A stretch of 64,000 bases of DNA from Aurantiochytrium sp. KH105. Taxonomy: Eukaryota; Sar; Bigyra; Thraustochytrida; Thraustochytriidae. The notes beneath the pieces were generated by a model. That model did no database searches and was not told the origin of the DNA. It saw nothing but the letters and a program-made list of their open reading frames with translations. The translations under genes were made by a program, and so were the position numbers. The stretch is taken from assembly GCA_003116975.1 (NCBI GenBank), contig BGKB01000231.1:21183-85182 (forward strand), written 5' to 3'. Below, one piece after another: positions 1 through 64,000 of the stretch (positions are counted from its first letter, which is position 1; the number at the start of each line of letters is the position of its first letter).

Positions 1-76
1 GCAAGCTGCCTTGTCCGGCGTCGACATCGCGAGCTTGAGCAGCAGCTGCTGCAGGTAGATGTCGCTTGCAGCCAGG
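1..76 (-). CDS. possible partial exon at the left edge
   Basis: Read on the minus strand, the first ~76 bases translate to an amphipathic Leu/Gln-rich segment (SDIYLQQLLLKLAMSTPDKA) that looks more like a real helix than the surrounding frames. It would continue off the left edge. No start, splice site or family is certain, so this may be the tail of a neighbouring gene or chance coding potential. Confidence 0.15.
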
Positions 77-1372
77 TGGAAAGACGAGCATCTCTTTGGA
101 GTGCGGGCGAGCCCAGGGAATAGCGCGAGGACGTGGAACATCGTCGCTGGAGGCGGGGCTCATTGGTGGAGTAAGTGGACGCATCTGCGTAGGACACGTG
201 TATCGTGTGAAAAGGCCCGGGACTCGTGCAGGCCGGGGCTGATTCTTGGGAAAAGTTTGGTAAGCCAGGTGTCCCGGGCGAAAGATTGGACTGTATGTCC
301 GTCGGGTGCGGCGAGTCAAGGCTTGGAGGAGAGACGCAACCTCGCGTCGTGGCCACTGCTGACGACTAGCCAGCATAACCGCATGGAGAGGCCATGCGCC
401 TCGTGTGGCTAATCTTGGACTGGTTTCTCCAGGTTCATTCACACGTATGAGCTCGATAAGCTTTATGCTTGCAAGGCCCCGCATTTCTTTTTTCTTTCCC
501 AACTAGCCAACGTGGTGTCGCTGCTTGTGGCTGGTCATTGTGCCTCGGTGGTCACTAAGCCTAGCTAGCTAGCTAGCTAGCCCGCTCCGATGCCTTCTGG
601 TATAGCAGTCGCGTTCGCAAGGTCTCAGGGTATGCCGCATCTGCAGAGACTGCGACAAACGATGGAAAAGATCACAGAGCTATTCAAGCATGCGCGAAAG
701 TAAGGCTTAGGCCTTGCATTCTTGCGCGGCAGACTGTTTCATTCTTTTTCCGCCGGACCCTCTCATGTCGAGCAGAGCCCCTTTGCTCTCTGAAGCAGAC
801 GATGACTTCATACATTCACTGCTCAGCATCGCATTCTTTGCGCACGTCATCGCACAGCCACTCGCGCCCAGCTGCATGCGCTGCCCAAGCCCACCAGGGA
901 GGCTCAACGCTGCGCGAGGCGCCTCGTCAAGGGGTCTCTTCCGTCGCGGTCTGCGTCTCCTCCAACGCTAGCGAGCCGGAGGCGCCGCCTCTGCGTTCTG
1001 CAGACCGCGGCGAGGGCCCAGGGCGAGGCGCACGAAGAAGATGAGCCGGCGAAACGAGGCTCGAGCTCGTAAGAGAGTCCAGACCCCGATCCGTGAGCCG
1101 CACCCGGAGCGCGAGCGGCGAGCGAGAGCCCGCGCAGCCCCGCGCCCGCGCAGCCCCGCACGGGCGAGAGCTGTCCGCTCGCGCCGCGACGTGCCTGCGA
1201 GCCGGCGTCTGTCGACCGACGCCCGCGCGGGCTTGGACCTGGCCTGGACCCGGCGCAGACGAGACTGGATAAACTCAAAGCTGTGTCGCGCGGACGAGCA
1301 GCAGAGCAGCAAGCAGGAGACGTCGGCAGCAGCGGCAGCGAGAGCGAGAGCGAGAGCGAAAAGGCGGACACG
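77..1372. other. spacer / 5' region of the MCTP-like gene
   Basis: No convincing gene. It holds a (CTAG)5 tract at 561-580 and a GC-rich, Arg/Ala-codon-biased stretch from about 900 that opens all frames without conservation. The 90 nt before the ATG at 1373 remain in frame but contain no upstream ATG. Confidence 0.5.
561..581. repeat. (CTAG)5 self-complementary microsatellite
   Basis: Five perfect CTAG units. Each unit is its own reverse complement, so the tract can fold on either strand. A longer tract of the same unit lies at 3987-4015. Confidence 0.9.
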
Positions 1373-3187
1373 ATGACGAGCAAGGCGAAGCAGCTCTTCC
1401 AGAACTGGGAGCTGGACATCACGGAAGCAAAGCAAAAGTTTGAGAACCGCGTGCGCTCGCAGCTCAATGAACTCGAGCGACGCGTGCTCAAGAGCAGCGG
1501 CCTCGAGGTCATCGACGACAACGTCGACGACCTGGTAGACCAGTCGACGCCCAGACAACAGAGAGGGAACTCTACGGGCTCGTCAAACGACCCGAACGAA
1601 GGAAGCGAGTACGGGGGCGACACAGACTCGGATGCAGACTCGACAGCACCGGGGGTGAAAAGGACGATTGTCATTGACAAGACGCGCGACACTCCTCCCG
1701 AACACCCACGCATTGTGATTGGACGTATTCGCATTCGCGTTAAATCAATGCTGGTGGAGAAGTTCGGAGACACCAAAGCGTACTTTGAGATTCAGGTCGA
1801 GGACGAAAAGTTTGTCTCGCCTGTTGCCTTTAAGCAGGCTGGGAAAGCCTTTGTCTGGGAGATCGGGGGCGAATTTGACATTACCGACATCACCGGCGGG
1901 TTCACGGTGACTGTGTGGTCCAAAAATCTGCTCAAAACCAGCGATAGGCTGCTGGGCCGCGTATGGATTCCCTTTGCCAGCTACGACGCCAAGATTGACG
2001 AAGAGGGCAGAGTGAACAGCACGGAGACGGGCAACTATGCGCTCTTTCCTGTGCGTACAAAGTCAGTTCGCGCCGTCCCTGGACATCGTCGCGCCATGGA
2101 GACTGCCATGGACAAGAACGAATTTCTCGAAAACCTCTTGCTCACCGTGGAGCACGCGGTGACGCTCGACGAAGCGCACCGCTACGGAGGCAGCCTGTTG
2201 CCGCTGTACTTTGTCAACGCGGGATATATGCACTTGGCCCCGCAGCGCAAGGCAGGGCCGCTTAAGTCACTGGCCAGCTCTCCGCAGGCCATCTTGGACT
2301 CTGTGTCTGATTTGAAGCGGAACGCTGCTCGCATCAAGAGCGCCGTGAAAGCCATCTCCGAAAGCGTGCCTGTACAAGCATTTGCGTACGCCATGTCGTG
2401 GGAGAATCCCGCCGTGTCTGTGGCAGGGGCTATATTTTCGCTCCTTTTCTCGCGCTATGTCACGGCGCCCCTGCTCCCTGTCGTATGCTTTCTCGGGTTT
2501 GCCATTAGCTGCTTGGCGGCGCGCCAGCCTTCAAAAGAGAAACGTAGCTCTTGGGTCCTGTGGAACGAGGAGATCGACCTGGACCCGGAACTGACCTTGA
2601 CTCCGCTCCAGCGCTACGCGCGCATTGTGCAAAAGATTGAGGAAATCGCGCAGCTGCTTAACAAGGTGGCCTGCGTCTTTGAGAAAATTATCAACCTGAG
2701 CAACTTTGCCGATCCGAATGCGACCAAGGCCGTCATGCTGACCCTTTGTGCTGGGTCTGTGCTGTTGGGAACCGCGATTTTCGTGTCGCGGTCGCTGAGT
2801 TTCTCCTTTCCAGGACTGTGCCTGTTTTTCTCAATCATGTACCCTCTGTTTGTGCGCTCGGACCGCTCAAAGGAGCGCGTTACGTGGTTTGAGACGGCTA
2901 TGACAGGTGCTTATAACCGCATCCCGTCGAATGACGATGTTGGCGCGCGCTGGGTCACGGAACGTCAGCGCATGTTCCCGATTGAAAAGGCGCTGGAAGC
3001 CGAGGAGGAAGCCAAGAAGGCCCTCGAGGAGGAGAGCGAATCGGCAGAGGTGGAGACCAAGAGCGCATCGTCGTCAAGCCAGAGTCTCGACGAGCCTGCA
3101 GCTACTGATGGCGCTTCTCCTGAAAAAGCGAGCTCGGGATCATCCTTGCGACACCGCTTTAGCAGCAATCGAACTATTATGGAATAA
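1373..3187 (+). CDS. C2-domain protein with C-terminal membrane region (MCTP-like)
   Basis: 604 aa from the ATG at 1373, the first ATG in frame. Residues ~1-50 are charged and helical, followed by an acidic Ser/Asp linker. Residues ~110-235 read as one C2 domain (GRIRIRVKS start, FVWEIGGEFDI core, LLGRVWIP near the end). Two hydrophobic segments follow, at ~343-384 and ~452-496, each with the short double-hairpin look of the phosphoribosyltransferase-C region of MCTP and ferlin-type ER proteins. The tail (from ~535) is an acidic coiled coil and Ser-rich end. MCTPs normally carry three or four C2 domains and tether ER to plasma membrane; here only one is visible. I infer an ER-shaping or membrane-contact protein. 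The domain call is fairly secure and the function is not. Confidence 0.75.
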   Translation: MTSKAKQLFQNWELDITEAKQKFENRVRSQLNELERRVLKSSGLEVIDDNVDDLVDQSTPRQQRGNSTGSSNDPNEGSEYGGDTDSDADSTAPGVKRTIVIDKTRDTPPEHPRIVIGRIRIRVKSMLVEKFGDTKAYFEIQVEDEKFVSPVAFKQAGKAFVWEIGGEFDITDITGGFTVTVWSKNLLKTSDRLLGRVWIPFASYDAKIDEEGRVNSTETGNYALFPVRTKSVRAVPGHRRAMETAMDKNEFLENLLLTVEHAVTLDEAHRYGGSLLPLYFVNAGYMHLAPQRKAGPLKSLASSPQAILDSVSDLKRNAARIKSAVKAISESVPVQAFAYAMSWENPAVSVAGAIFSLLFSRYVTAPLLPVVCFLGFAISCLAARQPSKEKRSSWVLWNEEIDLDPELTLTPLQRYARIVQKIEEIAQLLNKVACVFEKIINLSNFADPNATKAVMLTLCAGSVLLGTAIFVSRSLSFSFPGLCLFFSIMYPLFVRSDRSKERVTWFETAMTGAYNRIPSNDDVGARWVTERQRMFPIEKALEAEEEAKKALEEESESAEVETKSASSSSQSLDEPAATDGASPEKASSGSSLRHRFSSNRTIME

Positions 3188-4223
3188 AGGATCAAATGTA
3201 CACATCTCCAAGAAGCAAATCTTTCCGCGAAGAACAGATCAAGCGAGAGCTGACTGACCCTGCAGAGTTTCTTCGTTACCTTGCGAATCGAACAATACAA
3301 ATAAAACCGAGAGGCGAAGCTTTGAACATTTTTTTTTTTGGAATTGTTCAGGGATGGCCGTGAGAGATTGTTCCTGGTGGATTCGTTCAAGGAGGTTGAT
3401 TGTCAAGGATAAGTATACGCAAGAGAAAGAGCAAGAAATTGGGAATCGAAGTCGAAAAGAATTGGCGAGAGAAGGCCGAAAATGATCCTTCAGAATTACA
3501 GCTGCGAGTTTTGCGCGCGCGAGGACAAAGCGGTGATGTCGAAACAGATGGAGAAGAGAGTCGAGCATGCCGTCGCGAGCAGTGCGGTAGAGAGAAAAGG
3601 TTAAAGAGAGAGAGAGGGAGAGAGAGTGGAGGGCGTGAAGGTGGGAGAGAGAAAGGGTCGCGTTGGAACACGAGGATGTGGTTGAAGAGTAAAAAGAGGA
3701 GGGGCGAACAAACAGGTTTCTCTTCCGGAGGTGCGCGCGCCTGGTCTTGTCTAGGTCTGGCGTTGACGAAAGAAGAAGATGAAGAGAAGAGTTGAACGTT
3801 GGTGCGCGAAACATCGTGACGGAGGCGAGCCCAGAGACCCTCGAGCCTGTACGACCATAAAAGGGGTGGGAAATGGGGAAAAGGAGCACCAAGCAGACAC
3901 GTCGAACCGTGTTTGTATGGGTCAGTCAGTCAATCAGTCAGCAGGTCGGGCAGGCCAACGGATGTGGAGCAGAAAAGGAAGGCTGGCTAGCTAGCTAGCT
4001 AGCTAGCTAGCTAGCAAACAAACAAATGAGAAGGCGAGATCGAAGGCAGACAAGCAGACGTGGCGCATGGACACGCAACACGAATGCCGATGGCTGGTCT
4101 ACAGAGCATTGTTGGCCCGTTTTCTCGCCTCTTTCTTGCATGCAGCAGCCCACATGTGCGTCTGCGAGGCCACCTTGCGATGACGCGAACAAGCGGCGCC
4201 ACATCGGTGAATGTCGCCCGCGC
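3188..4223. other. convergent 3' spacer
   Basis: Lies tail-to-tail between the MCTP-like gene and the Rac gene. It contains a purine-only-biased GA tract (about 3595-3665) and the long CTAG tract. No supported gene; the open frames here are low-complexity. Confidence 0.6.
3987..4015. repeat. (CTAG)7 self-complementary microsatellite
   Basis: Seven perfect CTAG units within the shared 3' region of two convergent genes, and the second such tract in 4 kb. As RNA it could form a hairpin in either transcript's 3'UTR. Confidence 0.9.
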
Positions 4224-4814
4224 TTAGAGCAGGAGGCAGCCGCCGCCGCCCGAGTTCTTGCTCCGCTTCTTGGAGGCCTTGAAGGCAATCCGGATGGCGG
4301 TGTCGAAGACGTCCTTGAGGCCCTGGCCGGTGAGCGCAGAGCACTCGAGGTACTGGAGGGCGCCAATGTTGTTCTTCATGCGCTCGCCATCCATCTGGTT
4401 GAGCGGGGACTGCTGGATCTGCACGAGTCGCTGCAAGGTCTCGGCGTCCATGCGCAGATCGATCTTGGTGCCGACGAGGATGAAGGGAGTTCCCTTGCAG
4501 TGGGTCTGGATCTCAGGGTACCACTTTTGTGTAATGTTCTGGAACGAGGAGCGGCTGACGACGGAGTAACACATAATAAACACGTGCGTGTCTGGGTAAC
4601 TAAGAGGACGCAGCCTGTCATAATCCTCCTGTCCGGCGGTATCCCAGAGTCCGAGGTTGACTGGCTCGTTGTTGACGTCGATCAGGGCGCTGTAGTTGTC
4701 AAACACGGTGGGCACGTACTCGAGCGGGAACGATCCGGTCGTGTACGAGATGAGCATGCTCGTCTTGCCGACGGCACCATCGCCCACGATCACGCACTTG
4801 ATGTGCTTCTGCAT
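4224..4814 (-). CDS. Rac/Rho-family small GTPase
   Basis: 196 aa, the usual Rho-family length. It has a P-loop GDGAVGKT (residues 10-17), switch [10 protein letters not shown] (32-40), DTAGQE (57-62), base-recognition TKID (about 115-118) and SAL (about 158-160). The end carries a basic KKRSK patch and a CLLL CAAX box, predicting geranylgeranylation and plasma-membrane attachment. The switch I and Rho insert are Rac/Cdc42-type. The family role is actin remodelling, polarity and NADPH-oxidase control, so here probably ectoplasmic-net or amoeboid-cell shape. The ATG at 4814 gives the canonical short N-terminus ([14 protein letters not shown]). No intron is needed. Rac versus Cdc42 orthology cannot be settled by eye. 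Confidence 0.95.
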
Positions 4815-5526
4815 CTTTCTCTCTTGTTATCGCCGCTCGCTGCTGCTGCTGCTGCCGCTGCTGCCGGGCCTCGCGGCCGGGCCAAGCTGGCTGGGCTTCC
4901 TCGGCGCTCCGCCCTCGCGCGGCGAGGGCCCGCGGAGCGAGAAAGCGAGACCGCCTTCCACCCGGCCGGGCTGGCTGTCTTTGACCGACGCGCTGTGCAG
5001 CACCTGCAGCGGCTGCTGCTGCTCCTCCTCGAGGGCGTACGAGCTGTACGAGCCGGCGCTGTGCACGACGCCTTCCTCGCGCGCGCGTGCCAGGCGGGCG
5101 GGCAGGCAGGCGGCAGGCGCGGGAGGGCTCTCCGCGCGCGCGGGCGGCGGGCGGGGCGCGGGCGGCGGCGGGCGGGCGGCGCGGGAGAGCGGGCGCGGGC
5201 GCGTGCGGCCTCGCCGGGGGAGCGGGCGCGAGGGAGGAGAAGAAGAACTGCCGCCCGCGCGACGCCCGCCCTCCCGCCCGCCCTCTCCGCGCGCCCCCTG
5301 CGCGCACTGGCCCGCAGCGCCCCCCGGGGACACTGGCGCCGCGCGGGAGGGCGCACTGCACACCGGGGGATGGGGGGAAAGGGGGCGGGGGAAATGGGCG
5401 GGGGAGGGGGAGGGGAGTGGAGGAAGTGGAGATTGGGGGGAGGCAAGTGGGGTAAATGGCACGGTGTACTTGTGGAACTGAGCAGTGAAGGTCAGAGAGA
5501 GATGTGGCAGTGGCAGTTTAGGAAAG

Positions 5527-5529
5527 CAA

Positions 5530-5625
<96 letters not shown>
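5527..5625. repeat. (AAAG)n microsatellite, ~100 bp
   Basis: About 24 near-perfect AAAG units on the plus strand, ~0.7 kb upstream of the Rac start. A tract of almost identical motif, length and orientation lies at 28232-28330. Confidence 0.95.
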
Positions 5626-5775
5626 GGGAAAAGAAGGTGAGCAGGAAGCTCCGCTCCGCACGGGCGGACGACACCGGCGCCCTCTGCTGCAGCGCAGCCG
5701 CGCCAAGCAGACAGACACACACGCGGGCACGACGGCGCGCGCATGGACGGCCAGCTGCAGCGCGCACTCTGCCTC

Positions 5776-5815
5776 TCCTCGCCTCGCCTCGCCTCGCCTC
5801 GCCTCGCCTCGCCCT
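5776..5815. repeat. (CCTCG)n pentanucleotide repeat
   Basis: About seven CCTCG units. The complementary GAGGC pentamer recurs at 14550-14577 and 15289-15308, always outside genes. Confidence 0.85.
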
Positions 5816-7053
5816 CCTCGCCTCGAGCCCTGCGCCGCCCGCCTTGGCCGACCTTGGTTTCCCCGACGGCCCGGAGTTTCCCCGGCGACTGTCGCGTTCA
5901 ACTTTCCATTGACGGCTCCGGCGCGCAAGTCGGCATTCGGGGCGTCCACAGTCGGGAATCCGGAGACGCAAGTGGGAAACCCGCTGCCGGCCGCATAAGT
6001 ACACCCATAGCGCCCATAATTACGCCACGCCGTTCGATACATACCTTCACGCTATGCGCCATTCCTCCCTCCCTGGGCCCAACCCGTCGACAGGTCGAAC
6101 GGTCGATCGGTCGATCACCGCCTGCCCTGCCCGGCCCTGCGCTGCGCTGCACGCGCGCCTCCCTCGGCTGCGGCGCGCACCCGCCGCGCGCGCCCTCTCC
6201 GAGTAGCGCAGCGCGTGCGGCGCGGCCCGACCCGGCGCAGGTAGTTGGTTAGTTAGGACCTCCGAGGACGTACCTCGCCGATGCCATGGCGCAGCGCACG
6301 GCGCGGCTTGCTCGCCAGCTAGCCTGGCTCGAGGCGTGGCCGCAAGCCCCGAGCGCCGCGACGTCCGCAGGGCCTGGCCGCGCTGTCCCGGGCCGGCCTG
6401 CGAGCCCGAGATGCGGCGAGCGAGGGTGACGCTGACGCACCGTGTGACGAGGAGGGGCAAGATCAGGATAATGTGCGCGGCGTGCGCACAAACAGCCACA
6501 CTGGCAGCTGCACTGGCAGAGCAGGGCTCGAGCTCGATGCACCAGCCAGCAAGCCGCCAGCGAACGGCCAGCCAGGCCAGAGGCGGGCAAACTTGGGCTC
6601 ATCTCGCGCCGACTCGGACAAATATGCCGCAATGGACGATCATGATCCCTGCCAACACAACCAACAGCAAACGTCGAAGTGTAGGAATGCAGACCTGAGC
6701 CGCACACACGTGCACACGCGCGCAGTGCTGAGCAAAGCAGCGCTGAGCAGTGCTGTGTTGGGCGGAGCGGAGCAAAGTGGTGCACACGTCCAAGAGCAGT
6801 CTTCCTCTTATTGGTCATGTCAGCAGCAGCAGTAGTAAGAGTGAAATGAACGAAATCCTCATGCGGCTTCGCGCTGCAGCTGCAGCTGCTGCGATGCGGC
6901 TGGTGATTGGTCGGAGCCTTGGCTCGACGGATTCATGGGATGCCATCCATCCACCTCGAACCGCGACCGCCATTTAGCCAGAGACATGTGAAGTATGAAA
7001 AGTCACAGATGGGCCCAAAAGTGTTACCCTCAAGATTACCTCTGCTGGCATTA

Positions 7054-7079
7054 TTAGCCTGCTGCCACATTGCCATTAT

Positions 7080-7114
<35 letters not shown>

Positions 7115-9144
7115 CTGCTACCACTACCGCCGCCGCCGCCGTGGCGGGCCGTGAAGAGCTCCCTGCGCCCCTCAAAGCATACCGCGCACTCGTCGACCGG
7201 ATGCGCGAGCTGGAGCACATAATCAACGTCCGCTCGAGTCCAATTGCGCAGCTTCTTCTCAAAGCCCTCGAATTTGCTGTACATGGCTGTCTTGAAGTCC
7301 CGGTGAAGCTCGAGGACACGCCGTAAAAGACCTGCCTTTTCGCGCGACCAGTGCAGCCGCAGAAGCGCCTCGTTCGAGCGAATCGACGTCGTAAGATTCC
7401 AGTCCTCGGCGCACTCGGCGCACTCGCACGCAGAGAGAATCCCAAGTTCAACATCGGCAAGAGAAAAAAGCTCCGTAAAGTGAGACTGCACATGGTGAAA
7501 GGGCCGTCCCGGGTAGTATCGGACGTGCAGGTCCACCATCTTGGCCGTCACGAGCTTGCGAATTGGCTCATTCCACTCGAGCAAATTTCCAGGTGACTTC
7601 TTGCTAGCGCTAGCGAGCGATCCGAGATGCTCGGCAAGGCTCTCGACGAAAAAGTCGTCCATGGCAGGGTGTCTATCATCGACCATCTGACGCACCTTTG
7701 GCAGAATTTGGTGTATGTCACCCTCCGTCTTCTTGATGTCGGCCCAGAACCGAAGCTGCTTGCGATCCCGCCGCTCCTGTAGCACGCGCTTCACCTTTTG
7801 CTTGATATGACGGGTCTGGCATTCAGGGTAATCGAGGCACGCGCGGCTCAGCGCTGTCCAATCGCGTGTGCGTCGGTCGTTCATCTTGAGCGTCGTCTCG
7901 ATGAGCTCGAGAAACTTGATGTGTCCATCAAGCGAGATGGTTTTGTTTTTTTCTTCTTGACTTGAGATCTCGCTGCGAATCGACTTGTCCTGCAACTTCT
8001 CTCCATTTGCTGCCTCCTCCTCGTCTTCCGTACGGGCTCGCTTCTCGGCACCTGACGCTGGCGCCGCAGACGATGCAGACGACAAAGCAAGAGCGCGCTT
8101 TGCGCTGCTCGATCTTGTGTGAGCCATTGCAAGTCGAAGCAACTTGCCCAGCGCCACGCCGAGAACCAAGGTGGGACTGCGTAGACTCATCGAAGATGCG
8201 AAATTCGAACCAAGTAGCTCCTGGTGTTGAGCGCCGAGCTCGCCAACAGCTTTGACTACAGCGCTTTCTGTAGGCAAAGGAAATGGAGACGTATCGTCTT
8301 CCAGCGACCACGAGGCTTCCAAAGGTTCATTTACAACACTACACGTGGTTTTAAGCACGTGAAGAGGCGGAAAGAGGTCGAATTGAGCACAAAAATCACG
8401 ACACGCCCCGAGAACCGGGTCAAGTAAATCATCGTCATGACCAGGAGCACCTATACTTTCGCCCAAACTACCTGCAATTTCGCTTGAACTCAACACCCGC
8501 AGCACACAACGCGCGCAGAATGGCTGCACAACCGAATACAAGATCTCACTGTCAAAGGGTCCTTCACTGGAAGAAAGCCTTGGAGAAGGAGGAGGAGGAG
8601 GAGGAGGTAGGGGTGGTCCAAGGTGCAGCTGCGGATCTAAAGATTGCCAAGAAAATGTCGCAATCTTGCTCGCATCTGGAGTTGAATGATCAGGAGCAGG
8701 AACAGCTTGCGGATCCAAGTGTGCAAGCTCTTGCCTCGAAATCAAGATCACCCTGTCTGCAGACACCAGAGTGTCGTCATGAGCTGCGCCGCGACCGAGG
8801 TGATACCGGTCCACAGTGGCACGTAGCGGGTTCGCGAGCCACCTTGTAAGGGGAATTGCCCTGATCGGCTGGAGCTCGACAAGGACAAGGGCCGCATCCC
8901 AACTTTCAAAGTGATTGTGGTCGCTCGTATCCACAATCTCCTGCAGACCGAGACACAGTGTCTCTCTTGCCACAAGGATGCGGGCCGCGTCTCCAGATGC
9001 GTCGAGATACCGGGTGACCGTGTCGAGAAGCCCTGCATGGTTCGCAATAATGTCCCGAGCGAGCCTGATCCAGTCGTGCAAGCTCGTGGTCCTTGCTGCC
9101 TCATAGTCTGCGAGCGTCGTCTTGGTCCACGCGTTGTGCGACAT
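7054..9144 (-). CDS. unknown protein with a possible Myb/SANT-like segment
   Basis: 696 aa from the ATG at 9144; the frame is open further upstream but without ATG. I do not recognise the family. The N-terminal ~200 residues are helical (DWIRLARDIIANHAGLLDTV). They are followed by a Pro-rich stretch with nine consecutive prolines, then a Ser/Glu/Lys-rich linker around a nuclear-type basic motif (AEKRARTED). After that comes a segment with tryptophan and basic spacing like a Myb/SANT helix-turn-helix (RRTRDWTALSRACL), followed by KQKVKRVLQERRDRKQ. Cysteine pairs occur near the C-terminus (CECAECAEDW and VDECAVCFEG), which could bind zinc. The protein ends in a long Ser homopolymer encoded by an AGC microsatellite. 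It is divergently arranged with the aldo/keto reductase across 335 bp. A nuclear role is inference only. Confidence 0.7.
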
Positions 9145-9479
9145 TCTGGTGCACCTCGCTCCCTCACTCGCTCCGTCTGGTCGAGGCCGTGCCAGAATAG
9201 CGCACGAGCGAGCGAGCGAGCCAACGCACGAGCCAGCGAGGGCGTCCTTCTTTCCCCGTCGGCCTGCGCGCGCTAGCTCGCTCGCGTTCGTCTGTCTCGA
9301 TGTAGTGGTACTACACCATCCACACACGTGCGGCTTCGCTGCTCTCAGCGCGGCTCTCTCTCTCTCTCTTTCTCTCACGGTCTCGCGTCAATACTGGTCA
9401 ATACGAGACAAGAAGCTCCGCTCGAAGAGGCAAAACCGGGTCGTCGGCGGGCAGCTGCAGAGCAAGAGCCGCGCGCGGG
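9145..9479. promoter_or_regulatory. 335-bp bidirectional intergenic region
   Basis: Separates two divergent start codons (9144 minus, 9480 plus), so it must hold both promoters. It contains GAGC/GCTC-type repeats and a CTCT tract at about 9356-9376. No TATA box stands out. Confidence 0.5.
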
Positions 9480-10952
9480 ATGGCGGGCAAGATGGCGCAG
9501 CTGGGCGTGGGCACGTACCGCATGATGGCGCATAACGCGCAGCACGCCGCGTGTCTGAAGCGGGCGCTCTTTGGCGCAGGCGGGCGAGCTGGCTTTGCGG
9601 TGGTGGACACGAGCCCGAACTACGGGGACGGCCTCGCGGAGACACTGGTGGGCGAGGTGCTGCGCACCGCTCGCAAGGAGGGCTGGGAGGGCCGCAGCGA
9701 GGTGGAGATCATTAGCAAGTTTGGCTTTATTCAGGGCAGTGATCTCGAGGCACACGCCAAGAACCCGTGGAAGGGCGCCGTGAAATACACGGACGACTGC
9801 TGGCACTCGCTCGACCGCTCGCTCATGGAGCACCAGCTCGAGGGATCCTTGCAGAGGCTTGGCGTTGAATGTATCGACACCTATCTGGTGCACAATCCAG
9901 AGCATTTCCTCATGGGCCAGATCCCGCCCGAGACGAGCCCTGACACGGGCGGCCCGCTCATTGAGGCGCTTCGCGACCAGCTTGCGCAGGCGCTCTCGGA
10001 AACCTTTGAGGCCCTCGAAGGCGAAGTGCAGCGCGGCCGCATCGGGAGCTACGGCGTGAGCAGTAACTCCTTTGCGCTTCCGCGTGAGCATCCGCATTTT
10101 GTTCCCTTTGAGGGACTCCTCGACTTGGCCACCGAAGCGGCGCGACGCGTGCACGGCTCTGCGAGCGAGCACAATTTCAAGACGATCGAATTCCCAGCCA
10201 ATATCATCGAGCGCACCGCGCTTACGCCCACCGAGGCAGGTGGCAACGGCTGTGCGCAGTGGGCACACAGCCGCGGGATTCGGACCGTGGTGAATCGTGC
10301 CCTAACGGCCTTTGACGATGTCGGAAGCTGGCGGCTTGCCGAGGCGCCTTTCCCAGAAGGCTACGCCGACTCGCGCGACGCGCTGATTGAGCACTTGTCA
10401 CCCCCGCCGCTGGATGCCGAGGAGGAGCGTTCTCTTTCTGCAGAAGAAAGGAAAGAGTGGGATGAGACCCTGGAAGCATGCCACTGGTTGCGCCAGCTTG
10501 TTACAGACCTCGATGCGCAGATTGGCGCCTTTTCAAGTGTGATGCACTACCAGGATGACTTGATGCGCAAGGTGGTACCTATGATCAACGCCAAACTTGA
10601 CGGCATGGACGAGGACACCTCGGCCCGGCTCTTTGGATTTTTTGCCGAGTACGAGCAGGCCGTGCGTTCTGTGACGGGACAGCAGACGCGCACTCATATT
10701 TTCGAGAGTATTGCACAGGACAAGGCTCTTGCTGAGGCGCGGCCGACCTGCGATCCTTCTGTTTTCATCCCACCAGAGCTTCCCGTGGGGCTTGTCCCCG
10801 AAGCGCAGGCTCCGCTTCAGGAATACGCTCTCGCCTGGTTGGCACGGCAGCCCTGCGTCTCCACCATTCTTGTTGGGGCTGTGCGCGAGTCGTATGTGGA
10901 CGAGGCTGCTCGTGTGGTGAGCGAGGTACAGAAAAACCACTCTGGGGCATAA
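9480..10952 (+). CDS. aldo/keto reductase family protein, long form
   Basis: 490 aa. The barrel start GVGTY, the catalytic tetrad Asp43, Tyr48, Lys80 (IISKFGF) and His138 (YLVHNPE), and the near-C-terminal ILVGAVRESYVDEAA cofactor-binding type segment identify an NAD(P)H-dependent aldo/keto reductase that reduces carbonyls to alcohols. Typical members are 300-340 aa. This one carries about 150 extra residues, mainly two insertions: ~150-180 after the His strand and ~300-420, which is Glu-rich and helical (DAEEERSLSAEERKEWDE). The substrate cannot be predicted. The start is well placed, with the first beta strand beginning within ten residues of the ATG. Confidence 0.85.
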   Translation: MAGKMAQLGVGTYRMMAHNAQHAACLKRALFGAGGRAGFAVVDTSPNYGDGLAETLVGEVLRTARKEGWEGRSEVEIISKFGFIQGSDLEAHAKNPWKGAVKYTDDCWHSLDRSLMEHQLEGSLQRLGVECIDTYLVHNPEHFLMGQIPPETSPDTGGPLIEALRDQLAQALSETFEALEGEVQRGRIGSYGVSSNSFALPREHPHFVPFEGLLDLATEAARRVHGSASEHNFKTIEFPANIIERTALTPTEAGGNGCAQWAHSRGIRTVVNRALTAFDDVGSWRLAEAPFPEGYADSRDALIEHLSPPPLDAEEERSLSAEERKEWDETLEACHWLRQLVTDLDAQIGAFSSVMHYQDDLMRKVVPMINAKLDGMDEDTSARLFGFFAEYEQAVRSVTGQQTRTHIFESIAQDKALAEARPTCDPSVFIPPELPVGLVPEAQAPLQEYALAWLARQPCVSTILVGAVRESYVDEAARVVSEVQKNHSGA

Positions 10953-11644
10953 GTCGAAGTATGCTTGTTGGCTTTCTTTGCTGGCTCGCTCGTATTTGGA
11001 GCAGCATTGTGGATGAAATTGCGGAGGGACCCTTCTTTGCCAGAAAAATATATTTAGGCGATGAAGAAGAAAAAGGACAGCTCCTAGAACTTTGTTCAGT
11101 CTCTCGTTCTTGGTTGTTGGATGCATTAGCGCATCACCACCCACAACGTTTCTTTGCTTTAAATTTTATGCGAAAAAGAGAAATTACAGAATTTGATCCT
11201 TTTCTTGGCTGCGCATCGTTCGTTTTTACTGAACAAGTCGAAATGAGGTTGCGACCCAGCTTGCTTGGCTTCGACGGATTTCCTGCCTGTTGCGAAGAGT
11301 GAATAATCAAATCAAGCAAATGATGGGAAAAAGTTGCAACTAGGCTACTTTGGCTAACTGTAGTAACTACAATACAATGTAAAGGTGGTGGCAAAAGTCT
11401 TTTGTGCATGGACAAATATGCAAAAAAGAAAGAAAAAGAGGCCAACACCATCACTTGTTCATGTGTGTGCGCTCGCGCAAATGAATGCGTGAAAAAAGGG
11501 TCAGGTGATGTTCAGTCTCGTTGTGAGTGGGTGGAGTGTGTGTATATAAAAGGCAAAGACGGCTCGCGCGGTCGTCCTGCGCCGTGATTGTTCGTCATTG
11601 CCTGTGGATTCTAGCATGCAAGGAACTTGCCAAAAGCAGAATCG
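10953..11644. other. convergent 3' spacer, AT-richer
   Basis: Tail-to-tail gap between the aldo/keto reductase and the acyltransferase. It is noticeably AT-richer than the genes (10970-11450), as expected for 3'UTRs and polyadenylation regions. No gene or RNA recognised. Confidence 0.6.
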
Positions 11645-13057
11645 CTAGTCCCAGGATGCAGCCTTGAGATGCGCGAGTGCAAACTCGTAAAAGGTAAAGG
11701 TATCTGCCGATGAAGGCGCCCCGGCGACGGAGCTCTCCAGAGCGACCTGGGTCCAGGTAAGCGGAATCTTAATGTCGAGCGATGTGGCCGCCACAGGAGA
11801 CACGACATCAAACTGGGCACGATCGAGGCGAGGGCGCTCCTTTGTCATGAGAGGAGCCTTGGCAAAGCACAAGAGAAGGCCACGCACACGCTCAAAGAGT
11901 CGCGGGCTCGAGGCAGCTGCGGGCGGAAGCTTGCTCCGGAGAGAGGCGTATGTAAAGGGGAGCACAGCGCTAGGCTTGAGCTTGTTTTTGGCGGCGACCT
12001 GGGCGAGAAACATGTCCTCGTACGAGTGGTCCGAGGTCGGGATGCCGAGCGAGACGGCCATAAGCTTGCGCACGTTCTCGGTGTACAGGGCGGAATCCGC
12101 GCGTTCCTCTTTCGAGGGCTTGTACACGGGAAGAAACTCAACAGTGACCTCGTGGAAGAACTGCGAGAGCGTACGGAGGGCGATGAGGGTGCGCGAGGGC
12201 GCGCCGGCGCACCAGGTTGGGTCAAAGTTGGTGTATGACCAGTGGAGCACGACCGGCTGCACAGGCGCACAAGGCTCGAAGGCACCGCGGCGAAAAGAGA
12301 TGAGGCTGGTCCGGTTGGTGCAGGTGCCTTCGGGGAAGATCATGAGTTGCCTGCGCCAGGGCGAGGCGGCGCCCACACGCGCGCGGATCTGCGCTGCCAC
12401 GCTGGAGCGGTTGAACTTGTCAGAACGGTCGACGTAGATGGTTTGCAAGGCGTTCATGAAGGGTCCGAGAAAGGTCTTGGACATTTCAATTTTGCCCACA
12501 GTAGAGGGTCCGCGGCAAGCGTAGGCGAGGATGACGGCGTCCATGACGGTCGAGTGCGGGGCGGCGATGATCATCTTGCACTCCTCGGCCGATGCGTGCG
12601 TGCCCTTGATGCGGATGCGGTAGACACCCATGCAGGCGCAGATGAGGTAGCCGCAGATGGCGGTGATGATTTGCTGCGCAAAGCCTCTTCGCGGGGAGAG
12701 CGGCTTGGAGATGTCCGCCCCTGCGACGGTGAGCATCATGAAGATCGTGCCGATGCCGATGACGAGGAGAATGATGAGGAAGCGCAGTGGCGCGACGATG
12801 AGCGCGCCGACGATGAGTTTGATCCACTCGCGGACGTTGATGTGCTCCATGGTCTGGAATGGGTTCGCCTTTTTCTCGGTCTCCTCGCGCGCCATGGTGG
12901 CGCTGCCTGCGGCCACATACTGCGAGAACTGCGAGAGCACGCTCGCCGTGGTCGACTTCGCGGCGCTCTTTGACTTGGGCATGCTCACCGTCGCGTCGGT
13001 CTCCGCGCCGCCCAGCTTGCTGCGCATCAGCTCCACGACCGTCTGTGGCGCCCACAT
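11645..13057 (-). CDS. 1-acyl-lysophospholipid acyltransferase (LPCAT/AGPAT-like)
   Basis: 470 aa from the ATG at 13057. Hydrophobic segments at ~83-113 and ~127-145 precede the acyltransferase motifs. These are motif I with the H-x4-D pair (APHSTVMDAV, His168/Asp173), motif II around GKIEMSK (188-194), motif III FPEGTCTN (241-248) and motif IV near APVQPV (264-269). The EGTCTNR form and the APHST motif I are typical of the LPCAT1/2 group, which re-acylates lysophosphatidylcholine or lysophosphatidic acid at the ER. EF-hands found in some LPCATs are not visible. In a DHA producer such an enzyme may channel polyunsaturated acyl chains into phospholipids (inference). The 5' leader contains a (GAC)n tract and, 134-163 bp upstream of the ATG, three TGACGTGG elements. 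Confidence 0.88.
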   Translation of the reverse strand: MWAPQTVVELMRSKLGGAETDATVSMPKSKSAAKSTTASVLSQFSQYVAAGSATMAREETEKKANPFQTMEHINVREWIKLIVGALIVAPLRFLIILLVIGIGTIFMMLTVAGADISKPLSPRRGFAQQIITAICGYLICACMGVYRIRIKGTHASAEECKMIIAAPHSTVMDAVILAYACRGPSTVGKIEMSKTFLGPFMNALQTIYVDRSDKFNRSSVAAQIRARVGAASPWRRQLMIFPEGTCTNRTSLISFRRGAFEPCAPVQPVVLHWSYTNFDPTWCAGAPSRTLIALRTLSQFFHEVTVEFLPVYKPSKEERADSALYTENVRKLMAVSLGIPTSDHSYEDMFLAQVAAKNKLKPSAVLPFTYASLRSKLPPAAASSPRLFERVRGLLLCFAKAPLMTKERPRLDRAQFDVVSPVAATSLDIKIPLTWTQVALESSVAGAPSSADTFTFYEFALAHLKAASWD

Positions 13058-13082
13058 GTTGTGGTGTTCTCCCAACGACCGC

Positions 13083-13153
13083 AACAACAACGACGACGAC
13101 GACGACGACAGCGACGACGACGACGACGACGACAACAACAACAACGACGACAG
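13083..13153. repeat. (GAC)n microsatellite in the acyltransferase leader
   Basis: Interrupted GAC/AAC trinucleotide array lying 25-95 nt before the acyltransferase ATG. It inflates a longer upstream open frame that has no ATG. Confidence 0.85.
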
Positions 13154-13190
13154 CCGACCTAGCTTGCCCGCCCACACCTGCTCACGACAA

Positions 13191-13220
13191 GCCACGTCAA
13201 GCCACGTCAAGCCACGTCAA
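13191..13220 (-). promoter_or_regulatory. three tandem TGACGTGG (UPRE/ACGT-core) elements
   Basis: The plus strand reads GCCACGTCAA three times in a row, giving TTGACGTGGC x3 on the minus strand with exactly 10-bp periodicity. Degenerate copies flank them (CTCGTGGCT and TGTCGTGAG). TGACGTGG is the classical unfolded-protein-response element bound by ATF6/XBP1-type bZIPs and is also a plant ER-stress element. The array lies 134-163 bp upstream of the acyltransferase start. Binding here is inferred. Confidence 0.5.
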
Positions 13221-15820
13221 GCCACGAGACCTCTCTTGTCCGTCTTGCGGCCGTTCGGGTTCTGCGCCTCGGGGTCTGTCTCCCTGTCTGATTCTGTCTG
13301 CCTGTATCCCTCGGGTCTCCTCACTTCACCCCGGGGCCTCGCTCGCGATGGTCGCCGAGCGCTTTCGCAGCTGCGGACGCTGCTCTGCTGCCAGCACAGT
13401 CGGGCGGCCGCCGCGAACGGGGTTTGCTTCCCTGCTTGCATTTTCGTCTCCGCGCCTCGTCGCCGCGCCGCGCGAGCATGCGCTTGCGTCGCAGGCCCAC
13501 GCCCGGCGGCCGCGCCGCGCTTTGTTGCGTCGCCGCGCTCCGTCGCAGGCGGCGGCCGCGGACTCCGCGCGCGCCCCCCCGGCCGCCCGCGCCGGACCCG
13601 CGCCGCGGGGCCCCGCGGGGGGCGCCGCGCGAGTCTGCGCGGGAGACGCAGCGCGGGCGTCCCGGGGAGAGAACGCGGGAACGAAGAGAACGGCCGAGGA
13701 CTCCGAGGCCGCGGACCGGCGCGAGCTCGCGGAGAAGATGAAGATGATGATGATGAAGATGATGATGACGATGATGATGATGATGGGCATCGCGGCGGAG
13801 GACGGCAGCGGCAACTGCAAGTGGCAGGCGAGCGAGGCCGACGTCTTGGCGCGGCCGGGAAATGCTGGGCCCGGGCGGCCGGCGCAGGGGCCGCGTCGAG
13901 TGAAAACGCGCCGCCGGGGCGTGAAAGCAGCCGTGAAATCCTCACCGTCGCATGGCGAGCCGCCGCACTGGCTGCAGCTACTGTTGGCGGCGAGCAATGC
14001 GATCGATGGCGGGATGGCTGGCTGACGGACACGGTTTCTTGGCGCCCCGGCGGCGGCGACTGGCGGCGAGCGAGTCCGTTCATTCCTCGGCGCGGTGCAG
14101 ACGGCGACGCCGCGCCTCGAAGCAGCAAGAAACCAACCGACCATGATGACGCAGTGGCATGCCACGCACAATGCAAGGCGGAGCAATGCAATGCAGCGCA
14201 GGAAAGTGCGGTGCACCGCGGTGCAATGCAACGATGAAACGCGCTGCGTGGAGGAAACGGTAGCGAGGGGAGGCGATCGATGCGGCCGCTGCCGGCCGGG
14301 CGGGCGACGCGCGTGACGCCACAGAAGCACTCAGACGGCGATGACGCACAGAAAGTAGAGAATGCACATCCAACGAACTACCACCTCCAACGTACGCGCG
14401 CACCTTCGCGCGCACGAGCCCCGCGCGCTTCCTCCGCGCCCGCCCCGCGGCTTCCGGAGCCGCCTCGCCGCGAGCGCGAGCGCAAGCTCCGCAGAGCTTG
14501 CTCGAGCTCCGCAGAGCTTGCTCGAGCTCGGCCGGAGCTCGACCTGGAGCGAGGCGAGGCGAGGCGAGGCGAGGCAACGAAGAGACGCGGCGCGCGGCCC
14601 AGCAGCCGGGCGTCTCCTCTTCTCTCCTTCACTTACTGGTTATTCACGTCAACTCGCATCGCGTTTTCCCCTCGCGACAAGATACATGCGTGCCACACCA
14701 CGTGCGAGACCGAGCGACGTCGCCGCAGCGGCAGCTGCCGCTGGCTGCTGCGCGGCGAGGATGCGGCTGCGCGGGAAGATACCAAGCACACCCTCGGGCT
14801 CCGCAGAACTGCACGCAGCTGCAGCCTGCGCTGCGTGCGGTGGGCTTCCGCGGCGCGAGTCGCATCGAGCCCGCGGCCGCGCCTCGAGAGAGTGCGCCGG
14901 AGCCGGGTGCGGCCGGCGACGGTGGTTAAGCTAGGCCGCAGAGAAGATTTTCCTTGTCTTCGCGATCGAGTTCGAGATCGTGCGCGCAAACCGCCGAGTT
15001 AACGCAAACAAACCGCGAGGCACGTATGTCGAGCGAGCGAGCGAGCGACGCAAGCAAGCAAGCAAGCAAGCAAGTCCCTGGGCGCATCGCGGGCGGCAGC
15101 TGCGGCCGCGAGGACCCGGCCAGCTGGAAGGAACTTGGCAGTCGTGCCGGCTTGACTGTGATGAAGCTGCCGGCCCTGGCAGGAAGAAGACACGGCCGTC
15201 GTCGTCGCCAGGCGTCGCCGCGCGAGGGCTCGCTCGATCGAAGACGCGGGTCCAGGACTCCCTGCACGCGAACCCGAACGTTAGGCGCGAGGCGAGGCGA
15301 GGCGAGGCGGAGAAATGGCTGGTCGCAGTCGCTCGCGAGTCTGCAGGCAGCGGCAAGTTCAGGCAGAAGGAGATGCTTTGGGTCTTTGGGTAGTAGTAGG
15401 ATGCATACTCAAGGTGCCAGGCAGCAAGCATGCCAGCCACAGCCAGCTGCAGCGAGCAAGCCGGCAAGCTCAGAGAGAGGGCGCTGCAGCTGAGAGCTGA
15501 GCGTCGTGAATATGTAATGTGCGAACGCAAGCATGGAGCGCTCAAGCAGCAATACAATGTGCGAGCGAGCAAGAAATGTGTATCTTCGCAAGTTACCAAC
15601 ATAACAAATAAGTGGATCGGGGTTTCTGATGAAGGAAAAACATAAAATGCCTAAAAATTCGAGATCAAGATCGTTTGCGTGTCCCCGACGCGCTTCGCCT
15701 CGACGCAATCACACGATAGCCGCCGGGACGTAACGTCTGGCGAAACTCGCATGGGGACGAACGGAGTTGTCGCATGATCATCACTCACTCGCTCACTCAC
15801 TCGCTCACTCGTTCAATCAA
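13221..15820. other. 2.6-kb GC-rich spacer
   Basis: Lies between the acyltransferase promoter and the 3' end of IFT88. It has very high GC with long frames open on both strands, but no conserved motif. It contains a (GAT)n tract (13734-13786), a duplicated ~18-bp GAGCTTGCTCGAGCTC-type unit (14496-14532), (GAGGC)n tracts (14550-14577, 15289-15308) and (CAAG)n (15053-15074). The last 200 bp are AT-richer and probably the IFT88 3'UTR. Confidence 0.55.
14550..14577. repeat. (GAGGC)5 pentanucleotide repeat
   Basis: Same pentamer family as the tracts at 5776-5815 and 15289-15308, here on the opposite strand to the first. Confidence 0.8.
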
Positions 15821-18556
15821 TCACTCGGCGAGAAGATCGTCGAGATCGGCGTCCGCCCAGTCGTCTTCGTCCTCGGCACGCTTCGCCTTGATCACCGGCC
15901 CGCGGTCGCCAACGGAATGTGCAATGGTGCGCTGCTGCGCGTCAATGTCGTCGCCAAGACTCTTCTCCTCCTCGGCGCGATCCTCCTCGGCCAATGCCGG
16001 GACAGGCTTCTTTGCGCGAGCCTTTTTCCTTGCCATCTCGCCCGACGCCGGCCCAGCGCTCGCAACACCGGCGGCGCGCGTAAGCTGGCCATGCGATGGC
16101 GCGACGTGCTGCTGCTGTTGGACGCGCGTGAGCCCCATCATGCCCGTGACGGCCCCAGAGGTCCGCTCGAGCTTGGCAAGCTGCGTCTGGTACTCGTCGT
16201 ACGGCATGCCCATGTCCTTGCAAAGCGCTACAAGGTAACGCAGACACTCCACATTGGTCGGGTACTCGCGGTGGATCTCCTCGTACAAGTCGAGCGCCTT
16301 TTGATAGGCGCCCATGCGCCGGTAGCAACTCGTGACCATGAGACGCCACTTGACCTCGGTAGGCTGAATCTGGGAGGCCCGCTGGAAAAACTCGATCGCC
16401 TTCTCGTACAGCTCGCTCTTGACATACCAAACACCAAGCCAAGAAATGACGTCGAGGTTGACCGGGAAATACCGGTAACTCTCGTGGTGGAAATGCAGCG
16501 CCTGCGTCTCGTCGTCGTTCTTGTTGAAAATCTGGCCCATGCGCGACAAGACGTGCGGGTCCGTTGGCGTGCGGGAAATGAGAATGTTGAACCACTTGCT
16601 CGCTGCCCGAAAGTCGAGCAGCTGATCGTGCAGACTGGCAATCTGGAAGATCACCTCGGGCGAGTTCGGCACGATGCTGTGTAGCTTTTCAAAGGCCTGC
16701 AGCGACTCCTCCAGATGGCCCATGCGCTTGTTCACGAGACCCAGATTGTAAATCGCCTCGCTGCAGTCCGCCTCCACGCCAATGGCTTCCAAGTACATTT
16801 CGCGCGCACGCTCATGCTCCCCCTTGACAAAGAGACAGTTGCCCTTGTTCACGAGCGCCTTGGCATTATACCTGTCGTGTCGCACCGCGAGGTTGGCGTA
16901 CTTGTCCGCACTGGCGAGCTCGCCCTCGAGGAAATACAAAAAGCTCAAGTTCGTTGCTGCCTTGGCCTTGAGGTGCTGATCCTTCTTCTCGAACGCCTTA
17001 AGGACCTCGATTGCTTTGTCAAAGTGCTTGCGCTTGAGAAACTCGATTGCCTTGGCAATCTCAACCTCGCTGGCAATCTGCGCGTGCGCAGAGTCGCGCA
17101 GGGTCTCAATCACCCACTCGTACCCGGCGACCCAGCTCTTGCTCTCAATCACTGGGGCAATAAGGCGCGCGGCGTCGAGGATAAAAGCGCGCGCCCGCTT
17201 GCTACGTGCGCGAACCTCTTCCTTGAGCGCGTCCACGTACTTTGAGGTCGACGCCTTGCCGTCGCCATTGCCATTGCCGTCGCCACCGCCACCGCTTCCG
17301 TCCTCGTCCCCATCCTTGCCCTCAGCGCCCCGCAGTCCATCTCCGCCCAGCGCGCTCGCCATGCCGAGGCCGCCGTTGCTGCTTCCGCCGAGCATTTCAT
17401 TGCCCTTGGACTCGTCATTCTCGCCGTCCGCGCCGCCGCCGACACCGCCGTTGAGCATGTCCGCATCGTCGTCGCTGCTTCCGCTGCCAGCGCCCCCGCG
17501 GCCGTGCTCGTCGTCGTCGTCTTCGTCGTCTTCACTCTTGCCGGGAATGGGGACGTCAACGAGGCGTGTGAAGGCCTTGCGCATCTGGTCCGCGTCTCCG
17601 AGGGCAAATTGGCAAACAACCATGTTGAAGCCGCTCTGCAAATCAGGCGCGCCGTCCATGACGGCCTCGAGGTTCTGAATGGCCTCCTGAAACTGTCCCG
17701 TCTTGATGAAGGCAATGGCAATGTTTCGCATAATCTTAAAGCGCACCTCCTTTGCCGTGTTCGGGATCTGATCCAGGGCCATGCGGTACATGCGAATGGC
17801 CTTGGGAAAGTCGCGCTGCTTGAAATAGACATTGCCCATGTTCACGCGCAGTCGCCCCGCCTGGGGATACTGCTTGTTCTTGACAATGAGAGAGTATGTA
17901 TTGATAGCCTCGTTGTCCATGTTGTTCAACGCGTAGACATTGGCCAGGTTCGAGGACACCGCATAGGTGAGTTCCAAATTTTGTTGATCGCCAAGGCCGT
18001 TCTGCTCACGGAACTTGCACAAACTGCGCTCGCGTTTCGCCGCCTCTTTGGCGCGTTCCAGAGCGGCCATGAGCTGCTTTTTCACGCTCGCCTCTGCGGA
18101 TTGCTCCAAAAGCCTGTTGACGGTCTTTTCCAGATCCTTGGCTCGCTCCTCGGGAGAGCTGTCGGATTTAGCAGCCAACGCCGGCGCAGGGCCGCGATTC
18201 CCCTGGTTCAGAGGATCGAAGCTGCTGCCGCCGCCGCCGTAGGCGGTCGTTCCGCGCGAACCGCCTCCTGACGAGTATCCGGCACCGTTCACCGCCGTCA
18301 TGGGACGCGCGTCTCCGCCGCTTTGCTGCTGACTGGTCATGAGTCTCGAGCCCATTTGCGTTCCTGGCGGACCGCGCCCCAGCGATGTCGGCGGGGGCAT
18401 GTGGAAAGCGTTTCGTCCCGTGCTGTTCATCGTGCCTGCGAGAGCTGACCCAAAGGCGTCATTGTCGTCGTCGAAGCCGTCGTACAAATCGTCCTGCTCG
18501 TCTTCATCTTCCATCAGTCGTCCTCGTCGACCGGCGCTCGGTTCGCCGCTGTACAT
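15821..18556 (-). CDS. IFT88: intraflagellar transport protein 88 (IFT-B TPR protein)
   Basis: 911 aa. The N-terminus carries the acidic IFT88 signature DDLYDGFDDDNDAFG and, further on, RPMTAVNGAGY, both recognisable across IFT88 orthologues. Two TPR solenoids follow: residues ~190-340 (YALNNMDNEAINTYSLIVKNK, VYFKQRDFPKAIRMYRMAL) and ~480-790 (ALVNKGNCLFVKGEHERARE, YKKAIEFF-like units). They are split by a Gly/Asp/Ser-rich insertion (~345-435) that makes the protein longer than the usual ~820 aa. IFT88 is a core IFT-B subunit needed to build cilia and flagella, so a flagellated zoospore stage is implied. The start ATG is at 18556. It is divergent from VPS16 across ~820 bp. Confidence 0.95.
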   Translation of the reverse strand: MYSGEPSAGRRGRLMEDEDEQDDLYDGFDDDNDAFGSALAGTMNSTGRNAFHMPPPTSLGRGPPGTQMGSRLMTSQQQSGGDARPMTAVNGAGYSSGGGSRGTTAYGGGGSSFDPLNQGNRGPAPALAAKSDSSPEERAKDLEKTVNRLLEQSAEASVKKQLMAALERAKEAAKRERSLCKFREQNGLGDQQNLELTYAVSSNLANVYALNNMDNEAINTYSLIVKNKQYPQAGRLRVNMGNVYFKQRDFPKAIRMYRMALDQIPNTAKEVRFKIMRNIAIAFIKTGQFQEAIQNLEAVMDGAPDLQSGFNMVVCQFALGDADQMRKAFTRLVDVPIPGKSEDDEDDDDEHGRGGAGSGSSDDDADMLNGGVGGGADGENDESKGNEMLGGSSNGGLGMASALGGDGLRGAEGKDGDEDGSGGGGDGNGNGDGKASTSKYVDALKEEVRARSKRARAFILDAARLIAPVIESKSWVAGYEWVIETLRDSAHAQIASEVEIAKAIEFLKRKHFDKAIEVLKAFEKKDQHLKAKAATNLSFLYFLEGELASADKYANLAVRHDRYNAKALVNKGNCLFVKGEHERAREMYLEAIGVEADCSEAIYNLGLVNKRMGHLEESLQAFEKLHSIVPNSPEVIFQIASLHDQLLDFRAASKWFNILISRTPTDPHVLSRMGQIFNKNDDETQALHFHHESYRYFPVNLDVISWLGVWYVKSELYEKAIEFFQRASQIQPTEVKWRLMVTSCYRRMGAYQKALDLYEEIHREYPTNVECLRYLVALCKDMGMPYDEYQTQLAKLERTSGAVTGMMGLTRVQQQQHVAPSHGQLTRAAGVASAGPASGEMARKKARAKKPVPALAEEDRAEEEKSLGDDIDAQQRTIAHSVGDRGPVIKAKRAEDEDDWADADLDDLLAE

Positions 18557-19375
18557 TGTGCGGGTGAATCAGTGAATTGATGACTGTATACCCGCTTGCT
18601 TTGCTCAATCACGCTGTCACCTCTGCTGGTGGTGGTGGTGGTCTAGCTGCTCTTGTTCTCAAGCTCGTTGTTGGTGTAGTTGCGTCCTCGGCGGAGGCTA
18701 TGTTGCCTACTGCTCTGTTTTATGTTTTTGAAGACCTGAGCGACCTTGCGGCAGCACGCTCTGCGCAAGGAAGGTCCTTTGCGCGTTCCCAGCGCGCGCA
18801 CCTAGCGCACGCAAACGCACTCACGCGCGTATGCCACAGCACGTATTCACGCGCGGGTAGCCTTCGCGCAACTTTGAGTTTGGGCAGGCTTCAAGCTCTT
18901 TGCTCGACGTAAACAAGAGGGCGAAAGACGGTCCCTTCCTTCCCTGTTACTTTTCCCCTTTGGCAAGTATGACTAATTTATGGGCAGACAAACGGTCACC
19001 TGCGGAGTGCTCGAGTAAAAGTCGCTCCCTTCAATTTTCAGAATTTTCACGTTGCACTCCAATCGGTCGTGCGCTTGACGTGCGCAAGCACATGCACTCC
19101 TTTGTCCGTCCGTCCGTCTGTCTACGCTACGGTACGCGCACGCGTCGTGTTGCGTCGCAGACGCGTGCGTACGTGCGTACAGGGCACAATCGCGAACTTG
19201 GATCAATGTGTCCGTTCGGAATGGGGGAAACACCTCGCTCTTCGGCCCCGTTCTTGCGAATACAAAGGTTTTTACCAAATCGTATCCAAGCTTCGAAGAA
19301 ACCAACTTGAAGGCAAACCAAAGCAAACCAAACCCAAACCAAAGCAAAGCGACCTCCATTCGCGCGCGCGAAAGA
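18557..19375. promoter_or_regulatory. 819-bp divergent spacer between IFT88 and VPS16
   Basis: Holds both promoters. I looked for an RFX X-box that would fit a ciliary gene and found no convincing match. An A/C-rich run of AAACC/AAAGC units (19315-19350) precedes the VPS16 ATG. Confidence 0.5.
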
Positions 19376-22300
19376 ATGGAGCCCGAGGGGGCGTGGCAGT
19401 CCGCGCGCGGCACGGCCTTCCACCGCGAGCTTGCGTGCGACCTGGAGTGGAAGGAGGAGAGCGCTCGCGAGCGAAGGCGACAGCGTCGACGGAAACGAAG
19501 CCGCGACCTCAAGGCTGCGAGCCCACTCGGGGCCTTTGTGGCCGTGCTCGCCGTTGACGATTTTGCCCTCGAGGACGACGACGGCACTGGCGTCGGGGAC
19601 CAGGCGAGGGGGAGACTCGCGCTGTCCCCTGCTCTCATCCGACGTAGCAGCAGCATCCCGGAAGGGCAAGTTGCTGCAGCGGCAGCAGCTGCACAAGGCG
19701 CGGCTGTTTCCGGGGGCAAACTCCCAGGGGATCCCGATGCGATAGACGATTTTGATGGCGAGCTTCATGTGTTCACCTCGTCAGGAAAACCCGTGTTCTC
19801 GCGTCCGTGGTACGAAGGCCATATTGCGCCAGGCGGCTTTGGCTGGACCCAGGGCGGCTTGCTCGTGTGCGTCCTTGCAGAAGGGGACACGGTTGTTGTT
19901 TTTCGAGCAAACCAGGATGGTGCGCCGCGCATCTTGACCTTACCGACCCAGGGTAACCAGCGCATCGCCTGCGCACACGTATGGGCCGGTGGCTTTGTGG
20001 CTATTACACATGATCTTGAGGTCGTGGAAGGCTTCCATCTGGATGACCCCATTCGCGGAACGATCACGGTTCGCGCGCAATTATCACCCGTTCTTGTCGG
20101 CGGCGACGGCGCCACATCTCCCCAGGTCATTAGCGTCCTCAGGCCCTTTGTGAGCCGCGACGACCCAGGCCGCGCAACGATTGTCGTAGGGAACCCTTCC
20201 CGCGCTGGCATTATTGCTGTGGAAAGTGGCGGCACGGTGCGCTCGCAATTTGCGCTTTCCGACGAGGTGTCGCGAAGTCTTTTTCTTGTCCCACATCCGA
20301 CGTATCGACTTATTGCCAGCTATGGCGAAGACGGTGTGCTCAGCGTGCTGCCAATGGATTTTTGCCAAGTGCTGGTGCGTCACGATTGCTCACAGTTGTC
20401 TGCGCCCGGGCCGATCCACGCCTCGTCACTGTCACCTTCGTCATCCTCATTGTCCTTTCCATCATCGCCTTCCGCCGGAGGATCCAAAGCAGGGGCGATA
20501 CCGAGTCCTCTAGCCTCGACGCTTCCCGCTCCCGCGAGCGTGCTTTGGTGTGGTTTGGCGACCTTCGCACTGAGCCTGTGTTGGTCCGAAGCGCCTTGGA
20601 GTGGAATGCAGCATACGGGTCTGGTGGTCTTGTCGATGGAGCACGAGTACGCATTACTTTCCGCAGCGCATCTGCGCGGAAGTGAGGCCCTCGACGGTGC
20701 GATGCAGGATCGCGCTTTGCAGACAGACCCAGACCGTGCTGCGGTCTTTGAGCTGCCACCAGGCTGCCGCGCCTTTGAGGAAGCGGATGGGGTCCGAATT
20801 GTGGGAGGCGACAAGTCCTGGATGGTGCGTCAGGTTCCAGAAAGCTATCACCGCGTTTTTGGGCTCGGATCCACAGACCCAGGAGCTATGTTGCTAGATA
20901 CTGTGGAGATGCTTGATGGCGGTGACGCAGACGCGGACGCCGGTCTTCGCGCGCTCGTTGACAGTGATAAGGTCGCCGACGCGGTCAATGCGTGTCTGGA
21001 CGCCGCAGAGCACGCGACAGGCGTGAGTGGGACGCAGCAGCTTTTGCTGCGCGCGGCCTCGTACGGCAAGCGTTTTCTTCCGGCTTCGCTAGCCGGTCGC
21101 AAGAGCCTTCGGGCGCGACGCCGGCTTGCGCGAAGGTTTGTAGAGGTTTGCCGCCTGTGCAGACTGTGCCGCGCGGCTCGCGTGGAGGCTGGGATGGCCA
21201 TTACGACCAAACAGCTACGCGTGATGACGCCTCGCGTCCTCATTGACCGACTCTTGTTTGCAGGTCAATTTCATCTCGCGTCTCGACTTTGTCATCTCGC
21301 GCACGTTTCCACATCCCACGTCGTGACGCAGTGGGCTGCGGCCAAGATAAGGCTGACGCCGCTTGATGAAACAGACTTGGGCGAGGGTGCAGATAGCGCT
21401 GCGACGGGAATTTCTGCGCCTTCGGAAAGCACTGCTGCAGGGAGTAACGAGGCCTTGATTGAAATGATCTCCGCGCGCGTGGAGGCGTGTCGGCGGAAAG
21501 ATGGAACGAGAGTCCCTTTTGCGACGCTGGCTGCCGTGGCCGCATCCCTGGGGCGCAATTCGCTTGCTATCCGGCTATGTGACCGCGAGACGCAGCTTTC
21601 GCGTCGTGTTCTTCTTTTACTCAAGGTAGAGGATTACGAAGGCGCGCTGCGCACGATTGCGACCGAGACAGGCGGGGATCCCGACTTGCATATGTTCACG
21701 ATTGCTCGCTGCACATCTGTCTTGCCGGTGAGCCGCATTGTTGCCTTGGCCGCCGGTTCTGCGCGTCTTCGGGAACTATTCACGCTATTTTTCCGGAGCA
21801 CCGACAAGACCATGTACAAGCGCTTGTTGCTCGGGCTCGATGCAAAACGTGAGAAAGCCTTTGTGCTCGCGGACGAGTCGTGCATGTCCCTGCGCGCTGA
21901 GAGTCGGGCAGACCTCGTCCAGGAAGCCTCGAATGAGCTCGCCGCATGCGGGAACCGCGGCTTGGCCGCGCTAGCTGCGGACCATGCGCGGCTTGTGAGG
22001 AAACAGAACGAGCTCGGCGAGAGTCTCATTGGGCTTTCTTTGGCTGACACCATATTGGATTGTTTCCGGCGTGGCTTGGATGAGGACGCAGAGAAGTTCG
22101 CGCGCGACTTCAACTTTCCTGAAAAGGCGTATCGAAGGGTGCAACTACGCGGTCTGGCGGCGCGCAAGGCGTGGCCACGCATCGAGGAGCTCTCGACGCA
22201 GGCTGCAGTGCGTACCGTTCTCGACGATGCGGACTTTGCCGAAGTGTGCCTCTTGGGCGGTCAGCGCGAAGAAGCTGCGCGCTTTGCGCGAAATGTGGAG

Positions 22301-22567
22301 GATGCGAATGAACGCAAGGCGCCGCTTCTTCTTCGCCTTGGGCTCTATGAGGAGTCCATTGATGCCGCTTTCAAGATTGGCAATACAAGTGTGATGGAGG
22401 CAGTCCGCCGGCGCGAACCCTCGATGGATAGCAAGGTGCGTGAAAAGCTTGAAGAACTCGCGCAGCATGGGCCGCCCATTAAGACCGCGTCGACGCGTGA
22501 CCGGGCGCCACTTGCGGCCCTCAACGCTGCTCGCGACAAGGCTGCACAAGGCTGCGCGCAGCAATGA
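19376..22567 (+). CDS. VPS16: VPS16, core subunit of HOPS/CORVET tethering complexes
   Basis: 1,063 aa from the ATG at 19376. The N-terminal half (~1-440) has beta-propeller-like strands, including the orthologue motif GFGWTQGGLLVCVLAEGDTV. The C-terminal half is an alpha-solenoid with VPS16 landmarks: LLRAASYGKRFL, VLIDRLLFAGQFHLASRLC, STSHVVTQWAAAKIR, LSLADTILDCFRRGLDEDAE and FPEKAYRRVQLRGLAARKAW. VPS16 scaffolds the class C core with VPS11, VPS18 and VPS33 for endosome and vacuole fusion. It is longer than animal VPS16 (~840 aa) owing to a basic N-terminal insertion (RRRQRRRKRSRD) and Ala/Ser-rich loops. The first ~45 residues before the propeller are poorly conserved, so an alternative start is possible. 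Confidence 0.93.
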   Translation: MEPEGAWQSARGTAFHRELACDLEWKEESARERRRQRRRKRSRDLKAASPLGAFVAVLAVDDFALEDDDGTGVGDQARGRLALSPALIRRSSSIPEGQVAAAAAAAQGAAVSGGKLPGDPDAIDDFDGELHVFTSSGKPVFSRPWYEGHIAPGGFGWTQGGLLVCVLAEGDTVVVFRANQDGAPRILTLPTQGNQRIACAHVWAGGFVAITHDLEVVEGFHLDDPIRGTITVRAQLSPVLVGGDGATSPQVISVLRPFVSRDDPGRATIVVGNPSRAGIIAVESGGTVRSQFALSDEVSRSLFLVPHPTYRLIASYGEDGVLSVLPMDFCQVLVRHDCSQLSAPGPIHASSLSPSSSSLSFPSSPSAGGSKAGAIPSPLASTLPAPASVLWCGLATFALSLCWSEAPWSGMQHTGLVVLSMEHEYALLSAAHLRGSEALDGAMQDRALQTDPDRAAVFELPPGCRAFEEADGVRIVGGDKSWMVRQVPESYHRVFGLGSTDPGAMLLDTVEMLDGGDADADAGLRALVDSDKVADAVNACLDAAEHATGVSGTQQLLLRAASYGKRFLPASLAGRKSLRARRRLARRFVEVCRLCRLCRAARVEAGMAITTKQLRVMTPRVLIDRLLFAGQFHLASRLCHLAHVSTSHVVTQWAAAKIRLTPLDETDLGEGADSAATGISAPSESTAAGSNEALIEMISARVEACRRKDGTRVPFATLAAVAASLGRNSLAIRLCDRETQLSRRVLLLLKVEDYEGALRTIATETGGDPDLHMFTIARCTSVLPVSRIVALAAGSARLRELFTLFFRSTDKTMYKRLLLGLDAKREKAFVLADESCMSLRAESRADLVQEASNELAACGNRGLAALAADHARLVRKQNELGESLIGLSLADTILDCFRRGLDEDAEKFARDFNFPEKAYRRVQLRGLAARKAWPRIEELSTQAAVRTVLDDADFAEVCLLGGQREEAARFARNVEDANERKAPLLLRLGLYEESIDAAFKIGNTSVMEAVRRREPSMDSKVREKLEELAQHGPPIKTASTRDRAPLAALNAARDKAAQGCAQQ

Positions 22568-22955
22568 TCTGTGTAGTAGGTGGAATTGACCATGATTCAT
22601 TCCTCTTGAGCAATGTCAGAGGTGTAGAAAGGTCGTGATAACCAATGTTAATTGTTATTTTGGCTTTGTACAGGGGGAGTGTCTTTGGCGACAATTTCGA
22701 GAGTAAAAGGTTAATGAACTTTGTGGAGGAGGAAAAGGAAAACTTGTTTTGAGGAATGAGCGAGTCATTTTTTGTTATCAGCCGTATGAATGAATGAATG
22801 AATGAATGTTCGTTTCGTTCAAACAGAGAAGAGATGAAGGCAGACGGCGATCTTTTCTTGGATCAGAACATGTTATGTAAGTTTGGACTCGCGCTCACGG
22901 GAGAAGGCGACCTCTATTTTCTCGTCAAAGGTGTGCAAGACAAAGCATTTCGGAA
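22568..22955. other. convergent 3' spacer
   Basis: AT-rich gap between the VPS16 and DCP2 stop codons. It contains a short GAAT repeat (22787-22806). No gene seen. Confidence 0.6.
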
Positions 22956-24020
22956 TTATGCAGTGAGAAAGGGTTCCATGGAGGCCATAACGGCACTAAC
23001 GTCAACCGCGAAGAGCGTCGGCATGTGCGAGTCCGGCGCTGGCGTCAACGGCGACGTAGAAGGCGCCGGCTCGGGAACCGAGGGTGGCGTCGCGGCATCT
23101 TTGTTGATCGAGGTCTTCTTATCTGAGGATGCTTCATTTCCGCGGGTCTTTCCATTCGAGCGAGCGCGGCGATCCTGAGCACGCTGCTTTTGGATCCATT
23201 TGACGAGCTGGGACGTGAAGTGGTGAAGACCCCAGAACTTGTTTCCACTCTTGTTTGCCTGTTCCTTTGTAAAAGGGAGCTCAGACACGTTGAAGAATTG
23301 GATGCCTGCGATCTCCTTGCGCACCCGTGGACCAAAGTTGAAGGACTCATCAACGCCGCGTACGATAAAGAGCTTCATGTACTTTCCCTGTCCCTTTTTT
23401 GTGGGGAATTCGACATAGTCCTTTGGGTGGATCATACCCTCACAGTTGTAGCCGATTTCTTCGTAGACCTCGCGAACGGCGCACGTGACATCTTCCTCGT
23501 GCTGGTTGACCTTGCCCTTGGGATACCCCCACGAGTTTCCCTTAAAGCCTTTGACCAGGAGGACGCGAGTCATGTCCTGGTTGAGAAGCACTGCACCGTA
23601 GACAGGAATGCGGGCTCTATATTCCCTGAATTGGTCGTAGAGCTGGCCAAAGTGCGAGCGTAGAGGCTTGAGCGTGTCGCAGCGGTTAAACATTTCCTGC
23701 GCGAAGACTCTCAGCTCTGAGAAGTGCCGCAGATGGCTGTGTTTATCGGCGAGGAAGTCCTCATAGAACCAGTGCGCCTGCTCGCGGGGCGCGCGCCGTC
23801 AGCCCGCCTGCCTCTCCAGCTGCCCGCCGTCGCCAGCCGCGCTGGCTGGTTGACTGCCAGGCAGCCCCCGTTTCTGCGTTTCCGCGCGACTTACCTGCTC
23901 GATCTGAAAGAAGAGGCGGTCCGCCGTCTCGAGCTCCTGCTCGGGCAGATTGAGAAGGAACCTGAACTCGAGCGCCTCGAAGGCCTCGTCCAGCGACTCG
24001 GGCACGTCCTCCTGCGCCAT
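22956..24020 (-). CDS. DCP2: mRNA-decapping enzyme DCP2 (Nudix), two exons
   Basis: Joined from exon 1 (24020-23895, 42 codons) and exon 2 (23777-22956), giving 315 aa. The 117-bp intron (23894-23778) has a GTAAGT donor and a GAGCAG acceptor and falls between codons. Exon 1 encodes FLLNLPEQELETADRLFFQIEQ. Exon 2 continues AHWFYEDFL, which together make the DCP2 regulatory Box A domain. The catalytic Nudix box is intact at residues 130-151 (G-x5-E-x7-REVYEEIG), preceded by GNSWGYPKGK, and Box B follows. The enzyme removes the 5' m7G cap, releasing m7GDP, in P-bodies with DCP1. The C-terminal ~70 residues are Pro/Ser-rich and short compared with metazoan tails. Confidence 0.93.
23778..23894 (-). 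other. spliceosomal intron of DCP2
   Basis: 117 bp, GTAAGT donor and AG acceptor. Splicing restores the conserved Box A across the junction (FFQIEQ | AHWFYEDF), which is strong evidence that the intron is real. Confidence 0.9.
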
Positions 24021-24090
24021 CGTCCCGTCCTCGGCGCGCTCGCTCAATCTACGTCTACAATCCTTTTTTATTTATTTTATTTATTTTATT

Positions 24091-24104
24091 TAGGCCTAGG
24101 CCTA
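24091..24104. repeat. 14-bp perfect palindrome in an ATTT-rich island
   Basis: TAGGCCTAGGCCTA is its own reverse complement and sits inside (TTTA)n sequence immediately upstream of DCP2. Confidence 0.7.
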
Positions 24105-25320
24105 TTTATTTATTTATTTTTAAAGACCGTCTTTTTATTTATAAGAGCAGGAGCAAAAATATACGGAGATTTGACAGACCCGAAAATCCGCACTTGCGTT
24201 TCGCAGACCGCGGCGAGGACGCCTGGCTTCGGCTTGGCCTGGAGAGCGCGAATCTGGTCTTTTCGAGCCACGAAATTTCGTAGACGGAAAGTTATCGCGT
24301 TTGCGGGCCGCGTGGGGTGGTGGTAATAGGCGCTAATATGGGCAGAGAGTTCCCAGTCGTAATAGGGCAAAGGTAGACGCAAAAGCGCCAAATAAGGTAC
24401 CAATGACTGTTGAAATTCCCAGCATCCTGAACAAGCTCCTGGTGTAGTGAGCGATGACGTCTTGTTCGAGGGACCGCTTTGGGGAGTACACTTGCTAAAT
24501 GTGTTTTGTTGTGGCACATTTCTTGGTCCTCGTCGGCCTGGGCGTCATGCTTCAACGAGCGGTGCANTCCTGGTCTTACGTGGAGACGGTCATATAAAAA
24601 AAATCCTTCTTCGCGATGATCGTGGTCGCGGGGGGCACGCAGTCCCTGCGTCGGAGGGGCTACATGGGGGGCACGCTAGGCACCCCGGCGGCAGCGCCCA
24701 CAGCGGCCCTGTATATCCACAACAGCTTCCCCACACAGCGCCAGCTTCTTTAAATAAACCTGCCGTGCTGAGGGCAGGTGTCTGGGGGGGAAAACGGGCC
24801 CGGCGGGGCGGGCGTCGTACAATCTGGCGGGCAGTGGCGCGCTAGAAGGGCGCCCGACCATGGTGACTGGCCATGGTGCCTGGCCATTGCGGCTGGTCGG
24901 ACGCGGCAGTGCGGACAAAGAGCTGGCGGGCTGGTGGGCCGATCGGCCGGCCAGCGTTGGCGCGCGCGCCTCTCTGATGGCCTCACCTGCGGTTTACGGC
25001 GGCGAGCTGTGGAGAGGGGGGCAGAGGTCCGGCGACGCCGCTTTGCGCTGCATTCGAAAGTTGTGGGACTGTGTAGCCCCTTTGATCCAATGTTGAACTT
25101 TGGGCTGTGGCCAGCCACACTTCGATCTGTGCGGCTGGTACGGGTAGAGAGGGGGGAGGTGTCTGGTCTTTTTGCCCCCCTCTGGACGAGGGTGATCGCG
25201 CGAGGGCGACGCGCGTCGAGCGCCACGAGCTGTGGGCTAAATTGCCGGTCAGCCCCGCGCCCGGCCAGTCCGGCGAGGCCGGTCAAGGAAGCAACACAGA
25301 CAAGGCAGGCGATGCAGGCA

Positions 25321-25360
25321 GGCAGGGCAAGGCAAGGCAAGGCAAGGCAAGGCAAGGCAA
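25321..25360. repeat. (AAGGC)8 pentanucleotide repeat
   Basis: Eight perfect units in the gene-poor block. It is followed by a GCGGTGCCGT-type degenerate repeat at 25433-25470. Confidence 0.9.
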
Positions 25361-25779
25361 GCATTGGCCGGCATAGATACAAAGCTCCGCGAGAGGATGC
25401 GAGGCGAGACGCGGAGCGATAATAAAACGCGCCGCGCGGTGCCGTGCGGTGCCGTGCGTTGCGGTGCGGCCTGCCGCGGGCAGGGCGGCGGCCGAAGCCA
25501 CAGCGATAGAGGCCAGCGCGAGTACCGCTCACGGAGCGTGCCTGCAGCGGCAGTGGTGTGCAAGGCAGTGAGTAGGGGGAAGTGCGGTGCAGAGGCGAGG
25601 GAGGACCAACGGCAAGGCGAGGCAGTAGAGTAACTGAATGTGACTGCGAAGCGCGCCACAGCCGCCTTCACAACTTGGTTTTGAAGAGGCTGGCCGACTG
25701 CTAAGCAACGTTGAGTTGAGTCACGCAACGCTCCCACGCTCCTCTCCGCGCTGAGGGCTCCGCTGAGGGCTCCGGGGTG

Positions 25780-25806
25780 ATCGATTGATCAGATCGATCA
25801 ATCGAT
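25780..25806. repeat. 27-bp inverted repeat (11-bp arms, 5-bp loop)
   Basis: ATCGATTGATC, a loop of AGATC, then GATCAATCGAT. The arms are perfectly complementary. No adjacent open frame explains it. Confidence 0.8.
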
Positions 25807-28231
25807 TGGTCGGTCGGTTGAAACGGAAAGAGGGAGAATGTGTGAGAGAGGGAGAATGAAAGAAAAAAGTGAATGATGTCAAGAAGTAAGAAGGCCCGGC
25901 GTGTTTGTTCTGCCTGCTGCATTTCCGCCTGCCTGCCTACCTGCCTCTGCCTCTGCCTCTGCCTGAGCCTCCGCTTCGTCTGCGGCTGCATGCACTGCGA
26001 ATGTTGGCTTCTCTTGTTGCTCCCCGGGCCTGGCCTGGCCTGCCCTCTGCCAGCTGCTCCTTCCTCACCCTTGGCGCCTGCCTGGGGGAGGGCGGCGCGA
26101 CCTGCCGCCCTCTGGCTGACCGGCCGGCCGGCCCACGTCCATCCCGCAGCGGTGTGGGGGGAAGGGAGGGAAGGGGGGGTGAAGGGAAGGAAAGGAGAGA
26201 GTCGAGGCAAGCGTTGAGATCCTCTGCCTCTAGCAGCAGTAGCAGCAGCAGCAGCAGCCAGCTGCTACGTGCGCAGCTGCAGCGCAGCGACAGCGACCTG
26301 GATGGCGAGGATCGGCTGTTCCTGACGCGTGCCGCGAAGTCGAGTCGAGTCGTTACTACTGCGATTCGCAGTCGCATCGCTGTCGGTCATGATGACGGAA
26401 CGAACTCAGGCTGGCTGGCAGTGGCCGCGGCAAAATTTGAGGAGGAGGTGGGCGGGGGGGAAGCTGCGCCTCGCTGGCAGAGGCGCAGAGGCGCAGAGGC
26501 GAGCTCAACTGGCTTTGGCTTGGCTGTGTTGCGTCTTCGACCGACCAATGGCAAATGGTCGCCGCGAAAAAATTTGATCTTGCAGCATGATTGGCCGGCT
26601 GCTGGCTGTGCTGCAGCCACCGCCACTGCCAGCCACCATGAACGAGCAGTATGATGCAGCGTGGCCAGCGAACACATAAATACCGCAATTGTACATTCCT
26701 TAAACTTTTATCCACCTTATTTGGGTCGATCTCCCCACGGGATAATTTCAGAGGAGTAGAAGTATTGGAGTACAGCTGAGGAGGTTGTCAACTTGTCACC
26801 TTAAAGTGGTATTTACCTTTAAAATTTGAGTCTGTGACGGATAAATGGATTCTGTAGTGTGTGTTACATGCAAATTATTTTCCCGGAGTGGTAACAATTT
26901 ACCCGAATTAGTCAGTTTAGGAAATAAGTCTGCACAATCAAACACATTCTTTATATAAAGGGGGGGGGGGGGGTACCGAGCGAACGGGGAATTAAAAATA
27001 TTTAAGGTGGGCCGATTCCTTGCATACTATCTGTATTTGGCTTATTTCTCCGGTCGCCATACTAATGAGACTCGAGTTTTTTCCGGTTTGGTCGCAGTGG
27101 GGTCGAGGTTACGGCAGGCTTTACTTCCGACTGCGCCCCCCCTCTAGGCCAGCGGCGAGCACCAATGGAGTACAGACCGGCGCAAGCGCTGACGCGAAAG
27201 CGTTCACCCATTCGCCTCGAGGCGTTGCAAAGCCGCAGAGGCGCATGCGTTGGCGGCCTTGCGGGGATCCGCCGTATTTACCGGTGCGGGACTTGCCGAA
27301 GAACCTTTTTGGGCCCTCGGCTCCCACATCTCCTCACATCGCTTCGGCTTTTTCTTTGCGAGGCGCCCCTCTGCGGGGACTTAGCCGTGGGGGCCGTCCG
27401 CATCCTTGCTATTCTTGATCTAGTCAATATCATAGGACTCTTGGTCGGAGCTCTCGGCGAAATCCTGCCCCACTCCTCCGCAGTGCTCCCTGTCCGCGCG
27501 ATGCTCGCTTGCTGGTCTGCTTGCCGCACCTCCCTGTCTCTCACTCTCTCTCCCTCTCCCTCCCTCTGGCATGCTCCCTTCTGACCTTTCCTGCCCAGCC
27601 TCGGCGTGGGTGTGAGGTGGACGCGGAGCGGTCGGTGCGGCGGCCCCACAGAGCCACTGACCTCGGAGGGCCGGCGATATCAATCGGGACAACCGGCTAA
27701 AAACGCCAACCGAAGAGGGCAGGTGGGGGGAAAGGGAGGAGGGTCGCTGCGGGCCCGTCAGAGGCCGGGCAGAGCTGCCATTGCACAGCGGCGACGCGCG
27801 CCAGGCCAGGGCGGGCAGCTTTGTCAGGCAGGCCTCCGCGCGGCCGTCGCGGGCACGGGGCTGTCGGGGCCGACTACTGGGTTTGGCTCGCCCACTCGCT
27901 CACGGTCGCTGGCCTCCGGCCTGGCCGGGGCCTGGCCGCGTCAAAAGGGCCGATTTGAGGGGCTGAGTGAGCGCGGACGTGGCAGTGGGCAGCGAGCAAC
28001 CATGGTGAGCGAGGTAGCAGGAAAGCGAGCGAGCTTGCTTGCTTGCTTGATTGATTGGTTGCTTACCTCGCTCGTCGCGCGCAAGCGGGCCAGGGGCGGC
28101 AGCCAGACAGCCAGCCAGCCAGCCAGCCAGCCAGCTGCAGCGGCGGAGCTCCTGCCAGTTTTCACGAAGCTAGGCCGGCAAATTGGAGGCCGGCGGCGAC
28201 CGAGGCCAGCGGGCGGCTCGAGGGAAGGTGC

Positions 28232-28233
28232 GA

Positions 28234-28329
<96 letters not shown>

Positions 28330-28330
28330 A
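28232..28330. repeat. (AAAG)n microsatellite, ~100 bp
   Basis: Same motif, strand and length as the tract at 5527-5625. It lies ~1.1 kb upstream of the AP2-domain gene. Confidence 0.95.
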
Positions 28331-29435
28331 GGAAAGCGAGCGAGCGGGCGGTGGCGGGCGAGGGCAGGGCAGGGCGGGGCAGAAGCGGTGCAGGGCGGAG
28401 GCGGAAGCGCGGGACGGCGAGCGCAGAGGGGAGCGCAAAGCAAGGCGGGAGGCGGAAGGCCGCGGGCTGACGGCGGTATGCGACCGACGGCGGAGAGAGA
28501 GGGGGGCGGCGGACGGCTCGGCTCGGGCCGCCCTCGGAGCTGTTGTGGGGCGAGCTCCGCAGTGGTGTCTGGCTGGTGGAAGGGTTGCGGGCGCTGTGGA
28601 GGCGGTCCCCGCAGCGACGCGGGGGAGATAGGCGAGTTTCTGCCGCGAGGCCCTGCTGAGGAAGAAGGGAGGGGAGAAGGGTTGAGAGGGAAGAGGAGCG
28701 CGCGAGATGGGAAAGAAAGGAGCGTCTGCGAGAAAGAAAAAAAAAGGAAGGAGAGAAAGAAAAAGAAATGAAAAAGAAAGAAAGCGAGAAGCGGAAAAGC
28801 AGAAAGGAGCGCTAACAAACTCCAAAGGCAAGCAACAGCAGCGGCCGGCGCCCGCGAGAGGTCCACGCGGACGCAGCGAAGACGCGAGCGAGCGAGAGAG
28901 CGAGCAAGCGCGCGCAGACCACGGCCGGCCTCGAGACCAGCCTGCCCGCGCGCGGACGCCCTCCCGCGCTCGCTCCCTCCCTCCCTCCGCCAGCCAGCCA
29001 GCCAGGCCCAGACCTGGACGTGCCAGATCGGCAAATAAGGCGCCGAGGCAGCTCGACTTGGCAGCCCCTGGCTGGGCCCTGCCTCACCCAGCCGTGCAGC
29101 GTCTGCGCGCGAGAGGATACGTGGAAGGGCGCGCGCTCTGCGCGCCCGCGCACGGGGCCGGCAGGATCCGGCGCGCAGAGCGGAGAGGCGAAGCCTTGGG
29201 CGCCCGTCTCGCCCCCTTCTCTCCCTCTTTCTCTCTCTCGTCGGCGAATAGTGTGACAAGCAAGCAAGCGAGCAAGCAGGGAACAAGCGCCGGCCACCAG
29301 CACCGCGCCTGACCTCGGCTTCTCTCGGACTTTAGTGAACGCGGCTGGAGCCCGCGGCAGCCTGGCGTGCGTGCGTGCGTAGGAGCGTACGTACGTTCAT
29401 AGGCCACGCGGAAGCAGATCCCTTTTGGGAGGAGT

Positions 29436-30209
29436 ATGCAGACGCAGACGCAGACGACGAGCCAGGCTTTGCGGCATACGCAGAGCACGTCAAGCCATCA
29501 GCATCGAAACCATCAACACCAACATCGGCAACGAAGCACGTCCAACGCACCAATGAGCTGCGTTGGCCCGCCCGTCTTTGAAAAGTCTAACTCGACACAT
29601 GTTCCACACGATGCATACCAAAATGCCGGCGTCGTGTGGAAGGCAACGGGAAACATGGTCAGCAACCGCCTCGCGGCCTATGATCGATCTTTGAGCGGAA
29701 AGAGCGTCAGCGACAGCACAGATCGAGGATCGCAGGCCCCTGCGTTTACCGAACCGTCACAAACGTTCAACCATGACCAAATCCAGCGTTTGCAGCAGCT
29801 CCTCCAACAACAATTCGAGCGTCGCGGTCAGCCCTGTTCCGCACCAAGTTCACATCGAGACTCCCCGACCTCGCAAGACCAGCAGCAATCACAGCAACAA
29901 CAACAACAATCACCACAATCGCATTCGCATTCGCAGCCACAGTCTCAAGTTGTCATGATGCCCATGCAGCAACAAACGCCATCGCCGCAGCAACAATCAA
30001 CGCCATCTCAACACTCGTCACCTCAGGAGCAGCCCTCGCCTGTTTTGCTTCCACAACAACAACAAGAGCAGCAACAACAACAGCAGCAGCCACCACCACC
30101 ACCACCACAACAACAACAACAAGGTGTATGGCAGCAGCAAACCATGCAGCAGCAACAACAACAGCAGCAACAACAGCAACAGCAGCAAACCATGCAGCAG
30201 CAGCAAACC

Positions 30210-30240
<31 letters not shown>

Positions 30241-31262
30241 CACTACCACCACCACCACAACAACAACAACAACAAGGTGTATGGCAGCAGCAACCCATGC
30301 AGCAGCAACCCATGCAGCAACAACAACAACAACAACAGTTCGCTTTTCAGCCTCAATCAAACTCTTCAAACTTTCAGGGCTTCCAAGAGGTGCAACAACA
30401 GCAGTTTCAGCCGTCGCAAACGCAAGGATTTCAATCGATGCCACAACCGCAAATGACCACCTTCTCGGGCCAACAGCCAATAAACTTTCAGGGCAACAAC
30501 ACTGGGATGATGCCTCAATTCGTGCAATATCAGCCGCAAGGTGGAGAAGGAGGCCTCGTCATGAACGGTAACACCCCCATACAAGGGCAAAACGAGTATG
30601 GGGCAATGCCAAATCAACAACAGTTTGTAATGGGCCCGGCCCAACAAATTTCAGTGCCGTGCGGATTCGTGAGCGTACAGAGCCCGCAGGGCGGTATCTA
30701 TCTCGTTCCAGCATCCCAGCTGTCTCAGCAGCAAAACATGCCACAGAAGAGTCAGCAGCAACAGGCGCAAATTTATGCTCCCCAAATGATTTTGACATCC
30801 TCGCCAACAGGGCAGGTTGTCTTGCAACAACAAGGCCAGCAGTTCGTCCCTCAGCAATTCGCACAGATGATGCCTGTGACTGAACAAAAATTTAACAATC
30901 TCTCGGAGCATGACAGTCATCACTCCGGCTTATCATCGGGTGCTACCAGCACACGCAAGGGCCACGAAGGCAGCGAGACGCAGATGCTCAAGCGAAAGCT
31001 GAATGATTTCGATCAAAAGGAAAAGACCGTATGGGCGTGCCCGAAATTACGAAAGTCAAAGCGAGGCTCTTCCAAATACCACGGGGTGACATGGCACCGA
31101 CGCGATAGGCGTTGGATTGCCCGCGTCTGGCACGATGGTCGTATTGTCCACCTTGGTTCCTTTGTCCTCGAAGACGAGGCGGGGCGCGTCGTCACCGAGT
31201 GGCTCCGTGCAAATACCTTGAGTCCCAAGTCTCTTTCGTCCGACGAGGAGGGCGAGTTCTGA
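29436..31262 (+). CDS. polyglutamine AP2/ERF-domain transcription factor
   Basis: 608 aa from the ATG at 29436. The bulk (~120-480) is Gln-rich with perfect and interrupted polyQ runs, polyP breaks and repeated MQQQQTMQQQ and QGVWQQQ units, typical of an activation or condensation domain. Near the C-terminus (about 543-592) sits a single AP2-type DNA-binding domain: SKYHGVTWHRRDRRWIARVW, then GRIVHLGSFVLEDEAGRVV, with the YxGV start, conserved W and LGSF strand. A basic stretch (KLRKSKRGSS) precedes it and an acidic end follows. AP2 domains are plant hallmarks but also occur in stramenopiles and apicomplexans. Targets are unknown. The polyQ coding region is a CAA/CAG microsatellite and probably length-polymorphic. 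Confidence 0.88.
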
Positions 31263-31643
31263 TTTGATCCGCATACACGCACGCACGCAGGCGCGCGCGC
31301 AGGCGCGCGCGCTGTGTACAATGAAGGACGGCCACAAGAGGAGGAGACTTTTTTTTTGATGTCTTTGAATTCTATATTTCAGTGATCTGCTCTGGATCGT
31401 TGTGCATGCAACACCATGATGTGAAGTGAAGAAGAACAAACAAACGGTACAAACAAACACACAAACGAGCGAACAAGCAGAATCCCCCTCTCCCCCCCTC
31501 CCTCCCCCAAAAAAAGAAAACACAAAGCAAAAAAAGTAAGAACAAAGAAAGAATTGAACGGTTTTCTCTCCTCTTTTCCTAGATTTTTTCGTTGACTTGA
31601 CCTAGTTGTTTAATTCTCGGAAATGGAACGCCTAGCGCCCTTT
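31263..31643. other. convergent 3' spacer
   Basis: Shared 3' region of the AP2 gene and the desaturase, with GCGC and CACG repeats, a T-run and a C/A-rich tract at about 31485-31515. No gene seen. Confidence 0.6.
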
Positions 31644-33209
31644 TCAAGCCCGCGTCGCATGCTGCCACGCCTCATGCACCTCCTCGTTGCCAAGTTGACG
31701 AAGATGCTCAAGCATCTTCCAGTACGCAGACCACAGCGAGGCCTCGTGCTGATACGGAACGCCATACTCGGCACACGTAGACTCTACGACGTCCTGAATG
31801 TGATAGTACGTCTGATGGCTCAGGCCGGGGAACAAATGATGCTCAATTTGGTGATTGAGACCTCCGGAGAAGTGGTTCCAGAACCACGATCCCACACTCC
31901 AATTCACAGAAGTCTGACACTGTACGGCGGCCCAGTCGTCGAGCGGGACGGACTTGACCGCAGTGCCCGCCTTTGACGCCTGGGCAGAGGCCTCTTCGCG
32001 CGTCTCGTGCATCGGCGTGACACCGTGGAGCGTCTTGGGGGGCGCCATCGTTCCCTTCACCGCGTCCTTTGAAGCGTACGAGACGCCCTCAATGATGTGG
32101 TTCACAATGAACATGGTCGCGAGCACCTCGCCGCACGTGAAATGCGCAATAGCAAAGAGCTTGAGACCTTGCCACGGACCGAGCATATAGCAGGGAAGTC
32201 CAATCATGTACAGCACAGTTAGGGCTTTCATGATCCAGAAACGAGCCACGTACAAGGGGCTGGCGTATCTGCACTCGGCGTCGATCTGAAAGAGACGCTT
32301 GCGAAGGACCACGCCCACATCCTGAGTGACGACCTTGTTGATGGTCATGAAGCCAAAGATAAAGGGTCCATAAATGTGCTGGAAACGATGGTACCAGCGC
32401 TTTTGATGCCATGGGTGAAGACGCATCATCGGGTACGTCGAAAACACGTCCGGGTCGCTCTCCTGATCCGCCGTCTGTGTGTCCATCTTCTTGCCGCTCA
32501 CCTTTTGCAGGCCATTGTCCTCCTCGATCAGGTTCGTGTACGGGTGGTGGCCGAGCACGTGCTGGAACTCCCACGTCATGCCACTGGCGCCGATCATATC
32601 CAGCGTCCAGCCAGCAACCTTGTTCACCCATCGCGTCTGCGCAAAGGCGCCGTGATTGCCATCGTGCTGGATGCATGTGCCCACAAAGGCGGCAAAAACG
32701 CCCAGGGACATGGCTGCGAAAATGCCGCCAAAGGACGGGTCCAAAGTGCACATGAGGTACAAGGACGACCAAAAGCCCACGAGCAGGAGAAATGCCTTGG
32801 TCCACAGCTCGTAGCCGCCGCGCCGCGCCACGCCCCGCTCCTTGAGGCGCGCCACGACCCGCTCGCGCATCACCTTGTAGAAATCGCTGTTCCACGTGTA
32901 GTACGAGGCCGAGGAGAGGCCCGAGAGCGTCCGTTTTTCCTTCTCGTTCGCGCCTCCCTGGCCATCGGGAAGCTTGCCAATGCGATACTTGCGCAGCACC
33001 GCATCCGAGACGCCGCGCACATGGTATGTCTCGTACAGCACGGTGGCTTCTTTGCCCGCGGCCAGCAAAATGATGTCGCCGCCCGGGTGGACGCTCGCAA
33101 ACTTGGTCACATCGTACACGTGTCCATGGATCGCGCACCAGGCGTCGTCCGGCTTGTTGTGCGCGCGGACCTTTTCAAACGGGATCTCCTCGTCGTACCC
33201 GACCGTCAT
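31644..33209 (-). CDS. delta-4 front-end fatty-acid desaturase (cytochrome b5 fusion)
   Basis: 521 aa. It has an N-terminal cytochrome b5 domain with the haem motif HPGG (41-44), then a membrane desaturase with three histidine boxes: HDGNH (182-186), HVLGHH (216-221) and QIEHH (about 452-456, the Gln replacing His that defines front-end desaturases). Four hydrophobic stretches are visible. The sequence closely matches, from memory, the Thraustochytrium delta-4 desaturase that converts docosapentaenoic acid (22:5n-3) to DHA (22:6n-3) and adrenic-type 22:4n-6 to 22:5n-6 at the ER. The start at 33209 (MTVGYDEE) is the one used in that protein; the in-frame extension upstream has no ATG. A 5'UTR intron is likely just upstream. 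Confidence 0.95.
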
Positions 33210-33243
33210 CGTCTTCTGCGCCTGGTTTTCCTCCCCCTTCTTT

Positions 33244-33491
33244 CTGCAACCATGGATGACGTCATCCAAGAGCACGCGCGATCGTTAGTTCTTTCATCCG
33301 ATTCCTCATGCAGGACTGGGCCAAGGCGCAGCCGGGCGACCAGCCTCTCGTCGCTCGCTCGCTCGCTCGCTCACTCGCACGCACGCAAGCTCACTCGCAC
33401 GCACGCAAGCTCACGCGCAAGCTCACGCGCAAGCTCGCGCGCAAGCTCACGCGCCCACGCTCGAGCTCGTCTTGCCGCACGAGGTACTTAC
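33244..33491 (-). other. probable 5'UTR intron of the delta-4 desaturase gene
   Basis: On the minus strand a strong donor GTAAGTAC begins at 33491, a CTAAC branch site lies at 33284-33288 and a TTGCAG acceptor ends at 33244, 35 nt before the ATG. This spacing is canonical. The intron (248 bp) contains the GCAAGCTCACGC-type minisatellite at 33355-33455. Confidence 0.6.
33355..33455. repeat. GCTC / GCAAGCTCACGC minisatellite
   Basis: A run of GCTC units followed by imperfect ~10-22-bp units rich in CACGCACGCAAGCTCA and CGCAAGCTCA. It lies inside the proposed 5'UTR intron. Confidence 0.75.
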
Positions 33492-35301
33492 CAAGTTGGC
33501 GAGGTTCTGGTTCTGCAATCTCGTCGATCTTCCCTCACCGAGCCGGCCAGCCGTCCGTCCCGCCGACTTCGTTCGGCAGCCGCGCGGGGATCGACGTCGA
33601 GGCCCGCACGAGCTCGCTCCCGCCACGCGCAGCTGCAGCTCGCGGTGCGGTCTGCGGCCTTGTCGAGGCTGCTGCTGCTGCTTCTGCTGCAGCTGCTTCC
33701 CGGCGGAGACGGGGTCGCACCCACCCGTGGCCGCTCCCTATCTTCTCTCACCTTGTCTCGGCTTGGTTACAGTTATGGGCAGGCCTATCTTCCCTGGGCG
33801 CGCGAGTCCTGAAAACCCGTCCGCCTCGAGCCGCGTCGGGCCCGCGCGGCGCGCGCTTCCGGGCTCCGCGGCGCCGGGACCCGAGCGGCGCGAGGGAGAG
33901 AGCAGCGGCGGCGGCGAGAGGAGGGGAGAGGAGAGGAGAGGGGCCCGGTGCGGCGACTTCGCTTCGAGGGCGAGGCCAGGGCACTTCACTTCGCTTCACT
34001 TCGCTTTCACGCGCGCGTCACTTCACTTTGGGAAAGGAGCAAATGAACAAATGGCAACGAGCTGTAGTTCTCGTTCACGGGGCCACAGGAGGAGGAGAAG
34101 CAGCAGCAGCCTGCTGAAAACGCGCGCCGCGCCAATCGTAATCTGCGGCAGACTCCGCACCACTCATTTGTAAGCTGGGATTGAATGCCGCGGTGTCTGG
34201 TTCGCCTTGCACGGGAAAAGGGCGCGAGGAGGGTGTGTCTGCTGGCTCGCCGCGGTGTGCGGAACGCATTTCAAGGGCGCTCTCGGCCTTTTAAATGTTT
34301 TATTACAAGACCCAATATATTTGCAATACTATACAAATTTATATTCCCTAGGTCTTGTAGGATATGAAACATATGCTCTACTGCGGGCGGCGCGGAGGGT
34401 CCCAGCGGTGGTGATTGGGGTTGCGCAGAGCTGATTTTATGCTGATGATCATCATGATTGATGATGGATCGCTTCTTCTTCGTCCATCCATGTGCACCGG
34501 CAGGTCGCAGCGCGCGATTCGTGGAGGCGGTGGCAATTCTCCCAAGCTGGGAGAGAGGGAGGGAACCCACGGTTCGAGTCTCGCCCCTTGGATCCCTCCA
34601 CACGGCACTGCGCTGCTCTGCCATGCTTGCCATGCTTTGTCATGCCCCCGCCATGTCGGCGACGACGGAAACGTCAGCCAGCAAGTTCTTTCCTCGAAGA
34701 AAAGGGCTGCGCGGCCCTAGATGCAGTGCCAAAGAGCCTGGTTCGCAGCCTTGCCGACGGAGATTGGGCCCGAGAGGGGCTGGCGGTGCACTAAACTGCG
34801 ATGGACTCGAATCCATTTCTGTGCTTCAAGAGCTACAAGGTGGGATGGCAGCGGACGTAGCTCCATGCAGAGGCAGGAAATGGGATAGAAAATGGAGTCC
34901 CATGTGGGGGCAACAGGATGGACACCTACGGAAATCGGATCCCGCCATGCCTTGCCTTGCTTTCCCTCGCCTCGCGGACTTTCCTCGCGGACGAGGCCCG
35001 GCCAAGGGACGAGACAATGCCCTTTTGACTGCCTCGGAGCGCCCACGCTCATCCCGGGAGCGCTCCCACGCGCGCTCGCCCCTGCCATTCCACCTGCTCG
35101 ACGGCCTGCCGGCGGCCCGTTTGCTCTTCGTCGTTTTCACCATCACCGCAACCACGACGCAAAGTTAGGGACCCAGCGGCGTGGACGGCGAGCGTGGCGC
35201 GCTCCGGGGAAACGTCGCCGCCCACGCATTGTGACACATTCGTCCGCACGTAAAGCGGCCCAAGTAAGGAAAAGAGGCCATAAAGAGGAGATTGCTCTGC
35301 A
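33492..35301. promoter_or_regulatory. 1.8-kb divergent spacer (desaturase / kinase)
   Basis: Promoter region for two divergent genes. An AT-rich island at ~34280-34375 interrupts GC-rich sequence. Imperfect GAGAGG and CACTTC repeats occur at 33905-34030. I saw no gene. Two tRNA-like T-loop strings were examined and rejected. Confidence 0.5.
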
Positions 35302-37350
35302 ATGGTTGTTGTCATCAGGACGCTCAACCACAAAGACAATGAACTCCAGGCCGACGTCCTTCTTGCGCAGGTCCTCCGCAATGCAGGCCACGAATGCGAA
35401 ATTGTAGCTGGCAGCTCGGTCATGGGCGCCAGCAACAAGGAATCAGTCGTGCTGCTGCATCTGCAACTCGATGCCCCTCTGGAGTCGCACTCCTCTGCAT
35501 CCAAGAGCAGGTCGAGACGATCCTTCTCCATTGATAGCGGGGACATGTCGTACAGCAAGGGCAACGAGGAGAGACTCCGCAATGCTCGAGAGCTCGAGAA
35601 CGCTCTCGCGAGAAAAACGCGTGAGGCCCAGGAACTCGACCACAACCTCAAGGTGGCTCTTAAATCGATCAAGACCTTTCACCGTCAACAAAATGAGCTC
35701 TTTGAAGAGTTCGTGGCTCTCCGAGAAAAGTACGATGCGCACAAGCTCAAGCTGCGCCAGGTGCTTTGGGACTACATCCCCAACCACATTGCCGGCTTCG
35801 AAAGCATCCCCGCCATGCAGACCGATCTCCGCGAGACCGACGAAGAGGTCGGCGACTGGCTCGCTGGGCGCGTGCTTGGTGAAGGGCAATTTGCCACGGT
35901 CAAAGCTGTGCGGGACGGCCCCGCGCTCCTTTTGGCCAAGAGCGGCTTTCTTCCCGAGGATCTCGCCGTGAAGCGCATCATCAAGGACAGAGTCACCGAT
36001 GTTCGCAACATGGGCCGCGTCAACAACGAAATTCGCCTCCTGCGAGATCTTGACCACCCGTGCATCGCCCGGCTTGTCGACGTCTGTCACACTGAAAAGT
36101 ACCTCTATCTCGTCCAGGAAAAGGGCGGCATGGACCTTTTCGAGCATTATCGCGTGCGTCCCGGCCCTGCCGAGGAGAAATTCGTGCAGAGCGTCTTTAA
36201 GCAGCTTTGCTCCGCCGTGCGATACTTGTTCACGCACGAGGTCGTTCATCGCGACATCAAGCCCGAGAACATTCTCATCGACGCTCGAGGCCATGTCAAG
36301 CTCGTCGACTTTGGGCTCAGCACGTACCACGCCAAGCACATGACGCTCGACGATTTTTGTGGAACCCCTGGTTTTTTTGCACCCGAGATGCTTGTTGATC
36401 CAGCATATTCGAGTGAGACGCTCGATGTCTGGAGCCTCGGATGCGTGCTGCTCGAGATGCTCCTCGGACATGGCCGCTTCGCGGAGGTTTGGATGCCTGC
36501 ATACGCATACGAGCACCTGCATGACGCCCAGCAATTCGATCGCGAGCTGCTCCGCTGTGTTGGCGCTGTCAAAGCTATTTTCGGTCAGCAATTGATGACC
36601 ACGCGTCCTCGTGCCGGAACGGGCCAAAGTGTCGAGGAAAAGGAAGGCGAAGAGCAAGAAGGCGAGGATGTCCTTGGAGGCCATTCGCACAAACGCAGCT
36701 ATAACGCTCACGATAATGTCGTCTCAAGCGTTGCATGCTCTGGCCTCGTCGGGACAAACTCGGCGCCGAACCTGCTCGCGTCCAAGGACGAAGTTCTTCA
36801 TCACCATCCGAGAATGCGTCGAAGCAGCGAAGTGTATCCGCATGCCATCACGCACCATATCAACTTCAAGTCGTGCGTGTACGCCATGGAAGAGCAAGCG
36901 ACTCGATCCGCGGAGTGCAAGGACTTCCTTCTCGCGCTCCTTGTGCGCAATCCCGCTTCGCGCCTCCGAACTCATGAGCTCGAGGACCACCCCTTTATTA
37001 CCAATCACACAATCATGCCGGCTGTCGTCTCTAAATCGTCCGAGTCCTTTTCAGCGGGCCCAGTCGTAGCGGCGGCAGCAGCAGTAGGAGGAGGAGGAAA
37101 AGGTTCAGGAGGACTAGGACTTGCCTTCACCATGCCTGTATCCTCGTCGCACAATGCTAAACGATCAGGGCCTGCGGCGCTACAATCTTCTGCGCTGCAG
37201 GTCGAAACAGAAGCTGACTTGCTCCTCGAAGATGGCCTTCGCGATAGATTGCCACCACTTTCGCCTGCATCTCCAAAGGTCGAAGGGATGCAGGAGCTCG
37301 TCAAGGTGGGAGATGATCTGCTTGCACTTCATCATCTCAACATGGCATGA
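35302..37350 (+). CDS. CAMK-like serine/threonine protein kinase with N-terminal coiled coil
   Basis: 682 aa. Residues 1-60 are an unfamiliar Leu/Val-rich segment. A basic RRSFSID site (about 73-79) fits an AGC/PKA phosphosite. Residues ~85-165 form a coiled coil. The kinase domain starts near 188 with P-loop GEGQFATV and catalytic Lys in LAVKRI (~222). It continues with HRDIKPEN (~315), DFG (~336), GTPGFFAPE and a C-lobe with RNPASRLRTHELEDHPF (~550-568). An acidic, His/Ser-rich insertion (~435-535) splits the C-lobe. All catalytic residues are present, so it should be active. The activation segment and DHPFI end resemble CAMK-group kinases. Upstream pathway and substrate are unknown. The C-tail is Gly/Ala- and Ser-rich. 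Confidence 0.88.
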   Translation: MVVVIRTLNHKDNELQADVLLAQVLRNAGHECEIVAGSSVMGASNKESVVLLHLQLDAPLESHSSASKSRSRRSFSIDSGDMSYSKGNEERLRNARELENALARKTREAQELDHNLKVALKSIKTFHRQQNELFEEFVALREKYDAHKLKLRQVLWDYIPNHIAGFESIPAMQTDLRETDEEVGDWLAGRVLGEGQFATVKAVRDGPALLLAKSGFLPEDLAVKRIIKDRVTDVRNMGRVNNEIRLLRDLDHPCIARLVDVCHTEKYLYLVQEKGGMDLFEHYRVRPGPAEEKFVQSVFKQLCSAVRYLFTHEVVHRDIKPENILIDARGHVKLVDFGLSTYHAKHMTLDDFCGTPGFFAPEMLVDPAYSSETLDVWSLGCVLLEMLLGHGRFAEVWMPAYAYEHLHDAQQFDRELLRCVGAVKAIFGQQLMTTRPRAGTGQSVEEKEGEEQEGEDVLGGHSHKRSYNAHDNVVSSVACSGLVGTNSAPNLLASKDEVLHHHPRMRRSSEVYPHAITHHINFKSCVYAMEEQATRSAECKDFLLALLVRNPASRLRTHELEDHPFITNHTIMPAVVSKSSESFSAGPVVAAAAAVGGGGKGSGGLGLAFTMPVSSSHNAKRSGPAALQSSALQVETEADLLLEDGLRDRLPPLSPASPKVEGMQELVKVGDDLLALHHLNMA

Positions 37351-37788
37351 CATGGCAACCTGCAAATCTCCACCCCAATTTACTAGCAATAAGCTACATT
37401 GCACAGAGACTTGGCTGGAAGAATACATACTGAAAACGGCAAACTGTAGATTTCATTGTTGGCGTTGTTGGCGTCTACGTCTCATCGAAAGTAAGCTTAC
37501 GTTGCATTTCTCTTTCACTCCTTCCTTCCTTCTTTCTTGGTCCGACCGATACTCTCGAGACAGACGGTCGCAGGCTCACACGGCAGATATGCCACTTGAA
37601 TGTTGTTGGTACGTATGTATGTTTATTTGTTTGCTTGTTTGTTTGTTCGTTCGTTGATTTGTTTCTTGGTCAGTTTGGGTGTTTACTGACTTGCCGTCGT
37701 CGACACTTCAAGTCGCTCCTTGATCTCTGCAGACTGGCCGGCCTCTACGAAGGACAGGCAAGGAAAGTGGGGCCTGTAAATCGTGCGT
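37351..37788. other. convergent 3' spacer
   Basis: AT-richer 3' region between the kinase and the ankyrin protein, with a TTTG/TTCG repeat at 37620-37665. No gene seen. Confidence 0.6.
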
Positions 37789-40053
37789 CTACCTTTTTGC
37801 CTTCTTCTCTTTCTTGCTGGCCTTCTTCTTTTGTTTCTTATTCTTGTTGTCGCTGTTTTCGGTCTTTTTGCTCGATTTTAGGTTTGCAGCATTTTTGCCT
37901 GCCCTGTTCTCCTCCTCTTCACCGTCAACATCCCCGTCGTCTGAACCATACTCTGACTGCGAATCCGAGCCCGAATCGTCGTCGTCATCGCCAAAGATAG
38001 AATTGTAAATTGCCGAAAAGATTCCACCCCCCTGCTCATCTTCCGAGTCAGAGGAGTCGGTCGAGAAGTCACTGTCATCGTCGCCATCGTGCTGCGCATC
38101 CTTTCCTCCTCCCGCACGCGAAGCCCCTCCGCGCGCTGCTGAGCCACTCTGCTCGTCACGACCTCCCGCTTCCGATACGGCTAATTTTTCCTTCTCCTTC
38201 TTTTTTGATGCCTTTTTCTTGCTCTTGTTCGACTTTCCCGAACTTTTGGTGGCACCAGCGTTTACGCCCTCCGTTGTCCCACCGCCAGCAGCAAAGTCTG
38301 CAAGAGCTTCTTGCGCCTCTTGAAGCTGTTTCCTCAGATCGCTCGCGTAGCCGAGATGGAGGCGTGCTTCGCTAAAGCGGAGCCTTCGCTCGGCCTCGAG
38401 CTCTTTTCCGAGTCGATCCCGCTCCATGAGAATGCACTCGATCGACTCGCTACGTTCCATCGACCTCTTGCGTCGTCTGGGTGACAAAGCGTGCACGTTT
38501 GGCAACGAGCTTGCCCCCCCCTCTTCGGAAACACTTTTAGACATTGTGCCACGTGTTTCTGCGCGCTGATCGTCGTCCACAGAATGTTTGTCGTTTTTGT
38601 TTGGTTGGCTTTGCTGCTGTCCCTGCGATGTTTCGAGTTCTCCCTGCTGTTTACCGGTCGAAGATGTAGGTGCATGCGTTTTAGAACGCGCGTCGGAGCT
38701 CGCATGAGACCGGAGGCTGTGCGCTCCATCCGTCGCGGACCCGAGAGAAACGCGACGCGAGACAGCGGAAGCAGTTTCGTCAAGGAGCGACAAAAGGCGT
38801 TCCTCTTTTTCGTGAAGCGCTGATCGCAACATTGCGTTCTCCTGCAGACAGCGTTCCAGCTCCATGTCGCACTTTACATACATGCTCTGCAAGTGCTCCT
38901 TGTGGTCCGCGACACGCTGCAACTGCGAAGAGACACTCCTGAACTCGTCTTGCAATTTCGAAATGTACTTGAGCACGCCATTCTCTTCCAAGAGGGACTC
39001 GACTGTCTCGCGGAGCGCCACGATCGTAAGATCCTTTTCTTCGACCATGCGCCGCAATTCGTAAACTTCGTCCTTATCCACGAGATGATGGTCCTTGCTT
39101 GCTACCTCTTGTCCATCGACAATAACATTGTGCCTGGTCTCCGCAGAAGTGGACTTTGCCACGCCATCCTTGGAGGAGGAGGAGGTGGAGGACTCGGAGA
39201 GAGCCTCTGAGCCCTTGAATTCTCGACCTTTGCTCTCTTCGTTTTCACCCCCATCCTTCGGAAACTGGTCGAGTTGGCCAAACAGGGCGGCGAACGCAGA
39301 CCGCAGGGCCTGGGTTTTGGCAAGCTCGACAGGCAAGTGCCCATCAACGTCGCGCGCGTCTGGGCTTGCCCCCAGCTCCAGGAGAGCGCTCGCTGTTTCC
39401 ACGTGGCCCCCTTCGCACGCCTCGTGCATGGGGGTCCGCTTTTTGTCATTGCAGGCTTCGAGCACGGCACCTGCATTGACGAGTTCCTGCAAGAGCTCGC
39501 GAGGCTGTCCGAACGAGGCAGCCCAGTGCAGAATCGTTGCATGGGCCGTGGTCCCGTCATCAGCGTTAGCATTGACGCCGCCATGCAGCAGACCGCGAAC
39601 CTTTTCGAGGTCGCCTGCTGCCACTTGCTGCAAGAGTTCTTGCTCGAGAGCCTGTCGCACGGCCTGGCTGGCAACCTCGGCCGGCTTCCGGCCCTGGTCA
39701 TCCTCGACGTCCGCCCGCGCGCCGAGTTTAAGCAGAGCGCGGACAACGTCCACTTGGCCATTTTCGCACGCAATGTGGAGTGCTGTCGACCGGCGCTTCC
39801 GTGTCTCTGCAGCCGCGCCTGTGCTGCTCTGCTCGATGTCGCTGCCGACGTCGACGTGGACTGGCGCGTCGACGTGGAACCCGTGCTGCTCGAGCGCCGC
39901 CTTGACCACATCTGTGCGGCCCGCTTCGCAGGCCTTGGCGATGAGATCCTCGAGGGCGGCGGCGGCCTCCGCCTCCTCGCCATCCGCGCTATCGGTGCCT
40001 CGTCGCGGGGCCATCGTCCTCGTCGTAGTTGGCGGCGTCGAAGTCGGCGCCAT
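37789..40053 (-). CDS. ankyrin-repeat and coiled-coil protein
   Basis: 754 aa from the ATG at 40053; another ATG lies 13 codons in, and the frame stays open upstream to about 40746 with further candidate starts. Residues ~30-260 hold ankyrin repeats with clear TALHIACENGQVDVVRALLKLGA, TILHWAASFGQPRELLQELVNAGA and TPMHEACEGGHVETASALLELGA units. A coiled coil follows at ~325-440 (DEVYELRRMVEEKDLTIVAL). Then come a Ser/Gln linker, a second short coiled coil (RDRLGKELEAERRL) and a C-terminus alternating acidic Asp/Ser blocks with a Lys-rich KKKASKKEKKAKR end, a likely nuclear or nucleolar signal. This is probably a scaffold. No enzyme domain is visible. Confidence 0.8.
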   Translation of the reverse strand: MAPTSTPPTTTRTMAPRRGTDSADGEEAEAAAALEDLIAKACEAGRTDVVKAALEQHGFHVDAPVHVDVGSDIEQSSTGAAAETRKRRSTALHIACENGQVDVVRALLKLGARADVEDDQGRKPAEVASQAVRQALEQELLQQVAAGDLEKVRGLLHGGVNANADDGTTAHATILHWAASFGQPRELLQELVNAGAVLEACNDKKRTPMHEACEGGHVETASALLELGASPDARDVDGHLPVELAKTQALRSAFAALFGQLDQFPKDGGENEESKGREFKGSEALSESSTSSSSKDGVAKSTSAETRHNVIVDGQEVASKDHHLVDKDEVYELRRMVEEKDLTIVALRETVESLLEENGVLKYISKLQDEFRSVSSQLQRVADHKEHLQSMYVKCDMELERCLQENAMLRSALHEKEERLLSLLDETASAVSRRVSLGSATDGAHSLRSHASSDARSKTHAPTSSTGKQQGELETSQGQQQSQPNKNDKHSVDDDQRAETRGTMSKSVSEEGGASSLPNVHALSPRRRKRSMERSESIECILMERDRLGKELEAERRLRFSEARLHLGYASDLRKQLQEAQEALADFAAGGGTTEGVNAGATKSSGKSNKSKKKASKKKEKEKLAVSEAGGRDEQSGSAARGGASRAGGGKDAQHDGDDDSDFSTDSSDSEDEQGGGIFSAIYNSIFGDDDDDSGSDSQSEYGSDDGDVDGEEEENRAGKNAANLKSSKKTENSDNKNKKQKKKASKKEKKAKR

Positions 40054-41188
40054 GCCGCCCAATCGATCGATGCTCGCTGCCTCCGTCGCGCCGATGCCTC
40101 TCGCACGCTGGCGACCGCGACGCGGCGGAACGGTCTGCGCGGAGGGCACGACCACCAGAGCTCGCGCGGGTCTCCCTTGGGCGTGGCGCGATGCCCGCCT
40201 CGCCTGCGAAGGGACGGGCTGCGCGGGGTGTGCCAGATCGACTCTGCCCGTTGGCGCCTTTCTGAAGGAGCGCCCCGCCCGACAGGGAGTCACTGTAGGA
40301 TTCATAGGCCCCTTCGCCAACCGGGCATGATAGACCGCTTCGACGGCCCCACCGTCTCGGCCGCGGTCGCAGGCGCGAGCGGCTCTTACGTCGTCGCCGC
40401 AAGCGCGGTGCACGCAGCAACGAAAAGGCGAGCCATTGGCGGGCTTCCGCATGTTCGAAGTGCGATGAAATTGTACAAAACTGTGAGTATGGGTTTCGTG
40501 ATTTTGGCCGCCGGGCACGGGTGGGAGTACTTTGTAATTCGTACTACAACAAGAAGGAAAAGATGGCCTCCTCGCTTTGCGATGTTCAGAAATCAAACGG
40601 GATTTCAATATATTGCACAGTCTCGCATTCTCTGTCAACCAAATACCTGGGAAAGCGAATGATCTTGGCCGTCTGTGGTGACAAACGGTTAATTTACATC
40701 TCTCGAGGCCTCTTTTTTGGCTCTCTTTGTGCGCAACAGTTCTCACTCAATCATGACTAACTTAGCCACGTCAATGAACCGAGATTGAATCCTCAAAGCA
40801 AGGAAACGAGCTGATTTGTTCTCTTCACCATCCGAGTCCCGTTGATGCAGATGCTCGACCAGCAAGGTTCCACCTGGGCTCGCGAAGCTCCTTGCTGAGC
40901 CAAACTCATGGCGCAAATTTCGGTGTCATCGTTGCCTCGCGCACTTCGCATTGCAACGCATCGCGCAAAGCCCCGTCAGGTCAGGCGAAGCTTGGTCGTA
41001 GCGAGAAGGGCTTCTGTTCTGGCTCGTCGTTGTGTCGTCGCCCGCCTTCTTGTTCTTCAAGAAAGCTGGCAGACCGACCAAGCCAAGCCAAGCCAAGCAG
41101 GCAGACCCAGAACAAGACGGAGAAGGTCGAAGACGACGAGGACAGAGGACGAGGGCGGAGACGAGGAGCGCTGGCGGAGGGCGCAGCC
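40054..41188. promoter_or_regulatory. 1.1-kb divergent spacer
   Basis: Separates the ankyrin gene from the TPR/CCCH gene. The half nearest 40053 is GC-rich and could encode a longer N-terminus for the ankyrin protein. The centre (40430-40900) is AT-richer. An (AGCCA)n pentamer lies at 41078-41098. Confidence 0.5.
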
Positions 41189-44100
41189 ATGGAGGCCACG
41201 CGTGCAGTGCTGGAAGAGGTGCAGGCCTTTCGCGCAGCGGTGGAAGAGACCGAGTATGCGAAGGCCGTGGAGATCATGACTCGACTGATCGCCAGAGACC
41301 CGAAGCGGGCGCCCTTCTTTGCGAGCCGCGCCAAGGCGAACGTGCTCCTGGGGCGCATGGACGAAGCGCTGAAAGATTCCACGCAAGCCCTCCAGCGCGA
41401 CGGAAAGCTCGCCCTCGCTCATCTTTGCAAAGGCTGCGCACTGGTTGGTTTGGGAAGGCATACGGGAAATGCCGCGCAACTAAAGAGCGGCGGGAGGGCA
41501 TTGCAGCAGGCTCGCACGCTCGACAAAACAATCGCTTCGCAAGACCTTTTCAAGCGCTTCGAAGCTGCTCTCAGCGATCAAATGGCTCGTAATTTTGTTG
41601 TCAAAGGTGCGGTGCATCAGAATGACTTTGGACTCAGGATACTGGACGAGAGCGAAGGTCCCGAGGCCGGCGGGACACAACCTGCTAAGTCTAAGCTTTA
41701 TGACGCGCCACCGCTCTCATCTGGCCTCGACGAGGATACCTTGCTCTGGATCATGTGTGATGCTCTTCTCGTTTATGTGGCGCTCGATCCAAGCCGGGTG
41801 GGGGGAAAGAAACCAGGTCTAACCCTTGACACATGTGCCCTCTTGCGCGATCGGCGGTCCTTGGAGGACTGCCGACGCCTTGTTGGCTCGCTCGTGGAGG
41901 CGATTGATGTCGAGGCATTTCAAAGTGGAGCGCGAAATAGTCTGACTGGCCTCAATCGTTGTGTGCGCAGCGCGTTGAGTGCCCGAGTTTTACAAGTGTG
42001 CATGCGGTCATTACTTGCCATCATAAGTCCCGATGCATTGGTAAAAACCTATGAGCAGTATGTGGCAAACGTGCAGCGTGTAATTTTTGCGCTCTTGGGT
42101 GAGGGCGACACAGCGCTCTCTTTGCGCCGCGGCGGGGTTGCCGCGCTCGCGCAGCGTCTCGTGTGCTCCTGTCTTCGGGCTGCGGCCCCAACGCAAATCG
42201 TTGTTTTGTTGCGTCTCCGTATCGAGATCGCAAACCAAACAATTGTGGACGACGCGACTTTGATTGCCGAGATGGATGAGGCGCTTGCACCGTTCTTTAA
42301 CGTCGAAGCCCTGAGCTCCTGCGAAGATCTAAATCTTGGACGGAATTGGACCGCTGCCCCACCGTGGCTGGTGACGGCTGCGCACGGCCACAGCGAACCC
42401 CACGTAGACGCTCTGCTCACTCGCGGCCAAGACACGATGGCCAGGGCGACCGCGTCGGCTGCTTCCAACGGCGAGCACACAACGATAATTGATGGCGGCT
42501 TGGAGGACGACATCGAAGCGGCTTTTGCATATAGCCAAGTCATCGATGTTGAGACGGGATATGGGCCTTGGAATCTCGTGCCATCCTGCTTACCAAGCTC
42601 TTTGACTTTGCAAAGTACGCGCGAGTCAAGTGTCCTCAGCAACAAGACATGCGAGTGCGCTCGTGAACCTGCTCGAAACACGCGTGTCGCGAAGTTAGCC
42701 GAAGCATGGGAAGCGCTGCAGAACAGCGACCAGCGGGAGCGAATCCGGCTCATTTCGTTGCAAGATTTGCAAGCTATTACACAACATTTACGAGGTGAAA
42801 TTCCAGGCAGGCCCATGGATGTTCTTCAAGTCGCGCGAGAAATTTACATTGACGGCGAATCGCCCCGCGCGCCAGCATCGTACAAGTTGTTTGCGCTTGC
42901 GCATGAGGATACCGACCATGGCGCAACAGCCGAGAGCGATACCTTTCATCGTGCCTTGACCGACACGCTCGAAGTGTACTCGCGTTTGGATTATGGAAAA
43001 ATCGCGTCTTCCACAGCTGGTCACTTTGAGAGGTCGCTTCGTCGCGGGGCGAGCGCGAGCAAACTCGATGTGCTCATCAAGTCCGATGCAGGTCGCCGCT
43101 GGCAGCGCCTCGCTGCAGCTTTTGCAGAGACCAAGCTCAAAATGCGTGCCTTGCAGGCCTCGCCAGCCTTTGCCGCTGCAGCGTTGAGCAAGCTTGACGA
43201 AATTGATGTTGCGGAGCCGCCGGTTCAAACTGTCGACGCTTTGGACGAGCGCATCATTCCGAATTGCGCGCTACCACCAAGTTTATGTGTGCTCGCGGAC
43301 ATGGCGCAGGGGTATCCCGTGTTCGGCGCTTCTTCATCTTCGAGCAATGGTCTCCTCGTCGAGGAAACCTACTACGTTCACGCTCGTGGGTGGCGGCAAA
43401 AGGCGAACGCTGCTGGTAAAGAAGCGCCTGGCTCGCTCGTATTTTCTGATGGTTGGGTAGTTACGAAGCGCTGCGCGTCTGCATGTTTTGCTAATGTCGG
43501 TCTTGTTCCCATTTACTTGGGCGAAGCGCCTCTGTGTTGTGAATGTGGTCAAGGCTGCGCAAGCACTTGCGCTTTGGATTTTTCGTGCGGTGGTGGCGGC
43601 GGCAGCAGCGGCAGCGGCAGCAGCAATGGCCGTATGCCAGCGTGGCTGCCTGAACTCAAACTAAAGTCTACGCTCTCCCCGGATGGGAAAAGGCGTTTGT
43701 CCTGCTATGTTGCAAATTTTGCGCCAGACATAACAATCAAACAGCGCCCGGCCAGGCGAAAGAAACGGGGCACAGCTGCAAACGGTAAGGCTTTGACATT
43801 CGTCAGCGAGGCAACCACCAAAAACAAAGCAAAGGAAAATGGCCAGGTTCAGAGCATTCCGTCAACTTCGGAATCTGCCTTGAGCGGGCAAGAGGCACGC
43901 AACGTTGTGGCATGCGCGCAGCCATCGCAAGGTCGTCGAGGCAAGAGACCGCCCGCTCTCCAGTGCAATGCCTGTGGCGGCGACGTCAATAGTAACCGGT
44001 GCAGCGAGGAGATGCAGTCTGAAAAAGGAACCGAAAGAACGAATGACAGCATTCATCCTTTGTTTGAGCGTATTCTGCGACTGTCGCAAATAGGCCCTGC

Positions 44101-47100
44101 TCTTGCTGATGAATTACAGCACGAGGTGCAGTGCTGCAAGGACTTGGCGCAGCAGTACACGGCTCGTCGCGACGATGTCTTCTCCAAGGGCGAGCGTTTG
44201 TTCAATCTTCAAAACATCCTTACCTTCCTCGAGGAGATTGACGCCATGCACAGCAAGACGTCTGACCTGGCAAAACGCCATGTGCAGGGTCGCCGTGGTC
44301 ATTCTCGGTCTCACGATCCTCCGGCGCAGACGTCAACGAAGGATCTCAGCGCGCACTCGCACTTTGCTAGTTGCGTAAACACGCTCTGTGAAACCATGAG
44401 CAAGGTGGAACAAATCCCGAGATCTTTGCTCGAGGTGACTATGGACAGTCCGATGCTGTCGATGCGATTGCAAGCCTCTCTCGAGGCCTGTCCGAAGCCT
44501 TCTGCACCGACAAAGCAGGTGACTGGGGCGAGTGTCATGAAAGACCACACCGACGCTGAGCCGTCTTCCGGATCACCGCTTGCGGGGGGTGCCGGTGTAC
44601 TGAGCGCGGTCATGTCGCTCGCGACCTCGGCGGGCCGAGCTGCTCGTGAAGATGCGCGCGCCGAAGCATCAGCTTTGCACGAGGCATCAGTCAAAGAAGG
44701 CGCGCTGCTTGCGTTTTGTGCCGATTTCTTAGGGCCGCTGAGCCGAGTATCAGAAGAGATTTGCGTAGCTGCCGCCGTGAATCCGTACGAGGGTTTGCTC
44801 GCCACTCCACGCAAGGGCGGAGATGAGAAGATGCCTATGGAGAGGGAAAAAGAGGGCGAGGCGGGTGAAATTGTAGATGCTAGCGTGGCCAAGCAAGGGG
44901 ACCCGGGGACCACGGAAAGATGGGACGACTGGCGGCAAGAAATTACGTCCAAGCTTCGTGAGACTCTGGAAATGCATGAGGTGCAAACAATTGCATGGAA
45001 GCAGGAACAGTTTTTCGCGGGAAGGCCAGGTTTGGAACTTGGTCAACAGGAAGCTCGACGTATTGCAAAGACTGCTGGGGTGTTCTACCCGACACCTCGA
45101 ATGGCACTTGATTTGGGCCTTTCTGAGCGCGATGCGATTCTTGACCTTGTGCTTGCAGCGGCTCAAGTGTTGGTGGCTGTCCGGCAAGTGCAGGTTGCAG
45201 GCAAGGAGGCTGAAGCAAACGCCTCTCTTTCCGACGCACGCATGGATGACGAGGAGGTCACAACCAAGGTCCAGGTTATATTCAAGGATCAGCTTGTCCT
45301 TGTGAATAATACTGTGCATCTCGACGCTGCCTTGAGCCAGCAGGTGCAGCAAAATTTCACCTGTGAAGACGACCTCTGCCACGTTCGTGAACTCATCATC
45401 TCAGCGCAGCATCGTCTGCGGGCTTTGAAACGGGATTATGAGGCCTCTCTGGAAAATTTGGGCGCAGTTGAGCGTGCCCTGCGACGAAATGTCACGATGC
45501 GATTTCAATTCTTCACTGCTGCTATCGCGCAAGTCCTTGTCAATCGCGTTGACGATATTGCTCATCAGAGCGCCGTGAATGCCAAGCATCGTGCTACATT
45601 GCTGAACCAGGTGGAACCGGCAAGTCTTGCACTCGGGGCCGGAGGCGGAGGAGGGACGAAGACACGCAAATCCAAGTCGAAACGGAAAACGCGTGGCGGC
45701 AAAAGTGTGAGCGAACAGGAAGGTGCGCCGCAGGAGATCCAATCTTATTCTCCCAATGATACTTCGGGCATGACTGAGAGCGGAATTGGTCATAGCAAAG
45801 ACAAAGACAAAGAAGAAGAGGAAGAAGAAGCTGGGACTTCTTTTGTGTTGCAAGACATGAAGACTCTGGATCAAGATGTACATCACGACGATCCTCTGCC
45901 TTCCACACAGACTTCTTTGGAGAAGGATGAGCTGTCAGTAGACGATAGCCCAGAGAGCTGGACAACTGTGTCCGTACGGAGAAAAGGGAATCGGCGTATC
46001 AAGACGCAGCATACCGATGCGTCTGCGGATGGGGAAGCCAGTGATACTGAGGGTAGACAATTTCAAACTCAGGCAAAAGAGAAAATGGAATCTCGCCGAG
46101 GGAGTGAAAAGTCAACCAAGGGAGTGTCTGACCGAGCGACTGCTCAAGTCATTGGAGATGTTAAAAAGGAGAGTGTGTTGTTGCATTCTCCCCGCGCTGC
46201 TGCATTACCTGAGGAGGGTCGCTTGAAAGACGATGCATCCAAGCAGAAGTCGTCTGATGTAGCGCAGAGTCCCGAATCAGAGCTTGCATCAAAATTGAGT
46301 CAAAAGACCTCGCTGGCTGACCGAGAAAATGGAGATGCTCAAGCGAACGGTTCCACTTCACAGCTTTCGTGCTCAACGGAAGAAGGCACGAGAGGCGACG
46401 CAGTCACGCTAGCCCCGCCGGACTCCAACAGTTCCGAGGCTGGAGCGGTGTCGCCAGCAACTGCAGAGACATCAACGAAGCACGACAAGAAGATTCACAA
46501 TAGGAAGAAGAAGAAGAACAACAAGAAGAAGTCGAGCAAGTCGAAGAAACCGGAAACGGTGTCGCAAAACGGAGTGGACAAGGCTGCTGTGAATGTTTCG
46601 CAAAACGGAGTGGATAAGGCTGCTGTGGATGCTTCGCAAAACGGAGTGGATAAGGCTGCTGTGGATGCTTCGCAAAACAGAGTGGATAAGCCTACGGCGG
46701 CTGCGCTTGATGCGGAGGTGGCTCGGGGAAGCTCCACGCCGCCTGCTTCCAGCACTGAAGAAGAATCCGAGCATGCACTTGCGCCTGTGCAAAAAAGTGG
46801 TGTTCCAGCTTTGTCCAATTCGGAAATAGGTCACGAGCCCACCGGGACGTCAGAGGCGGCCGCAGGTGCAAAAGGAAACGGTCCACCAGTTGTCGACATT
46901 TGCCGACTCTTTTTGCAGGGCAATTGTCCCGAGGGAGATGCGTGCCTGCGGCGTCATGTAACACCCGTGCAGCTCCATGACGAAATGCTCGCTTGGGCCC
47001 AGGGGCAAACGATGGCCTCCGAGCGTCTTTCTGGGGCGCCAGCAGTGAGCCAGGGCGAGAGCAAGGCTTCTGGACCAGCAGATTCTGATCCGGGGGTTGG

Positions 47101-47551
47101 TCAATCTCCTCCAATTCAAAATTTCGTGACTCCAGAACAGTCGCAGCCAGGGCCTCAGTTTGTGCAGGTCGGCCAACACGCGGGGCCTCCAGGCAACGTT
47201 TGGCCTCCGTACATGCAAACATACATGCAAAATGGGATGATGCCATTTGCTCCTTCCTTTCATCCTCCGCCACCGCAGCCGATGATGCATGTGCCAATGG
47301 GCCCAATGCCTGGGCCTTTGGGCCATGAAATGTACTATCCGACACCCTACATGATGCCAGGATATCCGAACCCTCCTCCGCCTTTTATGCCGATGCCGCC
47401 TCAGCATCCATATTACGTCCACGCAATGCCACCTCATGCAACGATGATGCCAATGCAGGAACCAGATCAACATGTTGAGCAGCAGGACAAAGTGCAACGA
47501 GACGAAAATGAACCGACGTCTCCACAAGAGCGTTCCGAGGCAGAAGAGTAG
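41189..47551 (+). CDS. giant TPR-domain protein with C-terminal CCCH zinc finger
   Basis: 2,120 aa, intronless. The N-terminus (about 14-110) is a TPR unit (YAKAVEIMTRLIARDPKRAPFFASRAKANVLLGRMDEALKDSTQALQ in sequence). A long helical region follows. Cys-rich clusters at ~760-800 (CCECGQGCASTC) and ~925-937 (CNACGGDVNSNRC) may bind metal. Further helical parts run to ~1460. A charged low-complexity region follows, with Lys-rich KKKKNNKKKSSKSKK and four 12-residue SQNGVDKAAVDA repeats (~1790-1834). At 1904-1922 is one CCCH finger (C-x7-C-x5-C-x3-H), an RNA-binding type, followed by a Pro/Met-rich tail. The TPR plus long helical layout recalls TTC3/DZIP3 proteins, but no RING finger is seen. I infer an RNA-associated scaffold. 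The start ATG at 41189 directly precedes the TPR. Confidence 0.82.
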   Translation: MEATRAVLEEVQAFRAAVEETEYAKAVEIMTRLIARDPKRAPFFASRAKANVLLGRMDEALKDSTQALQRDGKLALAHLCKGCALVGLGRHTGNAAQLKSGGRALQQARTLDKTIASQDLFKRFEAALSDQMARNFVVKGAVHQNDFGLRILDESEGPEAGGTQPAKSKLYDAPPLSSGLDEDTLLWIMCDALLVYVALDPSRVGGKKPGLTLDTCALLRDRRSLEDCRRLVGSLVEAIDVEAFQSGARNSLTGLNRCVRSALSARVLQVCMRSLLAIISPDALVKTYEQYVANVQRVIFALLGEGDTALSLRRGGVAALAQRLVCSCLRAAAPTQIVVLLRLRIEIANQTIVDDATLIAEMDEALAPFFNVEALSSCEDLNLGRNWTAAPPWLVTAAHGHSEPHVDALLTRGQDTMARATASAASNGEHTTIIDGGLEDDIEAAFAYSQVIDVETGYGPWNLVPSCLPSSLTLQSTRESSVLSNKTCECAREPARNTRVAKLAEAWEALQNSDQRERIRLISLQDLQAITQHLRGEIPGRPMDVLQVAREIYIDGESPRAPASYKLFALAHEDTDHGATAESDTFHRALTDTLEVYSRLDYGKIASSTAGHFERSLRRGASASKLDVLIKSDAGRRWQRLAAAFAETKLKMRALQASPAFAAAALSKLDEIDVAEPPVQTVDALDERIIPNCALPPSLCVLADMAQGYPVFGASSSSSNGLLVEETYYVHARGWRQKANAAGKEAPGSLVFSDGWVVTKRCASACFANVGLVPIYLGEAPLCCECGQGCASTCALDFSCGGGGGSSGSGSSNGRMPAWLPELKLKSTLSPDGKRRLSCYVANFAPDITIKQRPARRKKRGTAANGKALTFVSEATTKNKAKENGQVQSIPSTSESALSGQEARNVVACAQPSQGRRGKRPPALQCNACGGDVNSNRCSEEMQSEKGTERTNDSIHPLFERILRLSQIGPALADELQHEVQCCKDLAQQYTARRDDVFSKGERLFNLQNILTFLEEIDAMHSKTSDLAKRHVQGRRGHSRSHDPPAQTSTKDLSAHSHFASCVNTLCETMSKVEQIPRSLLEVTMDSPMLSMRLQASLEACPKPSAPTKQVTGASVMKDHTDAEPSSGSPLAGGAGVLSAVMSLATSAGRAAREDARAEASALHEASVKEGALLAFCADFLGPLSRVSEEICVAAAVNPYEGLLATPRKGGDEKMPMEREKEGEAGEIVDASVAKQGDPGTTERWDDWRQEITSKLRETLEMHEVQTIAWKQEQFFAGRPGLELGQQEARRIAKTAGVFYPTPRMALDLGLSERDAILDLVLAAAQVLVAVRQVQVAGKEAEANASLSDARMDDEEVTTKVQVIFKDQLVLVNNTVHLDAALSQQVQQNFTCEDDLCHVRELIISAQHRLRALKRDYEASLENLGAVERALRRNVTMRFQFFTAAIAQVLVNRVDDIAHQSAVNAKHRATLLNQVEPASLALGAGGGGGTKTRKSKSKRKTRGGKSVSEQEGAPQEIQSYSPNDTSGMTESGIGHSKDKDKEEEEEEAGTSFVLQDMKTLDQDVHHDDPLPSTQTSLEKDELSVDDSPESWTTVSVRRKGNRRIKTQHTDASADGEASDTEGRQFQTQAKEKMESRRGSEKSTKGVSDRATAQVIGDVKKESVLLHSPRAAALPEEGRLKDDASKQKSSDVAQSPESELASKLSQKTSLADRENGDAQANGSTSQLSCSTEEGTRGDAVTLAPPDSNSSEAGAVSPATAETSTKHDKKIHNRKKKKNNKKKSSKSKKPETVSQNGVDKAAVNVSQNGVDKAAVDASQNGVDKAAVDASQNRVDKPTAAALDAEVARGSSTPPASSTEEESEHALAPVQKSGVPALSNSEIGHEPTGTSEAAAGAKGNGPPVVDICRLFLQGNCPEGDACLRRHVTPVQLHDEMLAWAQGQTMASERLSGAPAVSQGESKASGPADSDPGVGQSPPIQNFVTPEQSQPGPQFVQVGQHAGPPGNVWPPYMQTYMQNGMMPFAPSFHPPPPQPMMHVPMGPMPGPLGHEMYYPTPYMMPGYPNPPPPFMPMPPQHPYYVHAMPPHATMMPMQEPDQHVEQQDKVQRDENEPTSPQERSEAEE
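46558..46690 (+). repeat. 36-bp coding minisatellite
   Basis: Four near-identical 36-nt units encoding SQNGVDKAAV(D/N)(A/V) inside the TPR/CCCH gene. The in-frame length keeps the protein open. The last unit is degenerate (SQNRVDKPTAAA). Confidence 0.9.
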
Positions 47552-47935
47552 GGAGATTTTTGCTAGCTAAAGGAATTTGAGCTCGCTTTTCCTTTCACTT
47601 TGAATGATCGCTGCGGTCAGAGCATAGGCCTTTTGCTTGCTGCTCGCGAGCCCATTAAAATCAACTATTGCAATAGAAGTCAGGCGCACAGTACTGGTTT
47701 GCTACGGTCATTTGCATCACCTTAAAGGAGCCAATACCATTTTTGTTCCAAGCCCCAGCCCAAGTCCAATTCACGCCATGCCATGCTGCCATCTATTCAT
47801 CCTGATGGGGTCGCTGCAAAAATTGCCCCTTTTTTCTTTCCAAGCGGCTGCAGAAACCTAACGACCGCGATAAGAGACAACTCTCGCGCGGATAGCGGGG
47901 CAGGCGAGGTACGCCTGGCCGCGCAATTACGCGAG
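47552..47935. promoter_or_regulatory. intergenic region before the SAS-4-like gene
   Basis: 384 bp between consecutive plus-strand genes. An earlier in-frame ATG at 47783 would add 51 residues of unconvincing sequence. The shared 12-mer AACCTAACGACC is at 47855-47866. Confidence 0.5.
47855..47866 (+). promoter_or_regulatory. MSA-like element (AACCTAACGACC)
   Basis: Twelve bases identical to 50766-50777 upstream of CAF-1 p60. It differs at one position from the plant M-phase activator consensus YCYAACGGYY bound by three-repeat Myb factors. It lies 70 bp upstream of the chosen ATG. Function is inferred. Confidence 0.3.
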
Positions 47936-50548
47936 ATGGGGGACGTGGACGAGGGCGCGGCGGACGTGACAGTGTTCAACGACGCGCCTGCGTCAACAGG
48001 GCGCGACGCGCTTCTGGACCTGCTGGAAATGGCCGGCAGCGACGATGACGGCAGCCAACATGACGACTACAACAACAACGACGAAGAAGACCCCTGGGAC
48101 CGCGACGCGCGCGGCGGGCACAGAGGTTATGGCGGGCAGGCCAAAGACAACGCGCACAACGACGAGGAGGAACTTGATACAACTCTTGTTGGTGAAAGTG
48201 TGATGGTCGTTGTCGGCCATGAAGGAGACCATGGAAAACCTCGCTCTCCGCCACCACCACCGCCGCCACCACCACCGCACATGTTCATGAATGCGGGGGA
48301 GGAAGAGAGTTATGGAGACAATGACGCTGCGAGCTTTCATAGCAGTCATGGAAAATCTGGTATGGTGGAGAAAAGGACCTCTCAAGAGATGAAATCAGGC
48401 TATGAGAATCGTCCAAGTGATTCCTTTGCATCATCGCCACCACCGCCTCCTCCGCTTCCGACAACGCAGACACGCCAATCTACCACTGAGACAATGTCAT
48501 CTACGTCTGGAGGTCCAAAGCCATTTTCAACGATGAGCAAAACACCTGGCAAACGTCCCTTTTTGAAGAAGGGAAGCCGCAGCTGGAATTGGGCAGCCTC
48601 CGCCAAGCAACGCAAGGCGAAGGAGGCCGAGAAGAAGCAGGAGCACAGCGAAAAAAAGGTTGGTTGGCAGCGACCTAGCAGCCCTGTTCGCAAGCAGAGA
48701 GATTTCGACACCGCCTCTATCGATGTCTACACGACATCTTCAAAAGTACGCGCCAGCTTCGCATCGCCGACGACCTATATGGATGATGCGGAGGAGGTCT
48801 CTGGGGCTTCACCAGCAAAGGGTTTTATGGAAAACCTACTTCACGGAACTAGTCGGGAAGAACTTTGGGGTTTCGGGCATCAGGCGTTGGACGAGGCATA
48901 TAGCTACGACGATAATGACGACCACCACTACCAAAACGGGGAAAATCGAGGCTCCCATGAAAATGGGTCAAATCGAGGTTCCTCTGAAAACGGGTCAAAA
49001 CAAGGCTCCTTTTCTCATTTTGCCAGAGAAGAAGAGTTTGGAGCTAATAACAACGACAACGACGACGAAGAAGAAGACGCAGAGGAATACGCAGAGATGT
49101 CGTGGAAGAGGCCAGTGCGCGAGCACGCGCCTCAATCGCAACTCGTGCGTCGCATGTTCCGTACGCTAGACCCCGAAGACGACGTGGAGAGCGAGGAGGA
49201 AGAAGAGGCAAGTGCCGCAAACAAATCTGTAGTGCCGACCTCTGCCTCAGCAAACGCAGAATTCACGGCCAAACTGCAAGAAGAAATGGATCGCTTCAAA
49301 GAAACCAACGAACGCCTCCAGGTATCGCTGAAACAGCTCGAGGTCGATCGTCGTCATCTCGTCCAAGAACGACTCGAACTTGACAAGGAAAAGCGTCAGC
49401 TCGGCAAAGAGAGCGATGCTCAAGTCGAGCAAATGAGAGCAGAGGTGCGCAAGGAACGAGCATTGTTGCAGCGCGAGCGCGTGGCGCTGGAACGGCAAAA
49501 GCAACATATCGAGGTCTTGCGAGAAACAGCGCGTGTCGAGCGCAAGGACCGAGGTCAGGTCGATTCCCTCCAGGCCACCATTGCTCGCATGCGTCTCGCT
49601 GAGAAAGAAAAAGCGGTCAAACACAAGGAGGCGATGCAAAGCAAACGCGAGCGCATTTCCGTCCTCGAACGTGAAGCAGAGCAAATGCAGAGCGCTCTTC
49701 GCTTTGCGGAGGAGCGACGTCTTGACTTATGGGGACAGCTTACACAGGCACAAGAGAAGATTGAATCAGGAGAGGCAGAAAGGAAGCAGCTGGCACAGGC
49801 GCTCGAGTCCATTCGCGCCTCCTCGGCCGTATCGCCCACCCCGCAATCGTTTGTTTCCCCGCTGCGCGAGCCCACTTCAGATGGCCGACGCTCTCGAGAC
49901 GAGAATTACATTGACCACAACAATGGCCTCGAGGATGAAAAAACTGGGGAGCCATTGTATGCGCAGCAAGCTCGGCTCGTGGAAGCCGAGCCCTCGCCAC
50001 ATGGACCCTCGCCAGAGGCAGAGTGTGATCCTTCAGAAAGAGTTGTTCATATTCCAGGCCAAACTGCAGGCCCGAAAGTTGCAGTTGGTGCTCTTACGCA
50101 CGTGGAACACAGCGCAAAGCCGAGTCGGAAGACAACGTCGCAGCGCAGACAGCGCGTCCACCCCGACGGCTCGCGAACCATCAAATTTGCTGATGGGACG
50201 GTCAAGGAAATCTCTCCGGATGGAGAACAGACGGTCACTTTCAGTAACGGGGACATCAAGAAGAAGATCCCGCGCGAGGGACTGGAAATATACTACTTTG
50301 CAGCCTCGGACACCTCGCAAACTACATATGCTGATGGTATGGTGGTGTGCGAATTTCCAAACGGACAGGTGGAGCGCAAGCATCCATCGGGTATGCAGGA
50401 GATCTTTTACGTTGATGGCGCTGTCAAAACGGTGAATGCAGACGGGTCTGAGGAGACGTTGTTTTCTGATGGGACCAAGCTTGAGATTTCAAGTTCAGGC
50501 CAGCGTCGCGTGCTGCGGCCAGTCGAGGCAGGTCCGTCTGGGGAGTAG
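47936..50548 (+). CDS. SAS-4/CPAP (CENPJ)-like centriole protein with TCP10 domain
   Basis: 870 aa from the ATG at 47936, preferred over 47783 because the acidic N-terminus begins there. The N-terminal half is disordered and acidic with two polyproline runs. The middle (~438-632) is a long coiled coil (EEMDRFKETNERLQVSLKQL onward). The C-terminus (~740-855) is the TCP10/G-box beta-sheet made of repeating short strands: DGSRTIKFADGTVKEISPDG, QTVTFSNGDIKK, YADGMVVCEFPNGQVERKHP, EETLFSDGTKLEI. This domain defines SAS-4/CPAP/CENPJ, where it binds STIL/Ana2 and controls centriole and basal-body assembly. With IFT88 in the same window it fits a centriole-bearing, flagellated organism. Assignment to SAS-4 rather than another TCP10 protein is likely but not proven. 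Confidence 0.82.
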   Translation: MGDVDEGAADVTVFNDAPASTGRDALLDLLEMAGSDDDGSQHDDYNNNDEEDPWDRDARGGHRGYGGQAKDNAHNDEEELDTTLVGESVMVVVGHEGDHGKPRSPPPPPPPPPPHMFMNAGEEESYGDNDAASFHSSHGKSGMVEKRTSQEMKSGYENRPSDSFASSPPPPPPLPTTQTRQSTTETMSSTSGGPKPFSTMSKTPGKRPFLKKGSRSWNWAASAKQRKAKEAEKKQEHSEKKVGWQRPSSPVRKQRDFDTASIDVYTTSSKVRASFASPTTYMDDAEEVSGASPAKGFMENLLHGTSREELWGFGHQALDEAYSYDDNDDHHYQNGENRGSHENGSNRGSSENGSKQGSFSHFAREEEFGANNNDNDDEEEDAEEYAEMSWKRPVREHAPQSQLVRRMFRTLDPEDDVESEEEEEASAANKSVVPTSASANAEFTAKLQEEMDRFKETNERLQVSLKQLEVDRRHLVQERLELDKEKRQLGKESDAQVEQMRAEVRKERALLQRERVALERQKQHIEVLRETARVERKDRGQVDSLQATIARMRLAEKEKAVKHKEAMQSKRERISVLEREAEQMQSALRFAEERRLDLWGQLTQAQEKIESGEAERKQLAQALESIRASSAVSPTPQSFVSPLREPTSDGRRSRDENYIDHNNGLEDEKTGEPLYAQQARLVEAEPSPHGPSPEAECDPSERVVHIPGQTAGPKVAVGALTHVEHSAKPSRKTTSQRRQRVHPDGSRTIKFADGTVKEISPDGEQTVTFSNGDIKKKIPREGLEIYYFAASDTSQTTYADGMVVCEFPNGQVERKHPSGMQEIFYVDGAVKTVNADGSEETLFSDGTKLEISSSGQRRVLRPVEAGPSGE

Positions 50549-50977
50549 TTTGTAGTCTATCTATAAAAACAAACCAACAAACAAACAAAAGACGCGCCAT
50601 CTTTCGACCACTTGTCTCTGTCTCTATCTTACGATCTCGAGCTTGAGCTTGTTGAGGCTGACGACTTTGCTTGCTTCATTTTCTTGGGCGAAACTTGCTC
50701 TTCCTTCTCGCTTTTCCGTTCTCTCGCCTGCTTCTTGCCTTTTGGGGGGGAGGTTCCTCCTGCGCAACCTAACGACCAAAATCAACCTTCACGGTTAGGT
50801 TGGCAGATCGGCATCAGCGAGCGCGAGCACGCGAGCACGCGGAGAGGGACGCGCGCGGCGGCGGCGGGCAGAGGCGGCGCGCGGAAAGGCGCGGCGCGAG
50901 CGCGTGGCGAGCGGTACGAGGGCGGCCCGTGCGTCCGCAGCACAGGCGACAGGCTTTGCTGGCGCTTCTGCAGGGAA
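50549..50977. promoter_or_regulatory. promoter region of CAF-1 p60 gene
   Basis: 429 bp. It contains the second AACCTAACGACC at 50766-50777 and a GC-rich leader with GAGCACGC repeats. The open frame extends upstream of the ATG but without family similarity. Confidence 0.5.
50766..50777 (+). promoter_or_regulatory. MSA-like element (AACCTAACGACC)
   Basis: Exact copy of the 12-mer at 47855-47866, here ~200 bp upstream of the CAF-1 p60 ATG. Possible Myb site for cell-cycle expression (inference). Confidence 0.3.
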
Positions 50978-53110
50978 ATGAGGGTCGCCACGCCCGAGAT
51001 TGCGCTGCACGTGGACGAACACGGCAAGAATGGGCCCGTGTACGCGGTAGACGTGCACCCAAAGCTGGCGGTCATGGTGACCGGTGGCAGCGATAACGAG
51101 ATCAAGTTCTGGAGCTTTGACGAAACCAAGGAGGGCGAGAGCCCTTTCACCTTTGTATGCGGATTTCAGGCGCATCACAAGAGCGTCAACGCCGCGAGGT
51201 TCTCGCCCAACGGCGCGCTCCTTGCCACCTGCAGCGACGACGGCACTGTCTGCGTGTTACGACCCGAGGAGCCCAGGGCACTCATGGACGTGGATGAAGC
51301 CCCAAAGACGGATCCAGACGATGCCCTCGTGACTGTCCGGCCAGGCGCGACCAATGCTGTCGAAGACGGCGCGGGGCCGGGCACGCATGGATGGGAACGC
51401 GTACGGGACGAAAAGGACGTAAAGCGCAAGTTTCTTCGCGGACATACAAGCGACGTGTCTGATTTGGCATGGGCAAGTGACTCGCGTCTGCTTGCATCTG
51501 GCTCGGTGGATGGCGCGGTCCTTGTTTGGGATGGCCGGGACGGCAAACTGTTGCAAACCTTTCATGAACACGGGCACTTTGTGCAAGGAGTTGCCTGGGA
51601 CCCGTTTCGCAACTTTTTCGCGACCTGCAGCGCAGACCGCACCGTCAAGGTCTTTAAACGGCGCCTCGCAAAGAGCACGCGCAAGAAAAAGGCCAAGCTC
51701 AAGGCAGGCACAAACGAGAATGATACGGACCAGGGGGAGGTCAAGGACGCAGCGGCTGGAAGCGCGGGTGCTACGGATGCAAAGGAGTTTGCGCCGCGTT
51801 TTGTATGTGCGCACGAGTTGAGCACGCGGCAGTTCCCGGAAAAGTCCGCACCAGCGCCGCCGCCGTCTTCAAGCCCCAAGGCCGACAACGCGGAATCTTC
51901 TCGCGATTCGACCTCAAAGCTCCGCAAGCGAATCATGTTTGAGGCAGACACAGTGCCCACCATGGTGCGCAGACTCGCCTGGTCTCCGGATGGAGTGCTT
52001 TTGCTTACTCCGACAGGCCGCATTCGAGCTGGCCAGCCAACGAGCTTTGCCTTTATGCGCGGAGGCTGGCAGACACCCATTATGCACTTTCCTGGCGCCG
52101 GAAAGGCGTCTGTAGCGATTCGTTTCTCGCCCGTGTTTTATGCTTTGCGTCCGGGTGTCAAGCCGTGGCTCAATGTGCCTTATAGGATGGTCTTTGCTGT
52201 GGTCACCCTCGACAGCATCTTCATCTACGACACGCAGCACCGCTATGCAATTGCGGCTGCCGAGCAGCTTCACTTTGCGGAGCTCACGGACGTTTCTTGG
52301 TCTGGCGATGGCCGTGTGCTCGTCGTATCTTCGCGAGATGGTTACTGTTCTCTGATTAGTACAGCAGAGGGCGAGATTGGAACGCGTCTGACGGGCACCA
52401 AAGTTCCGGCTGTGGCTCGACCCGGTTTCGAGCCCAAGGTCGTCTCCGTGGATCAGATACTTGCACAAAGACTCGCTGATGCTCAAGCTCAGCAGGCGTC
52501 TGAGAAGACTGTCGATGCGAAGGACACCCTCGGCGCAACAGCGGAATCAAAGGCAACGGCAAAGACCGGGGTAGAGAACGCGGGCGCGCCTAAAGCACCC
52601 GTTTCGCTGGTGTCTTCGAGCGGAAGCGACAATGACGATGGTGACAATGACGATGATGAAGAAAATGACAATGGAAGTAAGCAAGGCGCTGAGGACGCGG
52701 GGGGAGCCGCAGCAAACAAAGATTCAAACGAAAAACGATCGTCTGCGGAAAAAGCTGGCGATGCAACGGCGGCCCCAGCGCCGAAGAAACGCCGAATAGT
52801 GCCGATTCCGATCGATTCTTATTTCAAAAAGCCCTCGAGCTCGAGCTCGAGCCCGGCGGCGGCTACCACTTCCTCCGCCGCCAGCGAGGGCGCTGGCAAC
52901 AACACTCCAAAGGCTTCGTGTACAGCGAGTGTGACCAGAACGCTGCAACGGCGACGAATCACTCCCATACAAGTAAAGTCGGTCTCGCCCAGTCCCACTG
53001 CGTCCCCGGCATCAGCCCAGGCATCAGATAGTATCGAGAAAAAGAAGGACAGCGAGGACGCCAAGAAACCGAAGAAGCGTCGCATCGCGCCAACCCCGGT
53101 CAAGACTTAG
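50978..53110 (+). CDS. CHAF1B: chromatin assembly factor 1 subunit p60 (CAF-1B)
   Basis: 710 aa from the ATG at 50978 (MRVATPEIALHVDEHGKNGP), which matches the family N-terminus. A seven-bladed WD40 propeller spans ~10-500, with family landmarks HKSVNAARFSPNGALLATCSDDG, GHTSDVSDLAWASDSRLLASGS, HFVQGVAWDPFRNFFATCSADR, RRLAWSPDGVLLLTPTGRI, LPYRMVFAVVTLDSI-like and SWSGDGRVLVVSSRDGYCS strings. CAF-1 deposits new H3-H4 on replicated DNA with PCNA and ASF1. The C-terminal tail has three ASF1-binding B-domain-like motifs (KKRRIVPIPI ~603, RRRITPIQV ~658, KKRRIAPTPV ~699). The first runs into a PIP-like IDSYF. An acidic Asp/Asn tract and polyserine precede them. Confidence 0.93.
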   Translation: MRVATPEIALHVDEHGKNGPVYAVDVHPKLAVMVTGGSDNEIKFWSFDETKEGESPFTFVCGFQAHHKSVNAARFSPNGALLATCSDDGTVCVLRPEEPRALMDVDEAPKTDPDDALVTVRPGATNAVEDGAGPGTHGWERVRDEKDVKRKFLRGHTSDVSDLAWASDSRLLASGSVDGAVLVWDGRDGKLLQTFHEHGHFVQGVAWDPFRNFFATCSADRTVKVFKRRLAKSTRKKKAKLKAGTNENDTDQGEVKDAAAGSAGATDAKEFAPRFVCAHELSTRQFPEKSAPAPPPSSSPKADNAESSRDSTSKLRKRIMFEADTVPTMVRRLAWSPDGVLLLTPTGRIRAGQPTSFAFMRGGWQTPIMHFPGAGKASVAIRFSPVFYALRPGVKPWLNVPYRMVFAVVTLDSIFIYDTQHRYAIAAAEQLHFAELTDVSWSGDGRVLVVSSRDGYCSLISTAEGEIGTRLTGTKVPAVARPGFEPKVVSVDQILAQRLADAQAQQASEKTVDAKDTLGATAESKATAKTGVENAGAPKAPVSLVSSSGSDNDDGDNDDDEENDNGSKQGAEDAGGAAANKDSNEKRSSAEKAGDATAAPAPKKRRIVPIPIDSYFKKPSSSSSSPAAATTSSAASEGAGNNTPKASCTASVTRTLQRRRITPIQVKSVSPSPTASPASAQASDSIEKKKDSEDAKKPKKRRIAPTPVKT

Positions 53111-53415
53111 ATTAATGAGCGCGAGTGCGCGCAGTCGTACGACGCGCCTGTATGCAAGTGAGGTATTTCCTCCACCCAAAGAAATGAATTTTGCACGTCT
53201 CTTTCTCTACTACTTGTAATGAAGAGTGAAAGAGAGAACCTCGCTTTTACAATGACATTTTGCGTGCACAAGCTTGAGATTCTTGCATTCGTATCGACGG
53301 GAACGGAAACATTGCAGCAAAAACAGAAAAAAGGGAAGAGGGAGTGTTGCGAAAAAGTTTTATATATAAAAGTAAACGTCTCGAGCGTCCTGGGACCGAG
53401 CTGTACGTTTTGACT
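53111..53415. other. convergent 3' spacer
   Basis: 305 bp between the CAF-1 p60 stop and the stop of the first WD40 gene. AT-rich 3'UTR-like sequence, nothing else seen. Confidence 0.6.
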
Positions 53416-54594
53416 TCATTCGGACGCGATTGGCACAGGCTGAAGCACGAGTGGCGACGGCGAGTCCTGAAACGACCCGTTCTCATCTCGTGCGCTGGAC
53501 GGCGTGTGAGCAGGCGCCCGGATGACGACTGGCACGCTCGACGCGGCATCGGCAAGCCGATTCTCGTCTCCTTCTACTTGTTGCTGCTGTTTAGGGGGCT
53601 GCCAGAGGCGGATTGTGCCCATCTCATCGTCTTTTGCGTTCTGAGCTTTTTCAGATCCAGCCTCGTTCTCCGAATAAGAGACGGTCGTGGACGTGAGCTC
53701 TGCAGAGACCACGATGGGGAGCTTGGGGTGGGAGTCGATTGCGACAACGGGCCCGCTGTGACCCTCGAGGCGCAAGGTCACTCGCTTGGTTTGCAGGTCC
53801 CAGAGATAGCAGACGCCATCTTCGGACCCACTCATGATGGCTGCTGCTCCTTGATGAACCGCAAACCCGGCCTGAAGACAAAAACGCTCGTGCAGGTGGC
53901 CACGGTACCTTTTAAGTACCTTTGTTTGCGCATAGTTCCAGAGCTGCAAGGTACCGCCAAAGGTGCCAACGAGAACGAATTTTCCATTCGGCGAAAAGGT
54001 GGCACTACTGACGGGCGGGTTATGGTTTTGCAGGATGGATCGGTGACATTGACCGCTGTTGGTGTCCCAAATGCGGACAAGACCGTCAAAGCCACCGGAG
54101 ACGAGCAGCGAGCCGTCACGATTAAAGTTTACCGCGGTGACCGGGTCCGTGTGGCCACGAATTGTACGAATGCAGCGACCCGTTTGAGCATTCCAAATGC
54201 GTATCGTGCAGTCAAAGGAGCCTGTTGCAATGAGGTCGCCCGTCGGGCTGTAGTCCACGGCGAAGACGATGTTGTGGTGGCCCACCAAGGTGCGCACGAT
54301 GCGGCCGGTGGCTGCCTCCCAGAGCCTCACAGTCCTGTCGTCGCTTGCGGAGCAGAGCAGCACGCCGTTGGGCGACCACGCGACGGTGGATACGCCGCCC
54401 TGGTGACCCTCGAGCGTGCGCACGTACGCGCCGGAGACGCCGTCCCAGAGAATGACCAGGCCGTCGACCGAGGCCGTTGCAAGCAGGTCTCCGTCCGGAG
54501 AGAACTTGACGCACGACACGCTGCCGCGGTGGCCGCGCAGCACGTGGCTCAGGCCCAGCTGCAGCCGCGGCATGCGCTTGACGTCCTTGCCCAT
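53416..54594 (-). CDS. WDR5-like WD40 protein, divergent paralogue
   Basis: 392 aa from the ATG at 54594 (MGKDVKRMPRLQLG); other in-frame ATGs lie ~120 bp further upstream. WD40 repeats begin at LRGHRGSVSCVKFSPDGDLL. They continue through TLEGHQGGVSTVAWSPNG, TLVGHHNIVFAVDYSPTGDL, RGHTDPVTAVNFNRDGSLLV, PVSSATFSPNGKFVLVGTFG and an IMSGSEDGVCYLWDLQTKRV unit. Repeat order and spacing match WDR5/SWD3, the H3K4 methyltransferase (COMPASS) subunit. It is paralogous to the gene at 55085-56375. The last blade is interrupted (EAGSEKAQNAKDDEMGTIRLW) and a Gln/Ser/Pro-rich tail of ~60 residues follows, so it may have diverged in function. No intron is present. Confidence 0.8.
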   Translation of the reverse strand: MGKDVKRMPRLQLGLSHVLRGHRGSVSCVKFSPDGDLLATASVDGLVILWDGVSGAYVRTLEGHQGGVSTVAWSPNGVLLCSASDDRTVRLWEAATGRIVRTLVGHHNIVFAVDYSPTGDLIATGSFDCTIRIWNAQTGRCIRTIRGHTDPVTAVNFNRDGSLLVSGGFDGLVRIWDTNSGQCHRSILQNHNPPVSSATFSPNGKFVLVGTFGGTLQLWNYAQTKVLKRYRGHLHERFCLQAGFAVHQGAAAIMSGSEDGVCYLWDLQTKRVTLRLEGHSGPVVAIDSHPKLPIVVSAELTSTTVSYSENEAGSEKAQNAKDDEMGTIRLWQPPKQQQQVEGDENRLADAASSVPVVIRAPAHTPSSARDENGSFQDSPSPLVLQPVPIASE

Positions 54595-55084
54595 CTTCGC
54601 TCGAGCGCGGTCACACGAGCGGCGCTGCGCTCCGCTTGCAAAGGCAAGAGGTTTTGCTTTCTGAGCAGGCCCTTCCTCCCTCTCTCTGTCATCTTTGTGA
54701 CAGTGACAAGACATGACCATCATGGTCGACGTGAAGCCCAGAAGACACCGCACACTCACTCAGGCTCAGGCTGGGGAATGACAATGAGGACTCGGAACGA
54801 ACGAACGAATGAATGTCTTTAACGAGGCTACCTGTATGCCGAAAAAGAAGGACAGATAAGCAAGTCGCAAGGCCTGTGAAAAAGAGAAAAGACGCGAGAC
54901 CGTGCGTGCCATGGATGGAGGGATGGATTCCTGGCCCTCGACTCGCTTGCTTGCTTGAAGACAGACAAGCAAATAAAGTGGGCAGAGGGAAAAGAACAAG
55001 AGAGGGAGAGAGAGGCGCGGTTTATACGTTTTCGTTTGTGTTTAGTAGTTTGGAGATTTCGTGGCTCCCAGAGCTCGGCGGCTG
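54595..55084. other. spacer between the two WD40 genes
   Basis: 490 bp containing the promoter of the downstream WD40 gene and the 3' region of the upstream one. Short GAACGAAC and TTGC repeats only. Confidence 0.55.
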
Positions 55085-56375
55085 TCAGTACTTTTTGGTT
55101 TTATCAGTCTCGACGTCGGCACCTTTGAGGTTCTCGTTCGCGTCGCGCGGAGGAGAAACGCGACCTCGTTTCTTTCCGCCTTTGTCTGTGTCTTTGTTGC
55201 TTGCGTCTGATGCTTCGGCGGGAGCACAAACGCTCACTTCTGCTTCCTCGGGGTCATCCTGGCCGGGCTGGTGGCGCCACACGCGTACCACGGGATGGGT
55301 GGCACGGCCTTCCGGAACTTCGCCTGAAGCCAAGAGATCCTGGTTGGGATGCGCATCGACCGCAAGGACGACGCCAACGTGGCCAAGAAGCTTTTGCGCA
55401 ACCTTTTTCGTTTGCACGTCCCAAATATAAACGTGATGATCCTCCGATCCAGAAGCAATCCAATGGCCGGAGGTGACAGCAAAGGTGGAGAGCATACAAT
55501 AGCGCTCACTCACGTGGCCTTCGTAGGTTTTGGCGACTTTGCCCTCTGCAAAGTTCCATAGACGCAAGGTCGAATCTAGAGTACCAGCAAGAATAAACTT
55601 GCCATTCGGAGAAAAGGTTGCAAAGGACACAGCCGGATTGGTGTCGCCAATAATAGTCTTGCAGCACTGCCCGCTGCCTGCATCCCATATGCGAATGAGA
55701 CCATCGTATGAGCTGGAGACGATCATGGTACCCTCGCGGTTGAAGCTTGTTGCGGTTACCGGGTCAGAGTGAGCGGGAATCGTGCGCACAGCCTTGCCCT
55801 GGCGAACGTCCCATAATCGTACGGTGGAATCGAAGGAGCCTGCGTTGGCGCGTACGCGAGTTGAGTTGCTGTTAGCATTTTCCGTAGACAAACGTGCGTG
55901 CGTGCAAAAGCCCCCTCGCTTCGACAGCTCAACACTTACCTGTGACAAGCACATTTGCTTGCGGACTAAAATCCACACTAAATACATAATCACGGTGGCC
56001 CTCCATGGTGCGCAGGCACTTTCCAGTATGCACGTCGCTGAGTCGCGCAGTGGTATCGTCGGACGCAGTGCATATGAAGCGCGAGTCGGCAGACCAGCAG
56101 ACCCCCGAAATGCCAGCCTTGTGTCCGCGCACGCGGCGTCTAAATCTGCCGGGGTTTTCGTCATCAGAGACATCCCAGATGATGACGCTTTTATCTGCGC
56201 TCGCGCTCGCGAGAAGTTTCCCGTCGGGCGAGAATTTGACGCCCGAAATGCCGGCGTCGTGGCCCTCGAGCTTGAGCCATGGCAGGAAATTAGGCTCTTG
56301 GCTGGCCGTCTGCCGCTTGTCTCGAGGCTCCACGCTAGGCATTGGTCGCCCGGACAGGGACGAGAGCGCCGACAT
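55085..56375 (-). CDS. WDR5/SWD3-like WD40 protein, two exons
   Basis: Joined from exon 1 (56375-55940) and exon 2 (55839-55085), 396 aa. The 100-bp intron has a GTAAGT donor and GCAG acceptor and interrupts a Gly codon, and joining restores VLVTGSFDSTVRLWD. Seven WD40 units run from LKLEGHDAGISGVKFSPDGK to VVRVWRHQ. Typical WDR5 strings include FSPNGKFILAGTLDSTLRLWNFAEGKVAKTYEGH (a span of ~33 residues in the sixth blade) and IASGSEDHHVYIWDVQTKKV. WDR5 reads and presents H3 tails in MLL/COMPASS complexes. Here a C-terminal ~60-residue charged tail with KKRGRVSPP is added. It is the more canonical of the two neighbours. Confidence 0.87.
55840..55939 (-). other. spliceosomal intron of the WDR5-like gene
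   Basis: 100 bp, phase 1, donor GTAAGT and acceptor GCAG. Removing it rebuilds a conserved WD40 strand across the junction. Confidence 0.9.
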
Positions 56376-56829
56376 GGCGTCGGGATACGCTACGAATCTC
56401 GCCCAGCGCTCGCTTGCGCCAACCTAGCGCGCGAGCGAGATCAAGCAAAGTCTATGGAGGACGATGCCCCCCACGTCTCGACTCCCGACGACGATTTTGG
56501 TCGACACGAGGTGAGCGAGAAGGGCGAAGACAGTTGCACGGAGCGTAGAGGGTCGACGCGTCGGCGGCCGAAGCCTGACGTGCACTTGACGGCCCCGCCT
56601 CGCTCGCCCCGTGCGCCACGTCGAGGACGCGGACGACACCGTTTTTGCTCGCTCGTCCGCGACCTAAAAAAGTTTTTCCCCCATCATGTCCACTCTGAGT
56701 CTACTGGCATTATGATGACATGCAAAGGGCAAAGGGCCTTGGTGTAGGCTCGATCGCTGCTGAGCGAAGCGGCCTCGAGCTCTTCGCCCTGGAGGAGACT
56801 GAGGGTGAGACGCTACAGAACTAGGACGC
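56376..56829. other. spacer upstream of the WDR5-like gene
   Basis: 454 bp. A 97-codon plus-strand frame (56454-56747) is Arg/Pro/Asp-biased and unrecognised; I do not call it a gene. Confidence 0.45.
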
Positions 56830-57328
56830 TGAGAGCGAGTGTCCTTGAGAACCGCATTTCAGGGTTTTCTTGAAGGAGTGAAATGACCTCTTCAAGATCG
56901 TTGTCAAGTATTTGACGCTCTTGCAGCATCTCGAGCACGTGAAAAAGATCAACACGTGCATCATCGTCGTCGTTTGCCTCGTCATCGTCGTCTCCTTTGC
57001 GTTCCTGAAAGCTGGCGTAGCTGCAGATCGAGTTGACAGAGTTGAAGACATGTTTGAAGATGCTGCTCGGCTTCGGTCAGGCCTTGACGAATGGCTTCGG
57101 CCTGGAAAAGGAGACGACCCTTTGTGACGAGGCCTCGGCGAGTATGGCTTTCTTCGGAAGTTCGAGAAGGGCGCGCAGCTCCGCTTCGAGTTGAGTCGCA
57201 TCAATATTCACATTGTGCACGTGCTTTTCGAGGCGAGTGGCCAAGCGCTCAAGCACGGCATCCTCCAGCAGGGATGCGCCGTCCCGCGCCAGCGGCAGCA
57301 CGAGCGCCGCGCTGAAGATGGCGTCGAT
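56830..57328 (-). pseudogene. truncated, inverted copy of the 5' end of the kinase-armadillo gene
   Basis: Read on the minus strand, this aligns with 57586-58140 of the plus strand. Shared stretches include LARDGASLLEDAV, TQLEAELR, the nucleotide run encoding TEAEQHLQTC, and the acidic DDEANDD linker. Homology starts exactly at the start codon, which here is ATC instead of ATG (57326-57328). Several indels break the frame, and it stops within the linker before the kinase domain. It lies head-to-head with the intact copy. Confidence 0.85.
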
Positions 57329-57585
57329 CGAATGAAATTCAAGTTCATTGTGTGTGTGTATTCTCTTTCGCCCTGGTATACTAACTTACTAACGATAAGG
57401 CCCTAGGCCTAATGCGTAAACGCGTGATGAAGCCGCCTTTCATCCAATCAGCGATGACCAAGGGGGTGTGCACTAAGTATTTTATAACCAAAATAGTACA
57501 AGTGCTGTACTTGGCCGAACAATTGAGTGGGCTTGCGTAGCACGTGCCGTCAGGACAAACCAACATCCAGAGACAAGGAAAGACG

Positions 57586-60470
57586 ATGGACGCCATCTCC
57601 GGCGTGGCGCTTGTGCTGCAGCTGGCGCGGGACGGCGCATCTCTGCTGGAGGATGCCGTAGCCTGCAAGCGAAAGGCAACGCATCTCAAGACCGTGGTTG
57701 AGCGCTTGGCCTCTCACCTCGAGCAGCTGCACGATGCGGCCATTGACGTGACTCAGCTCGAAGCGGAGCTGCGCGTCCTTCTCGACCTTCTGAAGCCATA
57801 TTTTGGCGATAATGCGCGCCAAGGCCTCGCCGCAAGAGCTCGTCTCCTTCTCCAAGCCAGAGCCATTCGTCAAGCGCTGACCGAAGCCGAGCAGCATCTT
57901 CAAACATGTCTTCAACTCTGTCAACTCGATCTGCAGCTGCGCCAGCAGCGTTCGGGGATACAAGAAGACCACGAAGAAGAGGCAAACGACGACGAGGCAA
58001 ACGACGACGAAGATGCACGTAACGACTTGTTTCGGGTGCTTGAATTGCTGCAAGATCGTGGACTACTTGACAACGACCCTGAAGAGGTCATTTCGCTTCT
58101 TCAAGAAAACCCCAACATCGACATAAACGCGGTTCTCGAGGGCCAGCTCGGTACCCGCCGTCAGCGTGGAGCTATGGAACGTCTTACACGTAGTCTCATT
58201 CAAGCAGAAGAGCTTGAGGCCGCTTCGCTCAGCAGCGATCGAGTCTTTATCAAGGCCCCATTGCAGATTCTCGGTGAAGGTCAATTCGGCCAGTTGTCCT
58301 TGGCGTTTACCGGCGTGATGATGGTTCCGAAGTCGAGACGGCAATCAAACGCGTCAAGCCAAATGGTCGTCGCATGCAATTGCATGAGCATCAAGCCCTC
58401 ATGCGTGAAGCCGCGAGCTGGAATGGACTCGAGCATGCCAACATTGTCTGTCTTCTTGGAACCTGCATCATTGAGAACCGTTTTCATCTCGTCATGGACA
58501 AGTGCGACATGTCGCTCGACGACCTCTTGTACGAGAGCGAGACTGACGCGGCGACATTAGCTCTGTCTCTCGACGAAAAGGAAGCCGTTCTGCGCGGTAT
58601 CGCTCGTGGCCTCGAGTACCTTCACGGTAACTTGATTGTCCATCGACACCTCAAGCCAGCCAATATTCTGCTCAGCCGAGATCTTGGTCTCGTCAAGCCA
58701 GCAGATTTTGGCCTCGCCACACAGGTCGAGGCTAACAGCAGCATCGCCGACACTATCTCATCTGTTGGCACACCAGCCTACATGGCACCCGAAGTTCTGC
58801 AAGCGCCTATCCGATGGACGACGCGCGCGGACATCTATGCCTTCGGCATTGTCATGTGGGAAGTCTACCATGGCAAATCGCCGTTTGAGCACAGCGTACG
58901 CTCGATCTCAGATCTAGAGACTCGAGTGTTGAGTGGAGAGCGACCCATGATTTCTGATGAGGTTGATGTTCGTCTGTGGGTTGTGCGTCTGATGGAAAAG
59001 TGCTGGGAGCATAATCCGCAAGACCGTCCACGTGCTTCCGAGATTCTCAGAACTTTCGAAGGTCGCACGAATGTTCGTCGGTCAACGAGACTCATCCGTG
59101 GCCTGGTGTCAGTATTTTCTCGAAGTCGCGGCGGTAGCAATGGTATCGAAGATGCCAGCATTGAGCTTGTGCAAGGTCTTGTCCGCGACTTGTCCGAGGA
59201 TACGGGAAATCTTATGCGCACGTTGGACACACTTCGGATTAGTCTCGAGCAGGAGCGCGATGCTGATGCTGGAGATGCATTGCGTGCAGAGGCTCGTTCT
59301 CGAGGTATCATTGTGAGCATGAAAAGGATCTTAGAACACAACACGGATCCCGGAATTCTTGCCAGAGCTTTGTGGGTACTCCGCTTCGCTCTGACTGGAT
59401 CTTCAGGTACCTCGTTTCGTGCTGCGGCCATTCAAGAGCATGATTTTGGCAGTATTGCAATCGAACTATTTCAAGCGTTTCGCGACCATGAAGACCTTCA
59501 AGCAGCAGCTTGTGGGTTTTTTATACCTGTTACACATGACAGTGACCGCAATAGGGAAATCCTCGGGCAAGAGCTCAAGGTCGGCAAAGAGATCGTCGCG
59601 GCCATGCGCGCTCATCCCAGAAGTGAAGTCGTGCAGGAGAAAGCATGCGGAGCTCTTGGGAATCTCGCATTTGGCAATGATCGCAACAGGGTGATCCTCG
59701 GGCAAGAGCTCAAGGTCGGCAAAGAGATCGTCGCGGCCATGCGCGCACATCTCGCAAACGAACGCGTACAGATTAGCGCGTGCGCCGCGCTTTGGACTCT
59801 CGCAGCCAACGATCGCAACAAGGTGATCCTCGGGCAAGAGCTCAAGGTCGGCAAAGAGATCGTCGCGGCCATGCGCGCTCATCCCAGAAGCGAAGCCGTG
59901 CAGGAGAATGCATGCGGAGCTCTTGGGAATCTCGCATTTGGCAATGATCGCAACAAGGTGATCCTCGGGCAAGAGCTCAAGGTCGGCAAAGAGATCGTCG
60001 CGGCCACGCGCGCTCATCCCAGAAGTGAAGTCGTGCAGGAGAAAGCATGCGGAGCTCTTGGGAATCTCGCATTTGGCAATGATCGCAACAGGGTGATCCT
60101 CGGGCAAGAGCTCAAGGTCGGCAAAGAGATCGTCGCGGCCATGCGCGCACATCTCGCAAACGAAAGCGTACAGATTAAAGCGTGCGCCACGCTTTGGAAT
60201 CTCTCGGTCAACGATCGCAACTGTGTGATCCTCGGGCAAGAGCTAAAGGTCGGCAAAGAGATCGTCGCGGCCATGCGCGCTCATCCCAGAAGTGAAGCCG
60301 TGCAGGAGAAAGCATGCGGAGCTCTTCGGAATCTTGCTTTCAACTCGTCCGTCAAAGCTATCCTCCGAAGACAGGGCGCTGTGGAGGCAGTGCAGCGCAC
60401 TTGTGAGCGCTTTCCAACACTTTCAGCCGCGAAAGACGCAAAAGCAAAACTCCGTAATGGCTTTTTCTGA
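57586..60470 (+). CDS. helical-bundle / HRD-deficient kinase / armadillo protein (frameshifted)
   Basis: One gene interrupted by an apparent 1-nt deletion near 58293. Frame one (57586-58560) and frame two (to 60470) together cover ~961 aa. N-terminus (~1-125): four amphipathic helices (GVALVLQLARDGASLLEDAV), resembling HeLo/RPW8/MLKL-type bundles. An acidic linker follows. The kinase domain has P-loop GEGQFG, Lys in TAIKRV, a catalytic loop reading HRH (VHRHLKPANILL; His at 58647-58649) in place of HRD, an intact DFG and GTPAYMAPEVL. It resembles TKL-type kinases. The C-terminus (~660-950) holds armadillo repeats of 44-45 aa, six nearly identical at DNA level. HRH predicts weak or no catalysis. 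The frameshift may be a sequencing error, a real lesion or recoding. Function is inferred only. Confidence 0.75.
59560..60350 (+). repeat. six-copy 132/135-bp tandem array (armadillo repeats)
   Basis: Units begin ILGQELKVGKEIVAAMRAH and come in two types. A has HPRSE...ACGALGNLAFGND (135 nt) and B has HLANE...ACAALW.LA.ND (132 nt), in the order A-B-A-A-B-A. Units are near identical in DNA, indicating recent duplication or gene conversion. Confidence 0.9.
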
Positions 60471-62254
60471 TCAAGACCCCGACATTATCAACTGTCGCGG
60501 TTTTGCTCCACACAATCTCACGTAGAAATATCACCTTCCTTGTCGAGCAATTGATAACTCTTGAATACATAGTTTCCTTCATTCGCATTTTCTTCGTATC
60601 AGAATATCTACCAAAGCCAGATACCTCTGAAAAATTGTTGAAGAGATCTACGTGAAATTTACCTAACCTTTTTTTTCCGTGGCCGCCGAGGACCTGCCCG
60701 TATAAATCCACGAATACTGTTGCATTTCCTGATCACCGGCCAGACGTTAAAGTGCAAGAACATAAACGAACAGGTTGCAACTACTTACGGGTAGAATAGT
60801 CGGCAAAAGCGTCGATCGCAGAGACAGAGTTGCCGCCCGTGCCATAAAGACCGGCATCGCCATCCTCATCGCAGCACGAATCGCGATCGTAGTCATTGTC
60901 GTCTTCTTCGAGCTCTACATCGGAAATAACGTTCAGATTGAGCATACACTGATGGTGAACTGACGAATGACCGAAGAAACGGTGACATCCCCGCAAGAGA
61001 GACAGGGATTTACAAAGCGAACGCCATTCGTTGTTGTTCAGAAGAGCTTGTGGCGCATGTGAAATGACTTGTTGGCCTCGCATGGGCGTGCACGGATTGA
61101 CAATGATGCAATTCGAGCAGCGATAGTATCCGTTGTCGTAAATGTGATCACCAAATCTCCACGAGTGGTTCGAGGATCGTCTCGTGCGCACAGAGGAATA
61201 AGAGCCCAACGAAAGAGACGCCCGGCGGAGTGGCCTCGGCACTCGAGCGTATTGAGGTGAAGCGCGACATCCGCAAGACCATTATAGACGTTGAGGACGT
61301 AGAGCATGAGCTGGAGTGCATGCAAACAGCCACTATGGCACGTACGATCGAACGTGGAACGAGGTCTGATTTCTTGACGCAAGGAGGAACGAAAAAGAGC
61401 GCAAGCGTGACGATAATGTCATAAAAGATGGTTAACTGGCCTCCAGAAAGAGCAATGGCTTGGCCAGAGGGAGCAGGAAATATGAAAATTTGACGATACC
61501 ATACACGAAACACTTTTGTGCAATCAAGGCACTTGCTGGACTCGGAAGCCGAAATCAAATCATCGAGGGCGGCGAGCGAGGTACACTGGGATCAACTGCG
61601 CCATCGAGAAGAACGGTTCTGCGCGCCACGCTGCTAGTGCCGCAGAGGGCAATATTCGGAGCAGAATTCTTCGATGGGACGGCATAAATCCATGACGCGC
61701 TGGCGAAAGTAGCCCGTCTCCTCGACGTAGATCGTGGGAAAGTGTGCAGGGAAGTCAGAGTGTCTAGAAGAGCCACAAGCACCGGAAAATGCGGTATGGA
61801 GAAGTAGCGATGTATTGATTAGAGCTGCAATGGTCAAGAAAAAGTCCTGATTGTCAAAGGAAGAGCTGCAATGGTCAAGAAAAAGTCCTGATTGTCAAAG
61901 GAAGAGCAATCGCACGGCGCTGGGTTCAGATGTGTTGTCAAAATTGTCCATGAGGTCAGATGTGGTGTAGTTGTTGGTCTGCAGGTATGCGTCGCACTCG
62001 ATGACGTTGACGGTACAATCGATTGGGAGCATGCACGCAGGGTCTTCGCCAGCAGAAGATGTCGGAAACCTCGGCAATGGAATTCAGTGTCGAGAAGATT
62101 ATTGAAACAAATGCGTATTCTGAGCTGAGTCATCTCTGCAAATGAACGGGCGGAGAGAGCGTAGTATTCCAACGACAGTCTTACTGCAATCTAGGACCTG
62201 CGCCGGACGTTTTTACGAGACGACGGACGGTGTCAACTCAGTCATTGCGGCACT
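60471..62254 (-). other. unresolved, probably broken minus-strand locus
   Basis: Minus-strand fragments with real codon texture lie in different frames. One ends SDLMDNFDNTSEPSAVRLLF (about 61900-62080). A second is a Cys-containing YVEETGYFRQRVMDLCRPIEE stretch (61634-61837). A third is a hydrophobic FYDIIVTLALFFVPP segment (about 61420-61470). A fourth is GDHIYDNGYYRCSNCIIVNP through an acidic tail (60781-61180). They could be exons of a membrane protein, or a decayed gene. A 41-bp tandem duplication breaks the frame. No family recognised. Confidence 0.4.
61821..61902. repeat. perfect 41-bp tandem duplication
   Basis: Two identical adjacent 41-bp units starting AGAGCTGCAATGG. On the minus strand each ends in a T-rich run plus CATTGCAG, which looks like a 3' splice site. 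41 is not a multiple of three. Confidence 0.9.
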
Positions 62255-63484
62255 TTATGCAGCGGTGAGATCTGCTGCTGAGGCTGAGAGATGGGGATTA
62301 TTCAAGTCCGAGTCGGAGGCATCCGAGCCAACGTGCACGACACGCCGCAAACTCGATCCCTTCACGGGTCTAGGGACTTCCTGATGAACATTGCGATCCA
62401 TCTCAAAGCGATCGACCGCGTCAAAGGTTTCAAGAATGGCACGCGGGAAGATTCTTGAAGTCTGAAGAATGCTGGACACATGGCCTCCGGAGATGTCGAT
62501 CTTTCGCGAAGAGTTTACGAAAGGCTGCATTATGTCAAAGAGCATCATGCTTTCCTGTGGTCTGACGTACATATCGTGAAGAGCTCTCACGCAAGTGAAA
62601 GCTGCACGGAGAGGAGGAGATTTGCGACATCGAAGGATGTCAAAGAAGGGGTCCAGCTCGCGAGGCTCGAGGACCTCGGTGAGTCGGGCCTTGGCCTCGC
62701 TTTTCGTGCGAAAGCCTTCTTCGTCCTTTGTGAGTGTACTAAAGTGGCAAATGCGATGAAAGACGCCGGTCATGAGCGCCATGCTTCGCGAAGGTGCAGC
62801 AAAGGTGCAAAGCGCGAGTGGAGGCACGACATCGATGTCGTCGATGCTCTCGAGCTCAAGCACGGCAGATGGATATGCAGCCGCTGCAACGGCGCCTCCA
62901 AAACTTGTCCCTGAGAGACCGATGGGGACGCCGGGATAGAGGTGAGTAGCGTGTTTTACAAGTTTGGCCGCCTCAACCAGGGTTGTTGGCATTTGCAGCA
63001 AAAAGCTCCCAACGGAGGAGATAAAGTAGGCTCGTTGGTTGACGGGCCGGCGATGGCCGTAGAATGGAGTTTCGAGGATAAGCGAGGCAAAGCCTTCCTT
63101 TGCCAGGGGTTTGGCAACCTGGTCGCGACGCATAGTAAAGCCTTCATCGCCGGTCGCCGCAAGGTGGACAACCACACCGCGCAAGGGAACTCGTGACGGA
63201 GGCGTTACGCACATGACATGGGCCGTCTTTGACTCATCGGGAAGCCACGCGGCGCAGGGAGATGGAAAAGTTCCGATTCGCGATCCGTCAGGCGCGGGAT
63301 TGCCATAGGAAATGTGCAAAATGTCCGCAAAGCCCGTCGTGCCTTTGTCCTGGATTATGGAGATGAGCTCCCTGTCCGCGTCCATGGCGTCTCCGCCCCA
63401 GCCGTCTGCAAAGAACTTGACTCTGCGGCCGCTCACGTAGACGCTGTCGAAGCCTCCCGCGAGGCGTCCGAGCGCCGCGCTCAT
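62255..63484 (-). CDS. alpha/beta-hydrolase, ABHD18 (DUF2048)-like
   Basis: 409 aa from the ATG at 63484. Family strings are clear: VVHLAATGDEGF (~105-116), RRDQVAKPLAKEGFASLILETPFYGHRRP (~120-147, a 29-residue span) and the nucleophile elbow GLSGTSFGGAVA with Ser194. The C-terminal SGGHVSSIL probably supplies the catalytic His. The ABHD18 family is poorly characterised, with lipid-type hydrolase activity proposed in animals. No signal peptide is evident, though GRLAGGFDSVYVSG near the start is mildly hydrophobic. The C-terminal ~50 residues are Ser/Asp-rich and variable. Upstream sequence is open but without ATG. Confidence 0.85.
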   Translation of the reverse strand: MSAALGRLAGGFDSVYVSGRRVKFFADGWGGDAMDADRELISIIQDKGTTGFADILHISYGNPAPDGSRIGTFPSPCAAWLPDESKTAHVMCVTPPSRVPLRGVVVHLAATGDEGFTMRRDQVAKPLAKEGFASLILETPFYGHRRPVNQRAYFISSVGSFLLQMPTTLVEAAKLVKHATHLYPGVPIGLSGTSFGGAVAAAAYPSAVLELESIDDIDVVPPLALCTFAAPSRSMALMTGVFHRICHFSTLTKDEEGFRTKSEAKARLTEVLEPRELDPFFDILRCRKSPPLRAAFTCVRALHDMYVRPQESMMLFDIMQPFVNSSRKIDISGGHVSSILQTSRIFPRAILETFDAVDRFEMDRNVHQEVPRPVKGSSLRRVVHVGSDASDSDLNNPHLSASAADLTAA

Positions 63485-64000
63485 GTTGAGAGACCAGATC
63501 ACCCGACCAGGCCAGCCAGGCTCGTCGGGTCGCAGTTCTACTTTTGCTGCCCGCCGCTGCCGGCCCGGACCGCGCCGTCCGTCCAGACTGAGGAGGCCGA
63601 GGGCGCCGCTTTGCCGCGCAGGCCCGAAGAGTGTCTGCTCTCACTCGAGGGCCACATACCTTTTTCCTGTCGCGCTTCTTGCCCGGCACGTGCAGCGCGG
63701 AGCCAGCGCGGGAAGGAGGGGGGGCAGGTCGGTCGATTTGCCCTGGCCGGGCACTCTTGCACGCGCCCACCGCGGCACGCACGCACGTATACGCACGCAC
63801 GATTGCACGTCGCATCTCCGCCTCTCCTGACCTCTCGCGGGACTGCCGGTCGCGGAGACCCGCACGCGTCGCGGGAGCGCGGCACGCGAGAGCCTCCGGA
63901 GCCGCGCGGAGAGGGGGGCAGAGTCGAAGAGACCAAGAGAGATACCCTGCGGGGCTAAAGCACCCGCGATCTGAAGTGCGTTTTTTCCGATGGAATGTTT
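63485..64000. promoter_or_regulatory. GC-rich upstream region of the ABHD18-like gene
   Basis: 516 bp up to the right edge with CACG/CGCACG repeats (63770-63800). Frames are open through GC bias. Nothing else recognised. Confidence 0.45.

Follow-up and report, generated by a model that had tools for sequence, protein, structure and literature searches.

What does a protein do in which an N-terminal stretch is followed by an acidic linker, then by a protein kinase domain and finally by armadillo (ARM) repeats, and is such an arrangement a real gene at all? It is found at 57586-60470 of the window, i.e., of the whole stretch of 64,000 nucleotides analysed here (G000:C231:21183-85182 of a 76.0-Mb assembly with 367 contigs). 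An earlier note had described the locus as an MLKL- or HeLo-like gene in which an N-terminal helical bundle is joined to an HRD-deficient kinase and to an ARM sensor, and had suggested a role in regulated cell death or defence.

The locus and its partner haplotype copy

The second open reading frame (ORF) of the locus revealed matches to the Pfam families Pkinase (E 4.9e-43, 147.9 bits), Arm (E 1.8e-19) and ARM_LRRK2 (E 8e-23), while the N-terminal ORF showed no significant Pfam match. The order of the proposed four-part gene was borne out, but a single ORF was not, as a frameshift near 58.29 kb places the window copy in two different frames: the N-terminal ORF starts with an ATG at 57586 and stops at 58560, and the kinase-ARM ORF ends at 60470. 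Comparison with contig C164 located this frameshift in the glycine loop. C164 carries the same locus in one open frame with 1140 residues from the ATG, next to the same degenerate inverted neighbour; given this uninterrupted frame, an intron behind the frame change was set aside.

All parts of the gene are encoded on the forward strand. The N-terminal helical module, a candidate bundle (residues 1-125, 57586-57960), can be aligned across 19 family sequences and is all-helical in an AF2 model (pLDDT 70.1, pTM 0.37). It is followed by the acidic linker (57961-58020), recognised from the sequence with 12 D/E among the 21 residues at positions 126-146, and by a conserved region leading to the kinase (58021-58248), which takes the position of the MLKL brace, keeps E142, R145, L148, L152, L155 and L204 invariant in 19 sequences and contains helices in a low-confidence model. 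The kinase domain, split by the frameshift, extends over 58249-59070 as judged by the Pkinase match, C164 and the family alignment. A homogenised ARM array with a unit of about 135 bp and a variable helix-3 face (59543-60334; 7 repeat hits) and a C-terminal cap with the stop codon (60335-60470), a tail common to C164, complete the gene.

In their longest aligned pieces, the window and C164 are 93.5% and 90.6% identical. They differ by the frameshift, by HRH for HRD and KPADFG for KLADFG in the window, and by their ARM repeat hits (7 in the window versus 11). Their dN/dS of 0.24 in the N-terminal part and likewise 0.24 in the kinase means that the break is either recent or an assembly error. 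We consider it unlikely that the frameshift, perhaps together with HRH and the short array, is an artefact of the assembly; the two ratios, showing no sign of long decay, would agree with such an error, but the 150 codons downstream of the kinase, where 25 nonsynonymous and 9 synonymous changes were counted, and an identity of 90.6-93.5% speak for a distinct haplotype, even if they do not prove the frameshift itself. In our best reading, the window gene belongs to a multi-locus family, as one haplotype copy that was broken recently.

At 56816-57328, the reverse strand holds a second, degenerate family copy, made up of the N-terminal module and the region after it in broken frames. It stands head to head with the gene at 57586-60470 at a distance of about 260 bp, so that neither family copy is intact in the window. 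C71/C25 shows a similar arrangement, and such head-to-head copies recall divergently paired NLR genes.

Other features of the window were recorded as well. Two WD40 genes at 53419-54759 (-) and 55085-56375 (-), the latter spread over two frames, look like a duplication; the scanned ORF of each matched the WDR5 beta-propeller over the cut-off. An ankyrin-repeat ORF of 985 aa is located at 37792-40746 (-), and a 682-aa ORF at 35302-37347 (+) encodes another protein kinase domain, distantly similar to that of the family. The 921-aa ORF at 47783-50545 (+) matches Tcp10_C, a domain of centriole proteins. A frame of 2219 codons is open at 40892-47548 (+), showing no Pfam match at E<=1e-5; at 46562-46690, it contains 3.6 copies of a 36-bp unit. 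At 5529-5625 and 28232-28336, two long tracts of tetranucleotides are present (AAAG x24 and GAAA x26).

A small gene family

The combination of helical module, kinase and ARM repeats is real and belongs to a small gene family. A search of the assembly with the N-terminal module listed 31 places; among divergent queries, L046 added the C15/C6 pair and L044 yielded nothing further at E<=0.001. Most members come in pairs of similar copies, each on its own contig, which is the pattern of a diploid assembly. Pairing was based on a wider alignment for C231/C164 and on similarity for the other pairs, for C9/C220 also on matching gene order. At 11 loci, at least one haplotype copy has a frame that leads without interruption from the N-terminal module to the ARM repeats, namely at C164, C71/C25, C290 (with C61), C85/C83, C258/C34 and C15/C6, at three loci on C9/C220 and at two on C16/C41. 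C61/C290 is without a kinase, its N-terminal module running straight into the ARM repeats. Three more copies are broken: the inverted neighbour in the window, the one at C71/C25, which is broken in both haplotype copies and has intact kinase motifs, and one beside the C16/C41 pseudokinase gene.

Related repeats were also detected in ARM-only frames in six places (L059-L064 on C29, C184, C48, C4, C85 and C40). With introns disregarded, the frame of the first repeat starts shortly upstream, leaving short N-termini, and there was no N-terminal or kinase match among the matches listed. These frames are a possible reservoir of repeats. No relatives were confirmed in viral contigs (26 pattern matches) or in bacterial and archaeal contigs (344 pattern matches). 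In the open-licence PMC literature, searched partly by the titles and abstract openings listed, we found no description of this architecture and no paper on armadillo in thraustochytrids.

The ARM array and its variable face

By TRF, the window array can be read as a 135-bp unit present 5.9 times (84% matches) or as a 402-bp block present 1.9 times (95%). Repeats with 44-45 residues were collected by HMM in 164 rows from 18 sequences, leaving out C15, C6, C61, C220a and the broken inverted copies. The mean pairwise identity of repeats was 0.48-0.74 in the 12 arrays listed, with single pairs reaching 0.93-1.00 in five. In assembled haplotype copies, repeat counts differ for C164/window (11/7), C16/C41 (12/5) and C9b/C220b (17/10), are 4/5 for C16p/C41p, and agree for C71/C25 (11), C85/C83 (11), C258/C34 (8) and C9c/C220c (5), bearing in mind that near-identical arrays are prone to misassembly; C61 (an undetermined letter) and the broken C220a were left out of this comparison.

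Among 75 nearly complete repeats of one haplotype set, the columns with the highest entropy were 31, 21, 27, 17, 37, 20 and 28. Columns 17, 20, 21, 24, 27, 28 and 31 form one face of helix 3, and the columns between them hold 0-0.70 bits. Column 24 is lower with 2.00 bits, below columns 11, 13, 14, 32 and 34. Column 37, lying outside helix 3, varies as much as some columns of the face, which counts against reading the array as a recognition surface. The register fits an alignment to the engineered protein OR497, which we take to be an ARM design. For designed ARM proteins, the main peptide-binding signals were placed in helix 3, according to the available part of a study on them (PMC10684580). 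The variable face lends support to the earlier idea that the ARM array might act as a sensor.

We calculated all dN/dS values with our own Nei-Gojobori script; repeat pairs are not independent, and gene conversion can bias such a test. Close pairs (dS<0.4) numbered 160 and came from six gene copies at four loci, C25 and C85 being given as well but contributing none; they revealed a dN/dS of 1.57 for the face (bootstrap 1.31-1.97; 1.35-2.49 in each copy) versus 0.35 for the rest. Within helix 3, pN was 0.393 on the face versus 0.020 off it in 149 close pairs, with pS values of 0.285 and 0.241, and this contrast at like pS is firmer than a dN/dS above 1. As the columns had first been seen in the same data, a cross-validation was carried out. 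Columns chosen from C290, C9b and C16 gave 2.30 versus 0.28 for the rest in C164, C220b and the window (63 pairs), a set that is not fully independent, since C220b is the haplotype partner of C9b. Columns chosen from C164, C25 and C85 gave 1.26 versus 0.30 in C290, C9b and C16 (167 pairs). With all within-gene pairs, the two face values were 1.70 (bootstrap 1.10-2.67) and 1.07 (0.83-1.46), the second interval spanning 1. Over all 351 within-gene pairs, shifting the face pattern by -2 to +3 columns lowered the ratio from 1.04 to 0.09-0.54, and none of 20000 random sets of seven columns reached the dN of the face.

Some of the rates point the other way. Over all 351 within-gene pairs of six genes, the face dN/dS was 1.04, which counts against a recognition surface, since lack of constraint alone could give that value. 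Positions of H1/H2 taken as exposed also showed 1.31 in 149 close pairs (pN 0.101, pS 0.078) and even 2.33 over all C16 pairs; the value of 1.31 is due to low synonymous change at these positions, so that the face is not alone in exceeding 1. Over all pairs, the exposed H1/H2 positions stood at 0.62 versus 1.04 for the face. Between static haplotype copies, at four loci where both copies have the same number of repeats, the face dN/dS was 0.18 (7 nonsynonymous and 9 synonymous changes in 35 repeat pairs). We read this as a face that diversifies during array turnover, each version being conserved afterwards; the rival is an unconstrained face drifting neutrally.

The kinase domain

Kinase motifs were compared in 22 rows, with haplotype copies counted separately and some rows being partial. 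The AIK-type lysine is kept in 20 of them. In the catalytic loop, HRD (15 rows) is accompanied by HHD, CGD and HGA (two each) and by a single HRH, that of the window (58641-58649), while the DFG position shows DFG in 14 rows, as in the window (58704-58712, intact), and NYG, NFG, NFE and GFG in two each. As the C164 copy displays both HRD and DFG, HRH describes the window copy and not the family. The earlier claim of an HRD-deficient kinase thus holds for the window, but not for the type, and was ruled out as a family trait.

Lysine, HRD and DFG are all kept in at least one copy at six of the 11 uninterrupted loci. At four others, the DFG aspartate is missing in both haplotype copies, and the fifth, C61/C290, is without a kinase; all five retain the helical module. 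We give no count of the origins of this degeneration because the kinase tree is weakly supported at its deep nodes. The dN/dS of the kinase was 0.05-0.58 in eight haplotype pairs. A phmmer search of the PDB with the C164 kinase found 311 sequences at E<=1e-20; the best 13 of the 60 listed from these hits were RIPK1 constructs (top score 115 bits), followed by EGFR and FAK. The earlier note had named clear orthology to an ordinary signalling kinase as speaking against its proposal; no such orthology was seen in this PDB search, where RIPK1 is the nearest kinase of known structure.

The N-terminal module

In 19 sequences, the N-terminus and the region leading up to the kinase together have twenty invariant columns, and the N-terminal dN/dS between haplotype copies ranged from 0 to 1.05 (eight pairs, few changes). 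AF2 models, built from the window sequences only with shallow alignments, were of low confidence (pLDDT 55.9 with pTM 0.25, and pLDDT 70.1 with pTM 0.37). Both agree with the all-helical N-terminus of the earlier note, but the four-helix bundle was not confirmed: the latter model has two long helices, H3-50 and H55-124, and its pTM is too low to settle the topology, so that it neither establishes nor excludes the simple coiled coil named there as the contrary outcome. Foldseek found no match at E<=0.001 for the two models, and no MLKL, RPW8/NRG1 or HET-S was among the best 50 of 79 PDB rows for one model or the nine of nine for the other; as models of low confidence give unreliable matches, this is no evidence against the fold.

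We consider it quite unlikely that the N-terminus is a true MLKL/HeLo/RPW8 four-helix bundle, which would permeabilise membranes once the kinase and the ARM array release it. In a direct HMMER alignment, residues 7-145 of MLKL align to positions 10-144 of the family profile with little gapping, and only 3-7 of 3000 shuffled MLKL sequences scored as high with profiles of 124 and 150 residues, but 14-75 of 3000 did so with a 190-residue profile; moreover, such controls flatter real helical proteins, as shuffling breaks helix periodicity. Pfam MLKL_N matched one of 19 members below the cut-off (10-11 bits, E 0.33-0.59) over profile positions 4-139 of 142, but unrelated families scored higher, and searches with the family consensus and with three divergent members gave no match. 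Profile searches of the PDB with the family N-terminus listed no MLKL at E<=10, phmmer searches of the PDB were insignificant as well, a PDB match to NRG1 (At5g66900) with E 0.87 ranked below unrelated proteins, and genome searches for MLKL_N, RPW8 and HeLo were without a match. In hhalign, MLKL was aligned over 41 columns with a probability of 0.7%, which was a little better than any of 60 shuffles. The kinases offer some parallels, in that HGA/GFG in C16p/C41p recalls HGK/GFE of human MLKL, as given in the available part of PMC6013482, and wheat Pm13 combines MLKL_NTD, brace and a kinase described as retaining every key catalytic residue in the part of PMC10951266 at hand. With sequence searches insignificant, alignment statistics weak and low-confidence AF2 models lacking a Foldseek match, the proposed MLKL/HeLo kinship of the N-terminus was not supported.

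It is also doubtful that the module is a coiled-coil domain for oligomerisation that would cluster the kinase, the output then being phosphorylation rather than membrane damage. The two long helices of the model and the AIK-type lysine, HRD and DFG kept at six of the 11 loci are in line with such a role, but a pTM of 0.37 cannot decide the topology, and the module is retained in one protein without a kinase and in four without the DFG aspartate.

A possible function of the family

Taken together, we assume with a probability of about 0.45 that the window family works like intracellular recognition receptors. In this mechanism, the ARM array would serve as a variable sensor, its concave helix-3 face binding a variable ligand. 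Binding may then lift a restraint on the RIPK/TKL-like kinase, which looks non-catalytic or is lost in several paralogues, and the helical module with the following region would provide the output by oligomerising or by acting on membranes, presumably leading to a defence or death response. Judged by sequence, a recognition role of the ARM array, coupled to a kinase-type switch, has the best support as a function; a death-inducing output is possible, though weakly supported. Besides the close-pair rates on the helix-3 face and the differing repeat counts, recognition is favoured by the ARM-only frames, by the helical module outlasting the kinase and by RIPK1 as the best PDB match of the kinase. 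STAND-type ATPase matches in the genome count against it (17 for NACHT, 15 of them over the cut-off, and two for NB-ARC). The most far-reaching version, namely a polymorphic family of immune or allorecognition receptors that evolved in a protist without NACHT or NB-ARC and would unite a hypervariable ARM sensor, a RIPK-like switch (a pseudokinase in several) and an MLKL-like death-inducing bundle in one polypeptide, appears highly unlikely to us. The MLKL-type executor discussed above specifies the output step, which recognition by itself leaves unspecified.

A less favoured, still tentatively arguable explanation is an ordinary signalling kinase with an ARM scaffold, whose repeats are homogenised by unequal crossing-over and whose helix-3 face varies for want of a specific binding partner. 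The neutral face value over all pairs (1.04), the exposed H1/H2 positions likewise exceeding 1 in close pairs (1.31), the face conserved between static haplotype copies (0.18), the kinase ratios of 0.05-0.58 in eight haplotype pairs and the ARM_LRRK2 match would all suit a scaffold. It is opposed by the close-pair face value of 1.57 with its bootstrap range of 1.31-1.97, by the difference over all pairs between the face (1.04) and exposed H1/H2 (0.62), and by five of 11 loci at which the kinase is missing or has no DFG aspartate. If the recognition reading is true, armadillo would join LRR, WD, ANK and TPR as a rapidly diversifying recognition scaffold, with a kinase replacing the NLR ATPase. 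Members that keep the N-terminal module next to a decayed or lost kinase form a natural series on whether catalysis matters to the output, and, if the N-terminus turned out as a HeLo-type bundle, one protein would unite a RIPK-like kinase with an executor resembling MLKL.

Comparison with known systems

RIPK1 resembles the family in its kinase domain, being the best PDB match of that of C164 (115 bits). RIPK1 itself contains a RHIM and a death domain and has neither the N-terminal module nor an ARM array; among the Pfam matches of four family members, RHIM and death domain were not found. With MLKL and plant MLKL_NTD-kinases such as Pm13, as far as the latter are presented in the available part of PMC10951266, the family shares the order of N-terminal helical region, intervening region and kinase or pseudokinase. 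It differs from them by lacking a significant sequence match, by the added ARM array and by keeping all three kinase motifs at six of 11 uninterrupted loci.

Its ARM repeats match Pfam ARM_LRRK2, and the LRRs of brown-algal ROCO proteins are under positive selection on their concave side, with repeat-only genes suggested as a reservoir in the part of PMC11378527 available; unlike LRRK2 and ROCO proteins, the four family members scanned showed no ROC-COR or LRR among their Pfam matches.

Fungal NLRs with repeats of high internal conservation (HiC) offer a further comparison. Their ANK and TPR repeats carry like signatures of homogenisation and of change on the binding side, as described in the accessible part of PMC4986451, where HiC repeats are defined as >85% identical over >=100 aa. 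On that account, both groups have homogenised, superstructure-forming repeats, differences in repeat number, amino-acid change concentrated on the binding side (for the ARM repeats, the presumed one) and an N-terminal module followed by a switch and then by repeats; the repeat-number polymorphism was found here in assembled haplotype copies at three pairs. The family differs in that its repeats are ARM and not WD, ANK or TPR, its switch is a kinase and not NACHT or NB-ARC (Pfam scans of four full-length members gave neither at E<=0.001), and its N-terminal module is without a significant Pfam effector match. With repeat identities of 0.48-0.74 and a 402-bp window block at 95%, the 85% rule is not clearly satisfied; we therefore say that the family works like these receptors, rather than that it is one of them.
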